A DNA stretch of 39,806 nucleotides from positions 1 to 39,806 of IMG/VR virus record IMGVR_UViG_3300008261_000129, one strand, 5' to 3'. The translations under genes were made by a program, and so were the position numbers. Shown one piece after another: positions 1 through 39,806 of this stretch. The notes under the pieces were generated by a model. That model searched no databases and was not told the origin of the DNA. It saw nothing but the letters and a program-made list of their open reading frames with translations. How positions within the stretch are numbered: the first letter of the stretch is position 1; each line of letters begins with the position of its first letter. Origin of the DNA: a virus.

Positions 1-74
1 TCTGGGTAGACTAATCCTTTTGATGGAAGTTCAATTATTTCCGTTGGGAAATCAAATTTTTTATTTTCGTTCAT
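1..74 (-). CDS. Probable T4 gp26-like baseplate hub protein, N-terminal fragment
   Basis: Only the first 24 codons are in the window. The ATG is at 74-72 and the frame runs off the left edge. The peptide begins MNENKKFDFPTEIIELPSKG and continues LVYP. A start of the type FPTEIIELPSKG(L)xYP is, from my memory of the family, typical of the baseplate hub protein annotated gp26 in T4-like aquatic phages, which would fit its place directly after the tail tube gene. It is preceded by a strong terminator and a TATTTATA element, so it probably begins its own transcription unit. With so few residues the assignment is tentative. That it is a real coding start is more secure. Confidence 0.5.
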   Translation of the reverse strand, partial: MNENKKFDFPTEIIELPSKGLVYP

Positions 75-97
75 AACTAACTACGTTTGTTTGTATA

Positions 98-105
98 TAT
101 AAATA
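98..105 (-). promoter_or_regulatory. TATTTATA element upstream of the gp26-like gene
   Basis: The sense (minus) strand reads TATTTATA, and the plus strand reads TATAAATA. It lies 23 bases before the ATG at 74 and just after the terminator at 128-159. The same core occurs in six other 5' leaders or positions in this window. TATAAATA is the T4 late promoter sequence, but here it points away from the gene. It may be a divergent late promoter read as TATTTATA. The function is inferred. Confidence 0.4.
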
Positions 106-127
106 CATAGATTTAAAAAATTTGGAA

Positions 128-159
128 ATAAAAAAGGGATACCTTTCGAGTATCCCTTT
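128..159 (-). terminator. Rho-independent terminator after the tail tube gene
   Basis: On the minus strand a perfect 10-bp stem AAAGGGATAC/GTATCCCTTT encloses the 7-base loop TCGAAAG and runs straight into a T tract. It starts 22 bases after the tube stop codon. The plus strand also has T-rich sequence after the hairpin, so it could work both ways. Confidence 0.85.
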
Positions 160-180
160 AGTTTATAGTTTTTTCTTAGA

Positions 181-669
181 TTAGAATTCAAGAATTGCGT
201 AATCGTAAGATAATGTTAACTCAATAGTAGCAGGTTCGTTAGAATCAAATGCTAAATCACCAAAGTTAGCGGATTGAATAAATGCACCTTTAATAGTCCA
301 TTGTTCAATTTTATCACCAACAGGACCTAACATATAGAATGTGATATCTTTTTTATAGAAATCAGCGTATCCTCTTCTACCAGTGATTGATTCATGTCCC
401 AAACGTACCCACTCCATAACAGCCTGAGCTGCAGATGGTACAATCGGGTCATAAAGAGTAACAGTAATATCTTGCCACTCACCTTTACCTTGCAACTTTC
501 TTTTGATGTTGATGTGGTCTAACACAACGTTCTCAAATTGAATTGAAGGTCTAGCTGCCGCTTTTACCATATATGATGGGATACCGTCAATCTCCATCAC
601 ATAACGATTCTTCATCTTAGGTTCGAAGTTCGTATAGAACATCTTATCAAACTCTAGTATTTCTGCCAT
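181..669 (-). CDS. 19: T4 gp19-like tail tube protein
   Basis: Tail tube subunit: hexameric rings of this protein stack inside the sheath and form the DNA channel. The 162-residue length matches T4 gp19 (163). The N-terminal part (KNRYVMEIDGIPSYMVKAA), the central WQDITVTLYDP segment and the C-terminal beta stretch (ATIELTLSYDYAILEF) are characteristic of the gp19-type family (Phage_T4_gp19). The start at 669 is supported by an AAAGGA Shine-Dalgarno seven bases upstream. It lies 53 bases downstream of the sheath gene, with an AT-rich TATTTATT element in the gap, and is closed by a strong terminator. The order sheath then tube is the usual T4-like order. Nothing looks truncated. Confidence 0.93.
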   Translation of the reverse strand: MAEILEFDKMFYTNFEPKMKNRYVMEIDGIPSYMVKAAARPSIQFENVVLDHINIKRKLQGKGEWQDITVTLYDPIVPSAAQAVMEWVRLGHESITGRRGYADFYKKDITFYMLGPVGDKIEQWTIKGAFIQSANFGDLAFDSNEPATIELTLSYDYAILEF

Positions 670-692
670 TTTTTTGTCCTTTAATTTATATT

Positions 693-700
693 AATAAATA
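693..700 (-). promoter_or_regulatory. TATTTATT element upstream of the tail tube gene
   Basis: The sense strand reads TATTTATT, a one-base variant of the TATTTATA element. It lies 23 bases before the tube ATG, the same spacing as the element before the gp26-like gene. A sense-strand TATAAATT, closer to a classical T4 late box, follows immediately, so either could be the promoter. Confidence 0.35.
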
Positions 701-722
701 TTCGTTTACCTGTTTTTTAGTA

Positions 723-3050
723 TTATGCTGAAAAACTTGCTCCAGTTGGTAAGATGTTGAAATCAATTACGATGAATTCAGCGGTCTTAGCCGGTTGTAA
801 GAATATTTGTCCAGCCATAATGTTTCTATCTATAACATCAGGTGTATTGTTTGTTTCATCCATCACAACTTTGAATGCGTATAAACCTTGTCTTTGTTGA
901 ATTGCTTCTAAGTATGGGTTTACAGTGTTCAAGAATCTATTTCTAGTTGTAGAAGTGTTTTGTTCGAACACTAAGTAACGAGATGTAGATGCGATGTACT
1001 TCTTAACAGTGATAAGTAATCTTCTTACGTTGATTCTATCTAATGCTGAAGCCTTATCTTGCAATGTCTTCTGTCCGAATGCTACAATACCTTGTCCAGG
1101 GAATGCTGCAATTGGGTTTACTTTGTTCTCATATAGAGTATCTCTTTCCGCATGTGTAAGTCTATTTAATACACTTACTGCTCCAGTGATACCACCTCTA
1201 TTCAAACCAGCAGGTGCGAACCATTCTGCTGCTAATCTATCGTTAGAAGCGAATACAGCCGGCATCAATACTGATGGTGGAACTGAAGTTATTTTGTTTG
1301 TATTAGTATCCACTGTCTTAACCCAAGGATAGTAAGTACCAACATAGTTTGAATCTACTGCGTTTGCTTGCTCAGTTGCTTCAGTTATTGTTGAATTTAC
1401 TTCAGTAAAGTCAGCGATATAGAATGCATCTTGTCTATCTTCTACCATATCAATTACTTTTGTAGTAATAGATGGGTGTAAAGAACGGATGATACCAGGA
1501 GTTACAACTAAGTTAATATCCCACTCATCAGGATTTCCAACAGCGTTAATTGCTTTATTATATGCAATAGAACCACTTGCTGTTGATTTAGAACAGTCAA
1601 ATCCTTGCGTATTTGCTGCTGATATGTTACTTCCTAAGTTTGCTTTAGTTCCAGGGAATAAACCATCGAATCCATATTGGAATCCTAAAGTAAATTGTCT
1701 CTTAACCATATCAGATGCAGCCGAACCTGTCATCTTATAAGTTAATTGAGAATCAAATGCGAATAGTACGTTTGCACCAGCTGCTGCTCCAACAGGAATA
1801 GGTGATAAGTATTGTACGTTATCATCAGCTATACCAACAGATTCAAAATCAAATCCACTATAATAAATTGGAGATGAAGATGAGTTATTTGCCGAACCAG
1901 TTTGGTAAACAACTGCAGGTACATAAGAATCTTGTGTTGAGTTATTTGTTTGTATTGGATTCACATAAGCTGTATGTCCAAATGGTGCTGCTGAAATTGG
2001 GAATGAACCTGCTTCAGATACAACTACTCTTACATATTTTGATTTGTTTGAGTAATCACCATTTTCAGTAATCTTACCATCGTTATCGATAGTTAAATAT
2101 CTATCACCAATTCTTCTAGCAATATAGTTTGGAGAAGAAGGGTCTAAGTTTACATTGTTAAATGTTTCTACAACTACTTTTCTCTTATCAGTATCACTAT
2201 AAGAACGAATTGTTACAGTAAATACAGAATAATCAGTTGCACCATCTTCACCAGCTGCTTTCACATTTGAAATACCAACTTTGAATTTAGTGTTATATGG
2301 AGTACCATGTCCTAAAGTTACAAATTTAAATAATTCGTATCTTGTATTATTATCATCTTTTTGAGAAATAACCCAAGGTGTTTCAGCTGCAGAAATATCA
2401 CCATACTTTTGAGTAGGTAAATTAAGTTCACTAACTACTGCTAAAGCCGTATTGGTATTTGAACCTGTAAAGTTTAATGCTACATTTTCGAAATATTTAT
2501 ATGCATATGCTGTTTTAGCACCAAATACAGATTCACCAAATACATCAGCAATATCATTAGTTGCTAAGTTTATAATAGATGCGCTAAAAGAACCACTAAG
2601 TGATGCACCTGAAGCAACAAAATTACCACCACCTTCTACACTTGTATTAATAGTTGTTGTTGCACCATCAAATCCAACTCCTTTATTTCCGTTAGCTGTT
2701 GAGTAAAGAACTCCAACTATTTTAGTTCCAACTGATGCAACAGAACCACTAGCTACAATAGCCAAAGGAGCTACTTGGTGATAACCACCAATACCACCAA
2801 CTCTTACGATGGTAGCGCTTCCTGCTTCTTGCAAATATCTTTGTACCGCATATTCGGTATAATAAGTTCCATCAGGTGTTCCGAAAATTTCTTCGAATTC
2901 TGATTGTGTTCTCACAATAGTTGGGATAAACGCTGGTCCTTGCTTAAAAGGTCCTATAAACGCTGCTCCAATTTCTCCTACTCCTTGTGCTAAGAATGAT
3001 AGGTCATTTTCTCTTGTGAATACGCCAGGTGATACGATTCTTTCTGCCAT
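723..3050 (-). CDS. 18: T4 gp18-like tail sheath protein
   Basis: Contractile sheath subunit that surrounds the tail tube and shortens on infection. It has 775 residues against 659 for T4 gp18; extra length in the middle, probably surface-exposed domains, would explain the difference. Family signs are the N-terminal SPGVFTRENDLSFL, a segment at about 510-520 (DEWDINLVVTPGI), the APAGLNRGGI loop near 613, and the conserved C-terminal domain at about 710-775 with YLEAIQQRQGLYAFKVV and IFLQPAKTAEFIVIDF. The last domain links neighbouring subunits in known sheaths. The start at 3050 has a GGAG Shine-Dalgarno. A hairpin terminator and a TATTTATA element upstream suggest it begins its own transcript. 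Confidence 0.95.
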   Translation of the reverse strand: MAERIVSPGVFTRENDLSFLAQGVGEIGAAFIGPFKQGPAFIPTIVRTQSEFEEIFGTPDGTYYTEYAVQRYLQEAGSATIVRVGGIGGYHQVAPLAIVASGSVASVGTKIVGVLYSTANGNKGVGFDGATTTINTSVEGGGNFVASGASLSGSFSASIINLATNDIADVFGESVFGAKTAYAYKYFENVALNFTGSNTNTALAVVSELNLPTQKYGDISAAETPWVISQKDDNNTRYELFKFVTLGHGTPYNTKFKVGISNVKAAGEDGATDYSVFTVTIRSYSDTDKRKVVVETFNNVNLDPSSPNYIARRIGDRYLTIDNDGKITENGDYSNKSKYVRVVVSEAGSFPISAAPFGHTAYVNPIQTNNSTQDSYVPAVVYQTGSANNSSSSPIYYSGFDFESVGIADDNVQYLSPIPVGAAAGANVLFAFDSQLTYKMTGSAASDMVKRQFTLGFQYGFDGLFPGTKANLGSNISAANTQGFDCSKSTASGSIAYNKAINAVGNPDEWDINLVVTPGIIRSLHPSITTKVIDMVEDRQDAFYIADFTEVNSTITEATEQANAVDSNYVGTYYPWVKTVDTNTNKITSVPPSVLMPAVFASNDRLAAEWFAPAGLNRGGITGAVSVLNRLTHAERDTLYENKVNPIAAFPGQGIVAFGQKTLQDKASALDRINVRRLLITVKKYIASTSRYLVFEQNTSTTRNRFLNTVNPYLEAIQQRQGLYAFKVVMDETNNTPDVIDRNIMAGQIFLQPAKTAEFIVIDFNILPTGASFSA

Positions 3051-3109
3051 TTTATTTCTCCAATTTGTATTTTAGGTTTTGTATTTGTTATTAGTTGTAA
3101 AAATACACA

Positions 3110-3117
3110 TATAAATA
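3110..3117 (-). promoter_or_regulatory. TATTTATA element upstream of the tail sheath gene
   Basis: The sense strand reads TATTTATA. It lies 59 bases before the sheath ATG and a few bases after the terminator at 3121-3168. The arrangement terminator, element, gene repeats that at the gp26-like gene and at the 3,730-residue fibre gene. The promoter role is inferred from position. Confidence 0.4.
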
Positions 3118-3120
3118 TAA

Positions 3121-3168
3121 AGAAAATGTCCAAAACACAAATCTATTTACTAAACTATGTTTTGGACA
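3121..3168 (-). terminator. Hairpin terminator between the 132-residue gene and the sheath gene
   Basis: A perfect 11-bp inverted repeat, TGTCCAAAACA at 3127-3137 and TGTTTTGGACA at 3158-3168, has a 20-base loop. On the minus strand it is followed by TTTTCTTT. It starts 29 bases after the stop codon of the upstream gene. The loop is longer than in a typical intrinsic terminator, so efficiency may be modest. Confidence 0.65.
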
Positions 3169-3196
3169 CTAAATTATAAAAATATTTCAAATTACC

Positions 3197-3595
3197 TTAT
3201 ACAGGCTGTGGGTCTACCCCATACATATTACTTCCAGATGTTGGAGCCCAAGGTAAATCTGCTTCCATTACCATTACTCTATGGTACTTATTTACATTGA
3301 TTTGCTTATCTATCTGGCCTTGTATATGGTCCCAATAATTTAATCCACGATTTGAACCACTAACTATATCTTTTACCCAACCTATAACTTGCTCTTCTGT
3401 CAAATTTTGATATTCGGTAAAATTGTTAGTATCTACTGAATTTAAACTTAGAGGTGTTGCTCCGGTAAAACTACCAGAATAACCATTTTCATCAACTCCT
3501 ACCAAGTTCCAATAGGTATTTACCACAACGTTTGATAATTCGTCTGTGTTTTGCTTTTTTATACCTGTTAATTTCCACTCGTATGTATATCCCAT
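3197..3595 (-). CDS. Small T4-like phage virion-type protein, unnamed family
   Basis: This 132-residue protein has no signal peptide or membrane segment. It begins MGYTYEWKLTGIKKQNTDEL, has a beta-rich first half (VVNTYWNLVGVDENGYSGSF) and a helical middle containing NLTEEQVIGWVKDIV, and ends in DLPWAPTSGSNMYGVDPQPV. Small proteins with this xYTWxVTGLK start and a TEExVLGWV segment are, from memory, common near structural genes of aquatic T4-like phages, where they have no assigned role. I cannot confirm the family name. No clear Shine-Dalgarno precedes the ATG; the leader is A-rich. It sits alone between a TATTTATT element and a hairpin terminator, next to the sheath gene, so a tail or virion role is a reasonable guess. 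Confidence 0.7.
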   Translation of the reverse strand: MGYTYEWKLTGIKKQNTDELSNVVVNTYWNLVGVDENGYSGSFTGATPLSLNSVDTNNFTEYQNLTEEQVIGWVKDIVSGSNRGLNYWDHIQGQIDKQINVNKYHRVMVMEADLPWAPTSGSNMYGVDPQPV

Positions 3596-3610
3596 AATGT
3601 CTATTTTTTT

Positions 3611-3618
3611 AATAAATA
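3611..3618 (-). promoter_or_regulatory. TATTTATT element upstream of the 132-residue gene
   Basis: The sense strand reads TATTTATT, 15 bases before the ATG at 3595, in a very AT-rich 38-base gap. It is a variant of the element found at other transcription-unit starts in the window. This is the weakest case because the surrounding sequence is almost all A and T. Confidence 0.25.
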
Positions 3619-3633
3619 TTTAATTTTATTATT

Positions 3634-4065
3634 TTAATCTTCCAACGAACCACTATAATAGTCTGTTGTTAATAAATGTCTATAAGCTTGTGCCATATGG
3701 TCTAATTCAGATGGTACTTCTAAGAAAAATTTACATTTATGGTCCATACCCTCAGTACCAATACTAACTCCATATTGATTATCCGCAGGATTTATTCCAA
3801 TAAACCCAATCGGTCTTGCTTCATTTTCTCTAGCTTCTTTATCTTTCCAAACGGTTACTGCTATTTCAGCAGTGTATCCAGCTTTCCAATAAACTTCAGT
3901 ACCCATACTTCTATCCATTGGAGTTAAACCATCTGGTCTAGAATGGTCAACGGGTGGTCTTATATCACCCATTCTTTTTTCAATTTTTACATTTGTAACT
4001 ACATGATACGCATTTGATACAGTTACTCCAGTTCCAGGTAATTCGTAATCTCTAATTAGTGCCAT
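3634..4065 (-). CDS. Small virion or tail-associated protein of unknown function
   Basis: This 143-residue soluble protein shows alternating beta and polar segments (VTVSNAYHVVTNVKIEKRMG, AEIAVTVWKDKEARENEARP) and a helix near the C-terminus (ELDHMAQAYRHLL). The pattern of a beta-sandwich with an inserted charged helix resembles small proteins that follow fibre genes in T4-like phages, but I do not recognise a named family. The start at 4065 lies three bases after the stop codon of the 2,793-residue fibre, and its Shine-Dalgarno AAAGGA overlaps the last codons of that gene. The two are therefore almost certainly translationally coupled. This suggests that it helps assemble or attach that fibre, which is inference from position only. 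Confidence 0.7.
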   Translation of the reverse strand: MALIRDYELPGTGVTVSNAYHVVTNVKIEKRMGDIRPPVDHSRPDGLTPMDRSMGTEVYWKAGYTAEIAVTVWKDKEARENEARPIGFIGINPADNQYGVSIGTEGMDHKCKFFLEVPSELDHMAQAYRHLLTTDYYSGSLED

Positions 4066-4068
4066 AGT

Positions 4069-7000
4069 TTATCCTTTATTATTAAGTATTAATTTGTTTA
4101 CAATTTCTTTCAATTCTTCTATTTCTTTTTCTTGATTTTTTATAATTTCGTTTTGTTCCTTAATTGCTTCAATAAATACACCAGCTAAGTTACCATATGC
4201 AACGCCATACTCATCCACATCTTCAGCGTATGTTACAGCTTCAGGTACAATTTCAAGTACTTCTTGTGCGATTACTCCTACTTGTCTTGTTTTAGTTTCA
4301 TCTTTAATTCTATTGTAGAACACACCTCTCATATTCAACACTCTATCTAATGCGTTATCAATAGTTATAATGTTTTCTTTTGCACGTCTATCAGAGTATG
4401 CTACAATGTTTTCAGTAGCATAAATACCTCTATTAACATATATACCATATGCCCCAGACGTTGCTGAAGTTCCAAGTCCGGTACAGTTATTTCCAAGCGA
4501 ATGATACAATACCCATCTTCCTGCATTTTGTAAGTATATTCCACCATTACCACTCTCCCACATAAAGTGTGGTAAATATGCTGAGTCGATTGCGTGACCA
4601 TACCATCCATTTCTATTACCATTCATTCTCCACGCACCATATGTAATATCATTTGGATACCAGTGTGCTCCGTTTATTCCAGAATAATGTCCATGATAAC
4701 CAGTAAGGTTAGTCCAAGTGTATTGATAATTGTATCCACTACCACCATTAAACTGCCATCTAATAGTACCCATTGGATAATCATCATATATACGAGTTCC
4801 TTCGTATGATGAGTTTGCACCTAATTTAATACCAGTATGATATGCTATTCTTAAGTCAGGATAAGGATAGCCCCATCCACCAGCCTCTTGGAACATATTA
4901 TATGCTTCAGCACCTATTCCAGAATCTCCACCAGGGTAACGGAAACCATATCTTCTACATTCAATAAATTGTAAGTTTGAGTTACTATTAGGGTCACTAT
5001 ACCAAGAACTATCATTGTTATCATACATTATTGGTGTATAGAATTGACCACCCTCAGCCATTAATGCTACTCTACCATTGTTAAATCTATATTCTAAAAT
5101 ATCACCACTATCATCACCCCAGTTAACAACAAGGTTGTAATCATTATAACCACCACCTCTAGTCACCATACCAATAGAAGCACCATCAGATGAACGTTGG
5201 AAGTGAATACCCCACATAGCACCAGGTGAATACATTGGATATGAACCTTGCGTTTGGTCATATCTACCTAACCAAGCAACATCACTCCAGTTAGGGAATC
5301 CGTTTGGTGAGAAATAGTCAATCACACGAACCGCACCTCTAAAGTTTGCAGAAACACCAGAAGTACTTGGGTCAATGTACCAATATGTATCATCGGAATC
5401 ATAGAATATTGGTGCTCTAAATGAACCATTTGCCCAAACAGTACTACCATTATCCCAACGTAAGTTCCAACCATACATTGATGTTGTTGCACCCCAACCC
5501 AATCTCCAATCGTTTGTTGTTTGGTTACCAATCAATCCCCAATATGTAGATGGGTTATTGAATGCAATAAATCCACCAGAGTTATTAGCTCCATTCATTT
5601 GAATAGAGTTACCACTCCATACAACCATATAACGAATTTGTGAAGTTCCGTTAGGGTCTAAGTAGAATGTAGTATCATCTCTATCATAAATGAAGTTTGT
5701 ACGAATTTCGTATAAGAATGTTCTATTACCAGAGTAGTGGTTAATATAAGTTTCGTATCCGTTTTGACAATCTAAGTGTAAGTTACCATTCGTTACAACC
5801 GCAGACCCCCAGCTATTTGGTCTACCATTAGAACCCACATACATATATGCTCCCCAAGACGGGTTTGGTCCATGCAATGCCCCACCTCTAATTCTTAAAG
5901 CATCATTATCAGTTGAGTTAGGGTCTAATTTATATCCAGTATCATTTGAATCATAGAATATTGGTGCTCTTAAAGAGTTAGCTGCCTCTAAGTAGTTATA
6001 AACATAAGTGTAGTTAATACCCCAATATTGGTTTGTATAACGAGTACCAGATGTATTAGTATTATAAAGAACGATACCACCATCTTGCTCAAAACGGAAA
6101 TAACCTTGTCCATGGCTAGTATTCATTCTACCCCAATAATATGTATTGGTATTAGCGTTTAAGTTATTATCAACATTATATCCAAATCCAGCACCATTCC
6201 AAGTGTTACCAGGTTCAGATACCCAAGCCTGTAAACTAACTTCACCTTGCCCAGAACCATTGTATGCAGAACCTAAAGATAATCTCCAAGAAGAACTTCC
6301 GTGGTCACCAATTACATGCAATCTTTTTGATGGCAATGCATAACCAACTCCCAAATACCAAAGTCGAGAATCACCATTAGGGTCAACACGATAGTTAGGG
6401 TCGTTTGCATCATAGAATATTGGTGCTCTCATTTCACCAGCAGCATATATGGTACTATTTGACCAAATATATCCTGTATAATGTGAAATCATTGCAGCAA
6501 TTCTACTACTACTATTGTATCCAACCCAACCTGGCATTGAAGGTCCATTTGATTGACCTACAAAGAATGTTTCTGCACCTACAGTTGAATATGTACCATA
6601 CGTTTGTCCAGATTGAGAACCTTTATTAAAATAGAATATACCCCAACCTCTTGCGTTTTCTTGGAATATCCAGTTATTATTTTCAGATACATTTGATACT
6701 AAGAATGTACCACCATCATTATTTTGCGTTACATATGAATTTACAATTAATTCATTTAAACGAGATGTTCCATTAAAATCTAAATAATAAGAACCATCAG
6801 TACTATCCTGAATATATGGAAGATATAAGTTATTTGAAATTCTTACATGCTGGTCACCTCTACCAATACTCATTAATATTGTACTACTTACACCAGGTGA
6901 ATCGTTAAATATTGTAGTACCACCATATGATGCGTTACCACCCAATTCTAAACCAGTGTGCCATCCTAAAGAAAGTCTTGTATATGTAGAATATCCATTA

Positions 7001-10000
7001 TTATATGGAGATTTTACATACATTAAATAATAAGGATTGTTATCACTTCTTTGTCCAGATGTTATACCTGTTGCAGAGCCAACTGAGGATGGGTCGGATG
7101 TACTATTTCCTAAATTAATATGTCTTGTTGTACCACTTCCAGTTCCTACTCTAAATAAGAATGTACCACCATTATCATAAAAATAATCAGTATAAAGATA
7201 TGGTACAGTAACTCTATTACTCACAGTCATTATACCATCATAATCCACTCTTACTCTAGTTTGTGGAATATCAGTACCAGTTCCAGATGTACCAACACCA
7301 GACTTAACTGCTATAATAAAATCAGAACGTTCAGAACCAGGTGTATCTCTATATTGTGCTCCAATCCAAATATGTGGTGCAACATCATAACCAGTACCAC
7401 CACCATAATTTAATAAACCATTTATAGCAATACCAGCATAGTATCCAGTTCCACTTCTTGTTGATGATGGACCTAAAACTATATTGTAAGTATTTGCATT
7501 TATTTCACTAGTTCCAGTTGTATATGATGATATTCTAACTCTACCACCTGCATTATTTGAAGCTTGAACTTGTGCATCGCTTAGATTTAATCTTGCTAAT
7601 CTAGATTGACCCGTTGGGTCCATAATATAGTTGTTATCATTCCAATCAATCAATCTAGCTGCGTATAAGTCACCTAATACTGTTGTGTTATTTGCTAAAG
7701 TATTATCAATTTCTTCAATTTTAAATCCTATAAATTCCGCATTACCACTATATCCACTATACAAATAGTTGTGTAAAAATCCTAGCTGCATGAATCTTGC
7801 GTATGAATACCAAGTATATCCAGCACCAGACCCAGCAGGTCCAATAGTCATTGTGTATTCTGTCCAAGAAGATGGTGCTACACCACTCCAATAATAAGGT
7901 TGTCCCCAACCACCATTATCAGGTTGAGAATAATCATATCCAGCTTGCGTAAATGAAAGATAGCAATATGGATTACCAGATGTTGTTCTTATCCAAGCAG
8001 AAACTTTATATGTTTTTGTTCTATCAATTGGCACCCATCCGTTTTGTCTCCATCCTGCCCAACCGGCAAAATTTCCACTATGTGCATATGAACCAATTGG
8101 AGAATCCGTTAAACCTGTTCTATACTGCATACCACCCCAAACATATCCACCATCACCAGCATGCCAATTACGAGTTTGGTATTTACCATCAGGTACAAAC
8201 ATACCAAATATCTTAGAACCATTTGAAGTGTTAGTTGATATATCACCACCAAATTCCATTATATCAACAATAGATGTACTATTAGGGTCTAAATAATACC
8301 CAGTATTATCTCTATCATATAAAATAGGTGTATCAATTCTACCAGAAGCATATACTAAAAATCTTTCAGTATCACCACTATATCCAAATCCGAAGTAATC
8401 ATTAGTACCATTATCATCAGATACAGAGAAATACATTCTAGCCGTATTTGATGATTCATAGTGTCTAATATAACCAGGATCGTTTGATTGTGCATTAAAG
8501 TTTATGTAAGAGTTTGTTCCACTTTTACTAATTGTAATATTTCCACCAGTTGCGTAGAAGTTACCAGAACCATCAATTACTCTTGTTGTAGAATATGTAC
8601 TACTATTTGCACCAAAATCATTATTACCAATATAATAACCAATAGCTGAGTTTACAAAACCACCATTGGTTGCATTTATAATTCTTGCTTGTAAAAATCC
8701 ACCATTAACATCTCCATCTGCGCCAAATCTTTGTCCACCACCAACATAAATTCCATTTATTGTTGGGTTTTCATCTGAGTAATTCCAAGAAGCACCATCG
8801 CCATCAGGGTTTATTGGGATATAAACACCATCGGTTACTTGACTTCTAAAATGTGCAGGTGTTGATTTTCTTAAATAGTTATCTCCTGTACTTTGAGTCC
8901 ATATTTGTCCAATAGTAGGATTCTCAGAGTTACCTGCTGAAAAGTTTGCGTATGTACCAAAAACATATTGGAATGAAACGTTATCAGATGTTCTAACGTT
9001 TTGGTTCATATTAGCTGCATATGAATATGTTGTTGTATCCATTATACGTTTCCATGAACCATATGATGATAATCCACCACCACTACCTCTTATCCAAAGG
9101 TTATCGTTATCAGTAAATCCTAATTGTCTTGTACCACCACCAGAAGAATCACCCCATTGTTGGAATGTTAATACTCCGTGATATGTACCACCATCACTTA
9201 ATCCATCAGTACTATTTGCTAAGAAATCTGCTCTTACTTTTCTACCACCTGTTTGAGGACCTGTTACAGAACTTCTTGTATCAAATACATTTAATTGGTC
9301 GGTTGATGTTGAATTACCAGTTAGTGGTCCAGTGATACCTGCAAAAGTTACCGAATCAGTTGTTCTAATGTTTTGATTCATTAAATATACTTCGGTAGCT
9401 CCAATTCCCGTATCAATTGTACCACTTAAAGTCACATTACCTTCTACTCTAAAGTTTGCATCTGCTGTCCATCTACTATTTGCCTCACTCCAATAAAATT
9501 GTCTTGTTGCTGAAGCGTTTCTTACAACTTCAATACCAGAGTTTACGTTTATAGGTGAACCACTTCCAGTTGCATAACCTGTTAGAGTTATCATACTATC
9601 ATTTGTAGAAAGAGTTACGGTATTGATTGATGTTGTTGTACCACTAACAGTTAAATTACCTGTAATTGTTGCGTTACCAGTTACTCTAAGGTTTGTACCA
9701 TCAAACGTTAAATTACTTTCAACAGTTCCGTTTGGAGCAGTTCCGTTTAATGTGATTACACCATTATCAGTTGTACCACTTAATGATAATAAACCAGAAG
9801 TACCACCAGAACCAGAAGTACCTGCTGTACCACCAGAACCAGACGTTCCAGAAGAACCACCGCTACCAGATGTTCCACCACTACCAGAAGTTCCTGATGT
9901 GCCAGAAGTTCCCGAAGTACCCGATGTACCACCTGAACCAGCAGTACCTCTAGTTCCCGATGAACCACCACTACCAGAAGTTCCCGATGTACCACTTGTA

Positions 10001-12450
10001 CCAGAAGTTCCAGAAGAACCACCACTACCAGAAGTTCCGCCACTACCAGAAGTTCCCGATGAACCCCCAGAACCAGAAGTTCCTGAAGTACCACCACTAC
10101 CGCTTGTACCAGACGTACCGCTCGTACCAGATGTACCAGAAGTTCCCGATGTACCAGAAGTTCCCGATGTACCACCCGTTCCAGCAGTTGCAGATGTACC
10201 ACCACTACCGCTTGTACCAGAAGAACCACCACTACCGCTTGTACCAGATGTACCAGAAGTTCCTGATGTACCGGATGTACCAGACGAACCACCACTACCA
10301 GAAGTTGATGATGTACCAGCACTACCAGATGTTCCAGAAGAACCAGCAGAGCCAGATGAACCGGCACTTCCACTATTACCTGTTCTAGAGAATGTTACAA
10401 CTAATTGTGCACCATTTACAGCAGGTAAAGTTCCACTAATCCAAGAAACAGGAATTTTATAATATCCAGTTGCTGCAGTTACAGCTCCAGTAACTAAAAA
10501 TATATTATTAATTGTACCACTATCTCTACTTGAAATAGTTAAGTATCCTCTTGCTGTTGTAGTTGTACTATCATCCCAAGTATCATACCAAGCCGTTTGG
10601 GTATTTGAACTTTGGTCAATGTTATCAATGAATATTTGAGATATAGCACCAGGTGATGTATTATTGTATGCAATATTACCATTACCAGGATCTGCATCAG
10701 TATTTGATGTATTGAAATTGTATTTTATTCCACCAGCTTGTCCGCTTGTACCAGACGTTCCACTTGTACCAGCACTACCAGCACTACCAGAACTACCCTG
10801 AGCTCCAGAAGTTCCTGATGTACCGCTTGTGCCAGAAGTTCCACTTGTACCAGAAGTTCCGGAAGAACCAGCCGAACCAGTTGAACCAGCTGAACCAGAT
10901 GTTCCTGAAACTCCGCTTGTTCCACTAGTACCATTTGTACCAGAAGTTCCAGAAGTTCCAGAAGTTCCTGATGTACCACTACTTCCCGAAGAACCACTAG
11001 CTCCACCAATACCGCTTGTACCAGAAGTTCCCGAAGTTCCAGATGAACCAGAAGTTCCAGATGAACCAGATGAACCCGATGTACCAGCACTACCTGTTGT
11101 ACCACTCGAACCACCAGCACCACTAATACCACCACTACCAGATGTTCCCGATGTTCCAGAAGTTCCCGATGTACCAGAAGTTCCTGATGTACCAGAAGAA
11201 CCACTTATACCCGATGAACCAGTTGTACCAGCAGAACCTGTTGTACCGCTACTACCACTTATTCCAGATGTACCACTACTACCACTTTGTCCGCTACTTC
11301 CCGATGAACCACCCGTACCAGAAGAACCAGCAGAACCAGCCGTACCAGAAGTTCCACTTATTCCAGATGTACCAGAAGTTCCCGAAGAACCCGTTGTACC
11401 ACTTGTACCAGAAGAACCAGAACTTCCAGAAGAACCACTCTGTCCGCTTGTACCAGAAGAACCAGTTGTACCTGATGTTCCCGAAGTTCCAGATGAACCA
11501 CCACTTCCAGAAGTACCAGCCGAACCTCTTGTACCAGAAGTTCCCGAAGTACCCGATGTTCCACCACTTCCAGATGTACCTGATGTTCCAGATGAACCAC
11601 CACTACCAGAAGTTCCCGATGAACCACCACTACCAGAAGTACCAGAAGTTCCACCACTACCAGATGTACCACTTGAGCCGGAAGTTCCACCACTACCAGA
11701 AGTTCCGCTTGTGCCAGAAGTTCCAGAAGACCCAGATGTACCACTTGTACCAGACGTACCAGAAGTACCAGAAGTTGCTGCGGCAAATCTTCTGCTAATT
11801 CTACCTGTTGTTGTATTCAATACCAACACCTCATTTGTTGTATTATCGGTTGGAATTGAATCACCAGTTACTAAAATAGAACCACTTACAGAAAGAGAAC
11901 CAGTTATTTCTTGCTTATCATTTGTTCTATCTCCAAATTTGTTAGAACCAGATGCATAAATTATAGAAGATGAAATATATTGTGCAAAAAATTCAGTTGT
12001 TTGAATTCTTCCAGCTACATTTAAATTTTGAGAAATTTGCACAGAACCAGTTACACCCAAACTACTACTAATTGTAGTTGGTACATTTATTTCCAATCCT
12101 CTATTTGGGGAAATTATAGCTTCAGCTGAACCTGATTTTAATCTATCTATATCACCAATAGATGATGCTTGTATATTAAATAATCCACTACCATCACCTC
12201 TAAATAATGATGCTGTGATTGAAGATGAAATTGCTAAAGACCCACTAATTTGAGTATTTGCTTTTAATTCCAAAGGCAATGTACCAAATGAATCAATTTC
12301 ATATGTTTGTACACCAGAAGCAGTAATTTTTCCAACTACATTCATTGATGCAGATGAAAAATCTACTATTCTACTTCCACTTACAAATAAAGCAACTAAG
12401 GATGAACTTAATTGATTTAATCCATTAGGACTTTTACCCAAATACTCCAT
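4069..12450 (-). CDS. Giant collagen-like tail fibre with C-terminal S74 self-cleaving chaperone
   Basis: A 2,793-residue fibre. Order: N-terminal beta repeats of SGSLxVSG/GDGSGLFNI type (about 1-215); collagen-like Gly-X-Y rod rich in Gly-Thr-Ser (about 226-572); a globular beta domain (about 573-690) starting GGIKYNFNTSNTDADPGNG; second collagen-like rod (about 690-887); an adaptor (LTFDGTNLRVTGN); then a long beta-rich shaft with eight or nine spaced YDxNDTxYYLDPN-like motifs. The C-terminus is an intramolecular chaperone of the S74 family: SDRRAKENI places Ser2686 and Lys2691 in the family's Ser/Lys catalytic dyad, followed by a charged coiled coil. In this family the chaperone trimerises the fibre and then cuts itself off before the serine. 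The ATG at 12450 lies 12 bases after the preceding stop and has only a weak Shine-Dalgarno. Likely a receptor-binding or whisker fibre. Confidence 0.9.
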   Translation of the reverse strand: MEYLGKSPNGLNQLSSSLVALFVSGSRIVDFSSASMNVVGKITASGVQTYEIDSFGTLPLELKANTQISGSLAISSSITASLFRGDGSGLFNIQASSIGDIDRLKSGSAEAIISPNRGLEINVPTTISSSLGVTGSVQISQNLNVAGRIQTTEFFAQYISSSIIYASGSNKFGDRTNDKQEITGSLSVSGSILVTGDSIPTDNTTNEVLVLNTTTGRISRRFAAATSGTSGTSGTSGTSGSSGTSGTSGTSGSGGTSGSSGTSGSGGTSGTSGSGGSSGTSGSGGSSGTSGTSGSGGTSGTSGTSGTRGSAGTSGSGGSSGTSGTSGTTGSSGTSGQSGSSGSSGSSGTSGTTGSSGTSGTSGISGTSGTAGSAGSSGTGGSSGSSGQSGSSGTSGISGSSGTTGSAGTTGSSGISGSSGTSGTSGTSGTSGTSGTSGSGGISGAGGSSGTTGSAGTSGSSGSSGTSGSSGTSGTSGTSGIGGASGSSGSSGTSGTSGTSGTSGTNGTSGTSGVSGTSGSAGSTGSAGSSGTSGTSGTSGTSGTSGTSGAQGSSGSAGSAGTSGTSGTSGQAGGIKYNFNTSNTDADPGNGNIAYNNTSPGAISQIFIDNIDQSSNTQTAWYDTWDDSTTTTARGYLTISSRDSGTINNIFLVTGAVTAATGYYKIPVSWISGTLPAVNGAQLVVTFSRTGNSGSAGSSGSAGSSGTSGSAGTSSTSGSGGSSGTSGTSGTSGTSGTSGSGGSSGTSGSGGTSATAGTGGTSGTSGTSGTSGTSGTSGTSGTSGSGGTSGTSGSGGSSGTSGSGGTSGSGGSSGTSGTSGTSGTSGSGGSSGTRGTAGSGGTSGTSGTSGTSGTSGSGGTSGSGGSSGTSGSGGTAGTSGSGGTSGLLSLSGTTDNGVITLNGTAPNGTVESNLTFDGTNLRVTGNATITGNLTVSGTTTSINTVTLSTNDSMITLTGYATGSGSPINVNSGIEVVRNASATRQFYWSEANSRWTADANFRVEGNVTLSGTIDTGIGATEVYLMNQNIRTTDSVTFAGITGPLTGNSTSTDQLNVFDTRSSVTGPQTGGRKVRADFLANSTDGLSDGGTYHGVLTFQQWGDSSGGGTRQLGFTDNDNLWIRGSGGGLSSYGSWKRIMDTTTYSYAANMNQNVRTSDNVSFQYVFGTYANFSAGNSENPTIGQIWTQSTGDNYLRKSTPAHFRSQVTDGVYIPINPDGDGASWNYSDENPTINGIYVGGGQRFGADGDVNGGFLQARIINATNGGFVNSAIGYYIGNNDFGANSSTYSTTRVIDGSGNFYATGGNITISKSGTNSYINFNAQSNDPGYIRHYESSNTARMYFSVSDDNGTNDYFGFGYSGDTERFLVYASGRIDTPILYDRDNTGYYLDPNSTSIVDIMEFGGDISTNTSNGSKIFGMFVPDGKYQTRNWHAGDGGYVWGGMQYRTGLTDSPIGSYAHSGNFAGWAGWRQNGWVPIDRTKTYKVSAWIRTTSGNPYCYLSFTQAGYDYSQPDNGGWGQPYYWSGVAPSSWTEYTMTIGPAGSGAGYTWYSYARFMQLGFLHNYLYSGYSGNAEFIGFKIEEIDNTLANNTTVLGDLYAARLIDWNDNNYIMDPTGQSRLARLNLSDAQVQASNNAGGRVRISSYTTGTSEINANTYNIVLGPSSTRSGTGYYAGIAINGLLNYGGGTGYDVAPHIWIGAQYRDTPGSERSDFIIAVKSGVGTSGTGTDIPQTRVRVDYDGIMTVSNRVTVPYLYTDYFYDNGGTFLFRVGTGSGTTRHINLGNSTSDPSSVGSATGITSGQRSDNNPYYLMYVKSPYNNGYSTYTRLSLGWHTGLELGGNASYGGTTIFNDSPGVSSTILMSIGRGDQHVRISNNLYLPYIQDSTDGSYYLDFNGTSRLNELIVNSYVTQNNDGGTFLVSNVSENNNWIFQENARGWGIFYFNKGSQSGQTYGTYSTVGAETFFVGQSNGPSMPGWVGYNSSSRIAAMISHYTGYIWSNSTIYAAGEMRAPIFYDANDPNYRVDPNGDSRLWYLGVGYALPSKRLHVIGDHGSSSWRLSLGSAYNGSGQGEVSLQAWVSEPGNTWNGAGFGYNVDNNLNANTNTYYWGRMNTSHGQGYFRFEQDGGIVLYNTNTSGTRYTNQYWGINYTYVYNYLEAANSLRAPIFYDSNDTGYKLDPNSTDNDALRIRGGALHGPNPSWGAYMYVGSNGRPNSWGSAVVTNGNLHLDCQNGYETYINHYSGNRTFLYEIRTNFIYDRDDTTFYLDPNGTSQIRYMVVWSGNSIQMNGANNSGGFIAFNNPSTYWGLIGNQTTNDWRLGWGATTSMYGWNLRWDNGSTVWANGSFRAPIFYDSDDTYWYIDPSTSGVSANFRGAVRVIDYFSPNGFPNWSDVAWLGRYDQTQGSYPMYSPGAMWGIHFQRSSDGASIGMVTRGGGYNDYNLVVNWGDDSGDILEYRFNNGRVALMAEGGQFYTPIMYDNNDSSWYSDPNSNSNLQFIECRRYGFRYPGGDSGIGAEAYNMFQEAGGWGYPYPDLRIAYHTGIKLGANSSYEGTRIYDDYPMGTIRWQFNGGSGYNYQYTWTNLTGYHGHYSGINGAHWYPNDITYGAWRMNGNRNGWYGHAIDSAYLPHFMWESGNGGIYLQNAGRWVLYHSLGNNCTGLGTSATSGAYGIYVNRGIYATENIVAYSDRRAKENIITIDNALDRVLNMRGVFYNRIKDETKTRQVGVIAQEVLEIVPEAVTYAEDVDEYGVAYGNLAGVFIEAIKEQNEIIKNQEKEIEELKEIVNKLILNNKG
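9790..10373 (-). repeat. Collagen-like Gly-Thr-Ser coding repeat, second rod of the 2,793-residue fibre
   Basis: About 195 residues of uninterrupted Gly-X-Y with X and Y almost always Thr, Ser, Gly or Ala and no proline. The 9-base periodicity is visible in the DNA (plus strand GTACCAGAAGTTCC and variants). Bacterial and phage proteins of this kind form triple-helical rods. Confidence 0.85.
10735..11775 (-). repeat. Collagen-like Gly-Thr-Ser coding repeat, first rod of the 2,793-residue fibre
   Basis: About 347 residues of Gly-X-Y, mostly Gly-Thr-Ser and Gly-Ser-Ser, with scattered Ile, Gln, Asn, Arg and Val in X or Y. Codons vary strongly while the amino acids hardly change. It is separated from the second rod by a globular domain at about 10380-10730. 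Confidence 0.85.
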
Positions 12451-12462
12451 TCATTACAACTT

Positions 12463-12795
12463 TTATGTTATCTCCAATACTGAAACAATTACATCTGCCG
12501 AATTAGCCAATGATGATGTTACTGAAAGAAAATCTCCAGTTTCCAAAACTAACTTTTGTTCACCACCAACCAAAACTTCAGAACTACCAGGCACAATTAA
12601 TGCATCTTTAACTAAATAAGCAGCTTTATTTGCTGATGTATCTCTAATCATTACACTAACTGAAATATTATTTGAATTTACATTAGCAACACCAACTCCA
12701 ATTACAGTTGTAGATGTGTTAGCAGGTGCTTCATAAACTTTAACACCCGTTGTTCCAATTGAACCTGTTATACTATTTTTAAATGAGTTTGCCAT
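12463..12795 (-). CDS. Small beta-sandwich virion protein (fibre-associated)
   Basis: A 110-residue protein of beta strands: KVYEAPANTSTTVIGVGVAN, SVSVMIRDTSA, then SEVLVGGEQKLVLETGDFLS and DVIVSVLEIT. Small jelly-roll-like proteins with the KLVLExGDxIxVTS...SVLE ending are common in tail or fibre clusters of aquatic phages; their exact role is not settled. Its N- and C-terminal halves match the two ends of the 304-residue protein at 25767-26681, so the two are probably related. The start lies 14 bases after the stop of the 93-residue gene, and its stop is 12 bases before the 2,793-residue fibre. The three read as one operon, which points to a connector or cap for that fibre (inference). Confidence 0.75.
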   Translation of the reverse strand: MANSFKNSITGSIGTTGVKVYEAPANTSTTVIGVGVANVNSNNISVSVMIRDTSANKAAYLVKDALIVPGSSEVLVGGEQKLVLETGDFLSVTSSLANSADVIVSVLEIT

Positions 12796-12809
12796 TTATT
12801 TTTATTTTT

Positions 12810-13091
12810 TTATCCCAATGCTATTGCAAAGGCTATCGCTGAATCTAAAACGTTTACACCATCAACCAAATAACCACCTGCTGTCAAATAAATAGAACCA
12901 GTTATAATTTGTGAACCACTTACGTTTAGTTTATTTGTTACATTCAAATCAGCAAAAGTAGCTTGTTGTACTTCAATTGTACCTTTAAATGAACCCGTAA
13001 GAGAACCAGTAAATGAACCACTTAAGTCCGCATATGCGTTCACTCTATCTTGAATAATTGAACCTGAAAATATTGGACTGTGTATTACCAT
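12810..13091 (-). CDS. Short FTGS-repeat fibre protein
   Basis: A 93-residue protein made of the same beta-repeat vocabulary as the giant fibres: ADLSGSFTGSLTGSFKGTIE, LNVTNKLNVSGSQIITGSIY, then a hydrophobic C-terminus (VNVLDSAIAFAIALG). It looks like a free-standing version of one or two fibre repeats, perhaps a trimeric adaptor that caps or extends a larger fibre. The ATG at 13091 has an AGG Shine-Dalgarno (AAGCAGGTAAA) and a TATTTATA element 25 bases upstream, so it probably starts the operon 93-residue gene, 110-residue gene, 2,793-residue fibre, 143-residue gene. It has no catalytic motif. Family assignment beyond the repeat type is not possible. Confidence 0.75.
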   Translation of the reverse strand: MVIHSPIFSGSIIQDRVNAYADLSGSFTGSLTGSFKGTIEVQQATFADLNVTNKLNVSGSQIITGSIYLTAGGYLVDGVNVLDSAIAFAIALG

Positions 13092-13116
13092 TTTACCTGC
13101 TTATTTTTCGTATAGG

Positions 13117-13124
13117 TATAAATA
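13117..13124 (-). promoter_or_regulatory. TATTTATA element upstream of the 93-residue gene
   Basis: The sense strand reads TATTTATA inside GGTTTATATTTATACC, 25 bases before the ATG at 13091, in the 49-base gap after the chaperone-like gene. No hairpin terminator is visible in this gap, so transcripts from upstream may read through. The promoter role is inferred from recurrence. Confidence 0.4.
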
Positions 13125-13140
13125 TAAACCAATCCTTCTT

Positions 13141-13584
13141 TTAAGGTTTTACAGGCCATACTATACTAAAAGGGTTTGATTGTGTTGTAACATCTCTTAA
13201 TTCTTGTCTATATGATTGCCAAATAGTTTTTGTTTCATTTGGAATATCACCTAATTGAGTCCAATCACATTCTTGAAGTAATTCAGTTCTTATTTGTCTA
13301 ATTTCTTCCCATTTCAAATCAATTCTACTACTTATTTCAGAATCACTTGCATTTGTTTGTTCCCAATTTTGATAGTAAACACCATCTACTAATATCGGAG
13401 TTCCTTCTACAATATTTTTTGTATAATCATTTGGTTTAGGTGTTTGTCTTACTTCGTAAATATCAAACTCACCCATTAAATTTTCTGTCATTTCTGATGG
13501 GAAGCTTGTGCGTGGATTATCCTCTCTTAATTTTTCCAAAGAGTATGGATAAGTAATTGTGTTATTTATAATTCTTAAATACAT
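13141..13584 (-). CDS. Phage tail assembly chaperone-like protein
   Basis: A 147-residue protein. The C-terminal third (RTELLQECDWTQLGDIPNET ... WQSYRQELRDVT ... NPFSIVWP) matches the conserved layout of Phage_tail_APC-type domains, in which a DWTQ motif is followed by W..YRQ.LRD and a final WP. The N-terminal half (SLEKLREDNPRTSFPSEM ... FDIYEVRQTPKP) also follows the usual form of these proteins, which often lie beside fibre genes and are thought to help tail or fibre assembly. The gene begins just after the stop of the 301-residue adhesin gene, so the two are probably translationally coupled. Its location suggests service to the neighbouring fibres, but a direct partner cannot be read from the sequence. 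Confidence 0.78.
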   Translation of the reverse strand: MYLRIINNTITYPYSLEKLREDNPRTSFPSEMTENLMGEFDIYEVRQTPKPNDYTKNIVEGTPILVDGVYYQNWEQTNASDSEISSRIDLKWEEIRQIRTELLQECDWTQLGDIPNETKTIWQSYRQELRDVTTQSNPFSIVWPVKP

Positions 13585-13587
13585 ATT

Positions 13588-14493
13588 TTATTTCCAAGTT
13601 GATGGTATTGATGCAAAGTTTGATAAACCAGTACAATTTCTAAATGCAGCTGTTCCAGCTGGCGTTGGTGTTCTATTCCAAAGTTCTGGAGCAGTACCAG
13701 TTAATGCATTTGAAGTTGAACTCATATTATAAACGTTGTTAAAAATTGTTACATTAGTATTATATGTAAATTGTAATACGTTTGTTAATGATAAGCAGTT
13801 TCTAAACGTACCAGAAAAGTTTGTTGCATTTACATTCAAATCAAATAAAGTAGATGGTACGGATGTCAACGCAGTACATGCAAAGAAACAAGATGAAAAT
13901 GTTGTTGCATTTGGTACATTATCAAACAATCCATTAGGTACACTAGTTAATGTCAATATTGATGCAAATGTATTTGAAAATGTTGTTGCACTTGGTGAGT
14001 AATCAAAAAGGTCAGATGGTATTGATGATAATTTAGTAGCTTGAAATGCAGAGTTAAAACTTACCACTTCTGCTAATCCGGTGTAACCACCCACTCCACT
14101 CAAAGTACCACTACCAGGTATCGCTGTTAAATTACCACAGCCATAAAAATTAATTGTTCTTAATCCAACAATACCCCATTGTACCAATTCGGTAATTAAA
14201 CTTCTAATAGCTGAGTTGTTGTTTACTGTAAATCCTGGCATAAACCCACTAATAGTAATTGTATATGTTCCAGGTGAAACGTATGTATGAATTCTATTTA
14301 CAGAAGATGATGAAGTTATTAATGGTGAATTGGCAGTACCATCACCCCAACTAATTATCACAGATGGAGTCAATGAACCATAATCCGATAAGGGTACAGT
14401 AAAAACAGTATTTGCAGCAGTTGTTGTTACTTTAAATACAAATGGAAATACTTGTGCCGAATCTGAAGGTATTAATTTTCTTGCTATACTCAT
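13588..14493 (-). CDS. PKD plus BspA-type leucine-rich-repeat adhesin
   Basis: A 301-residue protein. Residues about 20-95 form a PKD-like beta domain with the WGDG signature and the closing HTYVSPGTYTITISG strand pair. From about 115 to the end there are BspA/DUF285-type leucine-rich repeats of about 25 residues: LTSVPNGLFDNVPNATTFS, CTALTSVPSTLFDLNVNATN, CLSLTNV, CTGLSNFASIPSTWK, each with an aromatic and Cys-containing turn. Both domain types bind proteins or glycans in bacterial surface adhesins. There is no signal peptide, as expected for a virion protein. It follows the 3,730-residue fibre by 11 bases with no clear Shine-Dalgarno, and precedes the chaperone-like gene. A receptor-binding tip for the fibre is plausible but inferred. 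Confidence 0.8.
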   Translation of the reverse strand: MSIARKLIPSDSAQVFPFVFKVTTTAANTVFTVPLSDYGSLTPSVIISWGDGTANSPLITSSSSVNRIHTYVSPGTYTITISGFMPGFTVNNNSAIRSLITELVQWGIVGLRTINFYGCGNLTAIPGSGTLSGVGGYTGLAEVVSFNSAFQATKLSSIPSDLFDYSPSATTFSNTFASILTLTSVPNGLFDNVPNATTFSSCFFACTALTSVPSTLFDLNVNATNFSGTFRNCLSLTNVLQFTYNTNVTIFNNVYNMSSTSNALTGTAPELWNRTPTPAGTAAFRNCTGLSNFASIPSTWK

Positions 14494-14504
14494 AACTATA
14501 ATTA

Positions 14505-17500
14505 TTAACTCATATTTTTACCAACTACAAATCCATAATAAGTAGTACCACCATCAAATGTAAAGAATGTCAATACATCTACACCAGTTGATGTTAATAT
14601 AGGTGCACTTCCACCAGCCCAATCCAAATTAACTGGCCATGTTAATGCGTATGTACCAGCATTAACCATAGTAAATGTAAATCCGAATGAATTTGATGCA
14701 GGTGCGTTACTAAATGCAATTGTTGAAGTTGCGTTAAATTGTCTTCTAAAATTATTTCCTAATGAAAGGTCTAATGTTACACTTCCGCCTGTACCATAAT
14801 CGTAATAAGTTTCTCTATATGTGGTTGATGCTATATTTCCAGTTACAGACATCGTAGTTCCATCAAAAGTTAAATTACTTTCAACGATTGCAGCCACAGG
14901 GGTTGCTTGGTATGTCAATAAACCATTATCAGTTGCTCCAGTCAAACTAAATCCGTTTGTACCAGAAGTTCCAGATGTAAAGTTTGGTGGAGTTGTACCA
15001 GAAGTACCAGAAGTACCAGTTAAACCAGCAGTTCCGGATGTACCAGAAGTAAAGCCAGGAGGCGTAGTACCCGATGTACCAGAAGAACCTGTTTCGCCTG
15101 AAGTTCCAGCAGTACCCGATGTAAAGTTTGGTGGAGTTGTACCCGAAGTACCCGATGTACCAGTTTCTCCACTAGTACCACCACTACCGCTTGTACCCGA
15201 TGTAAAGCCCGGAGGTGTAGTACCCGATGTACCAGAAGAACCAGCCGAACCCGTAGCTCCAGGTGCACCACTACTTCCGCTTGTACCAGATGAACCAAAG
15301 AATGTACCATCTAAACCACTTGTACCAGAAGTTCCATTTGTACCCGTAGAACCTGATGTTCCGTTTGAGCCCGATGTTCCGTTTGAGCCCGATGTACCAG
15401 AAGTTCCAGAAGTTCCCGATGAACCAAAGTAAGTTCCATCAAATCCAGAAGTACCACTTATACCAGAAGTTCCCGATGTACCCGATGTTCCATTCGTACC
15501 CGTAGAGCCAGATGTACCAGAAGTTCCTGATGTACCAGAAGAACCAAAGTAAGTTCCATCAAATCCAGAAGTACCACTACTTCCAGAAGTTCCTGATGTA
15601 CCTGATGTACCACTACTTCCAGCAGTTCCAGAAGAACCAGAAGTTCCTGATGAACCAAAATAAGTTCCATCGAAACCAGAAGTACCACTACTTCCAGAAG
15701 TACCATTTGAACCAGCTATACCGCTTGTACCAGAACTTCCTGAAGTGCCATTTGTACCGCTACTTCCAGAAGTACCACTACTTCCAAAGAATGTACCATC
15801 TAAACCAGAAGTTCCTGATGAACCAGCCGTACCAGTAGTACCGCTTGAACCAGAAGTACCAGCTCCAGATGTACCCGATGTACCACTACTTCCAGAAGAA
15901 CCAAAATAAGTTCCATCTAAACCAGAAGTACCAGACGAACCACTTGAACCAGACGTACCAGACGAACCTGCGCCCGAAGTTCCAGAAGAACCACTACTTC
16001 CAGAAGAACCAAAATAAGTTCCATCTAAACCAGAAGTTCCTGAAGAACCGCTTGAGCCACTACTTCCAGAAGTTCCATCCGTACCAGAAGTACCATTTGA
16101 ACCAGATGTACCAGAAGTTCCTGATGAACCAAAGAATGTACCATCTAAACCAGAAGTTCCAGATGAACCAGACGTTCCAGCAGTTCCATTACTACCAGAA
16201 GTTCCAGATGTGCCGCTTGTACCAGAAGAACCAGAAGTTCCTGATGAACCAAAGTAAGTTCCATCTAAACCACTTGTACCAGAAGTTCCGGAAGTTCCGC
16301 CTGTACCATTTGTTCCGCTTGAACCACTTGTACCAGCAGTACCAGTGCTTCCGCTTGTACCAGACGTTCCAGAAGTTCCTGAAGAACCGAAGAATGTACC
16401 ATCTAAACCAGAAGTTCCAGACGTTCCCGATGTACCGCTTGTACCAGACGAACCAGAAGTTCCCGATGTACCAGAAGTACCTGAAGAACCAAAATAAGTT
16501 CCATCTAAACCGCTTGTACCAGAAGTTCCTGATGTACCATCTGAACCAGAAGTACCTTGAGTTCCAGAAGTTCCAGAAGTACCAGATGAGCCTGATGTAC
16601 CATCCGAACCACTTGTGCCCGATGTACCATCAATACCACTTGTACCAGAAGAACCAGTTGAACCGCTTGAACCAGAAGTTCCCGAAGTTCCCGAAGTTCC
16701 GCTTGTACCATCACTTCCAGATGTACCACTACTACCGCTTGTACCAGATGAACCAGTTGTACCCGATGTACCTTCAGAACCATCCGTACCACTTGTACCA
16801 CTCGAGCCAGATGTTCCGCTTGTACCATCTGAACCAGAAGTTCCCGATGAACCAGATGTACCATCCGAGCCCGTAGTTCCAGAAGAACCCGTAGTTCCAG
16901 AAGACCCAGCTGAACCAGAAGAACCAGAAGAACCAGCTGTCCCAGAAGTACCATCACTACCAGAAGTTCCTGAACTACCAGATGAACCAGAAGTTCCAGA
17001 AGAACCTGTTGTACCAGATGTACCGCTTGAACCGGATGTACCACTACTACCGCTTGTACCATCCGTACCAGAAGTTCCCGAAGAACCACTACTTCCAGAA
17101 GTTCCGCTTGTTCCAGAAGAACCGCTTGAACCAGAAGTTCCTGATGTACCATCCGTACCAGAAGTTCCAGAAGTTCCGCTTGTACCAGAAGAACCAGAAG
17201 AACCTGTTGTACCGCTTGAACCGCTTGAACCAGAAGTACCCGATGTACCATCTTCTCCAGAAGTACCTGATGTACCGCTTGTGCCAGAAGTTCCGCTTGT
17301 ACCAGAAGTTCCCGAAGAACCCGTTGTACCAGAAGTACCACTTGTGCCAGAAGAACCAGAAGTTCCCGATGTACCAGAAGTACCACTTATACCATCCGAA
17401 CCAGAAGTTCCAGATGTTCCCGATGAACCACCACTACCAGAAGTTCCTGATGTGCCACTTGTACCAGAAGTTCCACCACTACCTGATGAACCACTTGAAC

Positions 17501-20500
17501 CGGCAGAACCACCACTACCAGCTGAGCCAGATGTTCCACCACTACCAGAAGTTCCCGATGTTCCGGAAGTTCCAGAAGAACCGCCACTACCTGCTGTACC
17601 AGCTGTTCCGCTTGTTCCAGAAGAACCAGATGTTCCAGAAGTTCCTGAACTTCCACCACTACCAGAAGTACCCGATGTACCACCACTACCAGAAGTTCCT
17701 GATGTACCGCTTGTACCAGAAGTTCCAGAAGAACCACCACTACCAGCCGTACCACTTGTACCGCTTGTACCAGAAGAACCACCACTACCAGATGAGCCTG
17801 ATGTACCAGACGTTCCTGATGTGCCAGACGTTCCTGATGTGCCAGACGTTCCTGATGTTCCGCTTGAACCAGACGTTCCACTACTACCACTTGTTCCAGA
17901 AGAACCAGAAGTTCCCGATGAACCAGTTGTACCAGATGTTCCCGCTGAACCGCTTGTTCCAGAAGTTCCTGAAGTACCAGAAGTTCCAGAAGTTCCTGAT
18001 GAACCAGACGAACCAGAACTTCCTGATGAACCGCTTGAACCAGAAGTTCCTGAAGTACCACTTGTTCCAGAAGTTCCTGATGAACCGCTTGAACCAGATG
18101 AACCAGAAGAACCTGAACTACCGCTTGAACCGCTTGAACCAGATGAACCACTACTTCCGCTTGAACCAGATGAACCATCCGAACCTGAAGTTCCAGAAGA
18201 CCCAGAAGAACCAGCACTTCCAGATGTACCAGAAGAACCAGATGAACCAGCACTTCCAGACGAACCCGAACTACCACTTGTACCAGAAGAACCACCCGTA
18301 CCAGCAGTACCAGATGAACCAACTGCTGCTACTATATTTCTTCTTTCTAATTTTTTAGTTATACTATTCCAAATAACAACATCTTCAGATGAACCAGAAG
18401 GTAAATTACCTAATAATAAACTTCCACTAACACCTAAACTTCCACTAATAGTTAAATTAGCGTTAATACTACTATCTTTGTTTACTTGTAAGAATGATGC
18501 CGTATTTACTCCTTCCGCATTTAGAGCGTAAAGAGCGTATGATGCGGTGTATGCTAATGAAGCAGTACCAACCAACATTGATGAAGTTGCTGATGAAAGT
18601 ACAAAGTTACTAACATCTACATTTGCTGCGTTTGCTGCGTACAATGCGTAAGATGCAGTTCTAGCATAAGATGCCGATAGAACTGTCATAGATGCAGTTG
18701 CACTATTCTTAACATAATCGGTTAATTCTAAACCTTGCAAACTAGCTACATATGATGCGGTTAATGCGTAAGAAGAACTTACCGCACTAAACACAGCCAT
18801 TGATGCCGTTTGAGATGCCTTAACATAAGAAGATGCATCGGATAAAGATGCCGATAATGCTACCAATGATGCTGAATCAAATCCAGTTACTGCATCTGCT
18901 ATACCAGCTCTACGAGCATATGATGATGATAAAACCTCACCAAATACTCTATCACCTGTTATTGTACCATTAATTAAAGAACCACCACTACCAATTACAA
19001 CGTGTCCAGAAGTTAATCCAGCAAATTTAATTTGAATTGTATCTTCATTAATTGATTTAACAGTACCAGGCAAAATTTGGTCTTCAGAACCAGTTGCGTA
19101 CACTTGAACCATTGGGTATCTAATTCCCAAATTGTGTACAATTGTTAAATCACTAACATTATTAAATGATACCGTTTCAGTTAATGATGTTTCAGGTTGA
19201 GGTACAAAATATCCTCTACTTTCATCAAATCTTAAAATATCATATTCTGCACTAGCCGTAGGTCCAACTCCTTGGAAATTATATGTACCCAAAAATGAAC
19301 CCGTAAAGAATGGAGCGAATACATATTGAGATGCGGTAACTTTATTTAAATATGCCGTATTTGATACGTTATAAAAATCACCCCAAATGAATGAAGATGT
19401 ATTAACTACAAATCCTTTATCAGGTGAAATAGATGCAGTTACCGAACCACTCTTTAATATAAATGTTTCAAATGATAAGTTAGCAATATTAATGTTGTAT
19501 AATCCGCTACCATCACCAACGTATGTAGAACCACTTTGTAATATTACATTACCACCACTTACGAACACAGAACCACTCACAGTTAATGAACCTGAGTGTA
19601 TTCTAGCTGATGTATTTATATCAAGTCCTTTATCAGGAGAAATTACCGCTTGTGCAGAACCTGATTGAATTCTATCCAATTTAAGGTCTTGTAATGCATT
19701 TGCAGGGATGTTAAATAATCCACCACCATCACCACTATAACGTGCTGCTGTTATTTCAGTACTTACATCTAAAATTTCAGGTCTTTGAATTGTAGTAGCA
19801 GAACCAGATTGAATTCTATCTAATTGAAGGTCTTGAAGTGCTGATGCAGGAATATCAAAAAGATTTGCACCAGAACCAGAGAATGAACCTGTGTAAAGTT
19901 TTACATCACCATAGAAAGTAGAACCACTATCATATGATGTTACAACAAATCCTTCATTTGGTGCTACTGAAGCTGTTACGCTACCACTTACAATTCTTGG
20001 TGCTGCAGCCGCTGCTACGTTTGTAATTTGAGAACCATCACCAATAAATGCAAATGCTCTTACACTTCCACTAACATCAACTGAACCGGTAAATAATGAA
20101 CCATATGCTGAGCCGGTTTGTGAAGTTGTTACTACAAATTGTTTACCACTTGCTACCGATGCTGTTGCTGAACCACTAGCGATAAATGGTGCTGCTGCCG
20201 CTTGTACATTGGTGATTTGCGAACCATCACCAACAAAGAATTGCGCATATACCGAACCACTAACTGAAACAGAGCCTGTAAATTCTATACCAACATCAGA
20301 ACCAGTGTATGCGGTTGTTACTATTAACTTATCACCACTTGCTACGGATGCCGTTGCCGAACCACTAGCGATAAATGGTGCTGCTGCCGCTTGTACATTT
20401 GTAATATATCTACCATCACCATAGAAGAAATCAGTTACAGTCAATGAACCACTAACTGAAACAGAACCAGTAAATCTACTTCCTATTTCAGAACCAGTAA

Positions 20501-23500
20501 ATGGAGTTATTACATTAAATCCATAATCAGGTGAAACCGATGCGGTTACTGAACCAGATTTAATTTCGGTTGAGATTAATGCATCTTCAGTCAATGCTGA
20601 ACGAGGTATTCTTCTAAGATATGTACCTTCTGCGTAAATAAATGATGATGAACCTATAAACAATCCACCACTTACATCATTCAAATACAAGCTACCACTT
20701 ATATCAACAGAACCAGTAAATTGTGAACCGATTTGTGTACTAAAGAAATCAGTATCTATTGATGATGTGAATGGAGTTATAACTTTAAATCCATAATCAG
20801 GTGCTACTGAAGCAGTTACAGAACCTGATTTAATTTCCGTAGATATTAACGCATCTTCAGTAAGAGCTGAACGAGGTATTCTTCTTAAGTATTGTCCTTC
20901 TGCAAATATATAAGAACCAGAATCTATATAAACACTACCAGTTATATCCAATGAACCAGTAAATCTAGAACCAACTTGAGAACCTGTGAATGGAGTAATT
21001 ACATTAAACCCATAATCAGGTGCTACCGATGCTGTTACACTACCACTTTTAATTTCAGTACTAATTAAAGCATCTTCAGTTAATGCTGAACGAGGTATTC
21101 TTCTTAAGTATTGTCCTTCTGCGTAAATAAATGATGATGAATCAATGTAAACTGCTCCACTTATTGCGTTTACATATAAGCTTCCACTCATATCAACATC
21201 ACCCAACAATGATATTTGTGCGGATGCAGATACCGCATCTACTACATTTATAATTCCCTGCATTGCAGAGTGCATTTGACAAATATAGTATAATGTATTT
21301 GGTGCACTTCCAGAAACTAAGAAAGTTATTGTACCAACATCATCACCATTATTTGTTACCCAACTATTATATTGTTGTGTAAGTCCAGTTACTGCCGTAT
21401 CTTTAATCCAAAACGGATGACCAGATGCATTAACATTAAATGTGTATTCAGTATTTCTTACTAAAGTAATGGTTGGATTTGAACCACTTGCTGCTCCACT
21501 AAACACATAAGCGTTACTACCATCATTGGTAACATCAAATACTCTATTAAGGTCTTGCGGATTTATAATTCTAGCAGATGATGATACTATAAAACTACCT
21601 GTAATTGTAGAGAATGTATTTACTACAAATCCATAGTTAGGAGAAATTGATGCAGTTACAGAACCAGATGCCAATCTTACCGCATCTTCAACTATTGCTG
21701 AACGAGGTATATTAACTAAACCAGCACCACTACCACTAAATACAGATGCAGATACACCACTATTAAAGAAAGAAGTTCCATCGACAGATAAGCTTGAACT
21801 TAATATTGTTTTTGAACCACTTACAAATACACTTCCAGTGAATTGAGAACCACTTGCTAAAGATTGTACTTTAAATCCAAATACAGGCGAAACTGATGCA
21901 GTTACCGAACCTGATTTTATTTCAGTTGATATTAATGCATCTTCACTTAATGCGTTTCTAGGAATATTTCTTAAATAAGTACCTTCACCAAAATATGCAG
22001 ATGAAGAACCAAGCATTAATGCTCCACTAATAGCACTTATAATTACACTACCAGATATATAAACACTACCACTAATTCTTGAACCACTATATGGAGATTC
22101 TACAATAAATCCTCTATCAGGTAAAGCTGAGGCAGTTACACTACCACTTGCAATTCTAAATAATTCTTGCGAAAGTGCTGAGAATGGAATATCTGTCAAT
22201 CCAGCACCACTACCACTAAATACAGATGCAGATACACCAGATTGGAATCTAGTAAATCCACTAACTGATAAACTTCCACTAAAAGTAGAACCACTTGCTA
22301 CCGAAGTAACAACAAATCCAAAATTAGGAGATACTGATGCAGTTACACTACCACTAAATATTTTTGATGTATCCAAATCAGATATTGCCGCAACCGGAAT
22401 ATCAAATAATTGTCTACCACTACCACTAAATGAACCAGTTCTTAAAAATACAGAACCACTTAAAAATAATGAACCTGTAAATTGAGAACCCTTTTCAGTT
22501 GATTCTACTCTAAATCCAAATGTAGGTGAAACCGATGCGGTTACTGACCCAGAAAGGATTCTATTTGTATCCAATGCATCAGGTGCTAACGCTGTTCTTG
22601 GAATGTTAAATAATCTTTCACCACTACCACTATATGAAGAACCAGATGTTAATTCGATACCTCTAGCACCACTAATAAATAATGAACCAGTTAATTGAGT
22701 ACCCAACTCACCAGATTGTACAATAAATCCTTTATCAGGTAATGCAGAAGCTGTTACCGAACCACTAGCTATTTTTGTTGTCTCTAATGGTGGTATAAAT
22801 ATATTTGTTAATCTACTACCATCTCCAACAAATGAACCACTAATTTCGTATCCACTCATTGATACGGCAGTAATATTTTGTGCGGTTAAAGAGCCACTAA
22901 TACTAACACTACCAGATATTTCAGAACCTTTTTCTGCAGATTCTACTCTAAATCCATAAACAGGAGAAACAGATGCGGTTACCGAACCAGAAGAAATTCT
23001 AAATGAATCTCCAGTGAAAGCTGAACGAGGTATGTTAAATAATCCACTACCATCACCCTGAATAAATGATGCACTTATTGAGGCAGTAACTTCTCTTGCT
23101 ACAATTCTATCTGATACAAATAGACTACCACTAATAACCACATCAGGTCCTCTTTGTAAAATAGCATCTACAATATTGATTGTACCAGCCATTATACTAT
23201 GAACTTGGCATATGTAATATAAAGTAGAAGGAGAACCTACCGCCGGAGTAAATGTTATTACACCAACATCATCACCATTATTTGTTACACCAGTATTATA
23301 AGCATTTGAAGTACCTGTTGTTTGTGCTGTCTTAATCCAAAAAGGATGACCTGTAGCGTTTACATTGAATGTATATGTTATACCTCTTACTAAAGTTAAA
23401 GTTGGATTTAATCCATTTGCTGCACCCGTAAATGAATAAGCAGATGCCCCATTATTAGTTACATTAAATACAGTTTGTATAGATTCGCTTGGTAAGTATG

Positions 23501-25697
23501 TAGCTGATGCTGATATAATCATACTACCAGTGAATGTAGAGAATGTATTTACTCTAAATCCTTCATTTGGTCTAATAGATGCCGTTACAGAACCACTACC
23601 AATTTTTGAAAGGTCTAAGTCAGGAATAGCATCAATAGGAATTTCTCTTAATAATTTACCACTACCAGAAAAAGAACCGGTAAATAATTCTATATTTCCA
23701 CTTACAAATAATGAACCAGTAAATTGAGAACCACTATTTGGAGAATATACAACAAATCCCTTTTCAAGACTAACCGAAGCACTTACTGATGCAGTTACAC
23801 TTCCAGTTGCCATTAAAGTAACTTTAAGAGCATCAACAGCTAAAGCAGATAATGGTACGTTTCTTAAATATGTACCATCTGCAAATAAGAATGATGATGA
23901 TTCTATATAAACACTACCACTAAATTTAGAACCACTTTGAACAGAAGTTACAACAAATCCTTCATTTGGTGCTACTGAAGCTGTTACACTACCACTAGCT
24001 ATAAATGTAGAAAGTAATGCATCAGGTGCTAGTGCTGAACGAGGTATATCAAATAATCCTTTACCACTACCAGAGAAAACACCAGAACCGCTTGGTATGA
24101 ATATACTACCACTAACATCCACACTTCCGGTAAATTCAGAACCACTATCTAATGATTCCACTCTAAATCCATAAACAGGAGAAACGGATGCAGTTACCGA
24201 ACCAGATTCAATTCTTGGTGCGGCTGCTGCTTGTACATTTGTAAGTTGAGAACCATCTCCAATAAAAGTAAATGCTCTAACACTACCGCTTACATCAACA
24301 CTTCCAGTAAATTGAGAACCAAATGCAGAACTCGTAAATGGAGTTTGTACTCTAAATCCAAAATTAGGAGAAACAGATGCGGTTACACTACCACTTTTAA
24401 TTTCAGCAGAAATAAGAGCATCTTCAGTAAGAGCCGTTCTAGGAATATTTCTAAGATTAGTACCATCACCATAATATGTAGAACCAGATGCTAATCGTAT
24501 TGAACCACTATTAGGATTTACAAATAAACTACCCGTAATAGAAACACTTCCAGTAAATTGTGAACCGCTTGTAGTTGATGTTACTACAAATCCTTGATTT
24601 GGTGAAACAGATGCTGTCACACTACCACTAGCAATTAATGGAGAAAGTAATGCATCAGGTGCTAATGCCGAACGTGGAATATTAAATAATTTTTCACCAC
24701 TACCAGAGAATGAACCACTATAAATTCCAATTATAGCTCCACTAACAATTAATGAACCTGTAAATTGAGAACCGCTTGCTAAAGATTCAACTCTAAATCC
24801 AAAATCAGGAGATGTTGATGCCGTTACCGAACCACTACCAATTAAACTAGCAACTTCTGCATCCGGTGTTAAAGCTGAACGAGGAATATTTCTAAGATAT
24901 GTACCCTCACCATAATAAACCGATGATGATTCTAAAATTAATGCACCAGAAGTAGCTGTTATAACTAAACTTCCACTTAGGTAAATACTACCAGTAAATT
25001 GTGAACCACTTTCAGATGATATTACTTTAAATCCATCACCAGGACTTACAGATGCTGTTACCGAACCAGTTGCTATTTTTACAGCTTGCGGTAAATTAAA
25101 TAAATTTGCACCATCTCCAAAGAATGAACCAGTAAATGAACCAGTAAATGATGAACCGGTAATATTATTACCTATAAATTCACTTTGTACTCTTACTGAA
25201 CCCGTAAATTGTTGTATATCAGAATCATCATTTCCAAAAATATTTGAACCCGATGAATAAATTATTGAAGAAGATACAATATTAACAATAATTTGGTCAG
25301 CATAGATTGATTCATCAACTACCAAATTACCATGAATATATGTATTAGTATTTACATCTAAATTTCCTTCTACAAAAGATGCGGTTGCAGAACCACTAGC
25401 TATTTTAGTTGCTGATGGTAAATTAAATAATTCAGAACCATCTCCAGTAAAAGAACCTGTAAATGAGCCAGTAAATCTACCAGAAGCTCTATCTAAATCT
25501 AAACTACGAACAAATCCTCTATTACCCTGGTCATCAGAAACTACGATAGCAGGAGAACCAGAAAGTGAAGCGCTAAAGTTTGGTACACCCAAATTAGGTT
25601 CAACTTGAGATAAATCAATAAATTGATACCTGTCCTGCGTTACATTTTTTGGGTTTACAACCCTTACCCTTCCTGTTAATAGATTACTAATTGCCAT
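14505..25697 (-). CDS. Giant modular tail fibre with two cupredoxin domains and a collagen-like rod
   Basis: A 3,730-residue protein. Residues 1-2090 hold about 25 beta repeats of 65-110 residues built as SGSVTASVSPxxGFxV, SGSQFTGSVxVSGS, G(D/S)GxxLxNIPRSAL. Two insertions, about 735-845 and 1379-1487, are cupredoxin-like, with His784/Cys830/His833/Met836 and His1427/Cys1473/His1476/Met1479 matching type-1 copper ligands. Residues about 2090-2460 contain a SFNNVSDLTIVHNLGIRYP domain and an Ala/Ser-rich SSYALTASYA stalk, probably trimeric. Residues about 2460-3580 are collagen-like, broken by 11 GxDGTYFGSS elements and four TTPPxF elements. The last 150 residues are a beta-rich cap. The start has a GGAAAG Shine-Dalgarno and follows a terminator plus TATTTATA element. 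It has no S74 chaperone, so trimerisation must use another means. Role inferred: long fibre or whisker. Confidence 0.88.
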   Translation of the reverse strand: MAISNLLTGRVRVVNPKNVTQDRYQFIDLSQVEPNLGVPNFSASLSGSPAIVVSDDQGNRGFVRSLDLDRASGRFTGSFTGSFTGDGSELFNLPSATKIASGSATASFVEGNLDVNTNTYIHGNLVVDESIYADQIIVNIVSSSIIYSSGSNIFGNDDSDIQQFTGSVRVQSEFIGNNITGSSFTGSFTGSFFGDGANLFNLPQAVKIATGSVTASVSPGDGFKVISSESGSQFTGSIYLSGSLVITATSGALILESSSVYYGEGTYLRNIPRSALTPDAEVASLIGSGSVTASTSPDFGFRVESLASGSQFTGSLIVSGAIIGIYSGSFSGSGEKLFNIPRSALAPDALLSPLIASGSVTASVSPNQGFVVTSTTSGSQFTGSVSITGSLFVNPNSGSIRLASGSTYYGDGTNLRNIPRTALTEDALISAEIKSGSVTASVSPNFGFRVQTPFTSSAFGSQFTGSVDVSGSVRAFTFIGDGSQLTNVQAAAAPRIESGSVTASVSPVYGFRVESLDSGSEFTGSVDVSGSIFIPSGSGVFSGSGKGLFDIPRSALAPDALLSTFIASGSVTASVAPNEGFVVTSVQSGSKFSGSVYIESSSFLFADGTYLRNVPLSALAVDALKVTLMATGSVTASVSASVSLEKGFVVYSPNSGSQFTGSLFVSGNIELFTGSFSGSGKLLREIPIDAIPDLDLSKIGSGSVTASIRPNEGFRVNTFSTFTGSMIISASATYLPSESIQTVFNVTNNGASAYSFTGAANGLNPTLTLVRGITYTFNVNATGHPFWIKTAQTTGTSNAYNTGVTNNGDDVGVITFTPAVGSPSTLYYICQVHSIMAGTINIVDAILQRGPDVVISGSLFVSDRIVAREVTASISASFIQGDGSGLFNIPRSAFTGDSFRISSGSVTASVSPVYGFRVESAEKGSEISGSVSISGSLTAQNITAVSMSGYEISGSFVGDGSRLTNIFIPPLETTKIASGSVTASALPDKGFIVQSGELGTQLTGSLFISGARGIELTSGSSYSGSGERLFNIPRTALAPDALDTNRILSGSVTASVSPTFGFRVESTEKGSQFTGSLFLSGSVFLRTGSFSGSGRQLFDIPVAAISDLDTSKIFSGSVTASVSPNFGFVVTSVASGSTFSGSLSVSGFTRFQSGVSASVFSGSGAGLTDIPFSALSQELFRIASGSVTASALPDRGFIVESPYSGSRISGSVYISGSVIISAISGALMLGSSSAYFGEGTYLRNIPRNALSEDALISTEIKSGSVTASVSPVFGFKVQSLASGSQFTGSVFVSGSKTILSSSLSVDGTSFFNSGVSASVFSGSGAGLVNIPRSAIVEDAVRLASGSVTASISPNYGFVVNTFSTITGSFIVSSSARIINPQDLNRVFDVTNDGSNAYVFSGAASGSNPTITLVRNTEYTFNVNASGHPFWIKDTAVTGLTQQYNSWVTNNGDDVGTITFLVSGSAPNTLYYICQMHSAMQGIINVVDAVSASAQISLLGDVDMSGSLYVNAISGAVYIDSSSFIYAEGQYLRRIPRSALTEDALISTEIKSGSVTASVAPDYGFNVITPFTGSQVGSRFTGSLDITGSVYIDSGSYIFAEGQYLRRIPRSALTEDALISTEIKSGSVTASVAPDYGFKVITPFTSSIDTDFFSTQIGSQFTGSVDISGSLYLNDVSGGLFIGSSSFIYAEGTYLRRIPRSALTEDALISTEIKSGSVTASVSPDYGFNVITPFTGSEIGSRFTGSVSVSGSLTVTDFFYGDGRYITNVQAAAAPFIASGSATASVASGDKLIVTTAYTGSDVGIEFTGSVSVSGSVYAQFFVGDGSQITNVQAAAAPFIASGSATASVASGKQFVVTTSQTGSAYGSLFTGSVDVSGSVRAFAFIGDGSQITNVAAAAAPRIVSGSVTASVAPNEGFVVTSYDSGSTFYGDVKLYTGSFSGSGANLFDIPASALQDLQLDRIQSGSATTIQRPEILDVSTEITAARYSGDGGGLFNIPANALQDLKLDRIQSGSAQAVISPDKGLDINTSARIHSGSLTVSGSVFVSGGNVILQSGSTYVGDGSGLYNINIANLSFETFILKSGSVTASISPDKGFVVNTSSFIWGDFYNVSNTAYLNKVTASQYVFAPFFTGSFLGTYNFQGVGPTASAEYDILRFDESRGYFVPQPETSLTETVSFNNVSDLTIVHNLGIRYPMVQVYATGSEDQILPGTVKSINEDTIQIKFAGLTSGHVVIGSGGSLINGTITGDRVFGEVLSSSYARRAGIADAVTGFDSASLVALSASLSDASSYVKASQTASMAVFSAVSSSYALTASYVASLQGLELTDYVKNSATASMTVLSASYARTASYALYAANAANVDVSNFVLSSATSSMLVGTASLAYTASYALYALNAEGVNTASFLQVNKDSSINANLTISGSLGVSGSLLLGNLPSGSSEDVVIWNSITKKLERRNIVAAVGSSGTAGTGGSSGTSGSSGSSGSAGSSGSSGTSGSAGSSGSSGTSGSDGSSGSSGSSGSSGSSGSSGSSGSSGSSGSSGSSGTSGTSGTSGTSGSSGSSGSSGSSGSSGTSGTSGTSGTSGTSGSAGTSGTTGSSGTSGSSGTSGSSGTSGSSGTSGTSGTSGTSGTSGTSGTSGSSGSGGSSGTSGTSGTAGSGGSSGTSGTSGTSGTSGSGGTSGTSGSGGSSGTSGTSGSSGTSGTAGTAGSGGSSGTSGTSGTSGSGGTSGSAGSGGSAGSSGSSGSGGTSGTSGTSGTSGSGGSSGTSGTSGSDGISGTSGTSGTSGSSGTSGTSGTTGSSGTSGTSGTSGTSGTSGTSGEDGTSGTSGSSGSSGTTGSSGSSGTSGTSGTSGTDGTSGTSGSSGSSGTSGTSGSSGSSGTSGTDGTSGSSGTSGSSGTSGTTGSSGTSGSSGSSGTSGSDGTSGTAGSSGSSGSAGSSGTTGSSGTTGSDGTSGSSGTSGSDGTSGTSGSSGTSGTDGSEGTSGTTGSSGTSGSSGTSGSDGTSGTSGTSGTSGSSGSTGSSGTSGIDGTSGTSGSDGTSGSSGTSGTSGTQGTSGSDGTSGTSGTSGLDGTYFGSSGTSGTSGTSGSSGTSGTSGTSGTSGLDGTFFGSSGTSGTSGTSGSTGTAGTSGSSGTNGTGGTSGTSGTSGLDGTYFGSSGTSGSSGTSGTSGTSGSNGTAGTSGSSGTSGLDGTFFGSSGTSGTSGSNGTSGTDGTSGSSGSSGSSGTSGLDGTYFGSSGSSGSSGTSGAGSSGTSGSSGSSGTSGLDGTYFGSSGSSGTSGTSGAGTSGSSGTTGTAGSSGTSGLDGTFFGSSGTSGSSGTNGTSGSSGTSGIAGSNGTSGSSGTSGFDGTYFGSSGTSGSSGTAGSSGTSGTSGTSGSSGTSGFDGTYFGSSGTSGTSGTSGSTGTNGTSGTSGTSGISGTSGFDGTYFGSSGTSGTSGTSGSNGTSGSNGTSGSTGTNGTSGTSGLDGTFFGSSGTSGSSGAPGATGSAGSSGTSGTTPPGFTSGTSGSGGTSGETGTSGTSGTTPPNFTSGTAGTSGETGSSGTSGTTPPGFTSGTSGTAGLTGTSGTSGTTPPNFTSGTSGTNGFSLTGATDNGLLTYQATPVAAIVESNLTFDGTTMSVTGNIASTTYRETYYDYGTGGSVTLDLSLGNNFRRQFNATSTIAFSNAPASNSFGFTFTMVNAGTYALTWPVNLDWAGGSAPILTSTGVDVLTFFTFDGGTTYYGFVVGKNMS
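15290..16510 (-). repeat. Eleven periodic GxDGT(Y/F)FGSSG interruptions in the collagen-like rod
   Basis: Eleven elements, each Leu or Phe, Asp, Gly, Thr, Tyr or Phe, Phe, Gly, Ser, Ser. They begin near plus positions 15296, 15425, 15545, 15657, 15783, 15900, 16011, 16132, 16252, 16387 and 16491. Spacing is 104-135 bases, mean about 120 bases or 40 residues. Each inserts one extra residue (Gly-Thr-Tyr-Phe-Gly) and so shifts the Gly register. Confidence 0.85.
17806..17858 (-). repeat. Near-perfect triple 18-base tandem repeat
   Basis: The 18-mer CCAGACGTTCCTGATGTG (plus strand) occurs three times in a row; only the last base of the third copy differs. The unit codes two Gly-X-Y triplets. Neighbouring repeats differ at synonymous sites, so this is probably a recent expansion. 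Confidence 0.8.
21230..21560 (-). other. Cupredoxin-like domain 2 of the 3,730-residue fibre
   Basis: Residues about 1379-1487. The strand FNVNASGHPFWIK gives His1427. LYYICQMHSAMQG gives Cys1473, His1476 and Met1479. The His-to-Cys spacing is 46 residues, identical to domain 1. This matches the type-1 copper ligand set His/Cys/His/Met, with the C-x2-H-x2-M spacing that I recall from phage cupredoxin-like domains. Confidence 0.75.
23160..23490 (-). other. Cupredoxin-like domain 1 of the 3,730-residue fibre
   Basis: Residues about 735-845. FNVNATGHPFWIK gives His784. LYYICQVHSIMAG gives Cys830, His833 and Met836. The domain is inserted directly after a beta unit ending NTFSTFTGSMIISASA, the same host position as domain 2 (NTFSTITGSFIVSSSA), so the two probably arose by duplication of a whole cassette. 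Confidence 0.75.
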
Positions 25698-25716
25698 TCG
25701 TACTTTCCAGCTTTGT

Positions 25717-25724
25717 TATAAATA
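25717..25724 (-). promoter_or_regulatory. TATTTATA element upstream of the 3,730-residue fibre gene
   Basis: The sense strand reads TATTTATA, 19 bases before the ATG at 25697 and just after the T run of the terminator at 25728-25753. The order terminator, element, gene is the same as before the sheath and gp26-like genes. Confidence 0.45.
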
Positions 25725-25727
25725 TTC

Positions 25728-25753
25728 AAAAAATCACCTATAAATATTATAGG
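25728..25753 (-). terminator. AT-rich hairpin terminator after the 304-residue gene
   Basis: The minus strand has CCTATAA, loop TAT, TTATAGG (perfect 7-bp stem), then TGA and six T. It begins 14 bases after the stop codon at 25767. The stem is AT-rich and so may be weak. A second palindrome, CGATATATATCG, lies between the stop codon and this hairpin. Confidence 0.55.
25739..25746 (-). promoter_or_regulatory. Second TATTTATA element, inside the terminator hairpin
   Basis: Sense-strand TATTTATA overlaps the hairpin at 25737-25753, 41 bases before the ATG. It could be coincidental, since the stem itself contains TTATA, or a second start site. Confidence 0.25.
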
Positions 25754-25766
25754 ACGATATATATCG

Positions 25767-26681
25767 TTATTCATTCGCAGATTCTAGTAGTGATAGAACT
25801 ACTGATAAATCTGTTGAGCCGGAAACTATGAATCCATAACCTTCTTCCAACACCAATTTACCAGAAACAACCGGTGAAAGTGAATCTGCTGGTGGTATTG
25901 TTACATTTGTTACTAATTGAATTGCTTCTTGAGCTGCAAAGTTTGGCGTTTCTATTGTAGATTTTATTACATTCAATAATCCATCGATTACATACATAGA
26001 TTGTGAAACTTCTTGTATGCTTGAACTAAATGAAGTATTAAATGATTGAGTTGTTGCACTTTGATATAGTCTGGATACAAGTTGAGAACCTGTAATTGAA
26101 TTATTAGCTATAATTTGCTTTGATAAAACAGATATGTAATCTATTGCTTGCAAAGATGCACTATACTCTGTTGAATCTATTAAAGATATTCCATTTTTAG
26201 TATAATATGCTTTTGCTGCTTTATTTGTTCTTATAATTTTATCATTTGATATATCATATGATATAGCATCTACATTATCTAATGTATAATTTTCAAAGAA
26301 AGAAGAAATAAATGTAAATGGAGTTTCTGATAATGAGTTTTGAAATTGAGTATATGCTGCAACTTCTTTTCTTATAAATTGTCTATTCAAAGAAAGTAAT
26401 GCAGATGCACTATCAAAACTTCCACTGTAATTTGCTAAAGATGTAGAGCCACTAATAAAAAAACTACCACTATACACTGTTTCAAAATTAGGTATAGGTA
26501 ATTCTCTATTAGATGTAACTAATATAGTAACAGGTTGTACTACCAAACTATTATTTGTTATTTGTGCGGATAACACAATAGATGATACACCTGTTGGTGT
26601 TATATAAATTTCATCTTGTTCACCAGTCAGATTTGTTACAACTGACTGGAATCGATTTAACGGTACAAAAACTTCTGCCAT
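25767..26681 (-). CDS. VrlC-associated virion protein: beta-sandwich with an inserted helical module
   Basis: A 304-residue protein. Its two ends form one beta-sandwich: residues about 1-60 (EIYITPTGVSSIVLSAQITN) and about 265-304 (VSGKLVLEEGYGFIVSGSTD ... VVLSLLES). They correspond to the first and second halves of the 110-residue protein at 12463-12795. Between them lies a helical insert (about 90-235), LLSLNRQFIRKEVAAYTQF to AIDYISVLSKQIIAN, which reads like a diverged VrlC repeat (LLxxNKQFIQxETIAYLSSS to GIxYAxxLAQKIVxN) without its Cys-Arg-Asp core. Small beta-sandwich proteins next to VrlC-like genes are, from memory, known in T4-like cyanophages. The start has an AAAGGAA Shine-Dalgarno and lies 17 bases after the VrlC-like stop. 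Likely an adaptor for the giant protein (inference). Confidence 0.75.
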   Translation of the reverse strand: MAEVFVPLNRFQSVVTNLTGEQDEIYITPTGVSSIVLSAQITNNSLVVQPVTILVTSNRELPIPNFETVYSGSFFISGSTSLANYSGSFDSASALLSLNRQFIRKEVAAYTQFQNSLSETPFTFISSFFENYTLDNVDAISYDISNDKIIRTNKAAKAYYTKNGISLIDSTEYSASLQAIDYISVLSKQIIANNSITGSQLVSRLYQSATTQSFNTSFSSSIQEVSQSMYVIDGLLNVIKSTIETPNFAAQEAIQLVTNVTIPPADSLSPVVSGKLVLEEGYGFIVSGSTDLSVVLSLLESANE

Positions 26682-26698
26682 TTTATTTTATTTTCCTT

Positions 26699-29600
26699 TT
26701 ATATTTGTAGAGCCAATGAGAACGGAGTTACTAATGAGAATAGAGATTTACTAAATGTTCTACCCACAAGAGTACCAGTTGCCTGATTAATACTTAAACC
26801 AGTACCAATTCTAAAGTCACCATCTTGGTTTGCCACACCACTACCACCCTGATTTGGTGGAAGTGCTTTAAATGTAACACCACTACCATTATAAGAGTAG
26901 TCAATACCAGTTGCCACAATCAATGAACCAAATGATTCTAATGGTGCACCAGCTGCAACAAACTCTGCTCTTGTTCTTAAATATCTATTAGTTTCCAAAG
27001 TCTCTAATTTTTGAGAACTAATTACTGCTTGAGCGCTTCCGTATTGGCCCGTATAGTATGAAGATGCTGCTGCTATTGCTCTTTCATTTCCACCATACAA
27101 TAAATCCGTTGCACAAGCATCTACAATCAATCCAGTATCACGAGAACAAGACGCCTCATTATATACTAAATATGGGAATGCTCCATTTGTATATCCAATT
27201 GCTCTTTGTTTTAATTCTTCTTTAGCTGCTACTAATCTTACTGCTGCTTGTCTTCTCTTAGTAGATGGTGCTAAATAAGTTAATAAAGTATTTGCAACAA
27301 CTTTTTCAGAAAGTCCTCTTGCGAAGTTTATACCATCAACAGTTTGTTTTTTCTGTCCAATTGTACCATTATCGGTGTAACTATCATAAATAGCTACTGA
27401 AGGTATTCTATAATAATAAGAACCTGCTTCAATACTTCTTTCGTTACCACCATATACCAAGTCAGTTCTAATAGCGTCTATAATAAATCCTAAATCACGA
27501 GAACAACTTACTTCATTGTATTTTAATGTACTCCAAGAAGAACTTAAGAATGTTATAGTTTCTTTTTGTATTAAAGATTTATTATATTTTAACAAATCAA
27601 CAGTAGTTACTAACGATGAAGATGGTAATTGGAATGTTGGGTTTGTAATAACTTTAGTTGCCAATCTACCAGCCCATCTTACACCTGTAATTGTTGGGTC
27701 TAATTGAGCTGCTTCGGATGGTACACCAGCTACCGTTGCTTTTGATGGGAATGCAAAGTAATAAGTACCAGCCGTTACACTTCTTTCAGTACCACCATAT
27801 AATAAGTCAGTTGCTGCTGCATCTATTAAGTAACCAATATCACGAGAACAACTTGCTTGGTTGTATTTAACACCACTCCAAGAAGATGATACATAAGCGA
27901 TAGTTTCGGCTGCTATAAATTGTTTATTTTTTCTTAATAAATCAAATGATGCAGATACTTGAAGTGATGCAGTTTGGAATACTACATTTTGAATTACTTT
28001 TTGTGCAATTCTACTTGCGTAGTTAATACCTTGAACAGTTTGTTTTAATTGACCTTCACCATCACCATCACCCAATAAGGTTGCTTTAGATGGATACTTA
28101 AAGTAGAAATCAGCACTCATATAAGTTCTCTCATTTCCACCATATAATAGGTCAGTTGCCACACCATCAATAATGTATCCAACATCACGTCTACATTTTT
28201 CTTTGTTATAATCAAATGTACTCCAACTAGCAGTTAAATATTGTATTGTTTCTTCTTGTATGAATTGTCTATTATTTCTAAGTAATTCAACTGAAGCAGA
28301 AACTGCTTGAGATGCTGTTGTAAATGTTGTATTTTTAATTATGTTTACAGCTACATCTTTTGCGAAATTAACTGCGTTTATAGTTTGTTCTACTTGCGAA
28401 CCAGTTGCTTTAGATGGATATGTATAATAGTAAGTACCAGCTTTAGCACTTCTTTCATTACCACCATAAAGAACATCAGTTGCTACCGCATCTATAATTA
28501 ATCCTACATCACGTCTGCACTTATCTAAACTATATGTAAATTCATTCCAAGAAGAAGTAATATAAGAAAGAACTTCAGCTTGTATAAATCCTTTGTTTTG
28601 CTTCATTAATGCATGTGATGCTGAAGCGTGTGCCGAAGCCGTTACAAATTGTGTATTTACAATTAATTTTTGTGCCAATTGTCCAGCATATCTAATACCA
28701 TCTAATGTTTCATCTAATTGTGAACCAGTTGCTGATGATGGGTATAAGAAGTAATATCTTCCAGCTTCTCTAACTCTTTCGTTACCACCATAATATACAT
28801 CAGTTGCTACCGCATCTAAGATGTATCCTAAATCTCTTTCACACTTAGATTGGCTGTATAAGAATGGTGTATCGGTATTTGAGCCCGTTACCCAAGAAGA
28901 ACTTAAATATGCTATTGTTTCTTTTTGTATAAATGATTTGTTTTGATTCAATAATGTCCAAGCAGTTGTTCTTTCTAAAGATGCAGTTTGATATTGGATA
29001 TTTTGAAGAACTTTTTGTGCCATTCTACTTGCGAAGAATATACCATCTAAAGTAAAGTTTAATTGAGATGTAGTTGCTTGAGATGCTGATTCAAAGTAGA
29101 ACTTACCATTTACGATAGATGCCGAATCAACACCAAATAACATATCTTCCGCTGCTCCACTTATAATCAACCCAACATCTCTCTTACACTTAGATTCATC
29201 GTAAGAAGCCGTACTCCAAGAAGAACTAATATATGCAATAGTTTCGTTTTGAATGAATCCAATGTTTTCTTTCAATAAATTATATGCGTAGTAAACATTT
29301 GATGCAGTTGATGGAGTTGAATAATTAACAGGAGTTCCTGCTACCCCAATTCCATTTGCTATAATATTAGTTACAATTGAAATAGATGCTGATATTAAAG
29401 ATGCTTCATAATCAGTACCATAAGATGAACTTAGATATTGATTTGTTGTTGTAAATTTAATACTTTGAGATACATTTGATACCAATGATGGTATTACACC
29501 AATACCATTTTCAATTATATTAGTTACAACAGCAAATGATGAACTTACTCTATTTACTTCATAAGCTGATGCCGAATTTGAAGATGTATATTGAGTTTGT

Positions 29601-32600
29601 GAAGTTACTTTAATATTATTTGCTGTATTCAATATTGGTTGTGGTTCACTTATGTAAACACTATTAACAATCGATTGTGCCAATCTTCTAGCATAATCTA
29701 TTGCTGTTGTTGTTTCATCTAATTGAACTCCAGTTGCTAATGAAGGATATAAATAATAGAACTCTCCAGCTTTATTGCTTCTTTCATTTCCACCATATAA
29801 TAAATCAGTTGCTACCGCATCTACAATATATCCAACATCTCTCTTACATTTAGATTCAATATAATCCAATTCAGGATACTTAGCGTTTACAAATGCTAAA
29901 GTTTCTTCTTGTATGAATGTTTTATTAGATTTTAATAAATTATAAGCGTATTGAGTTGCTGCATCGGTTGATGTTAATAATGAACCAGAAACAACTCTCA
30001 TACCCAGTCCTTTAGCGTATCTAACACCAGTTAATGTTGGTTCTAATTGAGCCGAAGTAGCTTGTGAAGGATAATCATAATAATATCTACCAGCTACAAT
30101 ACTTCTTTCGTTTCCACCATATAAAAGGTCAGTTGCTACCGCATCTACGATATAACCAATATCTCTACTACAACTTAATTCATTATAATCAAATCCTTGC
30201 CAAGAAGAACTAACATATGCAATTGATTCAGATTGTATAAATCCTTTATTTTTAATTAAAGATGTATAAGATGCTGATGTTTCTTGTGCATACCATGCTG
30301 ATTCTGATATGTGGTACATCAATGTACTCTTTACAGCTTTTTGTGCAATTCCACTAGCAAACTTTAATGCTGTTATAGTTTGGTCTAATTGAGTTGTAGT
30401 TGCTTGAGATGGATAATCATAGTAGTATTTACCATTTGTCAATGATGCTGAGTTACCACCAAATAAAAGGTCAAATGCTGCTCCACTTACAATCAATCCA
30501 ACATCACGTCTACACTTAGCTTCATCATAATAGAATGAAGACCAAGAAGAACTCATATATGCGATTGTTTCATTTACAATTAAATCAGTATTATTGATTA
30601 ATAAATTGTAAGATGAAGTTATCTTTGTATTTGTATTAGCTGCCGCTTGTGGACCAACATATGAAATTGAACTTGTTCCACTATTTAGTAAAACATCTAT
30701 TACAACACCAAATGATGATGAAACTAATTTAGATTGTAAATCTCTATTAACACCATCAGTTAATCTAATTTGCTGAGTGTTTGTTACTTTGAAACTTGCG
30801 GAAGTATTAAGTATTGGAGTTGGTATTACTGTTGTTCCATTTTCTACAATATTCAATACATTTCCAAATAGATTAGAAATTTTATTCTTTTGATATTCAG
30901 AGCCACTTAATATTGGTAGTATTTGAGTAGCTGATGTTATTTTTACAGATGATGATACATTTGTAACAACATTAGGTATTACATTTGTTCCATTTTTTAT
31001 AATATTAATAACATTTCCAAAAGATGAACTTATTGAGCTAGTTTGTGAATTGTAACTTCCACTTCCTAATATTTGCGTATGAGATGAAATATGTAATAAA
31101 GTTGGAGTTAATAATTCAAATCCATAATTAAAATTACTAGCTAATGCATCAGGTAATGAAGCACTACCATTGTAAATAATATCTTTTATCAATTCAAAAG
31201 AAGAAGTAGTTATACCGATTTCTACCAAACTTGCTGAAATTGATGATGATACTATTGGTTCTGATGTTACTTTTATTGCATTTACACCATTTCCTACAAA
31301 TGTTGGTAATGCGGTCAATCCACTTTCTATTACTTTTGTTACAGTAGAGAAAGATGAACTTACTTCTGATATTTTTGTACTTCCAACATTTATTGATGAT
31401 GTATATTGATTAATATTTCCTACTTTAATATTATTATCAACATTACTTGTAGTTGTTGGAGATACTAATTTAATATTTTGAACTATTTTTTTACTTAATG
31501 CTTTTGCATAATCAACTCCAGCTACAGTTTCTTTTACTTGTTCAGTTTTTGTAGCTTTTGATGGATAACGGTAATAGTAATCTCCGGCGATAATACTTCT
31601 TTGATTACCACCATACCATAAATCAGTTGCAACATTGTTTACAATATATCCAACATCACGTCTACACTTTTCTCTATTGTAAACTAAATATGGATAAAAC
31701 GCATCTATAAATTGAATAGTTTCATTTTGAATAAATTGTCTATTTGAAACCATTAATGAATAAGCGGATTGTACATATTCAGTTGGATATGATAATAATT
31801 GATTAGATATTACTTTTTGTGAAACTCCTGCTGCAAATGTTATACCATCTAAAGTAGGTCCTTTTTGTGCATCAGTTGTTGGTGATACGGATGATGTTAC
31901 AGTTGCTGCTGAAGGATATAGATAATAGTATTCTCCTGCTTTAGAACTTCTTTCATTTCCACCATATACTAAATCAGTTGCTACATTATCAATAATATAT
32001 GCAACATCTCTACTACAACTTGCTTCGTTAAATTGGAAGTTATTAATTCCAACCCAAGAAGAACTTAAGAATGCAATAGTTTCTTTTTGAACAAATTGTT
32101 TATTTTTATTAAGTAATTCCCAAGCTGTTATTTCAGATATTGTTGGTTTTTGTAAAAGTATGTTTCTTGCTATTTTTTCAGAAATACCTTTAGCGTATTT
32201 AATACCATCTAAAGTTTGTCCTAATTGTCCAGCCGAATCACCATCACCATCCACAGTTGCTAATGAAGGATATAAATAATAATATTCACCTGCTCTAGCT
32301 GATGATTCGTTACCACCATATAAAATATCCGTTGCTACTGCATCTACAATATATCCCACATCACGTCTACACTTAGCTTCGTTATATTCAAAGAAACTCC
32401 ATGCAGAATTTAAGAATCCAATAGTTTCAGTTTGGATAAGTTCTTTATTATCAACCAATAATTGATATGCCGTTTGTCTAGATAATGAACTTGATACAAA
32501 TACATTATTACTCAATACTTGCTCAAGCATATGTTTAGCGTGCCCAATACCACTTAATGTTGGTCCTAATTGAGTTGAAGTTGCAGTTGATGGTTCTATG

Positions 32601-35600
32601 TAATAATATCTACCAGCCTCTATACTTCTTTCATTTCCACCATAAATAATATCAGTTGCTACCGCATCTAAGATATATCCTACATCTCTCTTACAAGTAT
32701 CTTCATTGTATTGGAATCCATTCCAACTAGCAGAAACATAAGCAATTACTTCATTTGCTATAAAGTTTTTATTACTTACAATAAGCTCTTTTGCTTGTAA
32801 TTTATTTTGAGAAACTTTAATAAATTGTTGGTTTCTTAATAATCTATCTGCTAAGTTTTTAGCGTAAGTTACTCCAGTTACAGTTTCTTTTAATTGAGAA
32901 CCAGTTGCTGCCGATGGATATAGGTAATAGTAAACTCCAGACTTAACACTTCTTTCATTACCACCCCATTTAATATCAGTTGCCACAGAATCAATAATAT
33001 ATCCTACATCTCTACGGCAAGTTGTTTCATCATATTGCTTAGTACTCCAAGAAGAACTAATATATGCAATAGTTTCGTTTTGTATAAATTGCTTATTATA
33101 CTTTAATAAATCATAAGCAACATTTGATTGTGAAGTAGGTAAACTAAACTGAACACCTCTTACTACTTTTTGTGCTAATTGAGATGCGTATATAATACCA
33201 TCTAAAGTTTGATTTAATTGTGCACCTTGCGCTTGAGATGGATATTCATAATAGAACTTACCATTTACAACCGAAGCAGAGTTACTATTAAATACCAAAT
33301 CTTCAGCTGCTCCACTAATAATTAATCCAACATCACGTCTACACTTAGTTTCATCATATGATGCAGTACTCCAAGAAGATGATAAGTAAGCTATTACTTC
33401 ATCTTGTATAAATGGAATGTTATTTTTAAGAATTCCATAAGCTATCCATTTATTATCATTACTTAAAGGTGATGTATATGATGATGTAGATAATCCAGTT
33501 ATTATAGAACCAGTTCCATTAGCTATAATATTGGTTACAATAGAAATTGATGCTGATATTAAATTACTTTCAGTAATAGTTGCTGATGATGCTGAAATGT
33601 ATTGTTGTGTACCAGTAACTTTAATATTATTGTTTGTATTTGAAACTATTGTTGGTACTACATTTAATCCGTTTTCTAAAATATTAATTATAGTGTTGAA
33701 ACTTGCGCTTACACTATTTAACGGATTTCCAAAATAAGATGAAGATAAAGCTACTGATGATGAATACTGATTAGTATCAGTTATTTTTACTAAAGCAGCT
33801 GTATTTTTAACCAATGATGGAATTGAGCCTGTTCCATTTTCTACAATATCTAAAACAATATCAAATGAAGTATTTGATGTAGTTTTATATGTTTGAGATA
33901 TTGATGCGGTTGATATAAATTGATTTACATTTGTTCTCTTAACCAATCCACTAGCATTATTAACTATTGTTGGTATTGAACCTGTGCCATTATCAATAAT
34001 ATCAATAACAATATCAAATGAATTTTTTATTTTTAAATAATCAGCAGGTTGTGGAGTTATAGATGATGTATGTTGTGTATAAACATATTGATTACTTACA
34101 ACACTATTTGCTAAAGTTCTAGCATAATTGATTCCTTCTAAAGTTTGCTCTAATTGAGAACCAGTTGCTTGTGATGGGTATAAGAAATAAAATCTACCAG
34201 CTTCAATACTTCTTTCGTTACCACCATATAAAATATCAGTAGCAACATTATCAATAATATAACCAACATCTCTTTTACATTTATCTTCGTTATAAGATAC
34301 TGTTGAAAGATTTGCATTAATCTTAGCTATTGTTTGATTTTGAATCCAATATTTGTTATCTAATAGTAAATCATATGCAGTTTGCTTAGATAAAGATGCA
34401 GTTTGGAATATTACATTTTGTACAATTTTTTGAGCAAGTCCACTAGCATATCTAATACCATCTAAAGTTTGATTTAATTGTGCACCTTGTGCTTGTGATG
34501 GATATTCATAATAGAATTTACCATTTATAGCAGATGCTGATATAGAATTGAAGATTAAATCTTCCGCTGCTCCACTTACTATTAATCCAACATCACGTCT
34601 ACATTTACTTTCATCATATGAAGCTGTACTCCAAGAAGATGATAAGTAAGCGATAGTTTCATCTTGTATAAATTTAATATTTTGCTTTAATAAATTATAA
34701 GCGTAATATGCATTAGATGCAGATGTTGCTGAACTATAAACTGATACAGATGGTACTGCTGAAAGCCCATTTGCTACAATATTCATTACCAATCCAAATG
34801 AAGAAGAAAGTATATTTGCTTCATTTGATGTACCAATATATGATGATGTAATGTATTGCTGAGTGGTTGTTGCTTTAATATTATTAGTTGTATTTAAAAG
34901 AACAGAAGGTATAGAACCAGTTCCGTTTTCTACAACATCCAAAACTATTGCAAATGATGAACTTACATTTTGTACATCTATTGTATCTACATTATTTGAA
35001 GAAGTTATTTGAGAACCTGCTATTCTTGCAACACCTTTTAATGAAGATGATACTATTGTTGGAATAACTGCAACCCCTTTATCAATAATATTGATTACAT
35101 TACCAAATGATGATGATATTATTAACTTATCAGAATCATTTGTAGAATTATTTATTTTATATTGTATAGAATTTGTCTTTTTTATACCAGCATCAGTATT
35201 AGATACTAATGATGGGTATGCAGAGCTTCCACTTTCTATTATTTTAGAGACTGTATCAAATCCATCTTCTATTGCTTTACCACCAATTGCTATTAGTTTT
35301 GATAAATCTCTACCAAAATTAATAGCATCAATTGTTTCCTCACTTTGGTCAGATGTTGCTAAATTTGGATATTTGTAATAGAATCTTCCAGAAATTATAC
35401 TTCTTTCATTACCACCATATACCAAGTCAGTAAGAACACCATCAAGTATAAATCCAACATCTCTATAACACTTAGAAGTATTATATTTTAATGAAGGATA
35501 TACTTCACTTACATAATCAATTACATTTTGTTGTATTAATGCTCTTTGCTCTTTAACTAATTGTCTAGCGTTTAATACTAATGTTGTTGGTTGTACTAAA

Positions 35601-38600
35601 ACTTTATTTAAAATAATGTTTTGTGCTAATCTATTAGCGTATTCAACACCAGTTGTAGTTGGGTCTAATTGTGCAGTTGTAGAAGGTACACCACCAACAG
35701 TTGCTGATGATGGGAATTTATAATAAAACTCGCCCGCAATAGATGTTCTCTCATTACCACCATACACTAAATCGGTTCTTACTGCATCAATAATATACCC
35801 TACATCTCTCTTACATTTATCTTCATTGTATAATACACCACTCCAAGAAGAACTTACATATTCAACAACTTCATTTGCTATAAGTTGTTTGTTCTCGTTC
35901 ATCAATCTACTTGCTTCTAATTTATCAGAATTAGCTGATTGGAATATCGAACCACTTACAATATTTTGTGCAATTCTACTAGCATATTTTACACCATCGG
36001 TTGTTTGTAGTAATTGAGAACCAGTTGCCTGTGATGGGTATAAGAAATAATACAACCCTGCTACTCTACTTCTTTCGTTACCACCATAAACTAAGTCAGT
36101 TCGTACCGCATCAATAATATAACCCACATCTCTCTTACAAGTTGTTTCGTTATAATCAAATCCACCCCAAGAAGAACTTAAATATGCAATAGTTTCATTT
36201 TGTATAAACTCTTTGTTATTAAATAATAAAGCGTTTGATGCAGAAATATTTGTTGATGGTAAACTAAACGTTATACCTTGTGTAATTACTTTTTGTGCCA
36301 ATCTACTTGCGTAGTTGATACCATCTAAAGTTTGATTTAATTGTCCACCAGTATCACCATCATTACCAATAGTTGCTTGCGATGGATATTCATAATAGAA
36401 TTGTCCGTTTACAATAGATGCGGAGTTAGCACCAAATAAAAGGTCTTCAGCTGCTCCACTAACAATCAATCCAATATCTCTCTTACACTTAACTTCATCA
36501 TATTGGAATCCAGCCCAAGACGAACTTAGATATGCAATAGTTTCGTTTTGTATAAATGGAATGTTAGCTTTTAATATTTGATATACACCAACTTTAGTAG
36601 AAATACTTGCGGTATAAATTGTTTTTGCAAAAAGGTCTACATTTCCAGTTTCAACTATTTGAGTTACTTTAGAAATAGATTGAGAAATAAATGATATATC
36701 TTCCAAACTACCACTATAAGATGCTGATATAAATTGTGAAGTTGACGTTACTTTGATATTTCCTGCAGTATTTTGAACTAATGTTGGTAATACTGAAGTT
36801 CCGTTTGTTATTGCATTTATTATTGTACCAAAAGAAGAACTTATACTAGCGGTTTGATTATTCGTACCAACATTTGCACTAATCCATTGTGGAGTTGATG
36901 TTACTTTAATACTTGCTGATGTGTTTGAAACAAATGTATCTAATTGAGATAATCCACCACTAATAATTTCAACAACATACGCAAATGATTGTGAAATAGA
37001 TGAAGTTAAATTAGAAGAAACAGTTGAACCAAATACTTGCTCAATATCGGTTACTTTAATTAAATTTTCTACAGAAGATGTAAATACAGGCTCTGCTACA
37101 ATTCCACCACCAATAATAGAAGTAACAATATTAAAGTTTCTATCAATAGTATTAACTTCATTTGGTGTTACATATGATGATGTTATTTGAGAACCACTTG
37201 TTACATTTAATGGATTTGCAACATTCCAATTTTGACCTGTGTTTTGTGCTAAAATAGATGGAATTGCTGATAATCCTCTTTTAATAATTCCTTCCATTAT
37301 TGAGAAAGAACTACTAATTATATTTTGTTGTGTTTTAGTTCCACTTATAGATGATGTAACATTTGTATTAGATGTTACTTTAATATTTTTTTCATCATTG
37401 TTTACAATTCTCGGTGTATCTAAAACAATATTTTGTACAATATAGTCTCCAATGATTTTAGAATACTTTATACCACCAATTGTTTCTTTTCTTTGAATAG
37501 AAGTTGCAACAGATGGATAATCATAATAATATCTACCAGCAGTTACAGCTCTTTCATTTCCACCATATAATAAATCGGTTGCAACATTATCAACTATATA
37601 ACCAACATCACGTCTACACTTATCGGTATTATATTTTAATTGTGGATACGCAACATTAATATATTCTATGGTTTCATTTTGAATTAATGATTTATTTTGT
37701 TTAAGTAAATCGTAAGCAGTTTGAGTTGATGCATTTGGTTGATTAAATGTTTTATTTTTAACCAAATTTGTTGCCACACCAGCAGCATATCTTATACCAT
37801 CTAATGTTTGTCCTAATTGTCCTTCCGAATCACCATCTCCTCTTACAATTGCTAATGATGGGTATAAATAATAAAATCTACCCGCCTCTCTAGCTCTCTC
37901 ATTACCACCATATTTTAAGTCAGTAATTACGGCATCTACAATATACCCAATATCTCTACGGCATTTAGCTTCATTATAATAGAAATTAGACCAAGACGAA
38001 CTTAAGAATGTTATAGTTTCTTCTTGTATAAATTTCTTATTTTCAAATAAATTATCAGCTACATTTTTCTTTTCTTGCAAATATGCATTATCTAAAATAT
38101 TAGTAAAGTTTGAATTTTTAACTAAATTTATAGCTAATCCAGCTGCATATTTAACTGCTGTTTTTGTTGGGTCTTTTTGTACAGTTGTTGCTTCAGATGG
38201 ATATTCGTAATAGAATCTACCAGCAGTAATACTATTATTGTTACCACCATAAATAAGGTCTTGACAAACCGCATTAACTAAATAACCAACATCTCTACGG
38301 CAAGTTGCTTCATCATAACTAAAATCAGACCAAGATGAAGATACATATTGAATTACTTCTTCTTGTATAAATGCCTTACTTCCAGTTAAAATTTCATAAG
38401 CATTTAATATATCAACATCATTTGTGGATTGATTACTTCCAGATATTGTTTGTGGATATGTTAATGTATTTGAAATTAAATAGAATGGTGTTTCTGAATT
38501 ATTTACAATATCAAACTTACCACTTAAATTATTATTAATTTGTGCAGTATAGTATAATGTGTTTGGTGCATCATATGGTACAGTAAATGTTATATTACCA

Positions 38601-38992
38601 ACACTATCACCATTGTTTACAACACCTTTATTATAATCATATCTATCATCAATTCCTTCATATAATTCTGTTCTAATAAAGAATGGATAATCTATACCAC
38701 CCTGTCCTTCCGATGCGCTTATGTAAAATTTATAAGTTTCACCTCTATACAATCTAATTGTTGCATTTGGCCCAACACCATCCCAATTATAAGATGAACT
38801 ATTTACATTAGTTACTGTATAACTTCTTCTATGGTCATTTGGAATACTTAATATGTTACTACCCGTACCATTTGCTAATATATTATAAATTATACTAAAG
38901 CTTGAACTTACTTTATTAACTGATACACTTGCTGATAAATAAGATGGTGCCCCTAATTGACTAATTGCTTCATCACTAATTCTTACACCCAA
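26699..38992 (-). CDS. vrlC: Giant VrlC-like structural protein, main part downstream of a frameshift
   Basis: At least 4,097 residues from the TTG at 38992; the frame is open upstream to 39280 with no better start, so this is almost certainly the continuation of the segment at 39234-39806. Order: linker modules (SSSFxxVxNIIxNG), a cupredoxin-like domain without copper ligands (about 54-170), then 25 modules of about 105 residues. Each reads FIQxETIAYLSSSW, C(R/K)RDVGYIVDAVATDLLYGG, NERSxxAGxYYYLYPSxAT, QLxxTLDGIxYA. Blocks of linkers recur between them. The C-terminus (FGSLIVATGIDYSYNGSGVT ... FRIGTGLSINQATG ... FSLVTPFSLALQI) closely resembles the ends of VrlC-type structural proteins of T4-like cyanophages as I remember them. 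No signal peptide or enzyme motif. Probably a whisker or baseplate-attached structure; the exact virion location in this family is unsettled. Confidence 0.82.
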   Translation of the reverse strand: MGVRISDEAISQLGAPSYLSASVSVNKVSSSFSIIYNILANGTGSNILSIPNDHRRSYTVTNVNSSSYNWDGVGPNATIRLYRGETYKFYISASEGQGGIDYPFFIRTELYEGIDDRYDYNKGVVNNGDSVGNITFTVPYDAPNTLYYTAQINNNLSGKFDIVNNSETPFYLISNTLTYPQTISGSNQSTNDVDILNAYEILTGSKAFIQEEVIQYVSSSWSDFSYDEATCRRDVGYLVNAVCQDLIYGGNNNSITAGRFYYEYPSEATTVQKDPTKTAVKYAAGLAINLVKNSNFTNILDNAYLQEKKNVADNLFENKKFIQEETITFLSSSWSNFYYNEAKCRRDIGYIVDAVITDLKYGGNERAREAGRFYYLYPSLAIVRGDGDSEGQLGQTLDGIRYAAGVATNLVKNKTFNQPNASTQTAYDLLKQNKSLIQNETIEYINVAYPQLKYNTDKCRRDVGYIVDNVATDLLYGGNERAVTAGRYYYDYPSVATSIQRKETIGGIKYSKIIGDYIVQNIVLDTPRIVNNDEKNIKVTSNTNVTSSISGTKTQQNIISSSFSIMEGIIKRGLSAIPSILAQNTGQNWNVANPLNVTSGSQITSSYVTPNEVNTIDRNFNIVTSIIGGGIVAEPVFTSSVENLIKVTDIEQVFGSTVSSNLTSSISQSFAYVVEIISGGLSQLDTFVSNTSASIKVTSTPQWISANVGTNNQTASISSSFGTIINAITNGTSVLPTLVQNTAGNIKVTSTSQFISASYSGSLEDISFISQSISKVTQIVETGNVDLFAKTIYTASISTKVGVYQILKANIPFIQNETIAYLSSSWAGFQYDEVKCKRDIGLIVSGAAEDLLFGANSASIVNGQFYYEYPSQATIGNDGDTGGQLNQTLDGINYASRLAQKVITQGITFSLPSTNISASNALLFNNKEFIQNETIAYLSSSWGGFDYNETTCKRDVGYIIDAVRTDLVYGGNERSRVAGLYYFLYPSQATGSQLLQTTDGVKYASRIAQNIVSGSIFQSANSDKLEASRLMNENKQLIANEVVEYVSSSWSGVLYNEDKCKRDVGYIIDAVRTDLVYGGNERTSIAGEFYYKFPSSATVGGVPSTTAQLDPTTTGVEYANRLAQNIILNKVLVQPTTLVLNARQLVKEQRALIQQNVIDYVSEVYPSLKYNTSKCYRDVGFILDGVLTDLVYGGNERSIISGRFYYKYPNLATSDQSEETIDAINFGRDLSKLIAIGGKAIEDGFDTVSKIIESGSSAYPSLVSNTDAGIKKTNSIQYKINNSTNDSDKLIISSSFGNVINIIDKGVAVIPTIVSSSLKGVARIAGSQITSSNNVDTIDVQNVSSSFAIVLDVVENGTGSIPSVLLNTTNNIKATTTQQYITSSYIGTSNEANILSSSFGLVMNIVANGLSAVPSVSVYSSATSASNAYYAYNLLKQNIKFIQDETIAYLSSSWSTASYDESKCRRDVGLIVSGAAEDLIFNSISASAINGKFYYEYPSQAQGAQLNQTLDGIRYASGLAQKIVQNVIFQTASLSKQTAYDLLLDNKYWIQNQTIAKINANLSTVSYNEDKCKRDVGYIIDNVATDILYGGNERSIEAGRFYFLYPSQATGSQLEQTLEGINYARTLANSVVSNQYVYTQHTSSITPQPADYLKIKNSFDIVIDIIDNGTGSIPTIVNNASGLVKRTNVNQFISTASISQTYKTTSNTSFDIVLDIVENGTGSIPSLVKNTAALVKITDTNQYSSSVALSSSYFGNPLNSVSASFNTIINILENGLNVVPTIVSNTNNNIKVTGTQQYISASSATITESNLISASISIVTNIIANGTGSIITGLSTSSYTSPLSNDNKWIAYGILKNNIPFIQDEVIAYLSSSWSTASYDETKCRRDVGLIISGAAEDLVFNSNSASVVNGKFYYEYPSQAQGAQLNQTLDGIIYASQLAQKVVRGVQFSLPTSQSNVAYDLLKYNKQFIQNETIAYISSSWSTKQYDETTCRRDVGYIIDSVATDIKWGGNERSVKSGVYYYLYPSAATGSQLKETVTGVTYAKNLADRLLRNQQFIKVSQNKLQAKELIVSNKNFIANEVIAYVSASWNGFQYNEDTCKRDVGYILDAVATDIIYGGNERSIEAGRYYYIEPSTATSTQLGPTLSGIGHAKHMLEQVLSNNVFVSSSLSRQTAYQLLVDNKELIQTETIGFLNSAWSFFEYNEAKCRRDVGYIVDAVATDILYGGNESSARAGEYYYLYPSLATVDGDGDSAGQLGQTLDGIKYAKGISEKIARNILLQKPTISEITAWELLNKNKQFVQKETIAFLSSSWVGINNFQFNEASCSRDVAYIIDNVATDLVYGGNERSSKAGEYYYLYPSAATVTSSVSPTTDAQKGPTLDGITFAAGVSQKVISNQLLSYPTEYVQSAYSLMVSNRQFIQNETIQFIDAFYPYLVYNREKCRRDVGYIVNNVATDLWYGGNQRSIIAGDYYYRYPSKATKTEQVKETVAGVDYAKALSKKIVQNIKLVSPTTTSNVDNNIKVGNINQYTSSINVGSTKISEVSSSFSTVTKVIESGLTALPTFVGNGVNAIKVTSEPIVSSSISASLVEIGITTSSFELIKDIIYNGSASLPDALASNFNYGFELLTPTLLHISSHTQILGSGSYNSQTSSISSSFGNVINIIKNGTNVIPNVVTNVSSSVKITSATQILPILSGSEYQKNKISNLFGNVLNIVENGTTVIPTPILNTSASFKVTNTQQIRLTDGVNRDLQSKLVSSSFGVVIDVLLNSGTSSISYVGPQAAANTNTKITSSYNLLINNTDLIVNETIAYMSSSWSSFYYDEAKCRRDVGLIVSGAAFDLLFGGNSASLTNGKYYYDYPSQATTTQLDQTITALKFASGIAQKAVKSTLMYHISESAWYAQETSASYTSLIKNKGFIQSESIAYVSSSWQGFDYNELSCSRDIGYIVDAVATDLLYGGNERSIVAGRYYYDYPSQATSAQLEPTLTGVRYAKGLGMRVVSGSLLTSTDAATQYAYNLLKSNKTFIQEETLAFVNAKYPELDYIESKCKRDVGYIVDAVATDLLYGGNERSNKAGEFYYLYPSLATGVQLDETTTAIDYARRLAQSIVNSVYISEPQPILNTANNIKVTSQTQYTSSNSASAYEVNRVSSSFAVVTNIIENGIGVIPSLVSNVSQSIKFTTTNQYLSSSYGTDYEASLISASISIVTNIIANGIGVAGTPVNYSTPSTASNVYYAYNLLKENIGFIQNETIAYISSSWSTASYDESKCKRDVGLIISGAAEDMLFGVDSASIVNGKFYFESASQATTSQLNFTLDGIFFASRMAQKVLQNIQYQTASLERTTAWTLLNQNKSFIQKETIAYLSSSWVTGSNTDTPFLYSQSKCERDLGYILDAVATDVYYGGNERVREAGRYYFLYPSSATGSQLDETLDGIRYAGQLAQKLIVNTQFVTASAHASASHALMKQNKGFIQAEVLSYITSSWNEFTYSLDKCRRDVGLIIDAVATDVLYGGNERSAKAGTYYYTYPSKATGSQVEQTINAVNFAKDVAVNIIKNTTFTTASQAVSASVELLRNNRQFIQEETIQYLTASWSTFDYNKEKCRRDVGYIIDGVATDLLYGGNERTYMSADFYFKYPSKATLLGDGDGEGQLKQTVQGINYASRIAQKVIQNVVFQTASLQVSASFDLLRKNKQFIAAETIAYVSSSWSGVKYNQASCSRDIGYLIDAAATDLLYGGTERSVTAGTYYFAFPSKATVAGVPSEAAQLDPTITGVRWAGRLATKVITNPTFQLPSSSLVTTVDLLKYNKSLIQKETITFLSSSWSTLKYNEVSCSRDLGFIIDAIRTDLVYGGNERSIEAGSYYYRIPSVAIYDSYTDNGTIGQKKQTVDGINFARGLSEKVVANTLLTYLAPSTKRRQAAVRLVAAKEELKQRAIGYTNGAFPYLVYNEASCSRDTGLIVDACATDLLYGGNERAIAAASSYYTGQYGSAQAVISSQKLETLETNRYLRTRAEFVAAGAPLESFGSLIVATGIDYSYNGSGVTFKALPPNQGGSGVANQDGDFRIGTGLSINQATGTLVGRTFSKSLFSLVTPFSLALQI
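27000..38440 (-). repeat. 25 CxRD modules and linker modules of the VrlC-like protein
   Basis: Twenty-five copies of C-x-R-D followed by hydrophobic residues and a GGN-type turn. Five (4th, 8th, 10th, 16th and 19th) belong to a separate class reading GL(I)(V/I)SGAAxDxxF with NSASxxNG(K/Q)FYYEYPSQA. Each of those five opens a block after a run of linker modules. About 24 linkers (SFxxVxNIIxNGxxxIPxxV) are found in the window including the upstream segment. DNA copies are diverged. Confidence 0.85.
38490..38830 (-). other. Cupredoxin-like domain of the VrlC-like protein, copper ligands lost
   Basis: It aligns along its length with the two fibre domains: SYTVTNVNSSSYNWDGVG, IRLYRGETYKFYI, VVNNGDSVGNITFTVP, LYYTAQINNNLSG. 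At the ligand positions His is Tyr (DYPFF), Cys is Ala, the second His is Asn, and Met is Leu. The fold is probably kept but it should not bind type-1 copper. Confidence 0.7.
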
Positions 38993-39233
38993 ATCAGCTG
39001 AGGCTGTAAATTTGAACGAACCAGTACCATTATTGAATATACTTAATATTACTCCGTATGAAGAACTTATACTATTTAAATCTTCTAAAGATGCAGATAA
39101 TGATGATGTTATTTGTTCAGCTCCTAAAATATTATATGGAGAATCTGCACTATATCCTTTATTAGAACTTCTTGCTAATAAAGTTGGAAAATCAGATGTT
39201 CCATTTTCAACAATTGCACTAATTAATTTAAAA

Positions 39234-39280
39234 TCAGATGATATTTCTAGGTGATGATAAACGAATACCTTCCGCAGTAT
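39234..39280 (-). other. Frameshift site within the VrlC-like gene
   Basis: The upstream frame stops at TGA (39236-39234). The downstream frame is open only from 39280, just after an in-frame TAA at 39283-39281. The change must occur in this 47-base overlap and needs +1 (or -2). One extra A in the AGAAATA stretch would explain it. It could be an assembly error, a real mutation or recoding. Confidence 0.75.
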
Positions 39281-39806
39281 TTAATGTAGTTACTTCAGGT
39301 AAAGCGTCTAAACCTCTATTCAATACATCAACAACCACACTCCAACTTGCTCTTACTCTATTTCTAGCATCAACGTTACCACCACTACCAGAAATAAAAC
39401 GAGAACCAGATGCATACATACCATATAAACCAAACGAAATGTTTGAGTTGTTTAGGGTAGCGTGCCCACCATTGTTTACTCTAATAGCGTAATATGAGAA
39501 GTTATTAAAGAAAGATACCAGCTGAATAAATCCTCTACCATTTACCAAACATCCCACACCATTTGGAGAAATCTGCGTATAAGCATCCAATACCATTGAA
39601 GCCAACGGAGAGTCTGGGTCTATCACATCACCATTAACATAAAGACCCCCACCACCTGGCGGAATTTCTTCGTAAAGTTCGGTGAATGAATTCTCTTGGT
39701 TTGAAATCTGCGAGCAGTTCTGAACGTATGGTGAAGTTGTAATAAATGCACCAGGTTGGAAAGCAACGGCAAATCCTTTTTCAGGATTTATTTGGTCTGG
39801 GTATAA
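39234..39806 (-). CDS. vrlC: VrlC-like structural protein, upstream segment (5' end outside window, frame ends at 39234)
   Basis: The frame is open from the right edge of the window to a TGA at 39236-39234, about 190 residues, with no natural beginning here. The content is LYPDQINPEKGFAVAFQPGA, FITTSPYVQNCSQISNQ, then LASMVLDAYTQISPNGVGCL, GFIQLVSFFNNFSYYAIRVN, LNNSNISFGLYGMYASG. This is the beta-helix-like region that I recall from VrlC proteins of T4-like cyanophages. The last residues (WSVVVDVLNRGLDALPEV ... GIRLSSPRN) start a linker module that is completed only in the +1 frame (SSDFKLISAIVENG) of the downstream segment. The two pieces are one gene broken by a frame change. A GTG at 39626 is not a credible start because homologous sequence continues upstream. 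Confidence 0.8.
   Translation of the reverse strand, partial: LYPDQINPEKGFAVAFQPGAFITTSPYVQNCSQISNQENSFTELYEEIPPGGGGLYVNGDVIDPDSPLASMVLDAYTQISPNGVGCLVNGRGFIQLVSFFNNFSYYAIRVNNGGHATLNNSNISFGLYGMYASGSRFISGSGGNVDARNRVRASWSVVVDVLNRGLDALPEVTTLNTAEGIRLSSPRNII

Follow-up and report, generated by a model that had tools for sequence, protein, structure and literature searches.

Predicted cupredoxin domains with complete type-1 ligand sets in a giant phage tail fibre

Cupredoxins are known as cellular electron carriers and oxidases. The metal sites described in phage tail fibres are of another kind. T4 gp37 binds iron through His-x-His motifs, the same has been proposed for marine phage fibres, and a metal site has been predicted in the tail fibre of Alteromonas phage R22Y (PMC11705849). 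Two further tail systems are relevant here: T4 gp9, the socket in which the long tail fibre swivels (PMC3004832), and the tail of phage Milano, which is locked in a redox-sensitive manner by disulfides (PMC10811340). Among the titles and abstracts of the literature we searched, no paper describes a cupredoxin domain in a phage tail fibre, a virion or a cyanophage; annotations that are unpublished or kept only in databases may exist. The cupredoxin fold and its metal site are already known; it is a conserved type-1 ligand set in virion fibres or baseplates that we did not find described in those titles and abstracts.

The window analysed here is the whole of a 39.8 kb virus fragment (39,806 nucleotides) with contractile-tail sheath and tube genes (Table 1). 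Mel-JY01, immuto and RM378, the phages closest to it in these genes, are none of them among the phages that we list with a cupredoxin domain. The original prediction was that a 3,730-residue fibre of this virus holds two such domains with full copper ligand sets. Both domains are covered by the interval it gave (21230–23490), and all eight ligands are found at the claimed positions. Reading the translation also confirmed that Cys830 and Cys1473 are the only cysteines of the whole protein, which has 8 histidines. One point has to be corrected. The domains were said to lie inside a collagen-like tail fibre. The fibre does have a collagen-like stretch, but both domains sit in the N-terminal half, flanked by repeats of the SGSVTAS type. 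The identical His-to-Cys spacing of 46 residues in the two domains was likewise read correctly, and it is common to 111 of 139 intact relatives. However, because the two copies are homologous, down to matching flanks, the equal spacing reflects duplication and carries no weight as independent evidence.

Table 1. Features of the window; positions are in nucleotides.
Feature	Position	Strand	Remarks
Tail tube and sheath	181-3050	minus	closest: Microcystis phage Mel-JY01, Flavobacterium phage immuto, Rhodothermus phage RM378
Collagen-like fibre, 2,793 residues	4069-12450	minus	ends in peptidase-S74-like self-cleaving chaperone sequence (DRRAKENI...), judged by eye only
301-residue protein	13588-14493	minus	between two fibres; weak PKD match, phrog_9915 repeats, contains Cys
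Tail fibre ORF, 3,730 residues	14505..25697	minus	N-terminal half rich in repeats, then collagen-like Gly-X-Y stretch and tip domain at the C-terminus
Collagen-like Gly-Ser/Thr-rich stretch of this fibre	14955..18320	minus	about residues 2460-3581; cupredoxin domains outside
Cupredoxin domain 2, residues 1379-1487, ligands complete	21237..21563	minus	61-62% identity to domain 1
Cys1473-x2-His1476-x2-Met1479 ligand loop, domain 2	21261..21281	minus	
His1427, first ligand of domain 2	21417..21419	minus	
Cupredoxin domain 1, residues 735-845, ligands complete	23163..23495	minus	AlphaFold2 model and PDB matches to cupredoxins
Cys830-x2-His833-x2-Met836 ligand loop, domain 1	23190..23210	minus	
His784, first ligand of domain 1	23346..23348	minus	conserved in relatives
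Third cupredoxin-fold domain, ligandless (Tyr/Ala/Asn/Leu)	38504..38824	minus	near start of neighbouring 4,097-residue ORF 26699-38992

We modelled domain 1 with AlphaFold2, using 41 homologues. The model (pLDDT 94.9, pTM 0.87) has eight strands and the Greek-key beta-sandwich of the cupredoxin superfamily, as had been supposed. His784 (model residue 50) comes just ahead of strand 52–55, Cys830 (residue 96) is the last residue of strand 91–96, and His833 and Met836 (residues 99 and 102) lie in the loop before strand 103–109. The predicted placement of the ligands is the canonical cupredoxin layout. Foldseek and VIA-align rank rusticyanin, the cupredoxin domain of nitrite reductase from Hyphomicrobium (Z 11.2, rmsd 2.0 over 92 residues), laccases, an azurin carrying the amicyanin-type loop CAAHAAM, amicyanin and plastocyanin highest. 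Every one of the top PDB matches is thus a copper protein, although VIA-align match lists do not rule out other folds.

The ligands match the His-Cys-His-Met set of blue copper proteins in kind and, by the model, in position: the His pair, the Cys and the axial ligand stand at the canonical type-1 places. They are in register in an alignment with amicyanin, and those of a bacterial relative are in register with pseudoazurin. As in amicyanin, a Cys-x2-His-x2-Met loop connects the last two strands. Its spacing is invariant in the 139 intact relatives, its length is that of amicyanin, and the amicyanin loop (sequence checked against PDB 1aac) aligns with it in register. The fibre domain also shares the predicted eight-strand beta-sandwich with amicyanin, pseudoazurin, rusticyanin and the N-terminal domain of Hyphomicrobium nitrite reductase, and, as in those proteins, its first His stands where the fifth strand region begins. 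Unlike these proteins, it lies inside a virion fibre of several thousand residues, with neither a signal peptide nor a known redox partner.

One point against our reading is that direct sequence matches to named copper families are weak and below curated cut-offs. Identity to type-1 cupredoxins is about 15–23%, with no curated family cut-off reached. A Pfam search with domain 1 gave no match to any family, including PF00127 (Copper-bind); the weak matches to ORF68_C, CBM_4_9, At5g54830 and DUF4352 were below cut-offs and were set aside. The relatives, too, stay short of the cut-offs of Pfam PF00127 and of NCBIfam amicyanin and rusticyanin, reaching 0.004 for rusticyanin and 0.011 for amicyanin. 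Searching PDB sequences with domain 1 returned nothing, and the family profile returned a weak laccase match and chance matches only. The sequence link to named copper proteins came solely through a bacterial relative, a Bacteroidota lipoprotein. Its E values are 1.4e-4 against pseudoazurin, where all four ligands align, and 3.3e-5 against the amicyanin model. Because the curated cut-offs were not reached, we assign the domain to the cupredoxin superfamily only and not to any of the named copper families.

The window holds a third copy of the domain, in the neighbouring giant protein, which the original prediction had missed along with the wide phage and bacterial family described below. This copy has lost all four ligands, as have its relatives in other contigs, and is still modelled as a cupredoxin (AlphaFold2 pLDDT 92.0; rusticyanin match Z 10.7). 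It is a natural control. Since it keeps the fold without the ligands, the predicted fold is independent of them. And since the same fold appears to be used metal-free in the neighbouring fibre, metal would be an added property that is unneeded for folding.

How the ligands are kept can be seen in the relatives. Six-frame HMM searches of viral loci yielded 165 distinct domains covering all ligand columns: 139 have His-Cys-His, 21 have none of the three, 4 have the first His only, and 1, a DCHM domain, comes from a low-complexity misread frame and does not count as evidence. The Cys and the second His are never separated among the 165 domains. Hence, the ligands are not freely replaced; their loss is all-or-none, and conservation across homologues is that of a type-1 site. 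The loci around cyanophage gp9/gp10 give the same picture, with HCHM in 99 of 140 distinct domains, HCHS in one, and no ligands in the remaining degenerate ones. In a 145-domain tree, for which the ligand columns were masked, the ligand state changes six times on the best topology and at least twice on supported branches, the Cys and second His together each time. The tree evidence for co-loss is suggestive; with two changes forced on supported branches and six on the best tree, the events are few, too few for significance. One domain with His-Asp-Leu-Leu is the sister of an intact domain with 98% support, a clear recent loss.

The cysteine content of the fibres is a second indicator of selection. 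From the two lone cysteines of this fibre it had been argued that the ligands are selected and do not stand there by chance. Over 39 distinct fibres of the same architecture, 90,179 residues in all, we counted 76 cysteines, and 74 of them are in 74 intact sites, with 2 elsewhere; the four broken-site domains in these fibres have none. In 37 of the 39, the number of cysteines equals the number of intact sites. We therefore reject a chance origin of the ligands. Cysteine is not scarce in the virus as a whole, for the giant protein next to the fibre (4,097 residues) contains 27. Among the 139 intact relatives the ligand Cys is encoded by TGT in 73 and by TGC in 66; both codons are in use, and hence it is the amino acid that is conserved and not its codon. 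A disulfide within a domain was considered and rejected, there being a single Cys per domain.

The domain is widespread in phages. A tblastn search found it in 348 phage records. Phages of Synechococcus and Prochlorococcus make up the main part, and phages of Pelagibacter and Actinomycetia are also represented. Scans of the domain alone against Pfam, NCBIfam and PHROG gave a clear answer from PHROG only: our domain matches the C-terminal part of PHROG 677 (positions 302–410 of 412; E 9e-26 and 2.6e-24) and is the same domain, and all 41 aligned members match. PHROG 677 is the baseplate wedge tail fibre connector, known in cyanophages as gp9; its N-terminus is similar to T4 gp9 and gp10. There the domain closes a short connector, whereas here two copies lie within a giant fibre. 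All six cyanophage gp9 proteins that we read singly have HCHM (S-CAM8, Syn33, Syn9, P-SSM7, ACG-2014d and P-TIM68); the P-TIM68 representative is a larger protein at the gp9 place. In four cyanophage loci (in L121 at 2014-3234) gp9 consists of a T4 gp9/gp10-like N-terminus and a cupredoxin C-terminal domain, and the next baseplate wedge protein holds more copies, part of them intact and part degenerate. The domain also occurs in fibres of the T7-like phages P-SCSP2 and P-GSP1, and its fold in predicted structures of other viral proteins. Beta-sandwich proteins of pithovirus- and marseillevirus-like metagenomic viruses have the same predicted fold (BFVD A0A481Z6J5, A0A481YVH3 and others).

Bacterial genomes were scanned with a closer alignment, the first being too diverse, and the domain was found in Bacteroidota, Bdellovibrionales, gammaproteobacteria and Acidobacteria. 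These cellular relatives share as much as 71% identity with the query family. HCHM is present in 57 of 60 distinct domains and HCHQ in one, an Acidobacteria lipoprotein in which Gln replaces Met. Gln is the axial ligand of stellacyanin. Many of the cellular relatives have a signal peptide or lipobox, judging their N-termini by eye. The bacterial proteins thus have the same domain, but as exported single-domain proteins or lipoproteins and not as part of a virion.

Our preferred reading, to which we give a probability of about 0.72, is that both domains of the fibre are true cupredoxins and that their His-Cys-His-Met sets function as type-1-like metal sites, in all likelihood with copper bound. 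We propose that they serve as a clamp module. The module would be a mobile beta-sandwich, common to phages and secreted bacterial cupredoxins, that phages of aquatic bacteria have put repeatedly into tail fibres and baseplate proteins. In the fibre shaft it would be a compact domain, placed in line or to the side, and the bound metal would clamp the Cys-His-Met loop onto the first His, so that the exposed domain is stiffened and protected. If the stoichiometry is that of T4, with six trimeric fibres, there could be 36 such sites on this fibre per virion. Two things make a clamp or stabiliser likelier than receptor contact or redox triggering: the proximal position of the domains, and the use of this module in the gp9 socket, where the long fibre attaches in T4 (PMC3004832).

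Copper is probably the metal of the site. Phage fibres are made in a reducing, copper-poor cytoplasm, which counts against copper loading. Because the cytoplasm is copper-poor, copper would perhaps be acquired only after lysis, from the water. One could also argue that the virion carries zinc, or another soft metal, in a plain structural site. The cytoplasm supplies zinc more readily than copper, and among the structure matches of domain 1 is a cupredoxin-like protein solved with zinc (4hcg). Nevertheless, the exact type-1 set with Met, the amicyanin-length loop and the exported cellular relatives favour copper, and we consider zinc unlikely.

The metal could also serve in host contact, if copper displayed on the fibre engaged host proteins for the uptake of copper or other metals, or ligands on the host surface, as a kind of copper 'Trojan horse'. 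The iron of T4 gp37, proposed for marine phage fibres too, is a precedent (PMC11705849), and the ligand set is maintained although the fold works without it. As in T4 gp37 and, by prediction, in R22Y, candidate metal-binding residues lie in a tail fibre. The likeness goes no further: ligands and fold differ, the metal probably does too, and the 3,730-residue fibre has no His-x-His motif, which led us to reject an iron site of the gp37 type. The domains are in the proximal or shaft half of the fibre and not at the C-terminal tip, and related domains are in the baseplate connector gp9, both places ill-suited to reading a receptor. A role in host contact is therefore quite unlikely.

Very unlikely, in our view, is a redox switch, in which reduction, oxidation or loss of copper at the cell surface would loosen fibre or baseplate joints and help to trigger the tail. 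Cyanophage gp9 has the module as its C-terminal part, and the corresponding protein of T4 is the swivelling fibre socket (PMC3004832); the disulfide lock of the Milano tail is a precedent (PMC10811340). But no redox partner or mechanism is visible, each domain has one buried Cys, and the idea is purely inferential. Least probable of all is a metal-free relic. Phages would then have acquired a structural module from a secreted bacterial cupredoxin so recently that the ligands persist by descent: ligandless members do keep the fold, so that the fold alone is useful to phages, but divergence is large, with all four ligands retained in relatives down to about 40% identity, the silent Cys codon positions are randomised, Cys is absent elsewhere in these fibres, and in a neutral relic the ligands would disappear singly instead of all-or-none.

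If sites like ours are clamps filled with copper, phage tails may carry copper, and virions would be metalloproteins in a way that the titles and abstracts we searched do not describe. The domain, labelled hypothetical or beta-sandwich in databases, would gain a name that says something about its function. The cultured cyanophages P-SSM2, P-SSM7, Syn9 and Syn33 are ready test objects. It is possible, though we hold this only tentatively, that blue-copper centres are standard tail components of phages in seas and fresh waters, present also in the gp9 socket of most cultured cyanomyoviruses, and that copper works in infection, by locking joints, by redox triggering or through host contact. If this were true, virions would be a sizeable pool of protein-bound copper in the water. 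The finding bears on tail stability or triggering in sunlit water, and with it copper may join the discussion of phages as metal carriers.
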